Assembly (NCBI GenBank): GCA_930633525.1
Contig: CAKNFP010000002.1
Location: forward strand, 434,001-498,000
Origin: Hyphomicrobiales bacterium
GTDB lineage: Bacteria > Pseudomonadota > Alphaproteobacteria > Rhizobiales > Beijerinckiaceae
Direction of reading: 5' to 3'
Length of the DNA stretch: 64,000 nucleotides
Position 1 is the first letter of the stretch, and each line of letters starts with the position of its first letter. Shown piece after piece: positions 1 through 64,000 of the stretch. The notes under the pieces are model-generated. The model ran no database searches. It was not told where the DNA came from and was given only the letters and a program-made list of their open reading frames with translations. A program made the translations under genes and the position numbers.

Positions 1-693
1 CATGTTCAGGTGAGAGACGCCAGCCAGGAGATTGCCTCGCTCCGCAGTGGCACTTTCGGCACGGTCACAATTGGCGCGGGCCCCGCTTGGCTACGGCGGA
101 ACCTCCCTTTGGCGGTCGCCGACGTGATGAAGCATCATCCCGGCATCCAGCTCCGTGTCGAAGGCGGCTTCGACGAAGCGCTGTTCCGGGCCCTGCGCGA
201 CGGCGAACTGGACTTCGTGGTGGCGGAGCTTCCCTCCCCCGAGGACAGGCGCGATGTCGAGGTCACCCCGCTGACATCGGACAATCTCGGGGTGGTTTGC
301 CGGGCGGGACATCCCCTCGCCGGCCGGCGCCGAATCCCGATGCGCGATATGCTCGCCTTTCCCTGGGTGATGCCCCCACGCACAACGCGCGCCCATCGCC
401 GCTTCGATGCACTTTTCGTCACGCATGACCTTCCGCCACCGACGAGCTGCGTGGAAACAGGCTCACTCGCATTCCTCATCAACGTCCTTCTCCACTCCGA
501 CGCGCTGACCTTCACCGTGTCGAAGACCCTAGTCACGCGCGAAGGCAAGGACCTCGTCATGCTGGACGCGCCCGACCTCACCGTCCGGCGCGAAGCGGGC
601 ATCGTGATCCGGCGCGGTGGCTGGTTGTCGCCTGCCGCGCAGCATGTCGCGGACGCGTTGAAGGCAATCTGTGACGCTGAGCCGGAGAACTGA
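1..693 (+). CDS. LysR-type transcriptional regulator, C-terminal part (5' end outside window)
   Basis: The reading frame is open from the first base of the window to the TGA at 691-693, so the N-terminal DNA-binding helix-turn-helix lies upstream of the window. The GTG at position 10 is probably internal. What is visible is the periplasmic-binding-like effector domain typical of LysR regulators: it begins with the hinge-like segment LRSGTFGTVTIGAG and contains DGELDFVVAELP and the NLGVVCRAGHPLAG stretch. LysR regulators control nearby genes in response to a small ligand. The following genes on the same strand encode a sugar-type ABC importer and a sulfatase, which makes that operon the obvious target. 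The ligand cannot be predicted from the sequence. Family assignment is firm; target is inference. Confidence 0.85.
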   Translation, partial: HVQVRDASQEIASLRSGTFGTVTIGAGPAWLRRNLPLAVADVMKHHPGIQLRVEGGFDEALFRALRDGELDFVVAELPSPEDRRDVEVTPLTSDNLGVVCRAGHPLAGRRRIPMRDMLAFPWVMPPRTTRAHRRFDALFVTHDLPPPTSCVETGSLAFLINVLLHSDALTFTVSKTLVTREGKDLVMLDAPDLTVRREAGIVIRRGGWLSPAAQHVADALKAICDAEPEN

Positions 694-822
694 TCGTCAG
701 CCATTCATTTTGTCTATGACTACGGCATGAGAAGTTGTTTGTGCGCATAGCGCGGATGTGCCACGCTCCCAATGAAAATAAGTGGCCGCGATAGCGCCGG
801 CCCGCTTTTGGGGAGGATGTTC

Positions 823-2175
823 ATGAGTCACAACAGGACTTTCTTGAGCCGCCGCGACATGCTGGCTGGCGCCGGGGCCGGCCTCGCGCTGTCGACGCTG
901 ACGACAAGCCACGCGAGGGCCGCGTCTGTCTCGCCATTCACCATCGTCATCAACCAGTCGCCCTGGTTCGAGAGCTTCCGCAAGACGGTCGAACTCTACG
1001 AGAAGGAAACCGGCAACAAGGTCGAGCTGGACGTCAATCCCTTCGCCGGCTCCCTTGAGAAGCAGCGCAATTCCGTGCGCGCGTCGCGTGGCCAGTACGA
1101 TCTCCTCATCATGAACTCGGGCTGGTTCGCGGAGATGTATTTCGGCGGCTTCGTCGACGCCATCTCGGACATCGACCCAAGCTTTAAGCTCGATCCGGAT
1201 GTCTACTCGCTAGGCGAGACAATCTACTTTGATCCGGTCAAGAAGACGATGACGAAGACTGGCAAATTGATGTCGATGCCGATCTCGCCGTTGATCCCTC
1301 TCCTCTACTATCGCGGCGACCTCTACAAAGAGGCAGGCCTCAAAGCGCCCACAACCTTCGCCGAATTGGAAACGAACGCGCGCCATTTCCAGAAGCCCCC
1401 GCGCATGTACGGCATCGTCCAGCGTGGCGCACGCGGCCCGCATACGGTCGCCTACGACTTCTATCCCTATCTCTACGGCTTCGGCGGCGGCATCTTCAAG
1501 GACCAGGCCGCCGGCGACTATTCCGTTGTCCTGAACGACGACAAGGGACGCACGGCGCTCGACTACTATGTCCGCCTCGCCAAGGAGGCAGGCCATCCGA
1601 AGACCGCCTCGCTCGACCAGGCCGAGGTCATCCAGAACATGGTGACCGGCAAGGCAGCCCATATCATGATGGTCATCGCGGCGTGGTCCCAGATGGACGA
1701 TCCCGCCAAATCGGCTGTCGTCGACAAGGTCGAATTCGCGCCGACACCCCACGCTCCCGGGCTGCCGACCGCACCCGGCCTCGGCCATTGGCTCGGCGGC
1801 ATTGCCCGTAATGTTCCCGATGATCGCAAGCGGGCCGCGGTCGAATTCCTGCGCTGGTTCCAGACCAAGGATGCGCAGGTCGCGACGGCGAAGCTCGGCG
1901 GCATTCCGATCAATGCTGCAGCCTATCGCGATCCCATCTCCCAGGAACGGCAGTTCCGCTGGATGAAGCCCCTGGCGGAATCCCTGCCGCATGCGGTGAA
2001 CATCTACCAGTTTCCCGAAGCTAGCGAAGTCATCGCCATACTCGAGCTCGGCCTCAACCGCGCGGTCGCCGGCGAGATCACATCGGTCGAGGCTCTCAAC
2101 TCGATGTCGGACCAGATCCAGACCGTCATGGCGAAGTACAATTACAATACCGGCAAGTTGCCGCCATTGCGCTGA
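823..2175 (+). CDS. ABC transporter sugar-binding protein (family 1 extracellular solute-binding)
   Basis: Periplasmic binding protein of the family 1 (maltose/sn-glycerol-3-phosphate type) class, about 450 residues. I chose ATG 823, six bases after a GGGGAGG ribosome-binding site at 810-816; the in-frame ATG at 817 abuts that site and is less likely. The N-terminus carries a Tat-like signal (SRRDML, then a hydrophobic run ending in SHARA). Internal features typical of the family are the ETGNKVELDVNPFAGS and GKAAHIMMVIAAWSQM segments. It heads an operon with two permease genes, a sulfatase and an epimerase-like gene, so the cargo is probably a carbohydrate, possibly sulfated. No ATPase gene accompanies it. 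Confidence 0.87.
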   Translation: MSHNRTFLSRRDMLAGAGAGLALSTLTTSHARAASVSPFTIVINQSPWFESFRKTVELYEKETGNKVELDVNPFAGSLEKQRNSVRASRGQYDLLIMNSGWFAEMYFGGFVDAISDIDPSFKLDPDVYSLGETIYFDPVKKTMTKTGKLMSMPISPLIPLLYYRGDLYKEAGLKAPTTFAELETNARHFQKPPRMYGIVQRGARGPHTVAYDFYPYLYGFGGGIFKDQAAGDYSVVLNDDKGRTALDYYVRLAKEAGHPKTASLDQAEVIQNMVTGKAAHIMMVIAAWSQMDDPAKSAVVDKVEFAPTPHAPGLPTAPGLGHWLGGIARNVPDDRKRAAVEFLRWFQTKDAQVATAKLGGIPINAAAYRDPISQERQFRWMKPLAESLPHAVNIYQFPEASEVIAILELGLNRAVAGEITSVEALNSMSDQIQTVMAKYNYNTGKLPPLR

Positions 2176-2188
2176 GGCTGCCCTGTCC

Positions 2189-3133
2189 ATGGCCTCACGC
2201 AGCATCGCAATCCCCGCTCCGCCAGTCGCGGTGCGGAGATCCTCCACCACTGCAACGCTCGGCGACGACCGCACGTGGCGCTGGGCGACCTTCGGCCCGG
2301 CGCTGCTTTTGATGCTGGCGCTGAGTATCCTGCCCCTGGCCAATTTGCTGGCCACAAGCTTCTACAATGTCACCTGGGCTGAGGGGGCCGCGACCTGGAC
2401 GCCGGTCGGCCTCGAGCATTACCGGGCGCTGCCTGAGGATGCCCTGTTTCGCGCCGGCCTCCTCAACACGCTCATCTTCGCGGTCGGCGCCGTCGGCGGC
2501 CAGATGGTCATCGGCTTCGCGCTCGCCCTGCTCTGCAGCCGTGTCGCCCATGGCCGCATCATCTATCGTACCGTCTTTATCCTGCCGATCCTCATCCCCG
2601 GGATCGTCGTCGGCGCCATCTGGAAGCTGATGCTGAACTACGACTTCGGCCTCATCAACCAGGCGATCGGCCTCATCGGCATGGATCCCCGCGACTGGCT
2701 GGGAGCCAGTGAGACGGCGCTCGCCTCGGTCATCGTGGTCGACATCTGGCACTGGACGCCGTTCTGCTTCCTGCTCTTCCTCGCAGGTCTCGAATCCCTG
2801 CCGCAGGACGTCTACGAGGCCGCCCGCGTCGACGGCGCCTCCGGCTGGCAGGAACTCGTCTATATCACCCTGCCGATGATGTGGCCGGCCATAGTCGTCA
2901 CCTTCGCCTTCCGCCTGGTGCTGGCCTTCAAGGTCTTCGACGAGGTTTATCTGCTCACGAGCGGCGGGCCCGGCACGGCCACGGAAGTTGTCAGCTTCAC
3001 GCTCTACCAGCGCTTTTTCACGGAGGATCGCGTTGGCTACGGCGCCGCGATGTCGATCGCCGTGATCTTCATCGTCTCGCTGTTGCTCGTGCTGGCGCTG
3101 ACGACCCGGCGGCGTTCGGAGGCTTCGCCATGA
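2189..3133 (+). CDS. ABC transporter permease, MalF/UgpA type
   Basis: Inner-membrane permease of a sugar ABC importer, 314 residues with about six transmembrane segments after a cytoplasmic N-terminus of about 40 residues. The EAA loop that contacts the ATPase is present near residue 210 (EAARVDGASGWQELVY). It begins 13 bases after the binding-protein stop and its last bases overlap the next permease start in an ATGA arrangement, so the two permeases are translationally coupled and should form a heterodimer. The substrate follows from the binding protein upstream and is unknown. Assignment by the EAA motif and gene order. Confidence 0.9.
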   Translation: MASRSIAIPAPPVAVRRSSTTATLGDDRTWRWATFGPALLLMLALSILPLANLLATSFYNVTWAEGAATWTPVGLEHYRALPEDALFRAGLLNTLIFAVGAVGGQMVIGFALALLCSRVAHGRIIYRTVFILPILIPGIVVGAIWKLMLNYDFGLINQAIGLIGMDPRDWLGASETALASVIVVDIWHWTPFCFLLFLAGLESLPQDVYEAARVDGASGWQELVYITLPMMWPAIVVTFAFRLVLAFKVFDEVYLLTSGGPGTATEVVSFTLYQRFFTEDRVGYGAAMSIAVIFIVSLLLVLALTTRRRSEASP

Positions 3134-3963
3134 GAACGGGTTTCGCCGCGCCCCGCCATATCGGTAGCCACGCCTTCCTGATCGCGGCAGCGATTGCCGT
3201 GGTCGCGCCCGTCGTCTGGGTCATTGCCGCCGGCTTCCGTACGCAGATTTCTCTGCTTACGGGTGAGTTCTTCTTCACACCGGTCCTCACGAGTTTCGCG
3301 GAGGTCCTGTTCTCGAAGACTTCCGATTTCCTGGTCAACTACCGGAACTCGCTGGTTGTCGGCCTCATCAGCACAGCGCTATGCCTCCTGATCGCGACGC
3401 TGGCGGCCTGGTCCCTTCATCGCATGCGGTGGCCAAGCTGGGTCGTCCATGTCTTCCTGGCCTGGGCGCTTCTCTTCCACATGATCCCGCCGATCGCGCT
3501 CGCGGGGGCCTGGTTCACGATGGCGCGTGCGGTGGGGCTCGATAACACCTTCACGGCGCTGATCCTCGCCCATACCGTGCTCAACCTGCCGATGGCGCTC
3601 TGGCTCATGGGGGTGTTCGTGCGCGAGGTGCCGCGGGAACTCGAGGAGGCAGCGGCGATCGATGGCGCATCGACGCCCCTTCTCCTGCGCAAGATCGTGC
3701 TGCCGATCATCGCGCCCGGCCTCGCCGCCACCGGCGTCCTGACCTTCGTCTTCAGCTGGAACGAATTCGCGGTGGCGCTCAACCTCACCATGAAGCAGAC
3801 AGCGACGGTGCCGGTCGCCATCGCCAAATTCGCGCAGGACTTCGAGATCCTCTACACGCAGATGGCAGCGAGTGCGGCCCTGTCGATACTGCCGGCGCTC
3901 GTCCTTCTGCTCATCGGCCAACGTTATATCGTCAAGGGACTGACCCAAGGCGCGGTGAAATAA
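3130..3963 (+). CDS. ABC transporter permease, MalG/UgpE type
   Basis: Second inner-membrane subunit of the sugar importer, 277 residues. I start it at ATG 3130 (ATGAGAACG), which overlaps the upstream stop codon; the frame is open further upstream but that part is another gene in a different frame. The EAA loop is at about residue 172 (EEAAAIDGASTPLLLRKI) and the C-terminus (GQRYIVKGLTQGAVK) is characteristic of MalG-like permeases. No nucleotide-binding subunit follows; the next gene is a sulfatase. The complex must therefore borrow an ATPase from elsewhere in the genome, as is known for multitasking MsmK/UgpC-type ATPases. Confidence 0.9.
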   Translation: MRTGFAAPRHIGSHAFLIAAAIAVVAPVVWVIAAGFRTQISLLTGEFFFTPVLTSFAEVLFSKTSDFLVNYRNSLVVGLISTALCLLIATLAAWSLHRMRWPSWVVHVFLAWALLFHMIPPIALAGAWFTMARAVGLDNTFTALILAHTVLNLPMALWLMGVFVREVPRELEEAAAIDGASTPLLLRKIVLPIIAPGLAATGVLTFVFSWNEFAVALNLTMKQTATVPVAIAKFAQDFEILYTQMAASAALSILPALVLLLIGQRYIVKGLTQGAVK

Positions 3964-4029
3964 CGCCGTTAAATAATGCCGTGGAAATCGGGCTGCCCGC
4001 CGCTGCGGGCCGGTTCAATGGAAGTGACC

Positions 4030-5577
4030 ATGAAAGCAGTCTTTGTTCTGTTCGATTCCCTCAATCGTCATATGCTCGGGGCCTATGGCGGCACGCGCGT
4101 GCCGACCCCGAATTTCGATCGGCTCGCCGCCCGGAGCATGGCCTTCGACACCCACTATGTCGGTAGCCTCCCCTGCATGCCGGCGCGCCGCGACATGCTC
4201 ACCGGCCGGTTGACATTTCTCCACCGCAGTTGGGGGCCTCTGGAGCCTTTCGACAATGCCTTTCCAGAACTCCTCCATAATGCCGGCGTATACAGCCATC
4301 TGATCACCGACCACTTCCATTATTGGGAGGATGGTGGGGCGACCTACCATAATCGCTACGACACTTATGAGTTCGTGCGCGGGCAGGAAGGTGATCCCTG
4401 GAAAGCGATGGTCCAGCCCCATTGGGAGCGACTGCGGGAGATGTATCATGCCCGCCAGTTCACCTCTGAGCGGCGCGAGTATTTTTCGCAGAACATCATA
4501 AATAGGGAATTCATAAGGGAAGAGAAAGACTTCCCCTCGGTTCAATGCTTCGCGCACGGCTTCGAGTTCCTTGATCGCAACCGGGATGCGGACAACTGGC
4601 TGCTGCAGATCGAGACCTTCGATCCGCATGAGCCCTTCACGGCGCCTGCCCGCTTCAAGCAGGCGTTCGATACTGGCTGGACCGGACCGATCCGTGACTG
4701 GCCTCGCTATGGCCGCGTCGACGAATTGCCGGAAGAATGCGAGGAGCTGCGCGCGAACTATTACGCCATCGTCTCGATGTGTGATTTTCTCATGGGCGAG
4801 CTGCTCGATTACTTCGACAAACATGACCTGTGGAAGGACACGGCTCTCGTCGTCACCACGGATCATGGCTTTCTGCTCGGCGAACACGACTTCTGGGCGA
4901 AAAACCGCATGAACCTCTATGAGGAGATCGCCCATATCCCACTCTTCGTGCACGATCCCCGCCACCCGCGGGATGGCGAACGCTGCGGGGCGCTTACCCA
5001 ATCGGTCGATCTCGCGCCTACTTTTCTCGATCTCTTCGGCGTTGCATCCGCGCCCGAAATGGAAGGGCGCTCCCTGCTCGCTGCCGCGCGCGGCGAACAA
5101 CTCCGCGAGGCGGCCTTGTTCGGCTATTTCGGCGGCGCCGTGAACGTTGCCGACGGTCGTTACACGTACCATCGCTTCCCAGCGGATCTGAGCAAGCAAG
5201 AGATCTATCAGTATACGCTGATGCCGACCCATATATTCTCGCCGTTCTCGACGGAAGAACTGTCACAGGCGAGCCTCTCCAACGGCTTTCCCTTCACGAA
5301 GGGCGCGAAAGTTCTGAAAGTGCCCGTCACCGATCGCTCGCCGATGTATAACGTCTACGGTCCTGGCGCGCTCATCGAGAACGGGACCAGGCTCTATGAT
5401 CTCGTCACCGATCCCGGACAGGAGCGGCCGCTGGCCGACCCCGATGCGGAGCAACGGCTGACGACCTTGATGAGCCGCTTGATGGCGGACAACGAAGCCC
5501 CGCCTGAGGCCTTCGCGCGTCTTGGCCTTGAGACGCCTGCCCTCCAAGAAACCGAGGAGGCTGCGGCAGGGCGATGA
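4030..5577 (+). CDS. Sulfatase (Cys-type, formylglycine-dependent)
   Basis: Cytoplasmic sulfatase of 515 residues. ATG 4030 follows a GGAAG site and starts the protein directly at the family's N-terminal metal-binding segment (MKAVFVLFDSLNRHML, Asp9). The formylglycine signature C-x-P-x-R is present as CMPARRDMLTGR with Cys49; a maturase must convert this cysteine. The second metal-binding block is TTDHGFLLGEHDFWAKN (Asp278, His279). No signal peptide is seen, so the sulfate ester is probably cut after import. It lies in one operon with a sugar ABC importer and a DUF4432 epimerase-like gene, with which it overlaps by ATGA. Likely role: removal of sulfate from an imported sulfated sugar or related ester; the substrate is unknown. 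Confidence 0.88.
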   Translation: MKAVFVLFDSLNRHMLGAYGGTRVPTPNFDRLAARSMAFDTHYVGSLPCMPARRDMLTGRLTFLHRSWGPLEPFDNAFPELLHNAGVYSHLITDHFHYWEDGGATYHNRYDTYEFVRGQEGDPWKAMVQPHWERLREMYHARQFTSERREYFSQNIINREFIREEKDFPSVQCFAHGFEFLDRNRDADNWLLQIETFDPHEPFTAPARFKQAFDTGWTGPIRDWPRYGRVDELPEECEELRANYYAIVSMCDFLMGELLDYFDKHDLWKDTALVVTTDHGFLLGEHDFWAKNRMNLYEEIAHIPLFVHDPRHPRDGERCGALTQSVDLAPTFLDLFGVASAPEMEGRSLLAAARGEQLREAALFGYFGGAVNVADGRYTYHRFPADLSKQEIYQYTLMPTHIFSPFSTEELSQASLSNGFPFTKGAKVLKVPVTDRSPMYNVYGPGALIENGTRLYDLVTDPGQERPLADPDAEQRLTTLMSRLMADNEAPPEAFARLGLETPALQETEEAAAGR

Positions 5578-6554
5578 AGGCTGCCCCCATCAGGATGCGA
5601 TCCGGCGACCTGCGGCAGTTCGCGGCTGTCCGCCGGATCACGCTGGACGATGGCCCGGAACGCGGTGTCCGGGCGCTCGCCTTTTCCTCGGGTGGCGGGC
5701 TCGATTTCTGGGTGCTGTCTGACCGCTCGCTTGACATCGGCCCGCTCTGGTGGCGTGGCCTGCCGCTGGCCTGGCAGGCTCCCGCTGGCTTCAGCAGCCC
5801 CGCCCTGCACGATGCCGAGGGCGACCGCGGCTTCGGCTTCAATAGAAGCTTCTCAGGCTTTCTGGTCACCTGCGGGCTCGACCATATCCGGCAGCCCGCC
5901 AATGGCCATCCCCTTCACGGCAGGCTGCCCTTCACGCCCGCGCGGGTGACGGCTTATGGCGAGGATTGGGACCGTGACGAGCCCGTCCTTTTCTGCGAGG
6001 GGGAAGTCGTCCAGGCGCGCTTCGGCGGAGAAGCCTTCCGTCTCACAAGACGCATCGAGGCGGTTATCGGTGGAAGCTGCCTTTCCATCACGGATGAGGT
6101 GGAGAATATCGGCACATCTCCAACCCCCCAGGCGAGCCTCTACCACTTCAATCTGGGCTTCCCCGCGCTTGCCGATGGAACACGCGTCGAGCGCAATGGG
6201 CAGCGTCTGCTCGGTCCTCTCGTGGTGCCGGACCCGGCCGCATCCCGCGACAGCATCGCGACGGCGATCGAGCACGGCGACGTTGCAAGCTGCCGGGTAT
6301 CAACGCCGTCGCTTGGCACCGCCGGGCTCGGCATCGACTTCACCTGGGGGCGGGAATCCCTCCCCTATCTGCAGCTCTGGCACGATCTGCGCCCCCATGC
6401 CTGCGTGCTCGGCATAGAGCCTTGCACCAGCGCGCGGCAGGAGGGTGGACTGAGCGGTCCAGAAAATAAGCTCATGCCCGGTGAAAGGCGTATTTACCAA
6501 TTACGAGTCACTATGCGGGAACTATCTGACGCTGTTGATGTAACCGAGTTGTAG
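5574..6554 (+). CDS. DUF4432 / aldose 1-epimerase-like protein
   Basis: Protein of 326 residues resembling the galactose-mutarotase-like DUF4432 family: it has the family's conserved SLYHFNLGFP and LQLWHDLRPHACVLGIEP segments. Related proteins act on carbohydrate anomers or are of unknown role. ATG 5574 overlaps the sulfatase stop by four bases, so the two are translationally coupled and probably act on the same compound. As the last gene of this operon it would handle the desulfated sugar, for example by anomer interconversion. That biochemical role is inference; the family match is fairly secure. Confidence 0.75.
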   Translation: MKAAPIRMRSGDLRQFAAVRRITLDDGPERGVRALAFSSGGGLDFWVLSDRSLDIGPLWWRGLPLAWQAPAGFSSPALHDAEGDRGFGFNRSFSGFLVTCGLDHIRQPANGHPLHGRLPFTPARVTAYGEDWDRDEPVLFCEGEVVQARFGGEAFRLTRRIEAVIGGSCLSITDEVENIGTSPTPQASLYHFNLGFPALADGTRVERNGQRLLGPLVVPDPAASRDSIATAIEHGDVASCRVSTPSLGTAGLGIDFTWGRESLPYLQLWHDLRPHACVLGIEPCTSARQEGGLSGPENKLMPGERRIYQLRVTMRELSDAVDVTEL

Positions 6555-6881
6555 AGACCAAGACCATGAGGATCTGGGGAAAGGCCTCACAGGAGGCCAG
6601 GTTGGGCAAGCGCCTCGCCACATTAACGAAATTGCTGCAGACGATCCGGCAGAAGCGAGACGGCTACCGTCCGGAGCGTCATTACATGCGCGGTCCAGGG
6701 CCGAAGGCGCTGGCAAAGGGCCGCCCCCAGGGCGCTCCCTAAAGCCAAGTCCGCGATAGACGGACTTGCTCCACCAAGAAAAGACGAGCACATCCCGCGC
6801 GTCGCCTCAGTTCGTCATGGGCAGCGCAGATGACCGGCGCTGCCCCAAGTTTCGATGTTGCACGATGCTCCAGCGGGACGA
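6555..6881. other. Convergent intergenic region with palindrome
   Basis: This stretch lies between two convergent genes (the epimerase-like gene and hyuB). I see no credible gene in it. It holds a perfect eight-base inverted repeat at 6746-6768, annotated separately, which could end transcription from either side. The rest shows nothing I recognise. Confidence 0.6.
6746..6768. repeat. Palindromic element, possible bidirectional terminator (copy 1)
   Basis: CAAGTCCG at 6746-6753 and CGGACTTG at 6761-6768 form a perfect eight-base-pair stem with a seven-base loop. There is no T-run, so rho-independent termination is uncertain. A closely similar element, identical over the last 13 bases (AGACGGACTTGCT), lies at 53585-53611, so this is probably a dispersed palindromic repeat. 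Confidence 0.55.
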
Positions 6882-8651
6882 TCAGCTCGCCTGTTCGAGA
6901 ACGCTTGGAGAGGTGGTGGCGCGCAGCTTCGCTGTCGCCGCTTCATCAATGGCGAGCGGGTCCGGACGAATGGCCACGGCGTAGATATCACGCGCCGTCT
7001 GGATCGAGACGAGACCGGCGCGTACATCACCCAGCACACGCTCCGGATCGCGGAGCTTCGGATCGCCGAAGCCACCGGCGCCGGCCGTGCGCATGCTGAG
7101 CACGTCTCCCTTCTTGAGGGCGTAGGTTCCCTTGGAATGGAGATAGCGCGCCTCCGGCGTGTCAGGGTTGAGGACGGTGGCGGCGCAGGTGCCGGACAGC
7201 CCGCCTTCCAGCCCATAGGGGTGGTTTTCGTAACGATCTCCGAGATTGGTGACCAGCCCGACGTCGGCGACGAGGCGCAGGTCCTTGCGCAACGCCATGC
7301 CGCCGCGAAAACGGCCGGCCCCGGCTGAATCGGGGATAAGCTCCATGCGCTCGATGAAGACCGGCGCATTCATCTCCTGCACCTCGACCGGCGTATTGGT
7401 GCCGTTGGTGGGCGAGGTCGTCGCCTCCTGGCCGTCGCGATGACGATGGGCGCCGACACCGCCGACAGCCGACATCCACGCCAGGAACGGCTTGCCGGTG
7501 AAGGGGCTGACCGTTCCACTGACCTTGGGGTTGCAGAAGCCGGAGCTCGCCGTGATCACCCGGTCGGGCACAACCTGCGCGAGGGCGCCCATCACCACTT
7601 CATAGATGCGGTTGGCGGTCACGGCGCGCGCGCCGCTCGCCGCTCCCGGCCGCGGATTGACGAAGCTGCCCTCGGGCGCCCGGATCTCGATGCAACGGAT
7701 GATGCCGAAGTTCTGCGGTGCCCGCGGTAGCGTGACGGATTTGATCGCCGCGATGCAATAGGAGCGCGTGTATTGCATATAGGCGTTCATGCCGGCTTCG
7801 CGCTGCGGACCTGTGCCTGTGAAGTCGCAGATGATGCGATCCTCGGCGATGGTCAGGGCCATCTGCATATGGACCGGCTCTGTACCCGGCCCGACGTCAT
7901 CAAGCTTGTCGCAGAAGTGATAAGTCCCCTTGGGCAGTTCGTCGATAGCCGCCAACATGGCTTCCTGGCTCTGCACCAGGATCTGCCGCATGCAGGTCGC
8001 AAACTGCTCGGGGCCATATTGCTCGGCCAGCGCGCGGATGCGGTTGGCACCGACCATATTGGCGGCGAACTGCGCGTGGAGGTCGCCAATCACGTCCTTG
8101 ATGCGCACATTGGCCTCGACGATCCGCAGGATCTCGCGGTTCGGCTCTCCGTTCTTGAACAGAAGGGTCGGGAGGAAGCGGATGCCTTCCTGGCACGTCT
8201 CGCGGACGCCCACGACTTCCTCGCTACCTGGGGCGCTGCCGCCGACATCGATATGGTGGGCGATATTAACGGCGTAGCCGACCAGCCGCTCGCCGAGATA
8301 GACGGGCGTCACCATGAAGAAGTCGGGGAGATGACCTGAGCCGATCGTCGGGTCATTGCAGATCACCGCGTCGCCTGGCCCGAGGCTCCCCACGGGATAG
8401 TAGTCCAGCATCCGGCGCACGGTGAAGGCCATCGAGCCGAGATGGCCGGGGCTGTAGTCGCCCTGCGCCACCATATTGCCCTCCGCGTCAAAGACGCCGG
8501 TGGAGAAGTCGGATCCTTCACGCACGGTCATGGAATAGGCGGTGCGCAAGAGCGTGCTGCCCATTTCCGCAGCCGTCGACAGAAGGCCGCCCCAGACCAC
8601 CGAGAAGGTCACGGGGTCGATGGTCGTGTCCAATGGTTCGATAGAGCTCAT
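6882..8651 (-). CDS. hyuB: Hydantoinase B / oxoprolinase family protein (HyuB)
   Basis: Subunit B of an ATP-dependent hydantoinase/oxoprolinase, 589 residues, full length for the family. Characteristic blocks are DPVTFSVVWGG near the start, LRTAYSMTVREGSDFS, the metal/substrate region GDAVICNDPTIGSGHLPDFF and AVNIAHHIDVGG, and the glycine-rich SMRTAGAGGFGDP near the C-terminus. It follows hyuA by 11 bases on the same strand, so the two are co-transcribed and should form the HyuAB complex that opens cyclic amides such as N-methylhydantoin or 5-oxoproline; relatives also carboxylate ketones. The true substrate is unknown. The adjacent Liv-type importer suggests an amino-acid-like cyclic amide. 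Confidence 0.9.
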   Translation of the reverse strand: MSSIEPLDTTIDPVTFSVVWGGLLSTAAEMGSTLLRTAYSMTVREGSDFSTGVFDAEGNMVAQGDYSPGHLGSMAFTVRRMLDYYPVGSLGPGDAVICNDPTIGSGHLPDFFMVTPVYLGERLVGYAVNIAHHIDVGGSAPGSEEVVGVRETCQEGIRFLPTLLFKNGEPNREILRIVEANVRIKDVIGDLHAQFAANMVGANRIRALAEQYGPEQFATCMRQILVQSQEAMLAAIDELPKGTYHFCDKLDDVGPGTEPVHMQMALTIAEDRIICDFTGTGPQREAGMNAYMQYTRSYCIAAIKSVTLPRAPQNFGIIRCIEIRAPEGSFVNPRPGAASGARAVTANRIYEVVMGALAQVVPDRVITASSGFCNPKVSGTVSPFTGKPFLAWMSAVGGVGAHRHRDGQEATTSPTNGTNTPVEVQEMNAPVFIERMELIPDSAGAGRFRGGMALRKDLRLVADVGLVTNLGDRYENHPYGLEGGLSGTCAATVLNPDTPEARYLHSKGTYALKKGDVLSMRTAGAGGFGDPKLRDPERVLGDVRAGLVSIQTARDIYAVAIRPDPLAIDEAATAKLRATTSPSVLEQAS

Positions 8652-8662
8652 GGCGGGCGCTC

Positions 8663-10744
8663 TCAGCTGAGTTCGGTGACAAGATTGCCGTGCGAATCGA
8701 CGCGCGTTGTGCTGTCGGGCGGCAGGACGATGGTGGATTCACGTTCCTCGACGATCGCTGGCCCTGCGACCAGATCGCCCGCACTGAGGCGATAGCGGTC
8801 GTAGACCGTGCAGTCGGTGAAACCGTTCGTCTCGGGAAACCAGACCTGGCGTACGCCCTTCACCGCACGCGACACCTCGCCCTCGAGCGGTTGGAGATCT
8901 TCCATGGTCAGGACCGAACCGACCGCCGTCGCCCTCAAGCGCCAGTGCACGCCGACGACGTCCCAGCCGGTGTCGAAGGTGCGCGCGCCATAGGAGCGCG
9001 CATAGGCTTCGAAGAAAGCCTCGCGGAGCGCGGGAAGATCCGCCGCCGTATAGGGATAAGGCGGAAGATCGACTGCGATCTCATAGCCCTGGCCGGCAAA
9101 ACGCATGTCGCAACTTGCCGTGAAACGCTGGCGCTCCGGTATGACGCCGGATCGCTCCATCTGCTCGCGGGCGCGCGCCTCCAGGTCCACGAACAGCGCG
9201 TTCAGTGTCGGAATAACGGTCTCGTCGAGAGTCAAGACCTGCGTGCGGGCGAGATCGAGCGAGGTTTCGGCCATCAAGAGGCCGACGGCGGATTCGACGC
9301 CCGCCGCGCGCGGGAAAACGACCTTCGGGCAGCCGAGCATGCGGGCAAGCCGCGCACCATGGACCGGTCCGGCGCCACCGAATGGCACGAGCGCGAAGCT
9401 GCGCGGGTCCTTTCCGCAGCTGATGGTGACGGCCCGTGCGGCTTGCGCCATCTGTTGCGTGACGATCTCGTGGATACCCCATGCGGCCTGCATGGTATCG
9501 AGACCAAGCGGCTGGGCGATCTCGCGGTCGATGGCCTCTCTGGCGCCAGCGCCGTCAAGGCTCATCTCGCCGCCGAGAAAATAGTCCGGGTTGAGGTAGC
9601 CAAGTGTCAGGTCCGCGTCGGTCACCGTCGGCCGCTTGCCACCACGGCCGTAACAGACGGGCCCCGGCACCGAGCCCGCGCTCTCCGGCCCGATCGAGAT
9701 GCCGCCGAGCTCGACCTTGGCGATCGAGCCGCCGCCCGAGCCAATTTCGATGAGATCAACCGCCGGGATGCTGACGGGAAGCCCGCTGCCTTTCTTGAGA
9801 TGGGTCATGTCCACCTCGAACTGGCTCGTCAGCAGCGGCTTGCCACCTTCGACGAGACAGAGCTTCGCGGTGGTGCCGCCCATGTCGAATGAAATGAGAT
9901 TGTCGGTCCCCGCGGCCGGCGCGAAGCGGGCCGCGGTCAGCACGCCCGCCGCCGGCCCGCTCTCGATGATGCGGATCGGGAAACGCTTGACCACGTCGGC
10001 GGTGGCGACGCCTCCGTTCGATTGCATGATCAGCATGGGCCCATCCACGCCCATGCGCTTCAGCTCCTCGTCGAGCCGCTCCACATAGTTGGCGACGCCC
10101 GGCATGACATAGGCGTTCATGACCGTCGTGCTCGTGCGCTCGAACTCGCGATAGAGTGGCGAGACGTCCGACGAGATCGACACCATGATTTCCGGCACCT
10201 CCTCCCGCAGGATCGCCGCAACCCGCCGCTCGTGATCGGGATTGGCATAGCTGTGCAGGAAACAGACAGCGACCGCGACGATGCCGTTGGCACGGAGCTG
10301 CTTCGCCACATCACGCGCAGCCGCCTCGTCGAGCTCCGTCTCGACCGAGCCATCCCAAAGCATCCGCTCCGGGACCTCGAACACATGATGGCGCGGCACC
10401 AGCGGCGCCGGGCGGCCCGCCGCGTTGTCGTAGAGTTCCCAGCGCTTCTGGCGGCCGATCAGGATCACGTCGCGAAAACCGCGTGTCGTGATCAGGGCCG
10501 TTGGCGGCCCTTTCCGCTGGATCACCGTGTTGGTGGCGATCGTCGTGGCATGCACGACCTCGGAAACGGCCGTCATATCGCGTGAGCTCGCCGCCATCAG
10601 GCCGCGCAAGCCTTCGAAGACCGCCTCGGCGGGATCCGCCGGCGTGGAAAGCACCTTGCCGATGTTGAAGCTGCCCGTCTCCGGATCCAGCACGGCGAAG
10701 TCCGTGAAAGTACCGCCGATATCGATGCCGATACGCAGACCCAT
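8663..10744 (-). CDS. hyuA: Hydantoinase A / oxoprolinase family protein (HyuA)
   Basis: ATP-binding subunit A of the same enzyme, 693 residues. The N-terminus shows the actin/hexokinase-type phosphate-binding loop GIDIGGTFTDFAV, and further family signatures are VHATTIATNTVIQRKGP, LISFDMGGTTAKLCL and FGGAGPVHG. ATG 10744 has a strong GAGAGGGG ribosome-binding site. The family uses ATP to activate the lactam or hydantoin carbonyl before hydrolysis by the B subunit. The promoter region upstream carries an operator-like inverted repeat (10768-10786) that matches one in front of livK, indicating joint regulation with the importer. Confidence 0.92.
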   Translation of the reverse strand: MGLRIGIDIGGTFTDFAVLDPETGSFNIGKVLSTPADPAEAVFEGLRGLMAASSRDMTAVSEVVHATTIATNTVIQRKGPPTALITTRGFRDVILIGRQKRWELYDNAAGRPAPLVPRHHVFEVPERMLWDGSVETELDEAAARDVAKQLRANGIVAVAVCFLHSYANPDHERRVAAILREEVPEIMVSISSDVSPLYREFERTSTTVMNAYVMPGVANYVERLDEELKRMGVDGPMLIMQSNGGVATADVVKRFPIRIIESGPAAGVLTAARFAPAAGTDNLISFDMGGTTAKLCLVEGGKPLLTSQFEVDMTHLKKGSGLPVSIPAVDLIEIGSGGGSIAKVELGGISIGPESAGSVPGPVCYGRGGKRPTVTDADLTLGYLNPDYFLGGEMSLDGAGAREAIDREIAQPLGLDTMQAAWGIHEIVTQQMAQAARAVTISCGKDPRSFALVPFGGAGPVHGARLARMLGCPKVVFPRAAGVESAVGLLMAETSLDLARTQVLTLDETVIPTLNALFVDLEARAREQMERSGVIPERQRFTASCDMRFAGQGYEIAVDLPPYPYTAADLPALREAFFEAYARSYGARTFDTGWDVVGVHWRLRATAVGSVLTMEDLQPLEGEVSRAVKGVRQVWFPETNGFTDCTVYDRYRLSAGDLVAGPAIVEERESTIVLPPDSTTRVDSHGNLVTELS

Positions 10745-10767
10745 CTCACACCCCTCTCTGGGACGAT

Positions 10768-10786
10768 TTGTTTAGCTACTTAACAA
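10768..10786. promoter_or_regulatory. Operator-like inverted repeat upstream of hyuA
   Basis: The sequence TTGTTTAGCTACTTAACAA forms an imperfect palindrome (TTGTT to AACAA) 24 bases upstream of the hyuA start. Its core GTTTAGCTA-C-TTAAC is shared with the palindrome at 15810-15826 in front of livK (nine identical bases, then 4 of 6). Two copies in front of two functionally linked, co-directional units suggest one regulator. The protein encoded at 16111-16629 is a candidate. Confidence 0.55.
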
Positions 10787-10873
10787 CGCCTTAGAGAACA
10801 GATCAAGCCATTCGCTGCCGCGCGGTGTAAATTTTTTTCTTTATTTCCATATAGTTATGCAGAACAGCTGTAA

Positions 10874-10894
10874 TCGCGCGGCAAGTCCGCGCGA
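10874..10894 (-). terminator. Possible terminator hairpin after the livGF fusion gene
   Basis: TCGCGCGG at 10874-10881 pairs perfectly with CCGCGCGA at 10887-10894 around a five-base loop, about 40 bases past the stop codon of the ATPase fusion. No T-run follows in the direction of transcription, so it may slow rather than end transcription into hyuA. Confidence 0.35.
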
Positions 10895-10933
10895 TAGCCA
10901 TTGTCGGCATGATCCCGGTTGAGAGACCCGCGA

Positions 10934-12627
<1,694 letters not shown>

Positions 12628-12628
<1 letters not shown>

Positions 12629-14505
12629 CAGCGAACTCCCGCAATGCCCTGCGGACGGAACCGCAGCGTGAGATAGAGGATCGCGCCGAACAGGATCATC
12701 CTGTAGTCGGCGAAGTCGCGAAGGACTTCGGGCAGGACCAGAAGGAGCACGGCACCGATCAGGGCGCCGGCGAGATTGCCGAGCCCGCCGAGCACGATGA
12801 TGGCCACCATCAGGAAGGAGCTGTCGAGCCGGAAGCTGTCGGGGCTGATGAAACGGTGCAGGAAGGCGAAGGCACCTCCCGCGAGGCCGGCGCAGGCGCC
12901 CGCCAGCGCGAAGGACGTGACCAGATAGCGGCGCACCGGCAAGCCAGCGGCATGGGCCGCCACCCGGTCCTCGCGGATCGCGCGCCAACTCCGACCAACC
13001 GGCGAGGCCAGAAAGCGCCCGGCCGCGAAGATGGCGAGCACCAGCAAAGCCAACGCCTGCCAGTATTGCGCCGCGAGGCTGCTCATCGATACCCCCGGCG
13101 CCACCAGAAGGCGTGGGCGTGGAATGCCGAAAATGCCGTTCGGTCCGCCCGTCACATCCGTCCAGTTCAGGAGGATGAGCCAGATGAGCACGCCCATCGC
13201 CAAGGTCGCGAGGCCGACCACGTGGCCCGTGAGCGAGGAGCACAACAGACCGACCAGAGCCGCAAGAATGGCGGTGGAGACCGCGGCGAGCAGAAAGGCG
13301 AACTCCACGGGCACGCCCCACAGCTTGGCCGCGAGCGCCGCCACATAGGCGCCGACGCCGAAGAAGCCGGCAAAGCCAAGGAACATGATGCCGGCGGCGC
13401 CCGACAACATCGTCAGGCCGACGCTGAGCAGGGCGAAGATGACGATCACAAGGCCGACCTGCACCACATAGTCCGACAGGCCGACGAGCGGCAGGAGCGC
13501 CAGCACCCCAACGCCCGCCGCGAGCCAACCGTAGGGAATGATCAGCGGCCGACCCGTCATCAGCGGCTGCCCGCCCTGCCCGATCATGATGCTGGTCGAC
13601 GGCATCACGCCCGAGGCGCCGCGCGAACCGCCGAGCGCATCCAGACGCTTGTCGCCGAGGAGGCCCTGCGGGCGGATGGTGAGGATGAGGAGAAGCAGGC
13701 CGAAGGCCACCATGTCGCGGAAGCCCTCCCCGACATAGCCCACGGCCAGCGCCTCCAGCACGCCGAGCAGGAGACCGCCCACCACGGCGCCGGGAATGCT
13801 GGCGAGCCCGCCGAGCAAGGCGGCGGTGAAGCCTTTTAACCCGAAGGGGACCCCCATCTGCGGATAGAGGTTCTGGTAGTACATCGCCACCATGACGCCG
13901 GCAATGGCGGCGAGTGCTGCCCCAAGGCCGAAGGCGAGCTGCCGGAGCCGGTCGGTTGGAACACCCATCTGGCGCGCCGCATCAAGATCCTGGGACATCG
14001 CCCTCAGGGCCCGGCCGGACCAGGTGTGAGTCAAGAACAGCCACAGGCTGACCATGATGATGAGCGACAGAACCAGGATGGCGATGTCGACGCCCGTGAT
14101 ATAGGCCGCGCCGACAACCCAGCTGTAGTTCGAGAACGGGCTCGGAAAGCGATGCGCCTCGGGCGTCCAGATGATCTCCGCCGCCTGGTCCAGCATGAAG
14201 GTTAGCGCCAGCGTGGACAGCAGCGGCGCGATCCAGGGCGCATTCTCCAGCGGGCGCAGCGCGATGCGCTCGATCGCCATCCCGAGGAGCGTTGTGCCGA
14301 GGATCGAGGCGATGACGGCGACGCTGAGCGGTAGCCCCAGGTTGACGCCTGTATAGGCCAGGAACGCGCCGAACATCAGCAGCGACCCCTGGGCGAAATT
14401 GATGAGATTGGTGACGCCGAAGATCAGCGAGAAGCCGATCGCAACGAGCGCATAGACGTTGCCGATGACAAGGCCGTTCAGGATCTGACTGAAGAACTCG
14501 ATCAT
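12628..14505 (-). CDS. Fused branched-chain-amino-acid-type ABC permeases (LivH-LivM)
   Basis: One membrane protein of 625 residues. The first half is LivH-like (MIEFFSQILNGLVIG start, NLINFAQGSLLMFGAF, FTAALLGGLASIPGA); the second half is LivM-like (VGLTMLSGAAGIMFLGFAGFFGVGAYV, WRAIREDRVAAHAAG). About 16-18 membrane segments are expected. I start at ATG 14505, which matches the normal LivH N-terminus; upstream in-frame codons add a tail without family similarity. A single chain here replaces the usual LivH/LivM heterodimer. It lies between the binding-protein and ATPase genes, all on the minus strand. Confidence 0.9.
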
Positions 14506-14627
14506 GTGCCGCGTCGCTCCGGATGGGAGGATCGGAAGACCCGCCGCGACAAACGCGGACAAGGCGCGGAAAGTTCAGGATCGGGATCGCGGGCGGACAA
14601 GGGAAATATCCGCCCGCGATTCATGTG

Positions 14628-15749
14628 CTATTTATAGGGCGTGTAGGTATTGCCCTTCACGACGATGTAGTTGATCTGGCGCGGGCCAAGATCGCCGGAC
14701 CCATCATACTTCAATGTGCCGCTCACGCCTTGCAGTGGAGCCGCCGCGGCAATCTGGTCACGGATGGCCTGACGCGTGATCGGCGCGCCCTTGGCGGCCA
14801 GCGCCTCCATTGCCTTCGTGACGATGAGCATAGCGTCATAGGTGAAGGCCGAGTAGTAGTTCGGCGCCTTGCCGAACTTGGCCTCATAGGCCTTGCTGAA
14901 GGCGACCGATTCCGGAGCCTCGGCCAGGAATGGCGTCGGCATGACGACCCCTTCCGCCGCGCCGCCCGCGAGCTCGATGAACTTGGGATCGTTGAGCGTA
15001 TCCGTGCCGGCCACCTTCATGGCGGGATCGGCCTGGCGCAACTGCTGCATGAACAGGGCGGATTCCGCGTAGTGGCTGACAAGGAAGATACCGTCAGGCT
15101 TCGCAGAGAGAATCTTGGTGATGAGCGGGCGAAAGTCCCGGGTTTCGGGAATCATGGCTTCCGACAAGACAACGTCGACACCCGCGTCCTTCAGTGCCTT
15201 GGAGACCATTGTATTCGTCACCATTCCCCAGTCGTCCTTGAAATAGACCAGGGCAATTTTCTTCATGCCCATCACCTTCGTCAGGAGATCGACATGGGGC
15301 TGCACCATTGACGCATGAGTCGGTGTCGTTCGAAACTGGTAGGGGCTGATCTTGACATAGTCCGGATGACCGGCCGTCGGAGCGACCTGCGCGATATGCG
15401 CCTCGGCCAGGATTGGCCCGGCAGCCATCGACTCGGTGCTGGTCTGGCCGCCGATGACTGCCAGCACCGCCGGGTCCTGCGCAAATTTCTGGGCTATATT
15501 GGCCGCTTCACGCGGCACGCCGCGGCTATCCTCGATGCGGACTTCGACCGGGCGGCCGCCAATACCGCCCTTGGCGTTGATTTCGCCCACGAACATTTCG
15601 GCCGCTTCACGAAAACGCAGGCCCAGCGCCGAGCGTTCGCCGCTCATCGGACCGAACATCCCGATCACCAAGGGATCTGCAGCGCGGGCCGGGGCCCCCG
15701 CGATCAGAGCGGCGAGCGTTCCCGCCAGCACGATTCCTAATCCACGCAT
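14628..15749 (-). CDS. ABC transporter substrate-binding protein, LivK type
   Basis: Periplasmic leucine/amide-type binding protein, 373 residues, with a Sec signal peptide (LAGTLAALIAGAPARAA). The mature part begins with the family block PLVIGMFGPMSG and holds the AVIGGQTSTESMAAGPI hinge region. It is the first gene of a minus-strand operon followed by fused permeases and fused ATPases, with hyuA and hyuB further downstream. Proteins of this class bind branched-chain amino acids, amides, urea or aromatic acids. The company of a hydantoinase/oxoprolinase suggests a cyclic amide or an amino acid derivative. The operator-like palindrome at 15810-15826 lies 61 bases upstream. Confidence 0.9.
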   Translation of the reverse strand: MRGLGIVLAGTLAALIAGAPARAADPLVIGMFGPMSGERSALGLRFREAAEMFVGEINAKGGIGGRPVEVRIEDSRGVPREAANIAQKFAQDPAVLAVIGGQTSTESMAAGPILAEAHIAQVAPTAGHPDYVKISPYQFRTTPTHASMVQPHVDLLTKVMGMKKIALVYFKDDWGMVTNTMVSKALKDAGVDVVLSEAMIPETRDFRPLITKILSAKPDGIFLVSHYAESALFMQQLRQADPAMKVAGTDTLNDPKFIELAGGAAEGVVMPTPFLAEAPESVAFSKAYEAKFGKAPNYYSAFTYDAMLIVTKAMEALAAKGAPITRQAIRDQIAAAAPLQGVSGTLKYDGSGDLGPRQINYIVVKGNTYTPYK

Positions 15750-16110
15750 GTGATGTACCCCTCTGGTCTCTCATTGCAGGAGACTTTGGCTCGCCTAGCG
15801 AGTGACAAAAGTTTAGCTATTAAACTCGCTGCGCAACAAGCTTAAATTTTGCCCAGCGCGAAATACTTTTATATCCGCGCCGCGGCCGCCGATGATTGTG
15901 CTTATTTTCGAGTATCTTATTGCGCACTTCTTATGCGTCGCGCAGCATATCGCGACATCCAGCGAAGGCTCATATCGCCAGGAATGGGGCCTTCAGAGGG
16001 TCGAAAATGCCATCAAAACGTGCAAAAGCGTTCCGCCTCGCTTAACAGGCCGTACCGGGAACTAAACATTTTACTTGCGAGCGAACACAGCCTCAGGCTC
16101 TAATATTCAC
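15750..16110. other. Divergent intergenic region, livK / HTH gene
   Basis: Divergent promoter region of 361 bases. Besides the palindrome at 15810-15826 it contains isolated half-sites of the same motif (CTTAAC at 16041, CTAAAC at 16062), which might allow autoregulation of the gene at 16111. No coding sequence is credible here. Confidence 0.5.
15810..15826. promoter_or_regulatory. Operator-like inverted repeat upstream of livK
   Basis: AGTTTA-GCTAT-TAAACT is a perfect six-base inverted repeat with a five-base centre. It shares GTTTAGCTA with the palindrome at 10768-10786 before hyuA. Symmetry, position and the matching second copy support a dimeric repressor or activator site; the protein that binds is unknown. 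Confidence 0.6.
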
Positions 16111-16629
16111 ATGTCACGCATTGCCTCGCCCACCGCCGTCGCAACAACGTCCGGATCAGCCCGGGAATTTGAGCTCTATGACGAGCTTATGCCCGTTCGC
16201 CGGTACAAGATGCTGCTGCAGGCTTTTCTCAAGCGGCGCGGTTCCGGCAGCCGGCAGGCCATTGCTGAGGCGCTCGGCAATACGCGCAGCTTTATTACTC
16301 AAATCACGAGCCCGGCATATGATCTCGCGATCCCGGCGCAGCATGTTCGTACCATCGTCAAGATCGCCGGGCTTCGACCGAACGAGGAGCGCATGTTCCT
16401 CGACGCTTATATTGCCGCTCATCCCGAGCGTGCCTCCGAGATCCTGGGGCGAGGACAGTCGGGACCGGGCAGCGCTACAATGACCTTAACTATTCCACAG
16501 CTCTCCAGTCCGGCGGCCCAGCGCCGTCTGGAAGCCCTGATCGAACGCTTTGCGCGGGACGTGGCGGCGACCATGATCGCCAACGAAGCGGACACCGGTG
16601 CTCACGACGACCAGGGGGATCTGCCGTGA
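16111..16629 (+). CDS. Putative helix-turn-helix regulatory protein
   Basis: Small basic protein of 172 residues that I do not recognise by name. Residues about 27-67 look like a lambda-repressor/XRE-like helix-turn-helix: LMPVRRYKMLLQAFLKRR followed by SRQAIAEALGNTRSFITQIT. A second helical stretch, LRPNEERMFLDAYIAAHP, follows, then a linker and a C-terminal helix. I use ATG 16111 (MSRIASP); the open frame extends further up without a good ribosome-binding site. Its stop overlaps the GTG of the first DUF1028 gene (GTGA), so they are co-expressed. It sits divergently from livK, and I infer that it may read the GTTTAGCTA palindromes before livK and hyuA. Confidence 0.6.
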   Translation: MSRIASPTAVATTSGSAREFELYDELMPVRRYKMLLQAFLKRRGSGSRQAIAEALGNTRSFITQITSPAYDLAIPAQHVRTIVKIAGLRPNEERMFLDAYIAAHPERASEILGRGQSGPGSATMTLTIPQLSSPAAQRRLEALIERFARDVAATMIANEADTGAHDDQGDLP

Positions 16630-17321
16630 ACAATCCGCTCGATCTCGGCGGCGTCATGCTCAGCGTGCTCGCCTGTGATCCACGCGACCAGACGCTCGGC
16701 ATCGCACTCGCCTCGTCCGCGATCGCCGTTGCGGCCCGCTGCCCGCATCTGGTCGTCGGCAAGGCTGTCGTCGCGAGCCAGGGCTTCAGCAATCTCAAGG
16801 TGGGGCCGCTCGCGCTGGATCTCATCCAATGCGGCCTGACCGTCCAGGAAACCATGCAGGCGTTGCGCCAGCACGACCGCTGGATGGATTACCGCCAGAT
16901 CGCCATCGTGGCGGCCACTGGCGAAATCGAGGTGCATACGGGGCCGATGAACGTGAACTGGGCCGGCCATGTCGGCGGCAGTGGCTTCGTGTGCCTCGGT
17001 AACGGCCTGCCCGACCCGTCCGTGCTCGCTGCCATGCAGCGACGCTTTGTCGACGGGCACGGACAGCCGATGGCGGAGCGGCTTCTAGCCACGCTCGAAG
17101 CAGCGCGCGGCCATCTCGGATCGGAAAGCCCGCTCGTCTCCAGCTCTCTTCTCGTCCGCGCGCCCGACGAGACAATCCACATCGACCTCCGGGTCGATCT
17201 TGCGCGCGATCCGCCCGAGGCCGGCGGCTGCGCTCTGACTGATCTGCGTCGTCTGTTTGACCGTTACCTGCCTCTCACTGAAATTTACCAGAAACGTTCC
17301 ATGTCGCCACATCCGACCTGA
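16626..17321 (+). CDS. DUF1028 family protein (first of tandem pair)
   Basis: Protein of 231 residues of the DUF1028 family, proposed to have an Ntn-hydrolase-like fold; biochemical role unknown. Conserved blocks are SVLACDPRDQTLGIALASS near the N-terminus, ARCPHLVVGKAVVASQG and GSGFVCLGNGLPDPSV. It starts with GTG 16626, overlapping the previous stop. Compared with the paralogue downstream it carries about nine additional N-terminal residues (MNNPLDLGG) ahead of the family start; ATG 16656 would remove them. Family members often occur near amidase, hydantoinase and amino-acid uptake genes, which fits this neighbourhood. Confidence 0.8.
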   Translation: MNNPLDLGGVMLSVLACDPRDQTLGIALASSAIAVAARCPHLVVGKAVVASQGFSNLKVGPLALDLIQCGLTVQETMQALRQHDRWMDYRQIAIVAATGEIEVHTGPMNVNWAGHVGGSGFVCLGNGLPDPSVLAAMQRRFVDGHGQPMAERLLATLEAARGHLGSESPLVSSSLLVRAPDETIHIDLRVDLARDPPEAGGCALTDLRRLFDRYLPLTEIYQKRSMSPHPT

Positions 17322-17355
17322 CCGGCCGGGGGCGCCACGGCAAAGGAGGAATGAT

Positions 17356-18060
17356 ATGACCTTCACCATTGTCGCCCGAGACCCAGACACCAGGCAGCTC
17401 GGCATTTGCCTTGCCACCAGCCCGCTCGGCGTCGCATCCCGCTGCCCCCATGTCCGCGGCGGTGTCGCCGCCATTTCCTCCCAATGCCACAGCAACTGGC
17501 GCCTCGGCCATATCGGCCTCGATCTCGCCGCGCGTGGGCTGTCGCCTGACGAGATCCTGCGTCTGCTCGCGAGCTATGATCCGCATTTCCACGACTACCG
17601 CCAGGTGGGTATCGTGACGATCGACGGTGCCGCTGCCGCGCATAGCCCGCCCAAGGGTGCGGCCTGGACCGGCCATCGCGTTGGCACAGGGTTCGTCGCG
17701 ATGGGTAACGGCCTTGCGGGTCGCCAAGTCGTCGATGCGATCCATGACAGCTTCGCGGGCGACGCCGGTGTCGATTTCGCCGAGCGGCTTGTCCGTGCCA
17801 TCGAGGCCGGTTACGCCGCCGGCGGCGAGCCCAAGGGCCAGGCTTCCGCCGGCCTCGTCGTTTCGGCACCGGACTGCGAGCGTCCTCTCGTCGATCTGCG
17901 GATCGACATGGCGAATCCATTGCCCAAGGATGGCGGCGACGCGGTCAAGGACTTGCGCCGTGCCTTCGATGCCTACAAGCCGCTCATTCCCTACTATGCC
18001 GACTATTGGCTCGATCATCCTGAGGTCAGCTACACCGAATGGAAGGAAAGGGCGGCCTGA
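17356..18060 (+). CDS. DUF1028 family protein (second of tandem pair)
   Basis: Paralogue of the preceding gene, 234 residues, beginning with the canonical family start MTFTIVARDPDTRQLGI. ATG 17356 is preceded by a near-ideal AAAGGAGGA site at 17343-17351. Matching blocks include ASRCPHVRGGVAAISSQ, DYRQVGIVTIDG and GTGFVAMGNGLAGRQV. The two proteins align throughout but are clearly diverged, so this is an old duplication, perhaps giving subunits of one heteromeric enzyme. Function unknown; the location next to the liv/hyu genes points to amide or amino-acid-derivative metabolism. Confidence 0.82.
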   Translation: MTFTIVARDPDTRQLGICLATSPLGVASRCPHVRGGVAAISSQCHSNWRLGHIGLDLAARGLSPDEILRLLASYDPHFHDYRQVGIVTIDGAAAAHSPPKGAAWTGHRVGTGFVAMGNGLAGRQVVDAIHDSFAGDAGVDFAERLVRAIEAGYAAGGEPKGQASAGLVVSAPDCERPLVDLRIDMANPLPKDGGDAVKDLRRAFDAYKPLIPYYADYWLDHPEVSYTEWKERAA

Positions 18061-18081
18061 TCGGCGCGTCTCTCCGGGCAA

Positions 18082-19860
18082 TCATGCGCCGGCGTCGCCG
18101 GCGATCCCCCGGCGTGCCTGGTCGAGCTCTTCGGAATAGCGGCGCAGCGCGTAGGCTTCCGTGAGCTCGCCCAGAACTTTCCGTTCGGCGAGGTTGTCGA
18201 CGACCGCCAACGCGTCGGTCTCGGCGGAATCGAACGCGGCCATGGCTTCCTTCACGTTCATCGATGGCAAGAGCACCTGGTCGCGGAAGCTCACGATGTC
18301 GGCAAGCGTATGCGTCTCCGCACCATCTTCGCTTCCTGCGGCATAAGCCTGCGCGACCGAGGCGATCCCGACATACCGATCCTTGGCGTCGAGGACGATT
18401 GCCCGGGTTGCCGAACCGAGCGGGAAGGCCTTGCGAAAGGCCTCGATGGGCATGTCGACGCGTGCGGTGCGGCTCGTCGGCCGCATCATGCGCCCGACCG
18501 TCAGATTGCGGATCCATCCGACGTCGTAGGGGCTGCGGATCGTCTCGCCACGCAAATGCAGCCGCCATGTGGAGAATGAATAGCCGAAGAACTCGCGCAC
18601 GATGATGCTCGAGGCAATAGCCGCGCAGAGCGCGAGACTGCCGACACCGATGCTGCTCGTGGTCTCAAGGGTCAGAAAAGTCATCGTCATCGGCCCTCCG
18701 ACGACGGCGACCGCAAGCGCGCTCATGCCCACGAAGGCGGAGGTGTTGATGTGCATGTCGAAAGCCGGCCATGCCAAAAGCAGAAGCCCGCCGAAAAGCT
18801 TGCCGAGCAAGGCGCCGAGAAATAGCGAGGCGAAGAAGAGACCGCCGCGGAAGCCGCACCCGAGACAGATTGCCGAAGCAAGGGCCTTGAGCAGAAACGC
18901 TCCTGCGAGAATGGCCAGCGGCGTATGGCTGTTCAGTTCGACCACCAGGGCCCCATGCCCGGCGGACAGCACCTGTGGCGTCAGCAGCGCCATCGCCCCC
19001 AGCACCCCTCCGCCAACCGCCGGACGCAGCAGCACGGGGATACGCGTATAACCGACCCACCGCTCGACCAGCGACACCCCGCGCATGATCCCGATGCCGA
19101 CGAACCCAGCAATCACCCCGAGCAGGATGTAAAGCGGAAACTCGATCGTCGTGACCGCCGGCAGCGGATCGAACTGCAGCGGCACGGTCACGCCGCCCAG
19201 CATATTGGTGACCAGCATCGCCGTGAACGCAGCCACCATCACCGGCGCGGCCGTGGCGATTGAATAGGCGCCGATGATCAGCTCGAAGGCATAGAACCCA
19301 CCCGCGATGGGCGCGTTGAACGCGGCCGAGATCGCTGCAGCCGTGCCGCAGCCGACCAGTACGCGCATGTCCTGCCGCCTGAGGCGCAGCGCGCGGCCGG
19401 CACGCGAGGCGAGCGCGCCGCCAATCTGCGTATAGCCGGCCTCAAGGCCGACCGATGCCCCGACACCATTGGAGAGGACCGTCTGCCCCGCCACGACAAG
19501 GCTGTCACGGGTCGACATCACCCCGCCATGAAGGGCGTTCGCCTCGATGGGATCGACCGCGACCCGCGCCTTGCGCAAGCGCATCCAATAAGCGATGACA
19601 CCCAGGAGAAGCCCACCGGCCGCCGGAACGAAAAAGCTGTATGGGGGCAGGTAGGTGGCTGCGCTGAGGCCTTCATCGAGCGCGACGCCAAACAGAAAGT
19701 AGTGCGCGAGATGGGCGATGCGGCTCATGGCGACGACCGCGATGGCTGCCGTGCAGCCGATTCCCGCCGCAACGACAACAAGCAGGAACTCACTGCGACG
19801 CACCAATGAACGGATGCGTTGCCGCCATTCGCCCGGCGTTTGGAGAAGGGGGATGGTCAT
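18082..19860 (-). CDS. ClC-family chloride channel/antiporter with C-terminal CBS domains
   Basis: Membrane protein of about 592 residues: a ClC core (residues about 20-440) followed by two CBS domains that end near the C-terminus. The block GASVGLEAGYTQIGGA corresponds to the usual GREGP region; Glu140 sits where the gating glutamate is expected, but the flanking residues are altered. The region equivalent to the first selectivity-filter motif (GSGIP) reads VDPIEANALHGG, and the third block is GFRGGLFFASLFLGALLG. It is therefore a divergent ClC whose ion preference is uncertain. I start at ATG 19860; the frame is open upstream to 20037 but without family similarity and no clear ribosome-binding site marks either start. 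It is divergent from the lar operon. Confidence 0.82.
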   Translation of the reverse strand: MTIPLLQTPGEWRQRIRSLVRRSEFLLVVVAAGIGCTAAIAVVAMSRIAHLAHYFLFGVALDEGLSAATYLPPYSFFVPAAGGLLLGVIAYWMRLRKARVAVDPIEANALHGGVMSTRDSLVVAGQTVLSNGVGASVGLEAGYTQIGGALASRAGRALRLRRQDMRVLVGCGTAAAISAAFNAPIAGGFYAFELIIGAYSIATAAPVMVAAFTAMLVTNMLGGVTVPLQFDPLPAVTTIEFPLYILLGVIAGFVGIGIMRGVSLVERWVGYTRIPVLLRPAVGGGVLGAMALLTPQVLSAGHGALVVELNSHTPLAILAGAFLLKALASAICLGCGFRGGLFFASLFLGALLGKLFGGLLLLAWPAFDMHINTSAFVGMSALAVAVVGGPMTMTFLTLETTSSIGVGSLALCAAIASSIIVREFFGYSFSTWRLHLRGETIRSPYDVGWIRNLTVGRMMRPTSRTARVDMPIEAFRKAFPLGSATRAIVLDAKDRYVGIASVAQAYAAGSEDGAETHTLADIVSFRDQVLLPSMNVKEAMAAFDSAETDALAVVDNLAERKVLGELTEAYALRRYSEELDQARRGIAGDAGA

Positions 19861-20212
19861 GGAAACCGATTGACGTGAGGCGACACGAATGGACCGGCAC
19901 TCAGAGGTGCCGATGTGCTCCCTTACCGCACAATCGCGCGTCCCGCCATGATGTGAGCGACAATTGCCGCGTGCTTCGCCCATCGTCGCGACAACGCATT
20001 CGCGTCCGGCGGCAAGTTGTGCAGGTCGAACCCGCATTATCGCACGGTCGTCGGCCGTCTCTCCGCTTCGCCGGAAAGGCGAGCGACCGTAACCGATGCG
20101 TAGGACACGTGACCCGGCCGATGCGTTGCGGAACTCCGACGCGCCAGCCTTGACGGATCCCGTGCGGTGCGCTCACTGAGAACTCTGGATGTTTCAGAAG
20201 GCCAGTACGATC
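19861..20212. other. Divergent intergenic region, clc / lar
   Basis: About 350 bases between divergent starts. A six-base perfect stem (CGGCAC at 19895-19900 with GTGCCG at 19907-19912) is the only clear structure. I see no convincing nickel riboswitch or NikR-type site. Promoters for both directions must lie here. Confidence 0.4.
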
Positions 20213-21508
20213 ATGGAAAACTCTCCGCCGCTATCGCTTGCTTTCGGCCGTGGCCATCTGCCGATCAACGTGCCGGGCGATGTGGATGTCACGGTGATTC
20301 GCAAGGCCGTACTGCCGAAGCTGCCCGACCAGGGGCAGGCAATTCTCGACGCCTTCGCGCAGCCCGTCGGCGCGCGCCCGCTCTCTGAACTCGCGAAAGG
20401 CAAAGGCAGCGCCTGCATCCTTGTTTGCGATATCACGCGCCCTGTGCCGAACAGGCTTTTCCTTCGGCCGATGATCGAAACCATCATCGCGGGCGGCGTG
20501 CCGGCAGATCGCATCACAGTCCTTGTCGCGACTGGCCTGCACCGCCCGAACGAGGGTGAGGAACTCGCGGAACTGATCGGCGATCCCTGGGTCCTCTCGC
20601 AGATCCGGGTCGAGAACCACTTCGCTAGGGATGATGAGGCGCATATCGATCTCGGCCCCACGCCGACACGCCAAACGCCGGTGAAGATCGACCGGCGCTT
20701 CGTCGAGGCGGACCTGCGCATCGCCACGGGGCTCGTCGAGCCGCATTTCATGGCGGGCTGGTCGGGCGGCCGCAAGGTGGTGGCCCCGGGCGTCGCCGGC
20801 CATGAGACCATCCGCACGTTCCACTCCGCGCGTTTCATGGCCGATCCGCTGGCCGTGCAATGCAACCTCGTCGGCAATCCCCTGCATGAGGAACAGCTCG
20901 AGATCGTCCGCAAGATCGGCGAAATCTATGCGCTGAATACTGTGCTCGATGAAGACCGCGACCTCGTGCATGTGACCTTCGGCGAGATCATCGAGAGCCA
21001 TCTCGCGGCGGTCACCTTCATCAACGCGGCCACGCGCATCCCGGTCGGCCGGAAATTCGGTACCGTCATCACCTCCTCCGCCGGCTATCCCCTCGACAAG
21101 ACCTACTACCAGACCATCAAAGGCATGGTGACGCCGCTCGATATCCTGGCCCCCGGCGGCACCCTCATCATCGCCTCGGAATGCTCCGAAGGCTTCGGCT
21201 CGCAGGAGTTCCGCGAGGCGCAGGAGCGGCTCGTCGCGCTGGGCCCCGAGCGCTTCCTGGCGACGCTCAAGGCCAAGTCGCTCGCCGATATCGACGAATG
21301 GCAGACACAGATGCAGCTCAAGCCGCTGAATGCCGGCCGGGTGGTTCTCTACACAACCGGCCTCGACGATAACGACAAGGCCGCGACGGGGGTTGAGATC
21401 ACCACCTCGCTCGACGCGGCCATCGCCGAAAGCATCGATCGCCACGGGGACCGCAGCATCGCCGTGATCCCGGAAGGGCCCTATGTCGTGCCGGTCGTCG
21501 CGGCATGA
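20213..21508 (+). CDS. larA: Nickel-pincer-dependent lactate racemase family protein (LarA)
   Basis: LarA-family 2-hydroxyacid racemase of 431 residues. The residues known from the Lactobacillus plantarum enzyme can be placed in order: Asp73 and Arg76 (CDITRPVPN), His110 (VATGLHRPN), His178 (VEPHFMAGW), Lys188 (SGGRKVVAPG, the covalent attachment site of the pincer cofactor) and His204 (TIRTFHSARF). I use ATG 20213; ATG 20189 would add eight residues. The protein interconverts the stereoisomers of lactate or, in many homologues, other 2-hydroxyacids; without a lactate dehydrogenase or permease nearby the substrate is open. It heads a four-gene operon with all cofactor genes. Confidence 0.9.
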   Translation: MENSPPLSLAFGRGHLPINVPGDVDVTVIRKAVLPKLPDQGQAILDAFAQPVGARPLSELAKGKGSACILVCDITRPVPNRLFLRPMIETIIAGGVPADRITVLVATGLHRPNEGEELAELIGDPWVLSQIRVENHFARDDEAHIDLGPTPTRQTPVKIDRRFVEADLRIATGLVEPHFMAGWSGGRKVVAPGVAGHETIRTFHSARFMADPLAVQCNLVGNPLHEEQLEIVRKIGEIYALNTVLDEDRDLVHVTFGEIIESHLAAVTFINAATRIPVGRKFGTVITSSAGYPLDKTYYQTIKGMVTPLDILAPGGTLIIASECSEGFGSQEFREAQERLVALGPERFLATLKAKSLADIDEWQTQMQLKPLNAGRVVLYTTGLDDNDKAATGVEITTSLDAAIAESIDRHGDRSIAVIPEGPYVVPVVAA

Positions 21509-22845
21509 ACGAGGGCATTGCCCATATCCATCTGGATGCAATCGGCGGCGTCGCCGGCGACATGTTCTGCGCGGCGCTCATCGATACGTGTCCGCATCTG
21601 CTGCAGCGGGTCCTGGCGGATTTGCATGCGGTTCTGCCCGATGAGGCCGGACGACCGGTACTGGCGTCTGGCACGAGCGGCTCGATCCGTGTGCAGCGGT
21701 TCACGCTTCAATCCGTGCCTTTGCCGGAAGAGCACCGCCACCAGGGGCACGCCCATCGCCATCAGACTGGGAGCCAGCGCGGCGCGCACGCGCCTCATCA
21801 CCATGATCATGATGGCGGCACGGGAACCAGTGATCACACTGTCCCGGAGCATGCCGACCACGGGCCGGGTAGTCGCTTCACGGATATGGTCGCGCGTATC
21901 GAGGCAGCCAACCTGCAGCCGGGCACCGCTCTCCAGGCGACCGCGATCCTGCGCATTCTCGCCGAAGCGGAGGCCTTCATACACGGCGTCCCCACCGAGG
22001 ACGTCCATTTCCATGAGATCGGCGACTGGGACTCGCTGGCGGACGTGGTCGCCGCCGGTTCGATCATCGCGGCCCTACCGGGGACCCGATGGAGCGTATC
22101 CGCCCTCCCCCGGGGGGGCGGGCTGGTGCGGACCCAGCACGGGCTCCTGCCTGTGCCGGCCCCTGCGACCACGCGCATCCTGATCGGCTTTCCATTCCGC
22201 GATGACGGCGTGGCCGGTGAGCGGGTGACACCGACCGGCGCGGCCATCCTCAAACATCTGATATCATCGCCGGACGGAGCGGCCACCGCTGCGGGCCGGC
22301 TCGTCGCCACCGGCACCGGGGCCGGTACACGCGACCTCAAGGTCATGCCCAATATCCTGCGCGCGCTCGCCTTCAGCGCTCCCGCCGCGGCCGAAACACA
22401 AGACCCGCTCCCACAGGACGCGATCGTCGTGATGGCCTTCGACATCGACGACATGACCGGCGAGGAAATCGCCATAGCCGCCGACAAGCTGCGCGCGACA
22501 GCGGGCGTGCGCGATGTCATTGTCGCAACGGCCTCCGGAAAGAAGGGGCGGCTCATCCATACGTTCCGGCTCCTGGTCGAGCCCGCCCGGCGCGAGGCCG
22601 TGGCGCAAGTCTGTTTTCTCGAAACCACGACACTTGGCCTGCGCTGGCATGGCGCGGCGCGTCAGATTTTGCAGCGAGCCGCCGTCACATTGGAGCATGA
22701 AGGTGCAGCATTGCCGGCCAAGGAAGCGCTGCGACCGGATGGCTCCACAACGATCAAGGTCGAGAGCGACGCGCTGGCCGCCGCGGATGGTCTGGCGGCC
22801 CGGCGCCGCCTCGCCGCGGGGATAACCCGCCGGGAGAAACCATGA
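21505..22845 (+). CDS. larC: Nickel insertion protein LarC
   Basis: LarC (DUF111) of 446 residues, which inserts nickel into the pincer nucleotide using CTP. N-terminal family motif HLDAIGGVAGDMFCAALID; the second half contains DIDDMTGEEIAIAADKL. Between about residues 77 and 119 is a histidine-rich insert (EEHRHQGHAHRHQ, then APHHHDHD), a plausible nickel-holding loop. Here the protein is one uninterrupted frame, unlike L. plantarum where the full-length form needs a ribosomal frameshift. ATG 21505 overlaps the larA stop and its own stop overlaps larE, so the operon is translationally coupled throughout. Confidence 0.92.
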   Translation: MNEGIAHIHLDAIGGVAGDMFCAALIDTCPHLLQRVLADLHAVLPDEAGRPVLASGTSGSIRVQRFTLQSVPLPEEHRHQGHAHRHQTGSQRGAHAPHHHDHDGGTGTSDHTVPEHADHGPGSRFTDMVARIEAANLQPGTALQATAILRILAEAEAFIHGVPTEDVHFHEIGDWDSLADVVAAGSIIAALPGTRWSVSALPRGGGLVRTQHGLLPVPAPATTRILIGFPFRDDGVAGERVTPTGAAILKHLISSPDGAATAAGRLVATGTGAGTRDLKVMPNILRALAFSAPAAAETQDPLPQDAIVVMAFDIDDMTGEEIAIAADKLRATAGVRDVIVATASGKKGRLIHTFRLLVEPARREAVAQVCFLETTTLGLRWHGAARQILQRAAVTLEHEGAALPAKEALRPDGSTTIKVESDALAAADGLAARRRLAAGITRREKP

Positions 22846-23657
22846 CGGACGCTCTTACGATGGAAGCGCGCGCGATCGCGGCGCAGGAGCGCCTCCGCGC
22901 TGTTCTCGCGGACCTGCAGCCCCTGGCCATCGCCGTCTCGGGCGGCGTGGACAGCATGACACTGGCCTATGTCGCCCATCTCTGGCATCCCCTGACGGCC
23001 CGCATGGTTCATGCCGTCTCCCCCGCTGTTCCGACGGCAGCGACCGCCCGGGTGAAGGCGCACGCCGCGCGCCACGGCTGGGCGCTCGATGTGGTGGGCG
23101 CCGGCGAGTTCGATGATCCCGACTACCTCAGCAATCCGGTCAACCGCTGCTACTTCTGCAAGACGCATCTCTATGACCGTATCCGGGCGTTGAGCGGGGA
23201 AGCGGTCATAGCTTCCGGCGCCAATCTCGACGATCTCGACGACTACCGGCCAGGCCTGATCGCGGCGAAGGAGCGATCCGTTATCCATCCCTACATCGAG
23301 GCCGCCATGGACAAGGCTGCGGTCCGCACGCTCGCCGCCGCCCACGGCCTCGACGATCTCGCCGAGCTGCCCGCCCAGCCCTGCCTGTCGAGCCGCATCG
23401 AGACGGGGCTCAGCGTGCGCGCGGAGGACCTCGCTTTCGTGGAGGCGGTGGAAGCGCGTCTCGCGGCCGTCGTCAGGACAGGTGGGCGACGGGATATGCC
23501 CCTGCGGTGCCGGGTTACGCACCAGGGCATCGTGATCGAGAGCGATGCGGAGACGGATGCTGTTGCGGTCATCGCCCGCGCCATGTGCCGCGAGGCCGGC
23601 CGCCATTTCGCCGGCATCCGGCCCTACAGGCGCGGATCGGCCTTTCTGAGGGCATGA
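22842..23657 (+). CDS. larE: ATP-dependent sulfur transferase LarE
   Basis: LarE of 271 residues, which adenylates the pyridinium dicarboxylate nucleotide and adds sulfur. The PP-loop SGGVDS is at residues 33-38. Three cysteines stand in conserved places: Cys103 and Cys106 (NRCYFCK) and Cys181 (QPCLSSR). In the L. plantarum enzyme the single cysteine equivalent to Cys181 is sacrificed as the sulfur source; homologues with the three-cysteine set have been described as binding an iron-sulfur cluster, which would make catalysis repeatable. That reading for this protein is inference from the pattern. Four-base overlaps with larC and larB. Confidence 0.9.
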   Translation: MTDALTMEARAIAAQERLRAVLADLQPLAIAVSGGVDSMTLAYVAHLWHPLTARMVHAVSPAVPTAATARVKAHAARHGWALDVVGAGEFDDPDYLSNPVNRCYFCKTHLYDRIRALSGEAVIASGANLDDLDDYRPGLIAAKERSVIHPYIEAAMDKAAVRTLAAAHGLDDLAELPAQPCLSSRIETGLSVRAEDLAFVEAVEARLAAVVRTGGRRDMPLRCRVTHQGIVIESDAETDAVAVIARAMCREAGRHFAGIRPYRRGSAFLRA

Positions 23658-24325
23658 CCGTGGCGGATTTCATCATGGATTGGGAACGGGAAACGCGCAC
23701 CGGCGTGCCGGAAGCCGTGTTCTGCGCTGGCAAGACGCTCGACGATATCGCAGCGATCGTCGCGGCCGCCCGCGCGCAAGATAGGCCCCTCCTCCTGACA
23801 CGCCTCAGCCCGGATGCCTGGGCCAGCCTTCCCGAGGCGAACCGCGCTGGCCTCGACTACGACGCACGTTCTCGCACGGCCTGTCTCGGGCGGCGAAACG
23901 CGGGACCTGCATCACCGCGCTCCGTGGTGATCGTCGCCGCCGGCACGTCGGATCTCGGCGTCGCGCTGGAAGCGCAACGGACACTGTGGTTCCATAGCAT
24001 CGACGCCCCCCTGATCGCCGATGTCGGCGTCGCCGGGCTATGGCGGCTGATGTCGCGGATCGAGGATATCCGGCGTCATGACGTCGTGATTGCGGTCGCA
24101 GGCATGGAAGGCGCCCTGTTCAGCGTTCTCGCCGGCCTTGTCAAGGCGCCTGTCATTGCCGTGCCGACCTCAGTCGGCTACGGCGTCGCGGCGGGCGGAC
24201 AGGCAGCGCTCAGCTCAGCACTCGCCAGTTGCTCCCCAGGCATTGCCACAGTCAATATCGACGGTGGTTTCTCCGCGGCAACCCTCGCGAAGAAGATACT
24301 TGGTATTTCCAGTTCGAAGACTTGA
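23654..24325 (+). CDS. larB: Pyridinium-3,5-biscarboxylic acid mononucleotide synthase LarB
   Basis: LarB, 223 residues, which carboxylates nicotinic acid adenine dinucleotide in the first step of nickel-pincer cofactor synthesis. I start at ATG 23654, overlapping the larE stop; the frame is open upstream but in larE coding sequence. The C-terminal half is AIR-carboxylase (PurE)-like: VIVAAGTSDLGVALEAQ, VVIAVAGMEGALFSVLAGL and VIAVPTSVGYGVAAGG. It ends the operon; the next gene is convergent. With larA, larC and larE present, the whole pathway from nicotinate dinucleotide to holo-racemase is encoded here. Confidence 0.9.
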   Translation: MTVADFIMDWERETRTGVPEAVFCAGKTLDDIAAIVAAARAQDRPLLLTRLSPDAWASLPEANRAGLDYDARSRTACLGRRNAGPASPRSVVIVAAGTSDLGVALEAQRTLWFHSIDAPLIADVGVAGLWRLMSRIEDIRRHDVVIAVAGMEGALFSVLAGLVKAPVIAVPTSVGYGVAAGGQAALSSALASCSPGIATVNIDGGFSAATLAKKILGISSSKT

Positions 24326-24377
24326 TCCGAAACTTATCATCCTCCGGAATATATCTCTCAACCCGCGTTCCACGGCA

Positions 24378-24869
24378 TCACGCCAGCAGCAGCGCCGTCC
24401 CATAGAGCCCGATCGCAAAGACCACATGCGCGATGATGCTCAGCGCCCTGGCTTTCATGGGATTGGGCGCCCGGTTGCAGGCGATCCCATTTCCCATGCA
24501 GGGCTGCATCACGAACCACCCGAGGCCGACGGTGACGAGGCCGACGGTCAGCGCCGGGCCGAAGGTCGGCTGGCTTGCCCAGGACGTGCCCCAGATCGCG
24601 AGCAAGGCAACGGCAAAGGAAATGCCGACCACATAGTGCATGATCCAGCCGATAGCATCTTCTCCCGGCAGCGGCGGCGACTTCGCTACCCCTTCGGGAT
24701 GGACGAATTTGAGGCGGGGCATATTCCCGAACCAGCGCCCGGGCAGTTTCCATGAAGGGGCCGGCCCGTTGAGGGCGAAGCGCAGAACTTGCTGCCAGAT
24801 ATCGAAAAGTATTGTTGCGCCGATACCGATCGGGATCGCCTTGGCGATCAACTCCCAGACCCCGCCCAT
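24378..24869 (-). CDS. DUF2938 family membrane protein
   Basis: Small integral membrane protein of 163 residues with about four transmembrane helices. ATG 24869 gives the start MGGVWELIAKAIPIGIGATILFD. Family-like blocks are PGRWFGNMPRLKFVHP, GEDAIGWIMHYVVGISFA and MQPCMGNGIACNRAPNP. The function of DUF2938 proteins is unknown. It runs convergently to larB, with 52 bases between the stops, and in the same direction as the MBL-fold gene upstream, 82 bases away. Open sequence further upstream (to 25079) overlaps the MBL gene and is unlikely to be coding. Confidence 0.75.
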   Translation of the reverse strand: MGGVWELIAKAIPIGIGATILFDIWQQVLRFALNGPAPSWKLPGRWFGNMPRLKFVHPEGVAKSPPLPGEDAIGWIMHYVVGISFAVALLAIWGTSWASQPTFGPALTVGLVTVGLGWFVMQPCMGNGIACNRAPNPMKARALSIIAHVVFAIGLYGTALLLA

Positions 24870-24951
24870 GGATGCTTCCTCGCTTGTTCTGCGCTGTCTC
24901 TGTGATCGATTTTCCGCTGATGCGCAATGCGCGAGGCCGAGGCAAACAATT

Positions 24952-25767
24952 TCAGGGCGCGGGCCGGCCGAGCCAGTCGATATGGCGCGCGACCGAAGCG
25001 GCCATGGCTTGTTTGCCGCCCGTCGGAATGACCCGATCCCAGAAGGCGCCGTAGATGGCATCATAGGCGAATGGCGCAACCCTTGCCGCCACCGCCTTCA
25101 CCGCCTCCTCGCCGAGGGGAATGAGGTTGGGATAGGAGCGCATGAAGCCGAGATGCTTGCGATCGGGTACGACCTGCAGAAGATCCCCCGACAGGACAGC
25201 ACCCCGTCCGCCGGCGCCCGCCGCCCAGTGCATCACCGTGCCGCCATCGAAGTGTCCTCCGGTCCGCACGAGCGTCGCGCCGGGCGCGATCTCCAGGGTG
25301 TCGCCCTCCCAGAAGACGATGCAAGGATCCGGCCGCGTCACCCAGCGCCGATCGGCCGCGTTGAGATAGACGGGGATGCCGCCGAATGCCCGGCTCCATT
25401 CCACCAGGGTCGTGTAGTAATGGGGATGCGATATGGCGATGGCCTTGAGGCCGCCGATGCCGTTGATGAGATCCACCATCGCGTCGCTGACGAGGCTGAT
25501 GCAATCCCACAAGATATTACCGCCGTCCGACGGCACGATCAGCGCCCGCTGATTGATACCAAAGGTCGGCGCCATGCCGACCGCCATCAATTCCTCTTCA
25601 TAGCGGAAGATCGGCATATGCGACCCTTGCAGGCGCTTCAGCGTCGTCCACGCCTGGCCTGTAGGCGCTACGAACTGGCGCTCCTCCGCGCAAATGACGC
25701 AGCGCTCCGGCGGCGTGTCCGCCGGCGCATATTGCGTTCCGCAGGTGACGCAGATGAACGCGGTCAT
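24952..25767 (-). CDS. MBL-fold metallohydrolase with N-terminal zinc ribbon
   Basis: Protein of 271 residues. The N-terminus is a rubredoxin-like knuckle pair, CVTCG (Cys6, Cys9) and CVIC (Cys23, Cys26). A metallo-beta-lactamase fold follows, but the canonical HxHxDH reads SHPHYYTTLVEW, so the third and fourth ligands (Asp and His) are replaced; downstream TGGHFDGGTVMHW and LSGDLLQVVPD keep a His and an Asp at plausible ligand positions. I start at ATG 25767; the frame is open to 25908 without similarity. The altered site suggests a single metal or a non-classical activity. Substrate unknown; the nearest gene on this strand, a DUF2938 protein, gives no clue. Confidence 0.75.
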   Translation of the reverse strand: MTAFICVTCGTQYAPADTPPERCVICAEERQFVAPTGQAWTTLKRLQGSHMPIFRYEEELMAVGMAPTFGINQRALIVPSDGGNILWDCISLVSDAMVDLINGIGGLKAIAISHPHYYTTLVEWSRAFGGIPVYLNAADRRWVTRPDPCIVFWEGDTLEIAPGATLVRTGGHFDGGTVMHWAAGAGGRGAVLSGDLLQVVPDRKHLGFMRSYPNLIPLGEEAVKAVAARVAPFAYDAIYGAFWDRVIPTGGKQAMAASVARHIDWLGRPAP

Positions 25768-26132
25768 GGCGCTTGCTCCCGGTCTCATTCCGTTCCGCAG
25801 GTATACGTATAGCGCCCGCCCGTGCTGTTCCAGAACCTTGTGCTTGCACCGTGCCTGTCCAGATTCCGATAGCCTTTCATCTGCGCGCAGTTGCAGCAGG
25901 TAAATCAAGAAGTAGCTTCCAAATTCGCTGAGCCGGCCATTGTGGAATCGATCAGGTAATAAGCAAATAATGCGGCCTCCTAAATCATGGACGATGCCAA
26001 TCGCCCGGATACGTCATTGGAACGATTCCACTCCCGCGGCTCGCGACAATCGCGATCCGTCTTCATTTTAATTGACGCGCCTGCCCCACATCCCTAACAC
26101 CTTTGCATTCAAATCCGACGTCGTGCGTTTTC
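25768..26132. other. Divergent intergenic region with long-spaced inverted repeat
   Basis: Promoter region of 365 bases between the MBL-fold gene and the MFS gene. GTGGAATCG at 25942-25950 and CGATTCCAC at 26023-26031 are perfect nine-base inverted copies 72 bases apart. The right copy is part of GGAACGATTCC, itself a small palindrome. These could be paired sites for one regulator. No gene is supported here. Confidence 0.4.
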
Positions 26133-27626
26133 ATGTCCCCTCCTCGCCGAACCATCCTCGTCGCGGCCGTTTTTCTCGGCACGTTCATGGCAACGCTCGC
26201 GATCAGCATCGTGACCGTTGCCCTGCCCGCGATACAGGTGGCACTGCGCACGGATCTGGCGGGCCTGCAATGGGTCGTCGGCTCATATGCGCTTGCGCTG
26301 TCCTCCTTCATGCTGTCGGCGGGATCCGCAGGCGACCGCTATGGCCGCAAGCGGATATGGCTCCTGGGGGTTGGTCTGTTCACGCTGGGGTCCGCCGTCT
26401 CGGCGGTAGCGCCGAGCCTTGCGGTTCTCATCGCGGGATGCGCGACCCAAGGAGTTGGCGGCGCCCTGCTGGTTCCGGGCGGTCTGTCGATACTGACGCA
26501 GGCTTTCCGAGATCCGCGGGAACGCGCCCACATCATCGGCGGCTGGTCTTCGTTCGGTGCTGTCTCGCTGGTCATGGGGCCGATGCTTGGCGGCCTTCTC
26601 GTCGACAATGTCGGCTGGGCCAGCATCTTCCTGATCAACATCCCGATCGGCGCGCTTGCGATGGGCCTCGGCACCCGCGGCATCACGGAGAGTTCCGACC
26701 CCACCCACGCGGCTCTCGACCCCTGGGGCCAGGCGCTCAGTGTCATTTTTCTCGGGGCCCTGACCTACGCGCTTATCAGCGGCGGCAGCGGCGGCTGGAC
26801 AGCACCCGCCACGCTGACGGCCTTTCTTGTCGCGGCAGTCGCTTTCCCCGCCTTCCTCTTCATCGAGCTGCGGGTGGCACGGCCGGTGCTGCCGCTTGAT
26901 CTGTTCCGTGATCTGAGCTTCGCCAATATCAACTTCATCTCATTTGTGCTCGGATTCTCGGCCTATACGAGCCTCTTCTTCTTCTCGCTTTTCCTGCAGC
27001 AGGCCCAAGGGTGGTCTGCATCCGCCACGGGATGGCGCATGGCGCCCGTCTTCGTGGCCATGGCTATCGTCTCATCGAATTTCGGGTGGCTGGCGGGGCG
27101 CTTCGGAATCCCGCGCCTGATGCTGCTGGGATATGCCTTGATCAGCCTAGCGATGCTGGCGATGAGCACATTCACGCCAACGACGCCCTATGGGACCATC
27201 GCCGTGCTCTTCGCACTGCTGGGCTGCGGCATGGGTCTGGCGGTCCCCTCCACCGGAACGGCCGTCATGACCGCCGCGCCACGCGAGCGTACGGGCGCCG
27301 CCTCTTCGACGATGAATGCCTTACGCCAGAGCGGCATGACGCTGGGCATCGCCCTGCTCGGCTCGCTGATGAGCGAGCGCGCCGTCACGTCTCTCACCCG
27401 CGACCTGACATCCCAGGCCGTCGCCGACGCTTCGGCCGTGGCCGCGGACGTGATGAAGGGGCATGCGCCGCCCCCGGGACTGCACCTCGCGCCCGGCGCG
27501 CTGCAGGGAATGCTCTCGCAGGCCTTCGCCGATGGCTTCTCGCTCGCGGCGGCCGTGGCCGGCATTTGCGGTATCGCCGCGGCATCGACGCTTATTCTCG
27601 TCGATCGCAAGACGCTACGCGGATAA
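26133..27626 (+). CDS. MFS transporter, 14-TM drug:H+ antiporter (DHA2/EmrB-QacA type)
   Basis: Inner-membrane exporter of 497 residues. I use ATG 26133 (MSPPRRTILVAAVFLG). The MFS motif A is GDRYGRKRIWLLG after the second helix, and motif C-like sequence GVGGALLVPGGLSI is in helix 5. Length and helix count (about 14) place it with the DHA2 family, which expels drugs or metabolites in exchange for protons. No adaptor (EmrA) is adjacent. The following gene, an Sfp-type phosphopantetheinyl transferase, is on the same strand but 248 bases away, so a joint role in a secondary metabolite system is only a possibility. Confidence 0.88.
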   Translation: MSPPRRTILVAAVFLGTFMATLAISIVTVALPAIQVALRTDLAGLQWVVGSYALALSSFMLSAGSAGDRYGRKRIWLLGVGLFTLGSAVSAVAPSLAVLIAGCATQGVGGALLVPGGLSILTQAFRDPRERAHIIGGWSSFGAVSLVMGPMLGGLLVDNVGWASIFLINIPIGALAMGLGTRGITESSDPTHAALDPWGQALSVIFLGALTYALISGGSGGWTAPATLTAFLVAAVAFPAFLFIELRVARPVLPLDLFRDLSFANINFISFVLGFSAYTSLFFFSLFLQQAQGWSASATGWRMAPVFVAMAIVSSNFGWLAGRFGIPRLMLLGYALISLAMLAMSTFTPTTPYGTIAVLFALLGCGMGLAVPSTGTAVMTAAPRERTGAASSTMNALRQSGMTLGIALLGSLMSERAVTSLTRDLTSQAVADASAVAADVMKGHAPPPGLHLAPGALQGMLSQAFADGFSLAAAVAGICGIAAASTLILVDRKTLRG

Positions 27627-27874
27627 AACCAGAGAATACTGACGGAATATTGGAGAGCTCTCCGGCGCGGTCCGGGCGCATCGCGTAGCGCCGCCGCCCT
27701 CGTAGATGTCGGCCATCGTGATGGGGCCCACCCGATCGGACACAGAGGTCGAATTTAGCGAACGACCCCATGTCGACGTAAAACGCCAGCTCTGTCAGCG
27801 AAGACCCTCTCTTGAGAATGGTTGCGACGCGCTCTATGACATCGAGTTCGCATCATGCGAGGAGCCTGACATTC

Positions 27875-28591
27875 ATGAACACGATTCATGCCGAAGTCAT
27901 TCTCGCAGCAGTGGAGACCGATGCGGCGAAATTGGCCGCGCTCACAGATGTTCTGGCTCCAAGTGAGATCGCACGTGCCCAGAGCTTTCGCCACATGGCC
28001 GACCGCCAACGCTTCGTGACCGCGCATTGTCTGCTGCGCGCCGCGCTCGGCATGAAGCTCGGGTGCCATCCAGCTGCGGTTCCGCTCATCCGCAAGCCAA
28101 GCGGACAGTGGATCTGCGAAGGGGAAGGCATCCATGTCAGCCTCGCCCATTCCGGCGCATACGTCTTCGTGGCCACGGCCGACAGCCCCGCCGGAATCGA
28201 TATCGAGGAGATCGCAGGCAGCGACGCCTTGGCACTGGCGCGTGAATGGTTCAGCCCAGCGGAGGCAGCCGCAATCGCAGAGGCTCCTCCAGCCTCGCGA
28301 GACGTGCTTTTCCTCCGCTACTGGACAGCCAAGGAGGCCGTACTCAAGGCGGCCGGCACCGGCCTTTCCGTGCCGCTCGCTGACTTCAGCGTCGCTCCGC
28401 CTGATCCGGTCCCCCGTTCCATCACGCTGTTGCAGCCCCATCCCGCGCTTGCCGGCCTTGCAGTTGCCAGTCTGCCAGTACCGGCCGGCTATGTGGCGGC
28501 GCTCAGCCTACCTGAGGGCGCCTGGACAATCGCGCAACGCCACGAGGAGGCCGCCGCATCGCTCGCCCACTGCATTGAAGCCTCGCGCTGA
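27875..28591 (+). CDS. 4'-phosphopantetheinyl transferase, Sfp type
   Basis: Enzyme of 238 residues that transfers the phosphopantetheine arm from coenzyme A to carrier proteins. ATG 27875 follows an AGGAG site (27859-27863). The two Mg-binding signatures are present: GIDIEEI (with the preceding SLAHSGAYVFVA) and RYWTAKEAVLKAAGTGL. The length fits the Sfp class rather than the shorter AcpS. No polyketide, nonribosomal peptide or lysine pathway gene is in the window, so its carrier protein lies elsewhere. Strong family assignment, unknown partner. Confidence 0.88.
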   Translation: MNTIHAEVILAAVETDAAKLAALTDVLAPSEIARAQSFRHMADRQRFVTAHCLLRAALGMKLGCHPAAVPLIRKPSGQWICEGEGIHVSLAHSGAYVFVATADSPAGIDIEEIAGSDALALAREWFSPAEAAAIAEAPPASRDVLFLRYWTAKEAVLKAAGTGLSVPLADFSVAPPDPVPRSITLLQPHPALAGLAVASLPVPAGYVAALSLPEGAWTIAQRHEEAAASLAHCIEASR

Positions 28592-28680
28592 ATTCCTCCG
28601 GGCCGGCCCTGCGCCTCAGCATGACCGGCGATTTACAACGCGCAGGAGAGCGGCTGGGTTGATCGTGAACGACAGCGACT

Positions 28681-28992
28681 TCAGCCCGCCTTGCGCGCGC
28701 GTCGGCTCACCATGTTATGGACATGGACATGGGCGCCGGTGGGAATGGCCGCGGTCGCGGTGCCGATCGACTGGCCGTATTTCAGGACGGCGTCGTCGAT
28801 CTCATGACGCCGTAACGCCAGTTTGTGCCCCATGGGGATGGGCTCCGTCAGCGAAACCTTTTGAACACCCGCTCCAATTCGCACCCGCGCCTCCCCGGAC
28901 AGATCACGCAATGCCACGGCGACGGTGTCGTCAGGATGGATCACCAGCGCATCCCAGGTCTGGCCCCTCTCGGGCGCATGGATAGAGGCCAT
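28681..28992 (-). CDS. UxaA/SuyA-like small subunit (SAF domain)
   Basis: Protein of 103 residues with a single SAF domain: DDTVAVALRDL, then SLTEPIPMGHKLALR and the His-rich end IPTGAHVHVHNM. In fused altronate dehydratase (UxaA) this is the N-terminal domain; as a separate small protein it resembles SuyA, the small subunit of (2R)-sulfolactate sulfo-lyase, and split UxaA-type sugar-acid dehydratases. ATG 28992 shares one base with the stop of the large subunit gene, so the two are translated together and should form one enzyme. It is the last gene of the lacI-led leftward operon. Confidence 0.85.
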   Translation of the reverse strand: MASIHAPERGQTWDALVIHPDDTVAVALRDLSGEARVRIGAGVQKVSLTEPIPMGHKLALRRHEIDDAVLKYGQSIGTATAAIPTGAHVHVHNMVSRRARKAG

Positions 28993-30185
28993 CAGAACGA
29001 TCCTCCGAAACGGGCGAAGCACTCGTCGCCTTCACCGAAAATTTCGCCCCAGGTCGCTGTGCCGGATGCAACCGCCAGCATCAGGTCTAACAGCTCAGCC
29101 GCAACCGCATCGGCGGCCCTCTCGCCGCGGAGCAGAGGGCTTGCATCGAAATCGATCTGCTCCGTCAACAAGCGGGCTGTACCAGGATGGCCGCTGATCT
29201 TGATCGTCGGCGCAAGCCGGCTGCAGAAGCTGTTGCCGGGGCCGGTCGTAAACAGCATGATCTGCGCGCCGGCTGCGGCAAAGCCCGTCAATGACTCGGG
29301 CGAGAAGCCCGGCCCGTCCATCACATGCAATCCGGGCCCCGATGGCGGTTCGGCGAAGGCAAGCACGGAGCGGATCGGCCGCTCGCCCGCCTTGGCAATC
29401 GCGCCGAGCGATTTCTCCTCGATCGACGAGAGCCCGCCGCGCACGTTCTCGTGGCCTGGGTTGTTATAAAGGAGATCGACGCCGAGTGCGGCGACCGCCT
29501 CCTCCCGGCGGGCCACGGCAGCGACGATCGCCGCGCCGATAGCCGCATCCGCCGCGCGCTCCGCCAACACGTGCTCGGCTCCCAGCCATTCCAGCGTTTC
29601 GCCAATGACGGCCGTTCCGCCCCGGTCGATGAGACGGTCGGCGATCGTGCCGGCCAGGGGATTGCTGATGATGCCGGAAGTCGCATCCGAATGTCCGCAT
29701 TCGATGCCGATGAACAGATCACTGACGGGCACCACGCTGCGGCGTTCTTCGGACAGATTGCGCGTGAGCCTCCCGCCTAGTCGGATGCCGCGCTCCGTGA
29801 GAAGGAGCGCATCCTCATGGACGTCGTCGAGCGTGATGATGACCACGGGCTTGCCCGACCGAGCCTCGATCGCCTCGCCGATGGCATCGGCGCTTGGCCT
29901 GTCCACGCCGACGATCAATGTCGCGCCGATATTGGGATGACAGCCGAGACCGACGAGCTGCGCCGTATGCATGGCCTTGTCGGGCCCGAGCTGGCCGCGG
30001 CCGTAGGGTGTCGCGACAAGTTTGCTCCCCGGCAAGGCTGCCGCTATGCGTTGCGCCGCCGGTGTGATCAACCCATTGATCCCGAGCACGAGCAAGCCAT
30101 TGCGCACACCCGCCCGGCCCAGCGGACGCGGGTAACCCAGGAAGCTCGCGGCGCCGTCCTGCGCCGCTCCTTGAACCTGCCCCAT
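28992..30185 (-). CDS. UxaA/GarD/SuyB-family lyase, large subunit
   Basis: Iron-dependent sugar-acid dehydratase or sulfo-lyase large subunit, 397 residues. Family blocks are GRAGVRNGLLVLG near the start, IGIECGHSDATSGIISNPLAG, the HENVRGGLSSIEEKSLG stretch, and AAGAQIMLFTTGPGN leading to PTIKISGHPGTAR. The last segment (TGPGN, KISGHP) looks closer to what I remember of SuyB than to altronate dehydratase, and the separation from the SAF subunit is as in SuyAB; other split members dehydrate L-fuconate and similar aldonates. So the reaction is either dehydration of an aldonate or sulfite elimination. The upstream lactonase gene (43 bases away) would deliver an aldonate. Confidence 0.82.
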   Translation of the reverse strand: MGQVQGAAQDGAASFLGYPRPLGRAGVRNGLLVLGINGLITPAAQRIAAALPGSKLVATPYGRGQLGPDKAMHTAQLVGLGCHPNIGATLIVGVDRPSADAIGEAIEARSGKPVVIITLDDVHEDALLLTERGIRLGGRLTRNLSEERRSVVPVSDLFIGIECGHSDATSGIISNPLAGTIADRLIDRGGTAVIGETLEWLGAEHVLAERAADAAIGAAIVAAVARREEAVAALGVDLLYNNPGHENVRGGLSSIEEKSLGAIAKAGERPIRSVLAFAEPPSGPGLHVMDGPGFSPESLTGFAAAGAQIMLFTTGPGNSFCSRLAPTIKISGHPGTARLLTEQIDFDASPLLRGERAADAVAAELLDLMLAVASGTATWGEIFGEGDECFARFGGSF

Positions 30186-30228
30186 CCAGCTCTCCCTTAG
30201 GGTCGTTTTTTGCTATCTGTCGTCGAGA

Positions 30229-31089
30229 TTAGCCGGCGTAGGACGGCTCGGGCAGACCGGCGACAGCGGGCTCGAAGGCGAGCACCGCACCGGCGAGCGG
30301 CTCCGCCTCATGTTGCTCCGGGCTCAGGCCCTGCGTCGCGGTCGTGATGAAAAGCGTACGCAGCCCCGGCCCGCCGAAACTGCAGGAGGTCGGATTCGAG
30401 ACTGGCAACGACACCAACTTGTCGAGGCGCCCATCCGGCGCGAAACGCGCCAAACTGCCAGCGCCAAAGCGCGCGTTCCAGACGAAGCCCTCCGCGTCGA
30501 CTGTCGCGCCGTCAGGCTTGCCGGGCACGACGCCCGCCGGCACGAAGGGCCCGCGCGCCCTGACTTCGCCAGTATCGACGTCGAGGTCGAGGCAATCGAT
30601 CGTGCCGCGTGCGGAATCGGCGACGTAGACCCGGTCGCCCGCCGGGGCAAAACAGATCGCATTGGGAACTGTCAGGCCATCAAGGATCCTCTTGCAGGCG
30701 AGACCGGGACCGACGCAATAGAGGCTTCCTGTGGACGCGCGTCCGAAATCCCACATTGTCGAGAACCAGATGCGTCCACGACCGTCACATCGGGAATCAT
30801 TGATACGATTCTCGACATGGCCTTCATCGACAGGCAGTAACTGCCGCAAAGCCGCGGTGACGGTGTCGAATGCATAAAGGCCGGACTTCAACCCAAGAAC
30901 AAGTCCGCCTCCGCGATGCAGCATCACGGCGCCCGCCAGTTCTGGCAGAGGCCACCGCGTCACGGCGCCGTCTGCATCGAGCCTGGCGACAGATGGCGCA
31001 CGAATGTCGACCCAATAGAGCGCTTCTTCCGTCTGCGACCAAACCGGGGATTCGCCCAGCACATCCATCGCCTGTGTGACAGCCCTCAC
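30229..31089 (-). CDS. SMP-30/gluconolactonase family sugar lactonase
   Basis: Six-bladed propeller lactonase of 286 residues. The metal ligands of the family can be placed: Glu13 (VLGESPVWSQ), Asn143 (LTVPNAICFAP) and Asp193 (GKPDGATVDAEG); the substrate-side asparagines are in NRINDSR (Asn94, Asn97). It should therefore be an active hydrolase of a sugar 1,4- or 1,5-lactone. The GTG start at 31089 overlaps the lacI stop (GTGA), and the UxaA-like lyase genes follow, so the order regulator, lactonase, lyase matches an oxidative sugar pathway in which the aldose dehydrogenase encoded at 36949-37995 makes the lactone. Confidence 0.88.
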   Translation of the reverse strand: MRAVTQAMDVLGESPVWSQTEEALYWVDIRAPSVARLDADGAVTRWPLPELAGAVMLHRGGGLVLGLKSGLYAFDTVTAALRQLLPVDEGHVENRINDSRCDGRGRIWFSTMWDFGRASTGSLYCVGPGLACKRILDGLTVPNAICFAPAGDRVYVADSARGTIDCLDLDVDTGEVRARGPFVPAGVVPGKPDGATVDAEGFVWNARFGAGSLARFAPDGRLDKLVSLPVSNPTSCSFGGPGLRTLFITTATQGLSPEQHEAEPLAGAVLAFEPAVAGLPEPSYAG

Positions 31090-32177
31090 GGTGCCTTCCC
31101 CTTGGCTTTTTTCCTGACGACAGCCGGCGCGCTCCGGCCGGATGCGGCCGTCGAGCCACGCCTGATGATTTCAAATCCCATATCGACGACACGCTGTTCG
31201 ATGGGTAGCCCGGCAATCCGATCGAGCAGCATTGTGCCGGCGCGAGCGCCAATCTCGAAACGCGGGATGCGCACTGTCGTCAGCGACGGATTGAGATTTT
31301 CCGCAATTTCCAACCCCTCAAACCCGGCGATGGCGAGGTCTTCCGGCACGCGGATGCCGAGACGCTGTGCCTCGAACAGCGCGCCCGCGGCGATATAGTC
31401 GCCGGTGCAAAACAGCGCCTCGACATCGGGACGCCGCTCGACCAGCGCGCGCAGTTCGTGGCCACCGGCCTTCAAGCTCATTTCCAACTCCACCACAAAG
31501 CCCGGGTCATCATCGAGCCCGCACTCGCGGATCGCCGCGCGATAGCCCGCCTGGCGCTCGCTCTGCCGCTCATTGTTCTTGGTGAAAGTCGTGAACAGGG
31601 CCACCTTGCGATAGCCCTGCTCGGCCAACATGCGCGTGACCTTGTAGGTCGCGTCGAAATTCGAGAAGCCGACGGCCATATCGATCGGATCCTTGGGCAG
31701 GATCGCGATTTCCACCGTAGGAATGGCGTTGTCCCGCAACATCTTGCGGGTTCTGGCCGTATGCGTCGCGCCCGTCAGGTAGATGCCATCGACCCGCCGG
31801 GCGAGAAACTCCGCGACAATCGTCTCCTCGTCCTTGGGCGCGAATTCGCTGTTGCCGAGAAGCAGATGATAGCCGCGCGCCTTGAGAACATGGCCAAAGC
31901 CATCGGCGAAATCCGCGGCGATCGAGTTGCGCAAGGTCGGGATGACCGCGCCTATCGTCATGGTCTGGTTCGACGACAGGCTGCTCGCCACACGGTTCGG
32001 GATATAGCCGGTCGCCGCGATGGCAGCGGAAATCTTCTTTCGCGTCTCCTCGGAAACGAGATGCGGAAAGGAAATGGCGCGTGAAACGGTCATCGGCGCG
32101 ACCCCGGCGAGCCGCGCCACATCGCGAATGCCGGCACGCTTCATTCCGCGCCCTGAAGGTTCCGAGACATCGACCAT
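31086..32177 (-). CDS. LacI-family repressor, GntR/IdnR-like
   Basis: Regulator of 363 residues from ATG 32177 (a shorter start, ATG 32144, MKRAGIRDVARL, is also possible). The helix-turn-helix is IRDVARLAGVAPMTVSRAIS, then the hinge GYIPNRVASSLSS. Several effector-domain stretches (THTARTRKMLRDNAIPTVEI, DMAVGFSNF, AIAGFEGLEIAENLNP) resemble E. coli GntR as I recall it, pointing to a sugar-acid or lactone effector. It is the first gene of the leftward operon and lies next to a near-perfect palindromic operator (32211-32230) that resembles GntR/IdnR sites. It probably represses both this operon and the divergent ABC operon. Confidence 0.9.
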   Translation of the reverse strand: MVDVSEPSGRGMKRAGIRDVARLAGVAPMTVSRAISFPHLVSEETRKKISAAIAATGYIPNRVASSLSSNQTMTIGAVIPTLRNSIAADFADGFGHVLKARGYHLLLGNSEFAPKDEETIVAEFLARRVDGIYLTGATHTARTRKMLRDNAIPTVEIAILPKDPIDMAVGFSNFDATYKVTRMLAEQGYRKVALFTTFTKNNERQSERQAGYRAAIRECGLDDDPGFVVELEMSLKAGGHELRALVERRPDVEALFCTGDYIAAGALFEAQRLGIRVPEDLAIAGFEGLEIAENLNPSLTTVRIPRFEIGARAGTMLLDRIAGLPIEQRVVDMGFEIIRRGSTAASGRSAPAVVRKKAKGKAP

Positions 32178-32210
32178 GCTTTTCGCATACTCTCGTCGCT
32201 TGACGTTGTC

Positions 32211-32230
32211 GAATGTTACCGGTACCATTC
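32211..32230. promoter_or_regulatory. LacI/GntR-type operator
   Basis: GAATGTTACCGGTACCATTC is symmetric at 18 of 20 positions around a central CCGG, the hallmark of LacI-family operators, and its core TGTTACCGGTA resembles the E. coli gluconate repressor site. It lies between the divergent lacI (start 32177) and ABC permease (start 32267) genes, where one bound dimer could block both promoters. Confidence 0.75.
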
Positions 32231-32266
32231 ATGACAATTCAACAAAAATCGTTTGGGAGGAGCCCA

Positions 32267-33139
32267 TTGGCGGCTCGACAGGACAATGGCGTCGCCGTTC
32301 CAGCGGACAAGAGCGTGCATGCCTATGCCAATACGGGTGCAGGCTGGCCAACACCCGCAATGACGCGAGTGCTCAGCTGGCTGAGTGCCGTTCTCGTCTA
32401 TATGCGTTCGATGGCCGTGTTCCTTTTGGTGTGGCATCTCGGCTCGATGTGGGTGGGAAATCCCATTCTCCTGCCGTCACCACTGGACAGCGCCGAGGCG
32501 TTGGTTGAACTTTTCGCCGACGGGGAAATCTTCAGCAACGTGGCGGCCAGCTTATCTCGCCTCGGTGTGAGCTTCAGCCTAGCTATCATGTTTGGCGTGA
32601 CTCTCGGTTTCGCCATGGGTCTTTACCGAACGATCTATGAGTTGGTGGATCCGCTCATCGAACTGCTGCGGCCCATCTCCGGGATTGCCTGGATTCCTCT
32701 CGGCATGTTCATTCTCGGTGTCGGCGAAGCCCTGCCGACAGCGATCATGTTCTATGGCGCTTTCTTCCCAATCGTCATCAATACTGTCGTCGGCGTCACC
32801 TCCGTCAATCCCGGGCTCATCCACGCCGCGCGGGTTCTCGGCGTCAGCCAGCGCTCCATTGTGCACCACGTCGTTCTGCCGGCCGCCTTGCCGAACATCC
32901 TCGTCGGTGCCCGGCTCGGAGCCGGCGCGGGCTGGATGGCCATGGTCGCGGCTGAGCTTATCGGCGCGCCGTCAGGCCTCGGTTTCGCCATCGAATGGTA
33001 CCGTGAACTGCTGATGACACCGAAAGTATTGGCTTTCGTCTTCATCATCGGGCTCCTCGGCTATCTGTTCGACCGGCTTTTGCGGGGTCTTCAGAGTCTG
33101 CTGACACCGTGGTCGCAGGCGGGAGGGACTATCTCGTGA
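32267..33139 (+). CDS. ABC transporter permease, NitT/TauT (SsuC) type
   Basis: Inner-membrane permease of the nitrate/sulfonate/taurine class, 290 residues. I choose the TTG at 32267, five bases after a GGGAGGAG site (32255-32262); the ATG codons at 32213 and 32231 fall within or just after the operator and lack such a site. Family blocks are SLSRLGVSFSLAI, PISGIAWIPLGMFILG and HAARVLGVSQRSIVHHVVLPAALP (the EAA-type loop). The stop overlaps the GTG of a second permease (GTGA), so the channel is probably a heterodimer, which is unusual in a class that commonly uses one permease gene. Confidence 0.85.
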   Translation: MAARQDNGVAVPADKSVHAYANTGAGWPTPAMTRVLSWLSAVLVYMRSMAVFLLVWHLGSMWVGNPILLPSPLDSAEALVELFADGEIFSNVAASLSRLGVSFSLAIMFGVTLGFAMGLYRTIYELVDPLIELLRPISGIAWIPLGMFILGVGEALPTAIMFYGAFFPIVINTVVGVTSVNPGLIHAARVLGVSQRSIVHHVVLPAALPNILVGARLGAGAGWMAMVAAELIGAPSGLGFAIEWYRELLMTPKVLAFVFIIGLLGYLFDRLLRGLQSLLTPWSQAGGTIS

Positions 33140-33906
33140 ACCTCCAGCTCCGCTACAAGCCCTTCGTCCTGCCGCTGCTGCTTCTGGCCATCTGGCAAAT
33201 CGCGGCTATGACTTATGCCCAGACAAGCCGGATGCCGGTTCCAGCCGACGTCGTGGCCACCGGCTGGCAACTTCTTTCCAGCGGCGAGTTGCCGCTTGCG
33301 ATGCTCCAGAGCCTCCAGCGCGTCCTCCTTGGCTTCGCTTGCGCCGCGTCGCTCGCGCTTGTCCTCGGGACAGCGATGGCGGCCTTCGAACCCATCGGTC
33401 GCAATCTCGATCCCATCGTTGAGAGCTTCCGGCCGATTGCGCCCATCGCGTTGCTGCCGCTGGCCATCCTGTGGTTCGGCACGGGAACGCCGGCGGCTGC
33501 CTTCATCGTCGGCTATGCGGCCTTCTTTCCGATGCTCGTCAACACCATTCACGGGGTGCGCAGCATCGACCAAGGGCTCATCCGCGCCGCGCGAACGCTC
33601 GGCGTCGGCAAAGCCACCATCCTGCGAACCATCGTCCTGCCCGGTGCGCTCCCCAATCTCTTCGTCGGCGCGCGGCTCGCACTCGGCATGGCGTGGACAT
33701 CGATCATTGCCGCTGAGCTCGCGGTCGGCGCAAAAGCGGGCGGTGGTTCCTCGGGCGGCATCGGCCAGATGATGTTCGTGTTCTACGCCTACAGCGTCGA
33801 TCTCTCCGGAATCATCGTCTGCATGATCGGCGTCGGCGTCGTTGCTCTCGTCATCGATCGCGGCATCCGCGCCATCGAATACTGGATGATCCCATGGAAG
33901 CGATAG
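33136..33906 (+). CDS. ABC transporter permease, NitT/TauT (SsuC) type, second
   Basis: Second permease, 256 residues, GTG start at 33136 overlapping the previous stop. It parallels its neighbour: LQSLQRVLLGFACAASLALVLG, PIAPIALLPLAILWFGTG and RAARTLGVGKATILRTIVLPGALP. The gene overlaps the ATPase gene by 13 bases. Together the two permeases would form the membrane channel of the sulfonate-type importer. In the NitT/TauT class cargoes include alkanesulfonates, taurine, nitrate and some aromatic or pyrimidine compounds. Confidence 0.88.
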   Translation: MNLQLRYKPFVLPLLLLAIWQIAAMTYAQTSRMPVPADVVATGWQLLSSGELPLAMLQSLQRVLLGFACAASLALVLGTAMAAFEPIGRNLDPIVESFRPIAPIALLPLAILWFGTGTPAAAFIVGYAAFFPMLVNTIHGVRSIDQGLIRAARTLGVGKATILRTIVLPGALPNLFVGARLALGMAWTSIIAAELAVGAKAGGGSSGGIGQMMFVFYAYSVDLSGIIVCMIGVGVVALVIDRGIRAIEYWMIPWKR

Positions 33907-34727
33907 ATTTAGCGACACCCAAGATCCGCCTTGAGGGGATCACGAAAGAATATATCGCGCCGCGAACCGGCCAGCGGACGCTCGCCATCTCCGATGTGTC
34001 ACTGGACATCTTCCAAGGCGAATTCCTCTGCATCGTCGGGCCCTCGGGCTGCGGCAAGAGCACGATCCTCAATATGATCGCGGGCCTTGCCGCACCGTCG
34101 CGGGGCGGCCTGACGATGGATGAGAAGCCCATTCGCGCGCCTGGCGCCGAACGGGGTGTCGTCTTCCAGGACTATGCGCTCTTCCCATGGAAGACGGTGC
34201 GCGAGAATATCGAGTTCGGCCCACGCTATCGGGCCTCCGCGCCCTTGTCGGCTGTGGAGCGCGACAAGCTTGTGCGCCACTACATAGACCTCGTCTCGCT
34301 GACCGGCTCCGAAGCCAAATATCCGCATGAACTCTCCGGCGGCATGCGCCAGCGCTGTGCTTTCGCACGGGCACTCGCGAACGAGCCCGAAGTTTTGCTC
34401 ATGGACGAGCCGTTTGCCGCGCTCGACGCGCAGACGCGCCTGATCCTGCAGGAAGAGCTGCTGCGCATCTGGGGCGAGGACTTGCCACGCGCCGAGCGCA
34501 AGACCGTCGTCTTTATCACCCATGGCATCGATGAGGCTGTGTTTCTGGCCGACCGCGTCGCTGTCATGAGCAACAATCCCGGACATATCAAGACGGTCAT
34601 GACTATCGACCTGCCGCGCCCACGCCGCGAAAGCCTGCGCGCGACGGCAGAATTCCAGAAACTCGCCGACGACATCTGGCAACTCATTCGTCATGAGGCC
34701 TATGAGGCGACCATAGACAAACACTGA
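33894..34727 (+). CDS. ABC transporter ATPase, NitT/TauT (SsuB) type
   Basis: ATPase subunit of 277 residues that energises the importer. Walker A GPSGCGKST, Q-loop region VVFQDYALFPWKTV, signature LSGGMRQRCAFARAL and Walker B VLLMDEPFAALD, followed by the H-loop ITHGIDEAVFLAD. The phrase FPWKTVRENI and the length are typical of SsuB/TauB. The gene starts inside the end of the second permease gene, which couples their translation. Binding-protein gene follows after 48 bases. Confidence 0.92.
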   Translation: MEAIDLATPKIRLEGITKEYIAPRTGQRTLAISDVSLDIFQGEFLCIVGPSGCGKSTILNMIAGLAAPSRGGLTMDEKPIRAPGAERGVVFQDYALFPWKTVRENIEFGPRYRASAPLSAVERDKLVRHYIDLVSLTGSEAKYPHELSGGMRQRCAFARALANEPEVLLMDEPFAALDAQTRLILQEELLRIWGEDLPRAERKTVVFITHGIDEAVFLADRVAVMSNNPGHIKTVMTIDLPRPRRESLRATAEFQKLADDIWQLIRHEAYEATIDKH

Positions 34728-34775
34728 ATTTCATAAGGAACGCCGCATCAAGCGGACGATGGGAGGGACAAGGCA

Positions 34776-35999
34776 ATGACAGTAAAACATTTTTCCCGGC
34801 GACGCTTCATCGCCACCGCCGGTGCCGCGGGCACAGCACTACTGGCCGCGCCGCATCTCGCGCGTGCACAGGAGGCCAAGATCTCTATCGGCCGCCAGCC
34901 CTGGGCCGCAGGCAATTCGCCGACGACGCAATATATGATCGACAACAAGCTTTTCGAGAAAAAGGCGAAGGAACTTGGCTACAACCTGACGGTCGACTGG
35001 CGCGACTACCCGTCCGCTCAGCCGATGGTCGAGGCATTCGTCAGCAGCAATCTCGACCTTGGCATGTGGGGCAACACGCCGATCATCCGCGGCCTCGCAG
35101 CCAAGCAGCCCTGGAGCATCCTGAATGTCGGCGAAGGGCATTTCCGCTTCGTCGTCGCGACGCGGGCCGATTCCAACATCCGGAATATTCAAGACCTCAA
35201 GGGCAAGACCGTCGGCGCACTTCTCGGCGGCGACCCCTACAATGCCTTTTCCCAGATCATTCTAGCGGAACTCGGATCCGGCAATCCGCGCGACTTCGAC
35301 ATCAAGATGATCAACACGCCGACCCAGGCCCAGGCCGCCACTATTCCACGCGGCATGGATGCGGCGGTCCTCATCTATCCGGCCTTTCTCAAGGCACAGA
35401 AAGAGGTGGGCACGGTCGGGATCGTCAATTCCTTCGGCTATACGGAGGATCACTACAAGGGCCCGGCCGGAGAAGGCGCTGGCCATCTGCTGGAATCGGT
35501 CAAGAAGTCCGCGTTCTATCCCGACGGATATTACCTGCACCGGTCGTTCTGGATGGCCCGGGACAGCTTGCTCGACCAGAATCCGAAGCTCGTCGTCGCC
35601 TTCATGGTCGCACAGCAGGAAGCGGTGAATGCCCTTGGCGGCATGTCTCCCGCCGCGATTTCCGACAGTGTCGAGAAGTATTGGGGGCTGCCCTCAGATC
35701 TCGGCGCCAAGGTGGTCGAGGACGAGGTGCTGTTCAAGCGTGGCTGGATCTGGCCTACCCAAGGTGATGTGAGCGCCATCGTCGAGACCTCCAAGTTCAT
35801 GGTGGAAGGCAAGCTCATCCCAGCGCCCCTCGACTGGAGCGTCGTGCTTGCGAACGTGGGGAAGGCCGCCCCCCTGATGCGTCAGGCCTATGAGATGAGC
35901 GGCTCGAAGCCGGAGCTCAGCGCGTTCACGGCGAGCGATGCCAAGGACCTGCGCGGCCTACCGACCTGGGAAAGCGGCCGCTGGACGGTGAAGAACTGA
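34776..35999 (+). CDS. ABC transporter substrate-binding protein, NitT/TauT (SsuA-like)
   Basis: Periplasmic binding protein of 407 residues with a Tat-type signal (SRRRFIATAGAAGTALLAAPHLARA). Mature start KISIGRQPWAAGNSP. The class-typical blocks are DLGMWGNTPIIRGLA and IQDLKGKTVGALLGGDPYN. It resembles alkanesulfonate/taurine binding proteins in general plan, but is longer than SsuA (about 320), so the ligand could be larger, for instance a sulfonated sugar. It is placed between the transport genes and two NAD(P)-dependent dehydrogenases in what appears to be one operon. Confidence 0.85.
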   Translation: MTVKHFSRRRFIATAGAAGTALLAAPHLARAQEAKISIGRQPWAAGNSPTTQYMIDNKLFEKKAKELGYNLTVDWRDYPSAQPMVEAFVSSNLDLGMWGNTPIIRGLAAKQPWSILNVGEGHFRFVVATRADSNIRNIQDLKGKTVGALLGGDPYNAFSQIILAELGSGNPRDFDIKMINTPTQAQAATIPRGMDAAVLIYPAFLKAQKEVGTVGIVNSFGYTEDHYKGPAGEGAGHLLESVKKSAFYPDGYYLHRSFWMARDSLLDQNPKLVVAFMVAQQEAVNALGGMSPAAISDSVEKYWGLPSDLGAKVVEDEVLFKRGWIWPTQGDVSAIVETSKFMVEGKLIPAPLDWSVVLANVGKAAPLMRQAYEMSGSKPELSAFTASDAKDLRGLPTWESGRWTVKN

Positions 36000-36049
36000 G
36001 TACTGACAAAGGTTGTGTCTCGGCGTCGAGCCTAAGAGGACAGTAAAAA

Positions 36050-36952
36050 ATGGATAGAATTGGGTTTCTCGGGCTTGGCACGATGGGCGGTCCGATGGCG
36101 CGCAACATTCTGCGCAAAGGCTATGTGGTCAAAGGGTTCGACCTCAATCCGGCCGCCATCGAAGCCCATGTCGCGGCAGGCGGTGAGGCGGCGCGCTCGC
36201 CCGGTGACGTCGCCGGAGGGGCCGATGTCGTCATCACCATGCTGCCCGACGGGCCCGACGTCGAAAAGGCGGTGCTTGGCGAAGGCGGGCTCATCCACGC
36301 GATGAAGCCCGGCTCGGTCCTCATCGACATGAGCACGATCGATCCGGCCGTGACACGCCGGGTCGGCGCGGCATTGGCCGAGAAGGGCATCGTCATGGTC
36401 GACAGCCCTGTCGGCAAGACGGTCGATCACGCGATCGCCGGCACTCTGACACTGATGGTGGGGGGTGACACCGCCACCATCGAGCGGGTGCGACCTATCC
36501 TGCATTGCATGGGCGCGGACCTCTTCCACTGCGGCCCGCTCGGCATGGGCGAGGCCCTGAAGCTCACCAACAATTTCCTCGCCGCGACCATTCTCTCGGC
36601 CACCACGGAGGCTCTCGTCATGGGGACGAAAGCCGGCCTCTCTCTCGAGTTGATGACCGACGTGATGCGCACGACGATGGCGTGGAACAACCAGCTCGCG
36701 GTCGCCTTGCCCAAAAAGGGACTGTCGGGCGATTTCAGCGCCGGATTCATGGTGAAGCTTGGCGAGAAGGATCAGCGCCTCGCCATCGCCATGGGCGAAG
36801 CGCTCGGTGTCGAGACGCCTGTCGGCGCCGCTGCCCACGCCACGCTTCGCGAAGCCAAGAACTCCGGCCTCGCCGACCTCGACGTGACCTCCATTCTGCG
36901 CCTGCGCGAGGAGAAGGCGGGCGTGACCGTGCGCATGAAGCAGGGCGCATGA
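36050..36952 (+). CDS. 3-hydroxyisobutyrate dehydrogenase family oxidoreductase, YihU-like
   Basis: Beta-hydroxyacid dehydrogenase of 300 residues. N-terminal NAD(P) fold GFLGLGTMGGPMARNI; catalytic Lys171 in MGEALKLTNNF with Asn174/Asn175. Where most relatives such as GarR and 3-hydroxyisobutyrate dehydrogenase have DAPVSGG, this protein has DSPVGKT (residues 118-124); E. coli sulfolactaldehyde reductase YihU has DVPVGRT at the same place, and several other stretches also match YihU better (AIAGTLTLMVGG, LSGDFSAGFMVKL). This suggests an aldehyde substrate with a charged group such as sulfonate. The basis is my memory of YihU, so moderately sure. The stop overlaps the next start (ATGA). Confidence 0.82.
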   Translation: MDRIGFLGLGTMGGPMARNILRKGYVVKGFDLNPAAIEAHVAAGGEAARSPGDVAGGADVVITMLPDGPDVEKAVLGEGGLIHAMKPGSVLIDMSTIDPAVTRRVGAALAEKGIVMVDSPVGKTVDHAIAGTLTLMVGGDTATIERVRPILHCMGADLFHCGPLGMGEALKLTNNFLAATILSATTEALVMGTKAGLSLELMTDVMRTTMAWNNQLAVALPKKGLSGDFSAGFMVKLGEKDQRLAIAMGEALGVETPVGAAAHATLREAKNSGLADLDVTSILRLREEKAGVTVRMKQGA

Positions 36953-37995
36953 TGACGACGGCACGAGCGCATGCGAACGAAGGACTGGTGCCGACGCGGC
37001 CACTCGGCCGCAGCGGGCTCGATATTTCGGTGCTGGGCTTTGGCGCAGCGCCCCTGGGCGGCATTTATCGCAGCCTGAGCGATGCGGAGGCTGAGCAGAC
37101 CGTGGCCGCGGCTCTTGATAGCGGCCTGCGCTATTTCGACGTGGCGCCCTTCTATGGCCTGGGGCGCGCCGAGCGACGCCTTGGCGACGCCTTGCGCGAC
37201 CGACGTCAGGAATGCGTTCTCTCGACAAAGGTCGGTCGGCTCCTGCGTCCGCCGGCGAGTGGTGCCCGGCCACCGAGCATGTATGTCGATCCGCTGCCTT
37301 TCGAGGTCGTGTTCGACTACAGCTACGACGGCGTCATGCGCTCGCTCGAGGATAGCCAGCAACGCATGGGACTGCTGGCCTTCGACATCGTCTTCATTCA
37401 CGACGTCAACAGACGATGGCACGGGGACGACGTCGATCGGCGCTTCGATGAAGTCATGGGCGGCGGCTATCGCGCCCTCGATGAGCTGCGGCGATCAGGC
37501 CAGGTGAGAGCGATTGGTGTCGGTGTCAACGATAGCGACATTCTCCTTCGCTTTGCCGGCGCCGGACAGTTCGACTGCTTCATGCTCGCGGGGCGTTACA
37601 CGCTGCTGGAACAGACGCCGCTCGATGCGCTGTTCCCGCTATGCGAGCGCCAGGGCATCTCGGTGATATCGGCCGCCCCCTTCAATTCGGGGATACTCGC
37701 GACAGGCGCGCGCGACGGCGCGAAATATTTCTATACTGATGCCCCGGCGGATGTTTTAGACCGCACACGCCGCATCGAAGCCATCTGTGAGCGCCATGGC
37801 GTTCCCTTGATCGCCGCCGCGCTGCAATTCGCGCTCGGGCATCCGCTCGTCGCGAGTGTTGCCACCGGCTTCAGTTCGCCCGACGAGGTCAAGCAGGCTG
37901 CGGCGCTGATCCAGAGCCCGATCCCGGCAGGTTTCTGGGACGAGCTGAAGGCGGCTCAATTGATACGCCAGGACAGCCCGGTCAGGCTGACCTGA
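36949..37995 (+). CDS. Aldo/keto reductase, D-threo-aldose 1-dehydrogenase (L-fucose dehydrogenase) type
   Basis: TIM-barrel oxidoreductase of 348 residues from ATG 36949, overlapping the upstream stop. The family tetrad is visible: Asp and Tyr in YFDVAPFYGLGRAERRLG, Lys in LSTKVGRLLRP and His in IVFIHDVN. The start LGRSGLDISVLGFGAAPLGGIY and the middle block GVGVNDSDILLRFA fit the group that oxidises L-fucose, D-arabinose or L-galactose at C1 to the lactone with NAD(P). With the lactonase and UxaA-like lyase in the divergent operon this gives consecutive steps: sugar, lactone, aldonate, dehydrated product. Last gene of the operon; a palindromic repeat follows. Confidence 0.85.
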   Translation: MMTTARAHANEGLVPTRPLGRSGLDISVLGFGAAPLGGIYRSLSDAEAEQTVAAALDSGLRYFDVAPFYGLGRAERRLGDALRDRRQECVLSTKVGRLLRPPASGARPPSMYVDPLPFEVVFDYSYDGVMRSLEDSQQRMGLLAFDIVFIHDVNRRWHGDDVDRRFDEVMGGGYRALDELRRSGQVRAIGVGVNDSDILLRFAGAGQFDCFMLAGRYTLLEQTPLDALFPLCERQGISVISAAPFNSGILATGARDGAKYFYTDAPADVLDRTRRIEAICERHGVPLIAAALQFALGHPLVASVATGFSSPDEVKQAAALIQSPIPAGFWDELKAAQLIRQDSPVRLT

Positions 37996-38010
37996 GATCA
38001 AGGAGGCCGC

Positions 38011-38110
38011 CCAGCCCTCCCTCTCCCGGCGGGAGAGGGCCGGGGTGAGGGGAAATCACCGGGAATGCACAAGACCTCACCTATCGGGATAGCCGGGACC
38101 AAGCCCGGCC
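38011..38110. repeat. Intergenic palindromic repeats (two types) between convergent genes
   Basis: CCCTCTCCC at 38019-38027 pairs perfectly with GGGAGAGGG at 38031-38039 around GGC, and GGGGTGAGGGG follows. I recognise this as a common intergenic palindrome of Hyphomicrobiales genomes. A second element with CCGGG (38093-38097) and CCCGG (38104-38108) inside GGGACCAAGCCCGGCCATGA, also familiar from such genomes, follows. They lie between the ends of convergent genes and may serve as terminators or RNA-stability elements. Confidence 0.6.
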
Positions 38111-38154
38111 ATGACGGCTGAGGTTCAGCGATTCAATCGAATTGGGCAGTTCAC

Positions 38155-39864
38155 CTACGCCGCGCTTTCGCGAAAGCGCCGTGGCGGCTGGCCGCGCGTG
38201 CCGGTACGGACCGCCAGCAATTGGCCGGAGGCCGGCGCCTGAGCGGAAAGACCGGCTGGAAGACGGATCCATGTCGATGTCACGTAGAGCGTCGAAAGAT
38301 CATCGCCGCCGAACGCACAGTTGGTCGGCATCGGTACGGGTAGAATGACTTCCTCAACGAGACGACCCGACGGAGCATAGCGGCATACGCGCCAGCCGCC
38401 GAGGCAGGCGACCCAGAGGTGATCCTCCGCATCCACGGTTATGCCATTCGGGTTGCCGGGCAGCACGGTCGCGTCCAGAAACTCACGTTGATTGGCGATG
38501 CGCCCGGTTTCGAGATCATAGTCGAAAGCAAAGACGATGCTATTGGCCGAATCGGCGAAGTAAAGCCGCTCGCTTCTGGTATCGAAGGCCACGTTCTTGG
38601 CCATGCCGACCTTGTCGATGCGGCGGTGCACAGCGAGATCCCCTTCCACTGCATAAAGGCTGCCGCGGCCGATCTCGTGGTTGATGGCCATGGTCCCGAC
38701 CCACAGCCGGCCCCTGGCATCGACGCCAACCGTGTTGCAGCGGTTGTCGACGCGGTCCGCCTCCGGGTCCACAAGCCGACGTTCCGAACCATTGTCCGTG
38801 TCCAGCACGAACAGCCCATGCTGGCCGGCGGCGATCAGGCGATCCTGATCATCGAAGGCAATGCCCGCCGTCAGGCGCGGAAGCTCCGTGCGTCCCGCCT
38901 CACGTCGGGCGGGGTCCCACCACCTGAGCGCCGGCGCCAGAACGTCCACCCAGTAGAGACGCCTGCGCGTCTGGCTCCAGACGGGGTTTTCGCCGACGAA
39001 GTCGCGCCCTGTCGGCAACACCTCGACCTTGCTCGCCACCGGCTCCTCCGGCCGTGGCTGAACGGGCCGTGTCGCGTAGCCCATGCCGATATGACCGGAA
39101 GCGCGGCGCGCCGCCTCGACGAGGGCGCGGCCCGCGTCATGCAGATCCTCGGCCGCTATCTGATCTGTTTCGAACAAGCAGGCGAGCGCCCCTATGGGAT
39201 AGCCCGTCTCATCAAGGATGGCCGATGCTGCGCCGGCCCGGCCGGAGACCGGCTCGCGCGTCATCACCGCATAACCCAGCGCCTTGGCGACGCCGAGATC
39301 GGCCCTCAGCCGGTCCATCGCCGCTTTCTCAAGCGGCGGCTGCAATGACAAGGCCTTGAGGAAGGCGTCACAGCGATCTTCCGGGAGGGCGGCGAGCAAT
39401 GCGCGGCCCGCCGCGCTTTCGATAGCGCGTGATCGGGGCCAGAAGCGCACCAGGCGTCCATAGGATGGATCTGCATCCTCGAAGTCGAGAACGAAGACGT
39501 CCTCATTATCGAGCACCATCACGCAGATCGTACGCTGCAACAGACGCGCGACGCGGGCGAGTTCAGGCTTGGCGGCCCGGATGATGCCGCTTTGATCGAG
39601 GCTGCGACGCGAGAGCTCGAGCACCCGCATACCCACATGATAGGTGCGCGTGCGCTCATCATGGCGAATGAGACGCCGGCTCGCCAGCGCGGCCAGCAGC
39701 CGATGCAATGACGCGCGTGGGATGCCGATGGATTTCTCGAGATCCCGGAACCGAGGCGGCTGCGGCGCGGTGCCGATGGCAAGCAGCACATCGAGGCCCC
39801 GCAAGAGGGCCTGCGCGCCAGGGACATCGCCGTCCTGCTCCGTTTCGCTTGCCGGCTCCACCAC
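38155..39864 (-). CDS. IclR-family regulator fused to SMP-30/gluconolactonase-like domain
   Basis: One chain of about 569 residues. Residues 15-75 are an IclR winged helix (ALLRGLDVLLAI, then KSIGIPRASLHRLLAALASRRLI); residues 90-260 the IclR effector domain (GIIRAAKPELARVARLLQRT, SRAIESAAGRALLAALP); a short linker; residues 280-569 a complete SMP-30 propeller (FVGENPVWSQ, NRCNTVGVDARGRLWVG). Of the lactonase metal ligands Glu292 and Asn424 are kept, but the Asp of the PDG motif is Asn473 (GNPNGITVD), so catalysis may be lost and the domain may act as a lactone or aldonate sensor. Start: GTG 39864, six bases after GGGAG; earlier in-frame starts would overlap the divergent gene. Probable controller of the enolase/SDR/ABC operon. 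Confidence 0.88.
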   Translation of the reverse strand: MVEPASETEQDGDVPGAQALLRGLDVLLAIGTAPQPPRFRDLEKSIGIPRASLHRLLAALASRRLIRHDERTRTYHVGMRVLELSRRSLDQSGIIRAAKPELARVARLLQRTICVMVLDNEDVFVLDFEDADPSYGRLVRFWPRSRAIESAAGRALLAALPEDRCDAFLKALSLQPPLEKAAMDRLRADLGVAKALGYAVMTREPVSGRAGAASAILDETGYPIGALACLFETDQIAAEDLHDAGRALVEAARRASGHIGMGYATRPVQPRPEEPVASKVEVLPTGRDFVGENPVWSQTRRRLYWVDVLAPALRWWDPARREAGRTELPRLTAGIAFDDQDRLIAAGQHGLFVLDTDNGSERRLVDPEADRVDNRCNTVGVDARGRLWVGTMAINHEIGRGSLYAVEGDLAVHRRIDKVGMAKNVAFDTRSERLYFADSANSIVFAFDYDLETGRIANQREFLDATVLPGNPNGITVDAEDHLWVACLGGWRVCRYAPSGRLVEEVILPVPMPTNCAFGGDDLSTLYVTSTWIRLPAGLSAQAPASGQLLAVRTGTRGQPPRRFRESAA

Positions 39865-39889
39865 ATCTGACTCCCATCGATTCGCGCAT

Positions 39890-39931
39890 TCATGAGAATT
39901 GAAGTTGACATCAATCACAACTGTCTCATGA
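39890..39931. promoter_or_regulatory. Divergent promoter with inverted repeats (candidate IclR operator)
   Basis: TCATGAGA at 39890-39897 and TCTCATGA at 39924-39931 are perfect inverted copies. Inside them AGTTG (39903-39907) and CAACT (39918-39922) form a second inverted pair. They fill most of the 97-base gap between the IclR-lactonase fusion gene and the divergent enolase-superfamily gene, the expected place for an IclR operator. Confidence 0.6.
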
Positions 39932-39961
39932 TATGGAACAAATAGCACGCCGGGAGAAGAA

Positions 39962-41158
39962 ATGTCCACGGATGGCCCAAAGCCGCTTACGATCCAGGCC
40001 TTGCAACCCCATCTCATCCGGGTTTCACCCAAAACGCACTGGATCATCGTCGAACTGAGCCTGGCTGATGGCACAACGGGCTGGGGGGAGGCGACGCTTG
40101 CCGGCGCTGAAGAGGCTGTTCTCGCGGAAATCGCTCACGCCAACACGTTGCTCGCCGGGCTCGGCTTCTCCGGCCCTGCGGAGATCGTCAGCCGTCTGCG
40201 GCTGGCGCACGCATCGCTGGCACGGACGATCGTGATGCGGGCCGTGGAGCAGGCCGCTCTCGACGCGCTCGCCCGTCGCGCCGGGCTGCCGCTGGCGGCG
40301 CTCCTCGGCGGTCCCGAGCGCATGACCATTCCCATCTATGCCAATATCAATCGCGGCATTGCTGATCGCAGCCCCGCCGGCTTCGCCGCGCGCGCCCGCG
40401 ACGTGGTGACGTCGGACGGTTACAGGGCTGTCAAGATCGCCCCCTTCGATGGCTTGAACTGGGCGCGGACCGATCATGTTGCGGGCCAGCGCCTCCTCGC
40501 CGCCGGTATCGCGCGCATCGAAGCCGTGCGCGAAGCCATCGGGCCGGAGACAGCTCTGCTTGTGGACTGCCACGCGCGCCTTTCACCGGTAATGGCGCGG
40601 CAAGTGTTGCGCGCTGTGGAGGCGACATCCCTCTTCTGGTTCGAAGAGCCCCTCGACGAGCACGCCTTCGACGGCGAAACGGCAAGGGCGCTGCGCAGCT
40701 TCGCCAATGATCGCGGCGTCAGGATTGCGGGCGGCGAGCAACTCGCAACGATGACAGAGGCCCGCGATTTCCTCGCACGCGGTGCATGCGACGCCATTCT
40801 GCCGGACCTGCGCTGGACAGGCCTGCGCTCAGGGCTGACCATTCTGGAACTTGCCGCCTCTTCGGGCGTCGCGGTCAGCCTGCACAATCCCGTCGGGCCG
40901 GTGCTTGACCGCATCAGCCTGCAGATGGCGGCGGCGCTGCCGTCCTTCCTTATTCTCGAGCGGCAAGTGCGCGAGAGCCCGCTTTTCGACGAAATCGGCG
41001 GCGGACACGACACAGTCGTGGACGGCGCCATCGCGATCGACGCGGTACCCGGCTTTGGGCCGCCGCCTGATCGTCAGGCCCTTGGCCGGCACGCGGTCCG
41101 GGATTTCGCACGCCCCGCGAGCCTTGCCGGGATCCCTGGCGCAGGAGGTGACGCATGA
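39962..41158 (+). CDS. Enolase-superfamily sugar-acid dehydratase (mandelate racemase/muconate lactonizing type)
   Basis: Protein of 398 residues with the N-terminal capping domain (GTTGWGEATLAG) and C-terminal barrel. The Mg ligands fit Asp in LLVDCHARL, Glu in LFWFEEPLDE and Glu in IAGGEQLATM; a Lys lies in the second-strand motif YRAVKIAPFDG and a possible acid/base His is in VSLHNPVGP. Most relatives dehydrate aldonates such as galactonate, rhamnonate or fuconate, others are racemases or cycloisomerases. It is the first gene of an operon with an SDR and a peptide/sugar-type ABC importer, divergent from the IclR-lactonase fusion, so an acid-sugar dehydratase is the best guess. Confidence 0.85.
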   Translation: MSTDGPKPLTIQALQPHLIRVSPKTHWIIVELSLADGTTGWGEATLAGAEEAVLAEIAHANTLLAGLGFSGPAEIVSRLRLAHASLARTIVMRAVEQAALDALARRAGLPLAALLGGPERMTIPIYANINRGIADRSPAGFAARARDVVTSDGYRAVKIAPFDGLNWARTDHVAGQRLLAAGIARIEAVREAIGPETALLVDCHARLSPVMARQVLRAVEATSLFWFEEPLDEHAFDGETARALRSFANDRGVRIAGGEQLATMTEARDFLARGACDAILPDLRWTGLRSGLTILELAASSGVAVSLHNPVGPVLDRISLQMAAALPSFLILERQVRESPLFDEIGGGHDTVVDGAIAIDAVPGFGPPPDRQALGRHAVRDFARPASLAGIPGAGGDA

Positions 41159-42012
41159 CCGTTCCGATCCGCCCGACCGCCTCCGACATGCCGCTCAAAG
41201 CTGATCTCACCGGCCGTCGCGTGCTGGTGACCGGCGCCAGCCGGGGCATTGCCGCGGCAATCGCGCGCGGCTTAGCGGCATGCGGTGCAAGGCTCGCCCT
41301 GAATTACTGCGCGGATGCCGACAAGCGCGCAGGCTTTGCCGATGCCGCAGATAACCTGGGAACGGAGATTAGCGAGGGTGGAGGCACAGCCGTCATCATC
41401 GAGGGAGACCTCACGCGCCCCGGAAATGCGGAGCGCGTCGTCGCGGACGCCATTGCCGCGCTTGGTGGCATAGACATTCTTGTCCTCAGCGCATCCATCC
41501 AGATTCACAAGGACTTCCTTGAGCAATCCCCCGCCGATGTCACGCAGCAACTCCAGATCAACGTGCTGTCGAATATCGCCATGCTTCAGGGTGTGCTTCC
41601 CCAAATGCGCCGGCAACACTGGGGACGTGTCGTAACCATCGGCAGTGTCCAGGAGACCGCCCCCTCCGGGGAGATGCCGATCTACGCCATGACGAAGGGA
41701 GCGCTGGAGAACCTCGTCCGCAATCTCGCCGTGCAGAACGCCGCCTATGGCATTACCGTCAACAACATCGCCCCAGGCCTCGTGCAGACGGATCGCAATG
41801 CCTTCCGACGCCGCGATCCGGCGGCATGGGAGACTGTTTCCGCCAGCGCCAATCCGATCGGCCGCGCCGGCCAACCGGAAGATATCGTCGGCGCGGCACT
41901 CTATCTTGCCTCCGATGCCGCCTCATTCGTGACGGGCACAACGATCCAGGTCACCGGAGGCGCCCATATTCCCTGGCGCCCCGACGCTTCACGTAGACAG
42001 GCCGCCGAGTAA
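41155..42012 (+). CDS. SDR-family oxidoreductase
   Basis: Short-chain dehydrogenase of 285 residues; ATG 41155 overlaps the preceding stop, though ATG 41188 (MPLKADLTGRRVLVTG) would fit the usual family length better. Cofactor motif VTGASRGIAAAIA (the last glycine of the standard TGxxxGIG is Ala), the strand LVLSASIQIH in place of the usual NNAG, catalytic Ser in TIGSVQE, and YAMTK with the catalytic Tyr and Lys. The replacement of NNAG by LSAS is uncommon. Context suggests oxidation or reduction of a sugar or keto-sugar acid in the same pathway as the enolase-superfamily protein. Confidence 0.85.
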   Translation: MTVPIRPTASDMPLKADLTGRRVLVTGASRGIAAAIARGLAACGARLALNYCADADKRAGFADAADNLGTEISEGGGTAVIIEGDLTRPGNAERVVADAIAALGGIDILVLSASIQIHKDFLEQSPADVTQQLQINVLSNIAMLQGVLPQMRRQHWGRVVTIGSVQETAPSGEMPIYAMTKGALENLVRNLAVQNAAYGITVNNIAPGLVQTDRNAFRRRDPAAWETVSASANPIGRAGQPEDIVGAALYLASDAASFVTGTTIQVTGGAHIPWRPDASRRQAAE

Positions 42013-42092
42013 CCACAGAGGCCATTCCGCCATTCAAGGCAAGTCCAAAGAAAAGCTCCGCATGACAGGAGCATCAATCCAGGAGGAACAGC

Positions 42093-43853
42093 ATGATTAC
42101 CCGCCGGGGCTTCAATAGCATAGCCGTTTCAATGGCCGCTCTTGGCGTTGCCGCGCCGAAGGCCGCGCTCAGCCAGTCGCCGGGCAATGTCGCCCGCAAC
42201 AAGACCCTGATCGTCGCCGTGCAGGCAGAGGCGCCGGTTTACCGCAACGTCGGCCAGGCCAATCCCTATTCGATCAATAACGAGGACTTCCGCGGGTCGA
42301 TCATCAACATGTTCGAGCCGCTATTTTACTACAACTCGAACAAGAACGAGGTCATCCCGTGGGTCGCCGCCGGGCTTGAAAGCAACGAAGACTACACCTC
42401 ATTCACAGTGAAGCTGCGCGACGGCGTCACCTGGAGTGATGGCAAGCCTTTCACCGCCGATGATGTCGTCTATACGCTCGAGATGCTAATGGCGAACGGC
42501 AAGGGAAAGCGCGATCTCACACAGTCATCCGGCGTCGCCGACGCCGTGAAGGCGGTCTCGAAGATCGACCCGCTGACCGTGAAGATCGATCTCAACAAAG
42601 GCGATCCGCGCTTTGCTTTCAAGTATCTGATCAACTACTTCGATATTGGTCTGCAATGGCTGCCGGCTCACGTCTGGCGGGATATACCCGACCCAGCGGC
42701 GTTCTCCTTCTTCGACGTCGCCAAGGGCTGGCCCCTCACCACCGGTCCATGGAAGGTCACGCGCTTCACCGACAACCAGATCTTCATGGACAGGCGGCCG
42801 GAGTGGTGGGCAACCAAGGCCGGTCTTGCAACCATGCCGGCCATGGAGCGCGTCATCACAATTCCCGGCGGCACCCGCGACCGGATGGCTCAACTCGTCG
42901 CGGCCAACCAGGTCGATATCGTCAATGACATCCAGATCAGTGAGGTGATGAAGCAACTCGTCACCCAGAACCCGAAGATCACGACATTCACGGGCAAAAA
43001 CTCTCCCTACGGCGCGAAGGACTGGTGGCCGACTTCGCTCTATTTCAATCACAAGAGTGAGAAATGGGCCGATGTCGATGTTCGTCGCGCTCTCAACCAC
43101 TATCTCGACCGCAAGCAACTCATCGACACCGCCTATGCCGGCGCCAGCGAGGCCAAATTCGATCCCTATCCCGGGTTCGGCTCGCTCAAACCCTATATCG
43201 ACGCGATCCGCCCCATCGCCGACAAATACGGGATCGGCCATTTCGACAAGGCCAAGGGCGACGCGCTGATGCAAAAGGCGGGCTTCGCCAAGAATGATGC
43301 CGGCATCTGGGCGAAGGACGGCAAGCCGCTGTCGGCGGTGATCGAAGCGATCCCGGTTCTCAATGCCATCGGCCCGGTCGTGGCGCAGCAATTGAAAAAC
43401 GCCGGCGTCGATGCGAGCTTCCGTTCCACCCCGGAAAGCCGCGCGATCATGCGCGACGGCAAGTATGATCTATGCCTCTTCGGCCATCGTGGCTCGATCA
43501 GCGATCCCTATGCGACGCTCGAAAACTACCACAGCCGCAATGCCTTGCCGGTCGGGCAGCCGATCCTCCTCCCCGCCCGCTGGTCGAACGCCGACTACGA
43601 CAAGATCGTCGATGAGGCTTCCAAAGTGCCACCGAATGACCCGCGGCTGATGGATCTCGTCAAGGCGGCCATGGAAATCTGGATGCGCGAGGCCGTCGAG
43701 GCTCCGATCTCGGAATGGTACCACCGCGTGCCCATGAACCAGACCTATTGGACCGGCTGGCCGAGCGAGGAGGATCCTTATATGCAGCCGAGCTTCTGGT
43801 ATACATCCGGAAGCTTTGGCTATGTCATGCCGAAGCTCAAGCCGGCATCCTGA
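42093..43853 (+). CDS. ABC transporter substrate-binding protein, family 5 (peptide/oligosaccharide)
   Basis: Periplasmic binding protein of 586 residues, DppA/OppA class. Strong AGGAGGAA ribosome-binding site before ATG 42093. Twin-arginine start MITRRGFN with a hydrophobic stretch ending ALSQ. Family blocks are GLESNEDYTSFTVKLRDGVTWSDGKPF (given here only to name the class), YFNHKSEKWADVDVRRALN-like region and DPYATLENYHSR. Proteins of this class bind peptides, nickel, opines and also plant- or algal-derived oligosaccharides. Because the operon starts with a sugar-acid dehydratase and an SDR, a carbohydrate ligand is more likely than a peptide. Confidence 0.87.
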   Translation: MITRRGFNSIAVSMAALGVAAPKAALSQSPGNVARNKTLIVAVQAEAPVYRNVGQANPYSINNEDFRGSIINMFEPLFYYNSNKNEVIPWVAAGLESNEDYTSFTVKLRDGVTWSDGKPFTADDVVYTLEMLMANGKGKRDLTQSSGVADAVKAVSKIDPLTVKIDLNKGDPRFAFKYLINYFDIGLQWLPAHVWRDIPDPAAFSFFDVAKGWPLTTGPWKVTRFTDNQIFMDRRPEWWATKAGLATMPAMERVITIPGGTRDRMAQLVAANQVDIVNDIQISEVMKQLVTQNPKITTFTGKNSPYGAKDWWPTSLYFNHKSEKWADVDVRRALNHYLDRKQLIDTAYAGASEAKFDPYPGFGSLKPYIDAIRPIADKYGIGHFDKAKGDALMQKAGFAKNDAGIWAKDGKPLSAVIEAIPVLNAIGPVVAQQLKNAGVDASFRSTPESRAIMRDGKYDLCLFGHRGSISDPYATLENYHSRNALPVGQPILLPARWSNADYDKIVDEASKVPPNDPRLMDLVKAAMEIWMREAVEAPISEWYHRVPMNQTYWTGWPSEEDPYMQPSFWYTSGSFGYVMPKLKPAS

Positions 43854-43881
43854 TAGTCTTCGTGGGAAATCGGAGGCAGTT

Positions 43882-44883
43882 GTGCCGTTTCGCCTGATAG
43901 TGCGACGTCTCGTGATGGTGCTGGCGGTTGTCTGGGCCGCCGGCACGATCAACTTCTTCATTCCGCGGATCTCGCCGAAGAATCCGATCGCCGAAAAACT
44001 GACCCAGATGGCTGGCACATCCGGCGTCGATCCGACGAAGATCAAGGAGATGGCGGAAGCGTTCAATGTCAAATTCGGCTTGGACAAGCCGCTCTGGCAG
44101 CAGTATCTGAGCTATCTGCATGATGTTTTCACACTCGATTTCGGCCAGTCCATCACGCAGTATCCTGTGCGTGTCTCAGCGCTGATCGGCGCGGCAATGC
44201 CATGGACGATCGGCCTGATGGTAACGACGACACTGATTGCCTTCATCCTCGGCACGTTACTCGGCGCCGCGGCCGCCTGGAAACGCGACAGCCGCATCTT
44301 GCAGATCCTGTCGCCGCTGATGATGGTCTTCTCCGCGATCCCGTTCTATCTGATCGGTCTCGTGCTGATCTACTTCTTTGCTGCCAAGCTCGGCTGGTTC
44401 CCTCTCTCGGGCGGCTATGGCATCATATCCATTCCCGACTGGTCGTGGGATTTCGCACTTGAAGTGCTTTACCACTCCGTCCTGCCGGCGCTGTCCATCA
44501 TCATCGCCTCGATCGGCACCTGGGCCATCGGCATGCGCGGCATGATGGTGACCGTGGAAGGCGAAGACTACATGACCTTCGCCGATGCGAAAGGCCTGCG
44601 TCCCGGCCGCCTCTTCCTGCGCTACGGCATGCGCAATGCGGTGCTCCCGCAAGTCACCGCGCTTGCGCTCTATTTCGGCCAGATCGTCACCGGCGCGGTT
44701 CTTGTCGAGATTGTCTTTGCTTATCCTGGCGTCGGCACTTTATTGCTCGATTCGATCAAGCTTTACGACTTCCCGACGATCTACGGCATCGTCTTCATTC
44801 TGACGCTGACCGTTGCCCTGTCGATGCTGATCGTGGACCTCATCTATCCCCTGCTCGACCCGCGCGTCCGGGTGGAGGCCTGA
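43882..44883 (+). CDS. ABC transporter permease, DppB type
   Basis: Permease of 333 residues, about six membrane helices. GTG 43882 follows GGAGG at 43872-43876; the frame extends upstream inside the binding-protein gene but is not coding there. Characteristic N-terminus RLVMVLAVVWAAGTINFFIPR, a long periplasmic segment, GQYPVR-like region DFGQSITQYPVRV, and the EAA-type loop YMTFADAKGLRPGRLFLRYGMRNAVLPQ. It pairs with the DppC-type permease four bases downstream. Confidence 0.9.
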   Translation: MPFRLIVRRLVMVLAVVWAAGTINFFIPRISPKNPIAEKLTQMAGTSGVDPTKIKEMAEAFNVKFGLDKPLWQQYLSYLHDVFTLDFGQSITQYPVRVSALIGAAMPWTIGLMVTTTLIAFILGTLLGAAAAWKRDSRILQILSPLMMVFSAIPFYLIGLVLIYFFAAKLGWFPLSGGYGIISIPDWSWDFALEVLYHSVLPALSIIIASIGTWAIGMRGMMVTVEGEDYMTFADAKGLRPGRLFLRYGMRNAVLPQVTALALYFGQIVTGAVLVEIVFAYPGVGTLLLDSIKLYDFPTIYGIVFILTLTVALSMLIVDLIYPLLDPRVRVEA

Positions 44884-44886
44884 GCC

Positions 44887-45795
44887 ATGTCAGATCGTGT
44901 CGTACAGATCGCCGAGGAAGCCGACTGGGGTTCGTTCCATGGGAAGATCCTGGCCTGCGGTCGTTATCTCCTGCGCAATCCCTCCCTGCTGATGGGCCTT
45001 GGACTGATCCTCGGGCTCGGTGCCTTCACCCTTTTCGGGCGGCTCATCATGGATGTGAGGCTCGCCGCGCCGCTCTCCGCGCCGCCAGCCGCACCACCGG
45101 GCGCGGGTTTGCCGCTCGGATCAGATCCGCAGGGGCGCAACCTCATGGCGGTGATGATCGAGGGCACCTGGCTCACCATTCGCACCGGTGTCATCGCGGG
45201 TGGGCTCGGCGTCGTGGTGGGCAGCGCCATCGGCTTTATCAGCGCCTATTTCGGCGGCATGACGGATCGCGTCATCACCTGGTGCATCGACGTGCTGCTG
45301 ACGGTCCCCGCCATCCTCTTCCTTGTCATGATCTCCGCTGTCGTACAGACAGGCCTCACCTCAATCGGGATGGCGCTAATCGTCGCCGCGCTCGCGTGGC
45401 GCCGGCCCGCGCGCCAGGTGCGCAGCCAGATGCTCGTGATGCGCTCATCCGGCTATGTCGATATGGCGAAGCTGTCCGGCCTTGGTCCGCTGCGCATCAT
45501 CTTCTTCGAGATCGCGCCCAATCTTCTGCCATTCCTCGTCTCGTCCTTCGTCACCGCGGTTGCCGCCGCCATTCTCGCCAGTGTCGGGCTGGAGGCGATG
45601 GGGCTCGGGCCCCAGAACGAGCCGACCCTTGGCATGACGATCTTCTGGATCATGGAATTCTCGGCCTTCCTGCGGGGGTTGTGGTGGTGGATCCTCCCGC
45701 CGGTCGGGATCCTTATCGTGCTCTTTGTCGGTCTCTATCTCATCAACGCGGGCCTCGACGAACTCGCCAATCCCCGCCTGCGCAGGAGGGCATGA
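44887..45795 (+). CDS. ABC transporter permease, DppC type
   Basis: Permease of 302 residues with the typical DppC N-terminal helix and the block PLGSDPQGRNLMAVMIEGTW that marks this family (usual form GTDxxGRD). The ATPase-contacting loop is MRSSGYVDMAKLSGLGPLRIIFFEIAPN. Three bases separate it from the DppB-type gene and four from the start of the fused ATPase gene, so all transport subunits are co-translated. Confidence 0.9.
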   Translation: MSDRVVQIAEEADWGSFHGKILACGRYLLRNPSLLMGLGLILGLGAFTLFGRLIMDVRLAAPLSAPPAAPPGAGLPLGSDPQGRNLMAVMIEGTWLTIRTGVIAGGLGVVVGSAIGFISAYFGGMTDRVITWCIDVLLTVPAILFLVMISAVVQTGLTSIGMALIVAALAWRRPARQVRSQMLVMRSSGYVDMAKLSGLGPLRIIFFEIAPNLLPFLVSSFVTAVAAAILASVGLEAMGLGPQNEPTLGMTIFWIMEFSAFLRGLWWWILPPVGILIVLFVGLYLINAGLDELANPRLRRRA

Positions 45796-45799
45796 CGCC

Positions 45800-47554
45800 A
45801 TGATCGCCGGACAAGCCCGCCTCCTCCAGGCATCCCCTCTCCTTTCGGTGCGTGATCTCAGCATCGATTTCTACACGGCCACCAAGGTCGTGCATGCCGT
45901 GCGCAATGTGTCGTTTGATGTCGCGGCCGGCGAGCGTGTTGGGCTCGTCGGCGAATCCGGCTCCGGTAAGACAACGACGGCGCTCGCTCTCATGCGCATG
46001 ATCAAGCCGCCCGGCCGGATCGCCGGCGGTAGCGCGCACCTCGGCGACATGGATCTGTTCGCGTTGCAGGGCCGCGCGATCCGCGAGGCGCGGCTGCGCC
46101 ACGTCTCCTATGTCCCGCAGGGCGCGATGAATGCGCTCAATCCCGTGCTTCGCATTCGCGAGCAGATCCTTGACGGCGTGACCGACCACGGCGGGCCCCT
46201 CACTAGGACCGCGCAGGATGCGCTGGTAGTGGAGGTGCTGACGAGCGTCGGCCTTCCGGAGGCGGTTGCCATGCGCTATCCGCATCAGCTTTCCGGCGGC
46301 ATGAAGCAGCGCGCCTGTATCGCCATCGCCATCGCGCTGAAGCCAAGCCTGATCATCGCCGACGAACCGACGAGCGCGCTCGACGTCATCACCCAGCGCC
46401 AGGTCATGAGAACCCTGACGCAAGTCCAGGAGCGCATGGGCTGCGGCCTCATCCTCATCGGCCATGACATGGGCCTCATGGCGCAGGTCGCCGACCGCAT
46501 GATCGTGATGCAGGATGGTTTCATCGTCGAAGACGCCGCCGTGCGCAGCCTTTTCCGTCAACCACGGCACAGCTACTCGCGCATGCTCATCGACAGCGTG
46601 CCCACCCTTGGGGCGCGCCGCGCGCCGGATATTTCAGTCGCCGATCCCTCCGCGTCTCAAGCGACAACGCCGCTGCTTGCTTTCGAGGGGGTGAGCAAGA
46701 CCTTCGGCGGGGGGCTTTTCGCGGGCCCGCCCAAGACGGCCCTCGCCCCTTGCAGCTTCCGGCTCGAGAGCGATGCGCCGCGCATTGTGGCGGTGGTCGG
46801 CCAATCGGGCTCGGGCAAGACCACGATGGCCCGTCTCGTCCTCGGCTTCGAGACGCCGAGCACCGGCGCGGTGCTCTATCGCGGGCACGACCTGGCGCAG
46901 CTCTCGGGCGACCCTGCACGTCGCTATCGGCGCGAGGTTCAGGCGATTTTCCAGGATCCCTATGGCTCATTCAATCCGTTCTACAAGGTTGATCGCACCC
47001 TCGCGCAACCCCTCGTCAGCTTTGGCCTGGCGCAGGACCGGAAAGCCATCTATGCGCGCATGGAGGAAGCCTGCGCCGCCGTCGGCCTGCGTGCCGGCGA
47101 AATTCTCGGGCGCTTTCCGCATGAGCTCTCGGGCGGTCAGCGCCAGCGCCTGATGGTCGCCCGAGCCCTGCTGCTGAGGCCGAAGCTGATCGTCGCCGAC
47201 GAGCCCGTCTCGATGGTCGACGCATCGCTGCGCATGTCCATTCTGGCGAATATGCAGGAGCTGCGGACTGCGCACGGCATCTCGGTGATCTACATCACCC
47301 ATGATCTGGCGACCGCCTATCATGTCGCCGATTATGTCCTGGTGCTGCACGAGGGCCACCTCGTCGAGGCAGGCCCCCCCGCCGAGGTTATCGAGCGGCC
47401 CGCCCACCCCTATACCCGCAGCCTGGTCGAGGCCATTCCATGGCCCGACCCGGACCGGCGTTGGCCGGAGCTCAATCCTGAGCTGCACGCGGCCTGGTCT
47501 GCTCCGCCGGTCATGCGCAGCGCGATCACGGGTTTTACATTGCGCGCGGCGTAA
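45800..47554 (+). CDS. Fused ABC ATPases (DppD-DppF type)
   Basis: Two ABC ATPase domains in one chain of 584 residues. First: Walker A GESGSGKTT, signature LSGGMKQRACIA, Walker B LIIADEPTSALD. Second: Walker A GQSGSGKTT, signature LSGGQRQRLMVARA, Walker B LIVADEPVSMVD. I start at ATG 45800 (MIAGQARLLQ), four bases after the DppC stop; upstream in-frame sequence belongs to the dppC gene. The order equals DppD then DppF. This completes the importer: one binding protein, two permeases, one double ATPase. It is the last gene of the operon. Confidence 0.9.
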   Translation: MIAGQARLLQASPLLSVRDLSIDFYTATKVVHAVRNVSFDVAAGERVGLVGESGSGKTTTALALMRMIKPPGRIAGGSAHLGDMDLFALQGRAIREARLRHVSYVPQGAMNALNPVLRIREQILDGVTDHGGPLTRTAQDALVVEVLTSVGLPEAVAMRYPHQLSGGMKQRACIAIAIALKPSLIIADEPTSALDVITQRQVMRTLTQVQERMGCGLILIGHDMGLMAQVADRMIVMQDGFIVEDAAVRSLFRQPRHSYSRMLIDSVPTLGARRAPDISVADPSASQATTPLLAFEGVSKTFGGGLFAGPPKTALAPCSFRLESDAPRIVAVVGQSGSGKTTMARLVLGFETPSTGAVLYRGHDLAQLSGDPARRYRREVQAIFQDPYGSFNPFYKVDRTLAQPLVSFGLAQDRKAIYARMEEACAAVGLRAGEILGRFPHELSGGQRQRLMVARALLLRPKLIVADEPVSMVDASLRMSILANMQELRTAHGISVIYITHDLATAYHVADYVLVLHEGHLVEAGPPAEVIERPAHPYTRSLVEAIPWPDPDRRWPELNPELHAAWSAPPVMRSAITGFTLRAA

Positions 47555-47860
47555 TTCCGGCCGAATGGCGGCGCGACATCAACGCGCGGGCTGCGAAATT
47601 GCCCGCCGAACAGGTCCGTCGTGCCGAGATAGCGCATATATTTTGGCGCGCTCCAAGCGCGGGATGTCACTTGCCACTGCGCGATGGGACAGTGTAGGCA
47701 GAAGCCTTAATTCGTGGCCCACATTGGCTTGCCCCCACTCGGTTGATCATCAGGATGCGGTCGTGCAGTGCTATATCGGCATGCCAGTCTCTCTCGGCGC
47801 GGAGCATTCCCGCCGGAGTGGCCGGGATATGCCGTCTTCCTTTGGCGACAATGGGCAGCA
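47555..47860. other. Intergenic region of about 306 bases
   Basis: Lies between the fused ATPase gene and the frameshifted membrane-protein gene on the same strand. I see no credible gene, strong terminator or operator. The frame of the following gene stays open back to 47768, so its start could lie a little earlier than I place it. Confidence 0.5.
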
Positions 47861-50235
47861 ATGACGCGAACGAGCGATGATAACGTGCGCAAGCGCAGCG
47901 TTTCACAGCGCTCCAGTGCTCTTGAGGCCTGCGTCGCAGTGATATTATGCGCGATGGCGCTGTTGTTTTTCTACAGGACCCCCCTCGCGTCGAATGACAT
48001 TCTATTCACGTTCGACCGGTTTGACCCGGTTATTCAAGCATCAATACTGGAACACTGGTTTGGGGTGTTCCGCGGCTGGTACGACTGGCGCAACCCTATC
48101 GTCTTTGCGCCCTATCAGAATGTTCTCGGATATAACGACAGCTATTTTCTTGCCAGTATTCCCTTTCTGTATTCAGGACAGCTGGCCTCAATCCCTTAGT
48201 CGCAATGGAACTGACCCACGCGGGCACGCGCGCGATCGGTTTTTTTGCAGCTTGGGTCCTCATGCGCCGCTATTTCGGATTGTCCATTCTGGCGACGGCT
48301 TTTGGCGCGACGCTGGCCACGATCGCGAACGGCATTTATCTCGGCACCATGCATGCCCAGCTGACGACAGTGGCCTCTGCACCGCTGCTGTTTTGCCTGA
48401 TAGCCCGCATCCACGAATTGCTGATGGAGGAACGTCGCCGGGCAGCGCTTATCACCGGCTGCCTGACGGGTCTGCTGCTCGCCTGCTGGCCGATGACCTC
48501 TTTCTACACATTCTGGATGACCGGCCTTTTCATGATCATCACGCTGGGCGCGGCGCTGGTCATCGACCGTCGGGCACTCATCGCGATGGGCGGCGAACTC
48601 ATGGTCGGCCGCCGCTGGCTGGTCCTCATTCCGGGTCTGTTGATCTTCGCAGCCGGACTACACCCGCTGTGGTTGACGTATGGCCCCACGGCCGCGCTCA
48701 CCGGCATGCACCAGTTTGCGGCGGTCATCCACAACGCGCCTCACCTCGTCGATGTCATCAATGTCGGTCCGGACAATCCCTTCTGGAGCGCCGCGTTCGA
48801 AAGCCTGCGGTTCGAAACGGTGGGCGAGGGCCTCGGTGAATTCGAGCTGTGGCGTGGTTTTACCCCTCTCCACCTCGCCTTGCTTGCACTCGCGCTCATC
48901 GGTGCCTTCAAATTCCGGACAGGCCTGCCCGCGCGGCAAGACTTCGCCTACAGGTGCTTGCTGGTTGCATTAGCTGTAGGCCTCGTCCTGCTCATTCAGG
49001 TCGGCGGCTTCACGCTATGGTGGCTTGTCTATTACATTGTGCCCGGCGCGAAAGCGGTCCGCGTGATCGTGCGCTTCGAATTGTTGCTCCTGACGTTTGG
49101 AGCCGTCGCGTTGGCGATCGCGCTCGACGCCTTCGCGCGTTATCGAGCGCCCTGGAGCAGCCTGGCAGCGGTCTTGATCGGCCTGGCCGTTCTTGTCGAG
49201 CAATATTCCGGCTTTCCAATCGCACGCGTAAAAGCCGCCGACGTCAAAGCTCTCGGCGACATTCGAAAGCCACCGAGCGAATGCCGAACGTTCTACACGA
49301 TCAACCCGGATAGAGTTGACGGAGAATCCGCCGTCAACACGAAGTATTACATTCACAGCACAGAGGCGATGCTGCTCGTCGAGAGGCTCAATCTCCCGAC
49401 TCTGCTCGGCATGCACACCTTCATACCGCCGGGCTGGGGCCTTACCGATCCCCTGTCGCCGGACTACCCGTGGCGTGTCTATGAATATGCGAAGGCTCAT
49501 GATCTGACGAAGGGGCTCTGCGCATTCGACCTGCAAGACCTCACCTGGCATGTGGTCACGAAACCGCCGGAACGCCCCGCCACTCCCGCGCCGGAACTGG
49601 CGATGGCCGGACTGGTGAGCCCGGCAGGTCCGATCCCGCTCCCCCTGCGGGAAAGTCTGGCTCACCGCTACGGAGGCAGCACGCTGCGCCTGCCCTGTCG
49701 CGCGATTGTCGACAAGGACGCCTCTCTCCTCGTCTGCGCGGGAGAGCCAGTGAAGGATCCCGGCGACATCCGGTTGTCACTCGGGCTGCGCGACGGCGAG
49801 GTGGTTTCTTTCGCAAGGGGAGAGGCAGGTACTCTTCTGTTGGCGGATGGATGGTCGCGTCCCGAAGGCTGGGGCACGTGGGCCAGTGACCAGCAGGCGA
49901 CCCTCGTGCTTCGCCTCGATGGTAATGGTTTTCAGGACGGTGTACGCCTTGCCTTGACCGCGCACGCGTTGCCTCTGCCCCCGGCCACAAGCAAGGTGGT
50001 GCATGTTCTGGTCAACGATGCGCCGGTGGGGAGCCTGACCCTGACGGGAGACCCGGGTGCCCAGGACCTGTGCATCCCGGCCGCGCAGCTTCCCAAGGAC
50101 CGCGCCCTTTTGATGACCCTTCGGACGGATGCGGCCGCCCAGTCGCCAGCGGCGCTCAAGATATCCGACGATACGCGGCTACTCAATTTTGCTCTATCAC
50201 AGATGAGCGTGGGGCCCTGTCAGCCGAGCCCCTGA
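47861..50235 (+). pseudogene. Large polytopic membrane protein (GT-C/YfhO-like), interrupted by a one-base frameshift
   Basis: Two adjacent frames encode one protein of about 790 residues. The first part (from ATG 47861) runs to a TAG at 48197-48199 and has one membrane helix followed by a loop (SNDILFTFDRFDPV, YNDSYFLASIPF). The second part continues in the next frame; read upstream of its ATG 48205 it gives LSVFRTAGLNPLVAMELTHAG, which joins smoothly to IPF. One additional base in the T-run at 48164-48166 (CCCTTTCTG) would restore IPFSVFRTAG. The second part has many membrane helices and a soluble C-terminus (from about 49250). The plan resembles membrane glycosyltransferases of the GT-C/YfhO kind; exact family uncertain. 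The nearby GT2 and GtrA genes support a role in surface glycosylation. Real mutation or sequence error cannot be told apart here. Confidence 0.7.
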
Positions 50236-50298
50236 CCTCAGACCAATAGAGGTCGGAACCGGACCATCGGCCTTTGATGAGGTGTCGCGAAAGATTGC

Positions 50299-51696
50299 TC
50301 AGAACACCGCCACGCTGCGCAGGCCCAGGACCGTCGCATTGGGGATCCTGCGCCACGGCGTCTCCGGGTCAGGTTCGCCGCCGCCCGGCCGGACGATCCA
50401 TTGCGCAAAGGGCTGGACCTTCAGCCAGGGCGCGAATTGAGCCTGATAGGAGGCCTCGATCACCACCTCTGACGATCGGATCGGCCGTGGCTCTCCGGTG
50501 AAGGCAATCATGTCCCGATCAAGCCGCTGCAGGCTGGGGCTTACCCCGGCATAGGCGACGGCTACGCCGACGACATCATTCGTCCGCCCGGGCAACAACC
50601 CGGTGAAGGTGAGGCCTGAATCCATGTAGAAGTCGACCGTGCTGCGGTCCTTCTGCGGCGCAACCACCAATCGCGCGAAGGCCGCGAGGCTGCGGCCCGT
50701 GAGGTCGGCATCCGATGCGCGCCACAGGGTCTGGTCAATGACGCCGTAGAGGGCGAAATTGCCACGATGGCCGCGAGGATCGGTGTCCCCATCGGGGGCC
50801 GCGAGGGGCAATCCGTTGGCTGATATCCGCTGATCGTTGAAACGCATCGAGTCGTACCAGCCGCCGACTGTGTAGGTACCGGCCAGCCCGTCGGCGAAGA
50901 CCTGGGTGTAGGCCACTTCACCGATCGCAAAGATCCCCTGGTTGAGCGGGAACGTCAGGCCATGCCTGTTCTGATCGTCGCGCCCTAGCGGGTTGCCGCT
51001 ATAGACGCCCGCCCGAGCCATCCAGGCTTCGTTGAATTGATAAGCGACACGGATCCCTGGCGCCGGCACCGGATAGGCAGGCCCGCCGCCTGGCAGGACA
51101 ATGCCATTGAGGCCAGGCCAGCCGAAGGCGGAGTTCACGAACAGGCCGGCAGTGTCACTCGTCGCAAACTCGCCATCGGCGGCAATCTGACCGACCTTGA
51201 GAGACAGGCGTCCGTCGAAGAATGTCTGCATAAAGTAGAGCTCGGCGAGCCGCCCCGCCGGATCGGCCTCGATACTGGAGATCGGCATCAAATTGCCGAT
51301 GTATTTGCCGGACAATCCAAGGCCGCCGATGAAGAACGCGCCCGCATGAAAAGCCCCGCCTTGCCAGCCGACCAGCTTCTCGAGATCAAAATCCACATCG
51401 AGCTGGAGAAGCCCTGAAAAGCCACTTCCCTGCTGCAGGCCGCCGGAGACATCCGTCGAGAGATCGCCCGTGGCTCTCAGACCGAATGTAATCCCCGCAT
51501 CTTCCAGCCGTGTGCGGGCGCCACTCCAGTCTCCTGTCAAGCGCTCGCGCCCGAACACGCCGGCGCCGCTGGATGGCTCCGCAGTGGCTATGGCCGGCGC
51601 GGCGTCTGCCGCATGGGCTGGTAGGGACGTGAAGGCCAGCAGGCATGACACGGCAACGTCTGGCCAGCCTGCTTTGATCGACAAGGGGTGGATCAA
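50299..51696 (-). CDS. Carbohydrate porin, OprB family
   Basis: Outer-membrane beta-barrel porin of 465 residues. It starts with TTG 51696, preceded by a GGAG site, and has a signal peptide ending SLPAHAADA. The family block near the mature N-terminus is RERLTGDWSGARTRLEDAGI, and the protein ends with alternating aromatic strands closing in a terminal Phe (VLGLRSVAVF), as outer-membrane proteins need for assembly. OprB porins admit glucose and other sugars. It stands alone on the minus strand between genes for surface glycosylation and could serve any of the sugar importers in the window. Confidence 0.88.
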   Translation of the reverse strand: MIHPLSIKAGWPDVAVSCLLAFTSLPAHAADAAPAIATAEPSSGAGVFGRERLTGDWSGARTRLEDAGITFGLRATGDLSTDVSGGLQQGSGFSGLLQLDVDFDLEKLVGWQGGAFHAGAFFIGGLGLSGKYIGNLMPISSIEADPAGRLAELYFMQTFFDGRLSLKVGQIAADGEFATSDTAGLFVNSAFGWPGLNGIVLPGGGPAYPVPAPGIRVAYQFNEAWMARAGVYSGNPLGRDDQNRHGLTFPLNQGIFAIGEVAYTQVFADGLAGTYTVGGWYDSMRFNDQRISANGLPLAAPDGDTDPRGHRGNFALYGVIDQTLWRASDADLTGRSLAAFARLVVAPQKDRSTVDFYMDSGLTFTGLLPGRTNDVVGVAVAYAGVSPSLQRLDRDMIAFTGEPRPIRSSEVVIEASYQAQFAPWLKVQPFAQWIVRPGGGEPDPETPWRRIPNATVLGLRSVAVF

Positions 51697-52097
51697 TGAC
51701 AGGCTCCAGAGGAAAGACTGCGGCCACCTTTTCGCTGGCGCGGGAGGCGAGCCTCACACTCGCCCCGATACAATTGCGAGTGAGTCTCCCTACAGGTTGA
51801 TGACACTCTGGATAGGTTTGCGCGGCTGCGAACCGAAGCTGGATATCAAAGCTAATTGCTCGGCAGCGGCCACACACAGCGCCGGAGAGGCTCGAATAAA
51901 TGTGGCATCAAATAGTACGGCAAAATCCCAATTGCTCGATAAGGCATCAATGATCGAGCCCACTTATGCGGCAATCCGACGAGAAGACGGAAAGCGGCGC
52001 CCCCTTGCCAAGGGGCGTGGATGATGCGCTATGAATGCGGATATTCAGCAGGTGTCGATAGGTCCCCTTGAGACTGTCACGCAACGATCAGGTGAGC
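51697..52097. other. Divergent intergenic region, oprB / GT2
   Basis: About 400 bases, somewhat richer in A+T around 51900-51960. GCTCGAT at 51934-51940 and ATCGAGC at 51953-51959 form a perfect seven-base inverted repeat; GGCATCAA occurs twice (51904, 51943). These could be regulatory sites for the porin gene. I find no supported gene. Confidence 0.45.
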
Positions 52098-53036
52098 ATG
52101 TCATCCGAACCACGCATCGCGGTTTTGGTCCCCTGCTATAACGAGGCCGCGTCGATCGATGCGGTCGTCAGGGATTTTCGCGCAAGCCTGCCGCAAGCCG
52201 ACATCTTCGTCTACGATAACAACTCCACGGACGATACCGTCGCCATCGCCACGGCGGCAGGCGCCATCGTGCGAAGCGAGCCCCGGCAGGGCAAAGGTTT
52301 CGTGGTTCGCCGCATGTTCGCGGATGTTGATGCCGACGTCTATGTGATCGTCGACGGCGACGATACCTATGACGCCTCGGCGGCGCCCAGGCTCGTCGAG
52401 CTTGTCCTGAAGGACAATTGCGATCTCGTGAATGGCGCACGCGTCCCCACAAACGAGGCCGCATTCCGTGCCGGGCACAAGTTCGGCAACCGAATGCTAT
52501 CGGCACTCGTCAGCATGATCTTCGGCAAGCGGAACAACGACATGCTCTCGGGCTACAAGGCCCTGTCACGGCGCATGGTGAAATCCTTTCCGATCAAGAG
52601 CAGCGGCTTCGAAATCGAGACGGAGCTCCTGATTCACGTGCTCGAGCTTGGCCTGCCGGTCGCTGAAATCCGGACCCCTTATCGAGAGCGCGGAGAGGGG
52701 TCGGAGAGCAAACTGCGCACCTATCGCGACGGTTTCCGCATCATCTGGTTGATCAGCCATCTCATCCGCGATGAGAAACCCCTGCAATTCTTCGCGGCTG
52801 TCGCCGCCATTCTCGCACTCGTTGCCGTCGCGCTGGGTGTGCCGGTCGTCATCACCTTCGCGGAAACAGGCCTCGTGCCGCGACTGCCGACCGCCCTGCT
52901 GGCGACCGGTCTGGTCATCTCATCGCTCCTGGCGTTGACGGCCGGGCTCGTCCTCGACAGCGTCGCCCGCGCGCGGCGCGAGTTCAAGCTGCTCAGCTAT
53001 CTCGGCCTGCCCGCGCCCGCGGCCAGACGTCCGTGA
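52098..53036 (+). CDS. Family 2 glycosyltransferase with C-terminal membrane helices (GtrB/DPM1-like)
   Basis: Membrane-associated glycosyltransferase of 312 residues from ATG 52098. The GT-A domain shows RIAVLVPCYNEAASID, DIFVYDNNSTDDT and the metal-binding YVIVDGDDTYDAS. After about residue 225 come two hydrophobic helices, as in GtrB/ArnC-type enzymes that load a sugar onto polyprenyl phosphate. The next gene, overlapping by four bases, encodes a GtrA-like flippase, so the pair probably makes and flips a lipid-linked sugar for decorating surface polysaccharide. The frameshifted membrane protein upstream could be the third component that transfers the sugar. Confidence 0.88.
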   Translation: MSSEPRIAVLVPCYNEAASIDAVVRDFRASLPQADIFVYDNNSTDDTVAIATAAGAIVRSEPRQGKGFVVRRMFADVDADVYVIVDGDDTYDASAAPRLVELVLKDNCDLVNGARVPTNEAAFRAGHKFGNRMLSALVSMIFGKRNNDMLSGYKALSRRMVKSFPIKSSGFEIETELLIHVLELGLPVAEIRTPYRERGEGSESKLRTYRDGFRIIWLISHLIRDEKPLQFFAAVAAILALVAVALGVPVVITFAETGLVPRLPTALLATGLVISSLLALTAGLVLDSVARARREFKLLSYLGLPAPAARRP

Positions 53037-53467
53037 TCGAGGCAATGCTGACCAGGGAGAGCGCAACAAAGGTTGCAGCCTTCCTCGTCGCTGGCGGTAT
53101 CGGCTTCCTCGTCGACGCCGGCCTGCTATGGGTCGGCCTCAACAGCTGGGGACTCTCGGCCCTCTCCGCCCGTGGCATCTCCTTTGCAGCCGCCATGCTG
53201 ACGACATGGGTTCTCAACCGCAGCCTCGCCTTCGCCAGGCAACGGGACCGCGACCGTAGCCGCAGCTCAGAGCTCACGCTCTATGGTCTCGCCACGCTCT
53301 TTTCAGGCGCAATCAACATCGGCCTCTATCTCGTCGTCATCGCGGCGTTGGGGCGCGAAGGTCTTTTCCCCTTCATCGCGCTTGCGGCCGGTGTCGGCGC
53401 GGGGCTCGTCTCCAATTTCCTGCTCTACAACTACGTCGTCTTCAGGAATTCAGCCACGCGCCCGTGA
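53033..53467 (+). CDS. GtrA-like flippase protein
   Basis: Small membrane protein of 144 residues with four transmembrane helices, GtrA family. GTG 53033 overlaps the stop of the glycosyltransferase gene. Typical blocks are KVAAFLVAGGIGFLVDAGLLW, FAAAMLTTWVLNRSLAF and NFLLYNYVVFRNS at the end. GtrA proteins move polyprenyl-phosphate sugars across the inner membrane. A partner to the preceding enzyme; no attachment site or phage gene is near, so this is not an obvious prophage gtr locus. Confidence 0.88.
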   Translation: MIEAMLTRESATKVAAFLVAGGIGFLVDAGLLWVGLNSWGLSALSARGISFAAAMLTTWVLNRSLAFARQRDRDRSRSSELTLYGLATLFSGAINIGLYLVVIAALGREGLFPFIALAAGVGAGLVSNFLLYNYVVFRNSATRP

Positions 53468-53577
53468 GGGCTTCGGCGGCATCTCCGCGAAGTGCTCCGC
53501 AAGCCAGCCAGCAACCGTGCCTTGCCTTCGGCGCGAGCCGATTGCCTCGATCCAAGCCGGATTTAATCGTCCATCTT

Positions 53578-56500
53578 TTAGGGGAGCAAATCCGCAGCAG
53601 ACGGACTTGCTGAAGCCCTGTTGCGCGCGCCGGCCACCAGGGGCTGCGGATCCGGCTGATGTCTCCGGGAGAACCGGCCTTGCAGCCGTGCGAGATAGAG
53701 ATAGACGACCGGTGTCGTGTAGAGCGTCAGCAGCTGGCTCAGCAGCAGGCCGCCAACCATGGCATAGCCGAGAGGCTGCCTGAGCTCCGAACCAGTGCCA
53801 TTGCCGAGCATCAGCGGCACGCCTGCCAGAAGCGCCGCCATCGTCGTCATGAGGATTGGGCGGAAGCGCAGCCGGCAGGCCTCGCGGATGGCCTCTTCCG
53901 AGGTCAAACCGCTTTGCCTTTCGCCGACGATGGCGAAATCGACCAACAGGATACCATTCTTCTTCACGATACCGATGAGAAGCATGATCCCGATGATGCC
54001 GATGACGGAAAGATCGAACCCGCCGCCCCAAAGGGCGAGCAATGCACCCACACCAGCCGAAGGCAAGGTGGAGAGAATGGTGAGCGGATGGACGAAGCTC
54101 TCGTAGAGCATGCCAAGAATGACATAGACCGCAAAGAGCGCGGCCGCGATGAGGGCCGGCTCACTGGCGAGCGCGCTCTGGAAGGCCTGCGCATTGCCCT
54201 GGAAGCCCCCCGTCAGCGTCGAGGGTGCGCCGATCGAACCGGCCGCAGTGGTGATGGCATCAACCGCATCGCCGAGCGAAACGCCCGGCTTCAGGTTGAA
54301 AGATAGGGTCACCGCGGGGAATTGGGCCTGATGCGAGACAGAGAGCGGCCCGACGCCTTTTGCATCCAGGGTGACAAAGGTGGACAGCGGAATGGCCTGC
54401 CCCGACGAGGGCGATTTCACGTAGATCTGGTCGAGGGTCCCGATATGGCCCAGCAGATCCGGTTTGGCTTCCAGGATGACGGAATAGGAGTTCAGCTGGG
54501 TGAAAAACTGCGTCACCTTCTGCTGTCCGAAAGCGTCGTTCAACGTCGCGTCGATCAGCGCTGGCTGGATGCCAAAGCGCGCGGCCCGATCGCGATCGAT
54601 GGTCACCTTGAGTTGCGGGGCGTTGCCTTGCTGGTCGCTCGACACATCGGTGAGTTCCGGCAATTGCCTCAGCCGTGCCAGAAGCTTCGGCGCCCAGGTA
54701 TTGAGCTCGGCGAGATCGACGTCGGTCAGCGTGTACTGATAGAGCCCGCGCGAAACACGGCCTCCGACGGTGATATCCTGCGCCGGCTGGAGAAATACTG
54801 CCGCGCCGGCCACTTCCCCAAGCTTCGGCCGGAGCCGGTTGATGATCTGCGCGGCGGAAGCATCCCGTTCGCCGCGCGGCTTCAACGCAATGAAGAAGCG
54901 CCCGTTGTTGGTGGTATTGGCACCGCCCGCGCCGAGCACGGAACCGAAGGCGGCGACCGCCGGATCCTGCGCGATCACGGCACCGAGTTCCTGTTGCAGG
55001 CGCTTCATCTCCTCAGGCGAGACATCCTGGGCGGCCTCCGACAACCCCATGATGAGACCGGTGTCCTGCGTCGGGAAGAAACCTTTCGGTATGATGACGA
55101 ACAGCCAGCCGGTAAGCCCGAGGGTCAGAAAAAAGATGGTGAGCGTCACCCGCCGATACCGCAAAGCGATATCGAGTGTACTGATGTAAACTCCCAGAAT
55201 CGCGTCGAAGCCGCCTTCGATCAGCCGGTAGAGCCGACCGTGCGTATGGCTCGGCGGCTTGAGAAAGCGCGAGCAGAGCATCGGTGTCAGGGTGAGCGAG
55301 ATGAACACCGACACTGCGATCGCCGCCGTCACGGTCAACGCGAATTCGCGGAACAGCCGCCCGACGATGCCCCCCATCAGGAGCAGCGGAATGAACACCG
55401 CGACCAACGACAGGCTGATGGACAGCACCGTGAAGCCGATCTCGCGCGCTCCGCTCATCGAGGCGGTAAAGGCGTCCTGCCCGTCCTCCATGTGACGCAC
55501 GATATTCTCAACCACCACGATGGCATCGTCGACGACGAAGCCGACGGCGATGGTCAGAGCCATCAACGACAGATTGTCGATGCTGAAGCCAAGCGCATAC
55601 ATGACGGCCGCGCTGCCCGCGAAAGACAGCGGCACGACCACGGCCGGAATGGCGGTCGCGCGCAGATTGCGCAGGAACAGCAGGATGACCAGTACGACCA
55701 GCGCGATGGTCAGCACGAGCGTGAACTGGACGTCAGCGACCGAAGCCCGGATCGTCACCGAGCGATCGACGACCGTATCGACCTTGATGCCCGCCGGCAG
55801 CACGTTGTCGAGGAGGGGCAGCGTCGCCTTGATGGCATCGATCGTCGCGATGACATTGGCGCCGGGTTGCTTGAATACCAGCAGCACAACGGCGCGGCGG
55901 TCGTTCTGCCAGGCCGCGACATCCCTGTTCTCCGGGCCGACCACGGCATGGCCGACATCACGGACCCGAATGGGTGCGCCCTCGCGGTAAGCCAGGATGA
56001 CATTGTCATAGTCTTCCGGCTTGGTGATCTGGTCATTGGCCGCGATCGTGAAACTGCGCACCGCGCCGTTCACCACGCCCTTGGGCGCCTCGGCGGTGGC
56101 GTTAGCGAGCGTGGCGTGCACATCCTCCAGCGTAAGGCCGGTACCGGCGAGCTTGGCCGGATCGACCTGGACGCGGATGGCCGGCTTCTGCTCGCCGCCA
56201 ATGACAACCTGCGACACCCCCTCCACCTGCGACAGGCGCTGTGCCAGCACATTGTCGGCGGAATCATCGACATCGGTCAGGGGCAGGGTGTCGGAATGCG
56301 CCGCCAGGATCATGATGGGGCTGTCAGCGGGGTTGACCTTGCGGTAGCTCGGCGGGGAGGCCAGATCGTCCGGCAGTTGCCGCTGGGCGGCTGTGATCGC
56401 GGCCTGAACGTCTTGCGCGGCCGCATCGATGTTGCGATCGAGCGAGAACTGAATGGTAATCGAGGTGGAGCCGAGCGTGCTCGTCGATGTCATCTGGGTG

Positions 56501-56730
56501 ATGCCGGCGATCTGCCCGAACTGGCGCTCCAGTGGCGCGGCGACTGAAGATGCCATGACATCGGGGCTCGCGCCCGGCAGACGCGCCGATACCTGGATCG
56601 TCGGAAAATCGATCTGCGGGAGCGGCGCCACAGGTAGAAGCGGATAGGCGACAACCCCCAACATGAGGACAGCCGCCATCAGCAGCGTCGTCATGACCGG
56701 GCGTGTGATGAAGGGGGCCGCGATATTCAT
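53578..56730 (-). CDS. RND multidrug efflux permease, MdtB/MdtC type
   Basis: Resistance-nodulation-division transporter of 1050 residues with 12 membrane helices and two large periplasmic loops. Start MNIAAPFITRPVMTTLLMAAV; the proton-relay aspartates lie in helix 4 (AVGFVVDDAIVVVENIVRHME). The sequence PLPQIDFPTIQVSARLPGASP is characteristic of the MdtB/MdtC and MuxB/MuxC branch. It is encoded 42 bases after its membrane-fusion protein. No outer-membrane TolC-like gene follows. Substrates could be drugs, bile-salt-like compounds or metals; not decidable here. Its last codons overlap a dispersed palindrome (53585-53611). Confidence 0.92.
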   Translation of the reverse strand: MNIAAPFITRPVMTTLLMAAVLMLGVVAYPLLPVAPLPQIDFPTIQVSARLPGASPDVMASSVAAPLERQFGQIAGITQMTSTSTLGSTSITIQFSLDRNIDAAAQDVQAAITAAQRQLPDDLASPPSYRKVNPADSPIMILAAHSDTLPLTDVDDSADNVLAQRLSQVEGVSQVVIGGEQKPAIRVQVDPAKLAGTGLTLEDVHATLANATAEAPKGVVNGAVRSFTIAANDQITKPEDYDNVILAYREGAPIRVRDVGHAVVGPENRDVAAWQNDRRAVVLLVFKQPGANVIATIDAIKATLPLLDNVLPAGIKVDTVVDRSVTIRASVADVQFTLVLTIALVVLVILLFLRNLRATAIPAVVVPLSFAGSAAVMYALGFSIDNLSLMALTIAVGFVVDDAIVVVENIVRHMEDGQDAFTASMSGAREIGFTVLSISLSLVAVFIPLLLMGGIVGRLFREFALTVTAAIAVSVFISLTLTPMLCSRFLKPPSHTHGRLYRLIEGGFDAILGVYISTLDIALRYRRVTLTIFFLTLGLTGWLFVIIPKGFFPTQDTGLIMGLSEAAQDVSPEEMKRLQQELGAVIAQDPAVAAFGSVLGAGGANTTNNGRFFIALKPRGERDASAAQIINRLRPKLGEVAGAAVFLQPAQDITVGGRVSRGLYQYTLTDVDLAELNTWAPKLLARLRQLPELTDVSSDQQGNAPQLKVTIDRDRAARFGIQPALIDATLNDAFGQQKVTQFFTQLNSYSVILEAKPDLLGHIGTLDQIYVKSPSSGQAIPLSTFVTLDAKGVGPLSVSHQAQFPAVTLSFNLKPGVSLGDAVDAITTAAGSIGAPSTLTGGFQGNAQAFQSALASEPALIAAALFAVYVILGMLYESFVHPLTILSTLPSAGVGALLALWGGGFDLSVIGIIGIMLLIGIVKKNGILLVDFAIVGERQSGLTSEEAIREACRLRFRPILMTTMAALLAGVPLMLGNGTGSELRQPLGYAMVGGLLLSQLLTLYTTPVVYLYLARLQGRFSRRHQPDPQPLVAGARNRASASPSAADLLP
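53585..53611. repeat. Palindromic element (copy 2), overlapping the RND gene end
   Basis: AGCAAATCCG at 53585-53594 pairs with CGGACTTGCT at 53602-53611 (one mismatch) around a seven-base loop. It matches the element at 6744-6770 at 21 of 27 positions, including the last 13. Here it forms the final codons of the RND permease gene, so the element may have been captured into the coding end. Confidence 0.55.
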
Positions 56731-56772
56731 GGATCTCTCCCAGCCGGGAGCGGCTGCTTCGGGCAGGTGGTC

Positions 56773-58059
56773 TCAGGGGGTATCTTTATTTTGAGAAACA
56801 CCTTGGCCTTGCGGGGAACTCTGGCCTTGAGACGTATCTTGGCTGACGACCCCCATCGTCTCTGTCACGACACGCTGTCCGGACGTGCCCTTGCGGGGGG
56901 CAACTGGTGTGTCGCCCGGCCGGCTCACGGCCACATGAACGCGCGGTCGCAGGCGATACTGTCCCGCGGTCACGACCTCATCACCGTCCGCGAGCCCCGA
57001 CGCCACGACCGTGAGGTCCCCCTCGGTCGCGCCGGTTTCGATCGGCCGCATCTGGGCCATGCCGTCACCATCGACCACCCAGGCATAGAGCCCGTCCGGG
57101 CCGCGCTGGACGGCCGCATCCGGCACGGTCAGCGCATTCTTAAGGGTGGATACGGTCGCCGTGACATGAACGAAGGCACCCGGCCAGAGGCGCTCGTCGT
57201 CGTTGGGAAACTCAGCCTTCAGGCGCAGCGTGGCGGTCGTGGGATCGATGCGATTATCGATCACGGTGACCCGACCTGTTCCAAGAACGGCACCCGACTC
57301 GTCGGTCGCGGTGATAGGCACAGGCCCTGCACGCATGGCCGCCTGCATCGCAAAGAGGTTCTTCTCCGGCAGCGTGAACAGCACCGCGACCGGCTTCAAG
57401 GTCGCAAGGACACCGATCGGCAGGATGTCGGACGGATGGACCACGTTGCCGGCATCGGCCTGGCGGATACCCATCCGGCCGCTCGTAGGCGCGGTGATCG
57501 TCATATAGTCGAGATTGGTCGCCGCGCTGTCGATCGCGGCCTGGTCCGCATCAATCGTCGCTTTCAACTGATCGACCGTGGCCTGCTGCTGGTCGAGCTG
57601 CTGCTTGCTGGCGAAATCCTTGCTGGCGAGCGCGAGTGAGCGGGATAGGTCCGCCTGGGCGCTACGCAACTGGGCCGCATCCTTCGCCTTGCTGGCGCGA
57701 GCCTGCGCGAGGGCAGCTTCCGCCAGGCGCGGGTCAAGCCGGGCGAGAACATCCCCCGCCTTCACATGCTGCCCCTCCCTGAAAGTCACATCCTGGAGCG
57801 TGCCATCGACCCGTGTACGGACGTTGACCGTCTGGGACGCCTGGACTGTGCCCAGGCCCGTCAGGGTCAAAGGCACATCGCGCCGTATCACGCGTGTCGC
57901 CGTCACGGGGACCGCCGCCTGCGCCGGAGGCGTAGGGACGTCGCTTTGCGAGCGCGCGGGCAACGTGAGAAACGCTACAGCCGTCCCGATCGCCACGGAG
58001 CCGAGCGTTGCAAGGACAATGACGGTTCGCGACGAACCAGGACGGCGAAACGAGGACAT
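56773..58059 (-). CDS. RND efflux periplasmic adaptor (membrane fusion protein, MdtA type)
   Basis: Adaptor of 428 residues linking the RND permease to an outer-membrane channel. N-terminal membrane anchor (TVIVLATLGSVAIGTAVAFL), lipoyl halves around TLTGLGTVQASQTVNVRTRVDG and TAPTSGRMGIRQADAG, and a coiled-coil hairpin between them (residues about 110-175, rich in Ala, Lys and Gln). Beta-barrel region ALTVPDAAVQRGPDGLYAWVVDG. The C-terminus is long, polar and Gln/Ser-rich (SQDTSQGQSSPQGQGVSQ). It is the first gene of a two-gene operon with the permease. Confidence 0.9.
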   Translation of the reverse strand: MSSFRRPGSSRTVIVLATLGSVAIGTAVAFLTLPARSQSDVPTPPAQAAVPVTATRVIRRDVPLTLTGLGTVQASQTVNVRTRVDGTLQDVTFREGQHVKAGDVLARLDPRLAEAALAQARASKAKDAAQLRSAQADLSRSLALASKDFASKQQLDQQQATVDQLKATIDADQAAIDSAATNLDYMTITAPTSGRMGIRQADAGNVVHPSDILPIGVLATLKPVAVLFTLPEKNLFAMQAAMRAGPVPITATDESGAVLGTGRVTVIDNRIDPTTATLRLKAEFPNDDERLWPGAFVHVTATVSTLKNALTVPDAAVQRGPDGLYAWVVDGDGMAQMRPIETGATEGDLTVVASGLADGDEVVTAGQYRLRPRVHVAVSRPGDTPVAPRKGTSGQRVVTETMGVVSQDTSQGQSSPQGQGVSQNKDTP

Positions 58060-58181
58060 GAGCCCCTCGCGGATGACAGCCCTGCAGCATCGTTCCCGAT
58101 TTGTGGCGCGACAGTGGCTTGCAAGATTAACTCGCGTCCATGTCGACGGGTTCGTTCACGATGATAATCACGAAGCTGCGC

Positions 58182-58682
58182 TCAGCCACGCTTTTGCAGT
58201 TTGTCGTACTGCTTGATCAGCCGGTCGCGCTTCAGGCGCGACAGCCGCTGAAGCCAGAAGACGCCATCGAGCTGGTCGATCTCATGCTGCAGGCAGATCG
58301 CGAGGAGGCCCTCCGCCCTCTCGGTCCGCTCACTGCCTTCGAGGTCCTGATATCGACACAGCACCTCGCGCGGTCGCTCCACCTCGGCGGTGACGCCCGG
58401 CATGGAAAGGCTGCCTTCCTCGTGGCGCATGAGCTTGTCGGAGATCTCCGTGATCTGCGGATTGACATAGATGCGGGCGGCCCCGTCCTCCGGCATCCTG
58501 ATTGCCACGACCCGTTGGGGGATCCCGATATGGGGTGCGGTGAGCCCGAGGCCGGCGGCCGCTTCGAGCGTATCGGCGACATCCTCCGCCAGTTCACGCA
58601 GCGCGCCATCGAAGACGACGACCGCTTGCGCGATGTCGCGCAGCCGCGGATCGGGATAACGCAGGATGGCACGCGCCGTCAT
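58182..58682 (-). CDS. Peptide deformylase-like protein, active-site motifs degenerate
   Basis: Protein of 166 residues with the peptide deformylase fold: RAILRYPDPRLRDIAQ at the start, as in Def. All three active-site motifs are altered. Motif I GxGLAAxQ reads GLGLTAPH (residues 44-51, Gln to His51). Motif II EGCLS reads EGSLS (89-93), so the metal-binding Cys is Ser91. Motif III HEIDH reads HEIDQ (133-137), so the second His ligand is Gln137. Only His133 and Glu134 remain. It is unlikely to be a normal metal-dependent deformylase and cannot be assumed to be the cell's essential one. Its ATG overlaps the stop of an MFS gene, so it may act on, or be made together with, that transporter. Confidence 0.8.
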   Translation of the reverse strand: MTARAILRYPDPRLRDIAQAVVVFDGALRELAEDVADTLEAAAGLGLTAPHIGIPQRVVAIRMPEDGAARIYVNPQITEISDKLMRHEEGSLSMPGVTAEVERPREVLCRYQDLEGSERTERAEGLLAICLQHEIDQLDGVFWLQRLSRLKRDRLIKQYDKLQKRG

Positions 58683-59989
58683 GACGTCGCTCCCCTTGGC
58701 TGTGGCTTGTGGGCGAGGAAGAAGAACAGACCGGACAGCGCCGTCAGGACGGCGAGCGCGACGAAAACCTGTCCATAGGCTACCGAGGCATCAAGCATGA
58801 ACCCCACGGCGACCGGGCTGATGATCGTGACGATCGCCGCGAAGGTCTGCACGATACCGGCGATCTTGCCGTAGGAACGGCGGCCGAAATATTCGCCGAT
58901 CAGGGCACTCGATACGGCCGTGCGGGTACCCCAGGCGAAGCCGAAGATCGCGGCGAAGATCGCGATGGCGATCACGCTGGGCGAAGCCGCCAGAATCATA
59001 AGCGCAACGGCTGCCGCGACCACATTGGTGCCGAGAAGGACGCGCTTGGGGGCGAGATCGCCTAGCATGCCGCCAAAGATGCGGCCGGCGAGGTTGAAGA
59101 CATTCACCTCGGCGAGAAAGAGAGTGGCGACAGCGCGGCCCGACACCCCTTCGAGATAGGGGAAGAGATGCACCAGCAGCGCCGCCTGATGGAAATTCGA
59201 GAATGCCATGGCCGCTGTGACAAACCAGAATGCCTGCGTCGCGAGGGCCTGGCGCAGCGACAACCCCTCGGATCCGGAGGGTTTTGGAGGATGCGAACCC
59301 GCTACCGGGACGGGCTGCCCGTCAGGCCTCAGCCCGAGGGCCTCCGGATGGCTGCGCACGAGCAGCATGACCGGCAGACCGAACCCGACGATCGCGAAGC
59401 CGGTGCCGATGGCGGTGAGGCGCCAGCCGACATGGCTTTCGGCCAAGACGATCAATGGAAGCGCGACGAAGCCCGCCACCGCGAACCCCGCCACGGCGAG
59501 CCCCATGGCGGTGGAGCGGCGGGCAGAGAACCAGCTGTTGACGAGCTGGCTGACCGTGAGCAGTCCGATCAGACTATTGGCGAGCCCCATGCTCAGGCAG
59601 GCGACGTAGAAGCCGACCAGCGAATCCATGGTGCCGAAAAGGGTAAAGGCGGCGCAATAGAGGACCGTACCCGCCACCATCAGTCGCTTGGCACCAAAGC
59701 GGTCGACGAGAGCGCCTCCCAGAGGGCCCAGAAGCGTATCGACCGTCTGGATCGAGCGGCCGAACGACATCTGCGCCGCCGTCCAGCCGAACTCTTGGCG
59801 CAACGGCTGGGCATAGATGGCGAGCCCCTGCATGGAGATGCTGGTGATCATCTGGGCGCAGAAACCTGCGGCCACGATGATCCAGCCATAAAAGAAGTGC
59901 TTCTGGACGCGGGCGACGAATGTCACGGGGACTGTTCTTTGGTCCGATGCGCCGGGAGCATCATCCGGCGGTGCCTCGCGTTTGTTCAC
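58679..59989 (-). CDS. MFS transporter (monocarboxylate/oxalate-formate antiporter-like)
   Basis: Twelve-helix transporter of 436 residues, GTG start at 59989. After a polar N-terminus (about 28 residues) comes KHFFYGWIIVAAGFCAQM, a start typical of the MCT/OFA branch; motif A is LVDRFGAKRLMVAG, and the second-half equivalent is MLGDLAPKRVLLG. Such proteins carry organic acids. Its stop overlaps the deformylase-like gene by four bases. It is divergent from the L-idonate genes, and a sugar acid would be a reasonable cargo, but the linkage is only positional. Confidence 0.82.
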   Translation of the reverse strand: MNKREAPPDDAPGASDQRTVPVTFVARVQKHFFYGWIIVAAGFCAQMITSISMQGLAIYAQPLRQEFGWTAAQMSFGRSIQTVDTLLGPLGGALVDRFGAKRLMVAGTVLYCAAFTLFGTMDSLVGFYVACLSMGLANSLIGLLTVSQLVNSWFSARRSTAMGLAVAGFAVAGFVALPLIVLAESHVGWRLTAIGTGFAIVGFGLPVMLLVRSHPEALGLRPDGQPVPVAGSHPPKPSGSEGLSLRQALATQAFWFVTAAMAFSNFHQAALLVHLFPYLEGVSGRAVATLFLAEVNVFNLAGRIFGGMLGDLAPKRVLLGTNVVAAAVALMILAASPSVIAIAIFAAIFGFAWGTRTAVSSALIGEYFGRRSYGKIAGIVQTFAAIVTIISPVAVGFMLDASVAYGQVFVALAVLTALSGLFFFLAHKPQPRGATS

Positions 59990-60327
59990 GGGGCAGGCCC
60001 GCCGTACGCCAGCGGATGGATCGGGATCGAGGCTTCACCCATGGAAAAAACCACCGCAGTGCCAATGCCCTTTTTGCCGTGGATAACCGCCGCGACAGCG
60101 AACGGCAAGCTCCATCGCCCGCACCTATGGCCGCATTGCGCTTCCATCTGTGCAAAAAAGTGATGAATGAGGTTGTTGTATCCTTGGAGTTGCCCCGAAA
60201 CGGGGCGTAGAACAAGCACTGGACCAGTCATGATGGACGTCATGACGGACAGGGCGCGAGCCGATATAGAATCGTAAGCGGGAATAGGCGGGCCGTGTTA
60301 GCCCGCTGGAATTGTTCGAGGAAACAC
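59990..60327. promoter_or_regulatory. Divergent promoter region, MFS / idnD, with operator-like palindrome
   Basis: 338 bases without a supported gene. GTCATGA at 60227-60233 and TCATGAC at 60240-60246 are perfect inverted copies six bases apart, about 80 bases before the idnD start. A short strong hairpin, GCCCCG (60192-60197) and CGGGGC (60201-60206), lies just upstream. These are candidate control elements for the idonate operon; the regulator is not in the window. Confidence 0.5.
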
Positions 60328-61374
60328 ATGTCGTCTTCACCATTGGGCGTTGTCGTTCATGCACCGAAGGATCTGCGCGTCGAGGCGGTCGCGGCGGTCG
60401 CGCCGGCCGCCGGCGAGGTACGCATCGGTATCGAGGCGGGCGGCATCTGCGGATCCGACATGCACTATTTCAGCCATGGCGGCTTCGGCACGATCCGGAT
60501 CAAGGAGCCGATGGTTCTCGGTCATGAGATTGCCGGAACGGTTCTCGAGCTCGGCGCGGGCGTCAGCCATCTCGCTGTAGGCACGCGCGTCGCCGTCAAT
60601 CCCAGCCGCCCCTGCGGCGTCTGCAAATATTGCCGCGAAGGCGCCCAGCGGCAGTGCCTCGACATGTATTTTCTCGGCAGCGCCATGCGCTTCCCCCATG
60701 CCCAGGGCGGCTTTCGCCAGAGCCTGACGGTGAAGGCCGAACAGGCTGTGCCGATTGCTGACACCGTAACCATGGGTGAGGCCGCGATGGGCGAGCCCCT
60801 GTCGGTCTGCCTGCATGGGGCCCGCCAGGCCGGGCCGCTGATGGGCAAGCGCGTCCTCGTCACCGGTTGCGGACCGATCGGCATGTTGACCGTGATCGTG
60901 GCGCGCTATGCGGGTGCAGCCGAAATCGTGGTGACAGACGTCAGCGACTTCCCGCTGACGATCGCGCGCCAGGTCGGCGCCTCGCGTGCCATCAACATCG
61001 CAACCGAGCCCGACGCTCTGGAGGCTTATGGAGCCGAGAAGGGCACCTTTGACGTATTGTTTGAGGCTTCCGGCCACCAGTCCGCTCTGGTTGGCGCCTT
61101 GACCGCGCTGCGCCCGGGCGCCGTCATCGTCCAACTCGGACTTGGTGGTGACATGACACTCCCCATCAATGTCATCGTCGCCAAGGAGCTGCAGCTGCGT
61201 GGGACGTTCCGTTTCGATTCCGAGTTCAATCTGGCGGTTGAGCTGATGAATCGTGGGCTGATCGACGTAAAACCGCTGCTTACCGCCACGATCCCCTTCC
61301 GGGAGGCGAATGAGGCCTTCAACCTGGCGCTTGACCGCTCGCGCGCCGTCAAGGTTCAGTTGGCTTTCACATAA
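60328..61374 (+). CDS. idnD: L-idonate 5-dehydrogenase
   Basis: Zinc-dependent medium-chain dehydrogenase of 348 residues from ATG 60328. Catalytic zinc ligands Cys41 (GGICGSDMHYF) and His66/Glu67 (VLGHEIAG); structural zinc cysteines 96, 99, 102 and 110 (PCGVCKYCREGAQRQC); NAD(P) fold VLVTGCGPIGMLTVIVA. The MHYFSHGGFGTIRIKEP stretch is typical of L-idonate 5-dehydrogenase, which oxidises L-idonate to 5-keto-D-gluconate. The next genes encode 6-phosphogluconate dehydrogenase, a 5-ketogluconate reductase and gluconokinase, which together lead to the pentose phosphate pathway. Specificity is supported by this context. Confidence 0.9.
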   Translation: MSSSPLGVVVHAPKDLRVEAVAAVAPAAGEVRIGIEAGGICGSDMHYFSHGGFGTIRIKEPMVLGHEIAGTVLELGAGVSHLAVGTRVAVNPSRPCGVCKYCREGAQRQCLDMYFLGSAMRFPHAQGGFRQSLTVKAEQAVPIADTVTMGEAAMGEPLSVCLHGARQAGPLMGKRVLVTGCGPIGMLTVIVARYAGAAEIVVTDVSDFPLTIARQVGASRAINIATEPDALEAYGAEKGTFDVLFEASGHQSALVGALTALRPGAVIVQLGLGGDMTLPINVIVAKELQLRGTFRFDSEFNLAVELMNRGLIDVKPLLTATIPFREANEAFNLALDRSRAVKVQLAFT

Positions 61375-61484
61375 AGGACGGCTCAACCTCGGCCCCTGCC
61401 CTATCGGCAGGAACGGTGTATCGCGAGGCGGCCCTGCTGTATTCAGGGAACAAACCCCGCCTTCGCGCGAAACAGGAACGAGAT

Positions 61485-62900
61485 ATGACGACAAAGGCAA
61501 CAGTAGGTGTTCTCGGTCTCGGGACCATGGGCGCCAATCTCGCCCTCAACCTGGCGGATCAGGGCGGACAGACCGTCGCGCTCTTCAACCGCACCACGAT
61601 CAAGGCGCAGGAACTCGTGGATGCCAACCCGGCGCTCGCGAAGTCCCTGGTTCCGACCGATAGTCTCAAGGGTTTTGTCGCCGCACTCGCGACCCCTCGG
61701 ATCGTCATCCTGATGGTGCAGGCGGGCTCTGCCGTTGACGAGCAGATCACCGCGCTCGAGCCCCTCCTCGATAAGGGCGACATTGTCATCGACGCCGGCA
61801 ACGCCGATTTCAATGACACGCGCCGCCGTGCCGCCGCGCTGAAGGATAGCCCGATCCGCTTTGTCGGGATGGGCGTCTCGGGCGGCGAACTCGGCGCCCG
61901 CCATGGACCATCGATCATGGCCGGCGGTGATGCCGACGTTTATGCCATCATCGGCCCGATCCTGGAGCGCATCGCCGCGAAATATCAGGGCGTGCCCTGC
62001 GTGGCCCATATGGGCACCGATGGCGCCGGCCATTTCGTCAAGACCATCCACAACGGTATCGAATATGCCGATATGGAGATGATCGCCGAGGTCTACGGCA
62101 TCATGCGCGACGGCCTCGGCCTTCAGGCAGCCGAGGCGGCGAAGGTCTTCACGCGGTGGAACGAGGGCGGCCTCTCCTCCTATCTCATCGAGATCTCCGG
62201 CGTCACCCTCGCCGAGGTCGATCCCGACACGGGCAAGCCGATGGTCGATATCATCGTCGACGAGGCCGGTCAGAAAGGCACGGGCCGCTGGGCGGTGATC
62301 GAGGCGCAGAAGCTCGCCGTCAGCGCCACGACGCTCGAAGCCGCGGTCTCGGCGCGCATCATCTCCGCCCATCGCGCCGAACGCGCCCGAACCGGCGCGA
62401 TCTACGACCTCGGCCCGGCTGACAAGCTGTCCGGCATTGACCTCGACGCGCTCGAAAAGGCGTTGGAAACGGCCAAGATCATCGCCTATGCGCAAGGCTT
62501 CGTCATCATGCAGGAGGCCTCCAAGGCCTTCGGCTGGAAACTGCCGCTCGGCAAGATCGCCGAGATCTGGCGCGCCGGCTGCATCATCCGCTCGCGCTTC
62601 CTCGACGATATCACGCGCGCCTTCGATGCCAGCGAGGCACCGGAAAACCTGCTGCAGGTGCCTGACTTCGTGAAGCGTGTGAAGACGGGCCAAGACGCAT
62701 TGCGGCGCGTCGTGGCACAGGCCGCGCTTGCCGGCATCCCGGTTCCCGCTCTCTCTGCCGCGCTCGCCTATTTCGACGACCTGCGGCGGCCGCGGGGTAC
62801 GGCCAATCTGATCCAGGCACAGCGCGACCTGTTCGGCGCGCATACCTTCCGCCGGCTCGACCGGGAAGGCGTCTTCCATCACGAATGGCCGCCGGTCTGA
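61485..62900 (+). CDS. gnd: 6-phosphogluconate dehydrogenase, decarboxylating
   Basis: Full-length Gnd, 471 residues from ATG 61485 (AGGAACG site). NADP fold VGVLGLGTMGANLALNLAD; substrate and catalytic blocks VSGGELGARHGPSIMAGG, HFVKTIHNGIEYADMEMI (catalytic Lys and His), WNEGGLSSYLIEISG and KGTGRWAVIEAQKL. It converts 6-phosphogluconate to ribulose 5-phosphate with CO2 release. Placing gnd inside an idonate/gluconate operon lets the cell send gluconate through the pentose phosphate route rather than only Entner-Doudoroff. Confidence 0.95.
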   Translation: MTTKATVGVLGLGTMGANLALNLADQGGQTVALFNRTTIKAQELVDANPALAKSLVPTDSLKGFVAALATPRIVILMVQAGSAVDEQITALEPLLDKGDIVIDAGNADFNDTRRRAAALKDSPIRFVGMGVSGGELGARHGPSIMAGGDADVYAIIGPILERIAAKYQGVPCVAHMGTDGAGHFVKTIHNGIEYADMEMIAEVYGIMRDGLGLQAAEAAKVFTRWNEGGLSSYLIEISGVTLAEVDPDTGKPMVDIIVDEAGQKGTGRWAVIEAQKLAVSATTLEAAVSARIISAHRAERARTGAIYDLGPADKLSGIDLDALEKALETAKIIAYAQGFVIMQEASKAFGWKLPLGKIAEIWRAGCIIRSRFLDDITRAFDASEAPENLLQVPDFVKRVKTGQDALRRVVAQAALAGIPVPALSAALAYFDDLRRPRGTANLIQAQRDLFGAHTFRRLDREGVFHHEWPPV

Positions 62901-63019
62901 CTGCAGATACGGGCCCATGGCGTCGCCCCCTGCCGGGGGGGGCGATGCAACGCGCGATAGTCAAGACCGCTCATCAATGCGGATCGGCAACGGTGGGACG
63001 TCACGGGGGCTGGAACGGC

Positions 63020-63787
63020 ATGAGTCTTCAACTGTTTGATCTGTCGGGGCGCATCGCGCTCATCACCGGTGCTGGCCAGGGCATCGGCTATGCCCTAGCG
63101 CAGGGACTTGGACGCGCCGGCGCGCATGTCGTCATCAACGGCCGTGACGCCGCCCGCCTCGAGGCCGCCGCCGAGCGCCTTCGCGGCGAGGGCTTGACCG
63201 TCGCCACCGCGCTTTTCGATGTCACCGACCAGAAGGCCGTGGTCGCCGGCATCGAGGCCGTCGAGCATGACGTCGGCCCGCTCGACATCCTCGTCAACAA
63301 TGCCGGCATCCAGCGGCGCGCCCCGCTGGAGGACTATCCCGTCGAGACCTGGCATGAGCTCATGCGCGCCAATCTCGACAGCGTCTTCTACGTCAGCCAG
63401 GCGGTTGCCCGGCACATGATCCAGCGCAAGCGCGGCAAGATCATCAATATCGCCAGCCTGCAAAGCGAGGCCGCCCGTTATTCCATCGCCCCCTATACCG
63501 CTTCCAAGGGCGCCGTGAAGAACCTGACTCGTGGCATGTGCACGGATTGGGCGCGCCATGGCCTTCAGGTCAACGCGATCGGCCCGGGCTATTTCGACAC
63601 GCCGCTCAACGCCGCCCTCGTCGCCAATCCCGAGTTCGATGCCTGGCTGACGACGCGCACTCCGGCCGGCCGCTGGGGCAAGGTCGAGGAATTGCAGGGC
63701 GCGGCGATTTTCCTCGCCTCCAACGCATCGAATTTCGTGAATGGCCAGATCCTTTATGTCGATGGAGGCGTCCTTGCGACGCTCTGA
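63020..63787 (+). CDS. idnO: Gluconate 5-dehydrogenase (5-keto-D-gluconate reductase), SDR
   Basis: Classical short-chain dehydrogenase of 255 residues, ATG 63020. Start LFDLSGRIALITGAGQGIGYALAQGL, NNAGIQRRAPLEDYP, catalytic Ser in NIASLQSEAARYSIAPY and Tyr-x-x-x-Lys as YTASK. The NNAGIQRR and PFTDxPxTE-like parts match the IdnO/Gno group, which reduces 5-keto-D-gluconate to D-gluconate. It is downstream of idnD and gnd and overlaps the following gluconokinase frame by 26 bases, completing the idonate to gluconate conversion. Confidence 0.88.
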   Translation: MSLQLFDLSGRIALITGAGQGIGYALAQGLGRAGAHVVINGRDAARLEAAAERLRGEGLTVATALFDVTDQKAVVAGIEAVEHDVGPLDILVNNAGIQRRAPLEDYPVETWHELMRANLDSVFYVSQAVARHMIQRKRGKIINIASLQSEAARYSIAPYTASKGAVKNLTRGMCTDWARHGLQVNAIGPGYFDTPLNAALVANPEFDAWLTTRTPAGRWGKVEELQGAAIFLASNASNFVNGQILYVDGGVLATL

Positions 63788-64000
63788 TCCCCCTGTCGCC
63801 ATCGTGCTGATGGGTGTCGCCGGCAGCGGCAAGACGACCCTCGGCCTTGCCCTCGCCGAGCGCTTCGGCCTCGCGTTCTATGACGCCGACGATTTCCATC
63901 CCCCGGCCAATGTCGCCAAGATGTCGGCCGGCATTCCGCTGAACGATGATGACAGGGCCCCCTGGCTCGACCGGCTCGCCGAGCTTCTGCATGACTCGAT
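63762..64000 (+). CDS. gntK: Gluconokinase, N-terminal part (3' end outside window)
   Basis: An open frame from ATG 63762 (or TTG 63774) runs past the window edge, about 80 codons visible. P-loop MGVAGSGKTTLG, then FYDADDFHPPANVAKMSAG and PLNDDDRAPWLDRL, which are diagnostic for GntK/IdnK gluconokinases. The enzyme makes 6-phosphogluconate, the substrate of the gnd product two genes upstream. It overlaps the end of the SDR gene by 26 bases. The start is uncertain because no clear ribosome-binding site distinguishes the candidates. Confidence 0.88.
   Translation, partial: MEASLRRSDPPVAIVLMGVAGSGKTTLGLALAERFGLAFYDADDFHPPANVAKMSAGIPLNDDDRAPWLDRLAELLHDS

Follow-up and report, generated by a model that had tools for sequence, protein, structure and literature searches.

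In outline, the protein analysed here resembles the MocR/GabR regulators, which, according to the accessible part of their description, join a DNA-binding domain to a sensor domain derived from an enzyme. Those regulators combine a GntR-type HTH with a PLP aminotransferase fold, whereas the protein encoded in the window (the whole 64,000-nucleotide stretch of DNA analysed) pairs an IclR protein with a metal-lactonase propeller and is not a member: Pfam returned neither a GntR nor an aminotransferase model for it, and two more HTH models stayed below the cut-off. To our knowledge, MocR-like regulators with enzyme-derived sensors are usually seen in their end state only.

Like members of the IclR family, the window protein carries HTH_IclR (42.3 bits, cut-off 22) and IclR_C (46.1 bits, cut-off 24) above the Pfam thresholds and has an operator-like inverted repeat upstream; it differs from them by a whole propeller placed after IclR_C and by the weak match of IclR_C in its clade. 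IclR crystal structures were among its Foldseek matches; a separate structure-comparison list (VIA) mainly spans residues 274-569. The propeller belongs by fold and sequence to the SMP-30 family, with an SGL domain and six blades like SMP30, and is distinguished from the SMP-30/regucalcin/xylonolactonase enzymes (PF08450; human SMP30, 3g4e; Caulobacter, 7plb) by Lys for Asn154, Asn for Asp204, and Thr for Asp104. Also close, among known systems, are intact fused proteins with the same domain order: L002 from the same genome, L076 (Agrobacterium fabrum C58), L077 (Sinorhizobium meliloti), and L188 (Variovorax). The first three share the window's fused clade in the trees of both halves, L188 lying outside the tree sample. 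Unlike the window protein, these have a complete Glu/Asn/Asp triad, and their MR_MLE gene is mostly on the same strand.

No literature description of the fusion was found in a search where "SMP-30" may be poorly indexed and subscription journals were mostly uncovered. JGI annotation already names the IclR-SMP-30 domain pair; the architecture is known to databases, and its split into intact and rebuilt sites appears to be undescribed. NCBI sources name members SMP-30/gluconolactonase/LRE family protein or L-arabinolactonase, and such lactonase-type names are probably misleading for the clade with lysine in the site (the Lys clade). Our preferred reading, which we moderately favour, is that a single fusion event linked an SMP-30 lactonase to an IclR protein and that the site was rebuilt in the window clade, turning an enzyme-regulator into a probably metal-free sensor of a sugar acid or lactone.

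Domains and metal site of the fused protein

The initial annotation described one frame joining an IclR regulator to an SMP-30 propeller, and the 569-residue ORF, Pfam, and structure comparison confirmed this fusion (Table 1). It also stated that two of three metal ligands are kept (Glu292 and Asn424), with the Asp of the PDG motif changed to Asn473. According to the accessible part of PMC3551927, the metal ligands of SMP30 are Glu18, Asn154, and Asp204, the last of which may act as a base; the sugar is contacted by Arg101, Asn103, and, in mouse, Glu121, and Asn103 is a fourth metal ligand in related enzymes. The alignments used to match these residues were gap-free around the site motifs. Glu292 is retained and Asn473 falls in the column of Asp204, as proposed. 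Asn424, by contrast, aligns with Gly155, next to the ligand column, which is occupied by Lys423. The assignment was thus off by one residue and the Asn-to-Lys replacement had been missed. In fact, two of the three ligands differ, and Thr378 in place of Asp104 removes one more acidic residue. The Glu18/Asn154/Asp204 set of a metal-dependent lactonase is incomplete in the window protein, and its lid loop is, by alignment, five residues shorter than in the SMP-30 family.

Table 1 Features of the fused gene and its surroundings in the window
Feature	Position	Strand	Details
Fused IclR-SMP-30 gene	38155..39864	-	569 aa, GTG start
HTH_IclR DNA-binding domain	39658..39810	-	Residues 19-69; Pfam
IclR_C effector-domain homologue	39097..39603	-	Residues 88-256; weak match (46 bits); Pfam
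SMP-30 (SGL) propeller	38272..38997	-	Residues 290-531; Pfam and structure comparison
Glu292	38989..38991	-	Matches metal ligand Glu18, kept; alignment
Arg375-Cys-Asn377-Thr378	38731..38742	-	Arg101 and Asn103 kept, Asp104 to Thr; alignment
Lys423	38596..38598	-	Column of metal ligand Asn154; alignment
Asn473	38446..38448	-	Column of Asp204 (metal ligand, proposed base); alignment
Operator-like inverted repeat	39922..39940	+	Matches TGTTCCA-N5-TGGAACA at 12 of 14 arm positions
Divergent MR_MLE (sugar-acid dehydratase-like) gene	39962..41158	+
SDR oxidoreductase	41155..42012	+
Opp-type ABC transporter	42093..47554	+	SBP_bac_5 protein, two permeases, double ATPase
Free-standing SMP-30 lactonase	30229..31089	-	Complete Glu/Asn/Asp triad; Pfam and alignment

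The Pfam score of IclR_C is 46 bits in the window protein and 28 in that of Sulfitobacter, against 146 in L002, 131 in Variovorax, and 130 in L003. Among the matches listed, the domain was not detected in 25 of the 89 clade proteins P0002-P0090, as read from a precomputed Pfam column.

An internal start might allow the gene to yield the propeller as an independent product too. At the domain boundary, GGAGG stands five bases upstream of an in-frame GTG (residue 276; 39037-39049, minus strand), and in L009 and L083, which are one locus, AGGAG stands 9 bases ahead of a different GTG, two residues on. A start conserved across the clade was rejected, as nothing comparable was found in the relatives examined (L082, L047, L081, and L086), although the L082 protein is 95% identical to that of the window; moreover, the product would still carry the altered site. 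We regard such an independent propeller as very improbable. In L013 and L024, Pfam found no second domain in the long internal ORFs.

Site states across the fused family

The genome of the window encodes three fused proteins: the window's own, L002 (39% identity to it, complete triad), and L003 (33% identity, Glu/Asn/Gly in the triad columns). L003 (G000:C2:1120901-1122583), with Gly for the catalytic Asp, is divergent to another MR_MLE gene. The domain pair was also found in other genomes, where the initial annotation had suggested looking for it: a protein search in which 8,000 candidates were scored gave at least 104 matches, at least 96 of them with HTH_IclR and SGL (precomputed Pfam column). 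Matches at E <= 1e-60 were present in 16/397 genomes of the order sample, 5/385 of the class sample, and 22/199 of the family sample, each count including the window's own genome; at 1e-45, five of the 398 genomes of the phylum sample matched, two of them with the propeller only. Further samples for the Lys clade matched in 1/10 and 1/28 genomes, both already known, and no Lys-clade match was found in two other samples, of one and four genomes.

Site states were compared between 150 fused rows (proteins and genome loci) and 128 free rows, near-duplicates included. P0004, P0022, P0035, P0038, P0091, and P0100 (near-identical or truncated) as well as L001, L048, and P0117 were dropped beforehand, P0101-P0105 were not included, and P0119 was scored as fused; some sampled loci are short where contigs end. 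At positions 292/423/473, the fused rows read EKN (66), END (51), EKG (7), DKG (6), ERN (5), EKT (3), ENG (3), EKS (2), DNG (2), and EKC, ERS, ENN, GKN, and ENA (one each). The free propellers read END in 124 of 128 rows, the remaining four being gapped in triad columns, one of them with Ile for Asn. The Asp is lost in 99/150 fused rows and in none of the 126 free rows that are ungapped at this column; its loss was therefore seen in fused copies only, the pattern that the initial annotation had proposed to look for. It is not, however, a marker of fusion as such, and this idea was rejected because 51/150 fused rows, including one from a paralogue in the same genome, retain the Asp. Judged by sequence, these supply one half of the counter-evidence named by the initial annotation, which was fused homologues that both keep the Asp and are active lactonases.

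The propeller might still be an enzyme, either a weak lactonase with its metal on Glu292, Asn377, and Asn473 or one with new lysine-based chemistry. Asn377 is the equivalent of the fourth metal ligand of related enzymes (accessible part of PMC3551927), and the solved structure of DFPase D229N + N120D (2gvu, from the accessible part of its description) indicates that an Asp-to-Asn protein still folds. However, a lysine stands in a ligand column, the proposed base is gone in 92/92 rows with Lys or Arg at 423, none of the rows compared had Asp473 together with either basic residue at 423, and free lactonases with complete triads lie near several Lys loci. A propeller that is still catalytic thus seems rather improbable to us.

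Free-standing propellers with the Lys site were also sought. The alignment contained 117 sequences (the query and 116 new proteins from the best 120 of 340 matches), of which 102 had Glu/Asn/Asp and 12, including the query, had Lys. The 11 non-query Lys propellers, nine on contigs under 3 kb and two that break off early although their contigs are longer (P0114, 196 aa; P0117, 166 aa), were taken as likely pieces of fused genes and rejected as free propellers. Similarly, a search for unfused IclR relatives (7,996 candidates scored) gave at least 23 matches; 14 of the 23 were at 24-31% identity, and the other nine, at 48-82%, were rejected as close unfused relatives, as their length or broken C-terminus suggests fused-gene pieces.

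History and conservation of the altered site

The propeller trees were quick trees, built without the trait columns and with SH-aLRT support only. All 58 fused representatives fall in one clade (98), within which the 36 representatives with Lys or Arg form a single clade (97 and 98). The first free sample had been chosen by likeness to the window propeller; because of this resemblance, the tree was repeated with 22 loci whose free propellers most resemble the intact type, and the result was unchanged. L047_S, L006_S, L020_S, L022_S, and L079_S were left out of this second tree on account of long branches. The fewest changes on the propeller trees are one for the fusion, one for Asn/Lys, and four for the Asp, and a tree of 56 sampled loci gave five changes at the Asp. 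When the IclR half was placed in a tree with 42 unfused IclR rows, the fused clade (99) and the Lys clade (92; its 34-row core, 100) were recovered, in agreement with a single fusion and a single Asn/Lys change. As both half-trees give the same fused and Lys clades, the two halves were joined a single time and have been passed on together since. The site was most likely intact at the origin of the fusion, since free outgroup rows show the intact triad. After the fusion, the Asp was lost several times, and one of these losses went together with the lysine. Outside the Lys clade, L079 (plasmid of Roseomonas haemaphysalidis; fused gene at 6977-8701) shows an independent change of this residue, with Asp replaced by Asn and the Asn and Glu kept; a free complete lactonase lies about 5 kb from this gene.

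Within the 36 Lys-clade representatives, Arg375 is present in all, Asn377 in 35, Lys423 in 35 (the exception has Arg), Glu292 in 34, and both Asn424 and Asn473 in 32. Position 488 carries Trp in 16/16 intact representatives and Leu, Val, Met, Ile, or another residue in the Lys clade. Judged from these patterns, the altered site of the Lys clade is not simple decay. The initial annotation had read the protein as an enzyme turned into a sensor, and this reading is partly supported. The clade-wide conservation of the altered site, the retained sugar contacts, and the loss of the Asp in fused copies only, among the rows compared, speak for it; the Asp change it had invoked does not by itself distinguish fused copies, the lysine had escaped it, and sensing is a function that we infer.

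A propeller serving as a mere scaffold, for oligomerisation or stability, with IclR_C sensing the effector as in ordinary IclR proteins, would account for the persistence of IclR_C above its Pfam cut-off in the window protein, and the four separate Asp changes fit a relaxed need for catalysis. Within the clade, IclR_C and the propeller also show about equal conservation (mean identity 0.465 and 0.48), so that conservation does not tell which domain senses. Nevertheless, Arg375, Asn377, Glu292, and the new Lys423 are nearly fixed, which argues against a scaffold-only propeller, as a scaffold would not need pocket residues, and the many clade proteins in which IclR_C goes undetected also count against it. 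We consider a scaffold role unlikely. Returning to the preferred sensor reading, a stronger form, in which the lysine permanently replaced the catalytic divalent metal and sensing moved from an eroding IclR_C to the propeller, giving a metal-free sugar-acid sensor, is one that we put forward tentatively.

Neighbouring genes and proposed regulation

The gene order of the window, in which the fused gene faces the MR_MLE, SDR, and Opp genes, recurs in two further genomes from the window's genus and also on a plasmid of Sulfitobacter. The five EKN loci have SDR and Opp genes and an MR_MLE gene that points away from the fused gene; two of these, L009 and L083, are one locus (same scores and spacing, contigs equal in length), and L009 was omitted from the free-lactonase statistics for Asp-lost and intact loci and kept in the neighbourhood, operator, and row counts. 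L086, on a deep sister branch, has MR_MLE and Opp genes in a different, convergent order, and L081, in the Lys clade, has neither dehydratase nor Opp genes nearby. Further downstream of the Opp operon, the window encodes an OprB-type carbohydrate porin (50299-51696, minus strand) and an AcrB-type RND transporter (53578-56730, minus strand).

Most intact copies sit within sugar-acid operons: among 44 intact loci, MR_MLE was found in 38, a DHDPS-like gene in 37, and CUT1-type permeases in 41. MR_MLE frames share the strand of the fused gene in 35 of 38 intact cases (divergent in 2, convergent in 1) and in 3 of 12 Asp-lost cases (divergent in 8, convergent in 1; L009/L083 counted twice). These orientations fit an enzyme from a pathway operon that later turned into a divergent regulator, with the proviso that kinship between loci makes them non-independent and that operon content varies with lineage. 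The betaproteobacterial L188 (plasmid of Variovorax boronicumulans, 3230-4870) encodes an intact fused protein downstream of genes for 2-dehydro-3-deoxygalactonokinase and 2-dehydro-3-deoxy-6-phosphogalactonate aldolase; these galactonate-pathway neighbours hint at galactonate as a ligand.

The nearby free lactonase was said to keep all three ligands, and the alignment bears this out. It lies about 7 kb from the fused gene, flanked by a LacI regulator and a dehydratase gene; this cluster (28992-32228, minus strand), in which the lactonase is accompanied by a LacI/GntR-like regulator and a galactarate/altronate dehydratase-like gene, is apparently a separate sugar-acid system. In Sulfitobacter, a free lactonase gene directly follows the fused gene. 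In flanks of about 9 kb, shorter where contigs end, a free propeller was present at 6/12 Asp-lost and 0/44 intact loci (Fisher, 2.8e-5); all six have the complete triad, and the L009 copy was also aligned. This association is not significant because the loci are related: a relatedness-aware pair test found 2 pairs on starred branches (p = 1), the test needing at least 6 informative pairs.

Between the divergent genes of Sulfitobacter (L047) lies a perfect TGTTCCA-N5-TGGAACA. Scored with this motif, the window repeat, which lies in the promoter region shared by the fused gene and its divergent neighbour, was equalled by 0/100 mononucleotide shuffles; the repeats of L082, L083, and L009 match 10 arm positions, and 8 to 9 of 100 shuffles were as good. 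Scores of at least 11 occurred in 8/57 loci, the window and the motif source included.

Taken together, motifs and trees indicate that an SMP-30 lactonase was joined once to an IclR protein and that the lactonase site of the fused ancestor was complete; this ancestor may have combined the roles of enzyme and regulator. In the window clade, the ligands changed from Asn to Lys and from Asp to Asn, the neighbouring Asp became Thr or Ser, and the Trp in the wall gave way to mostly aliphatic residues, the Glu, Arg, and Asn being retained. Reading from these sequences, the propeller most likely no longer hydrolyses lactones. The ammonium group of Lys423 would take the metal's place and, with Glu292, Arg375, and Asn377, would hold a sugar acid or lactone as signal. 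Ligand binding would alter the seating of the IclR half on the putative operator, and the regulator would switch its own gene and the dehydratase/SDR/Opp operon arranged divergently to it. The lost activity, the sugar ligand, and the control of the operon, by repression or activation, are predictions.

As the Asp changed at least four times in one fused family, its intact and altered members would form a natural enzyme-to-sensor series. The reaction presumed lost offers a clue to the likely ligand, and, since intact and altered versions of one fusion coexist, even in a single genome, the steps from enzyme-regulator to sensor are directly testable.
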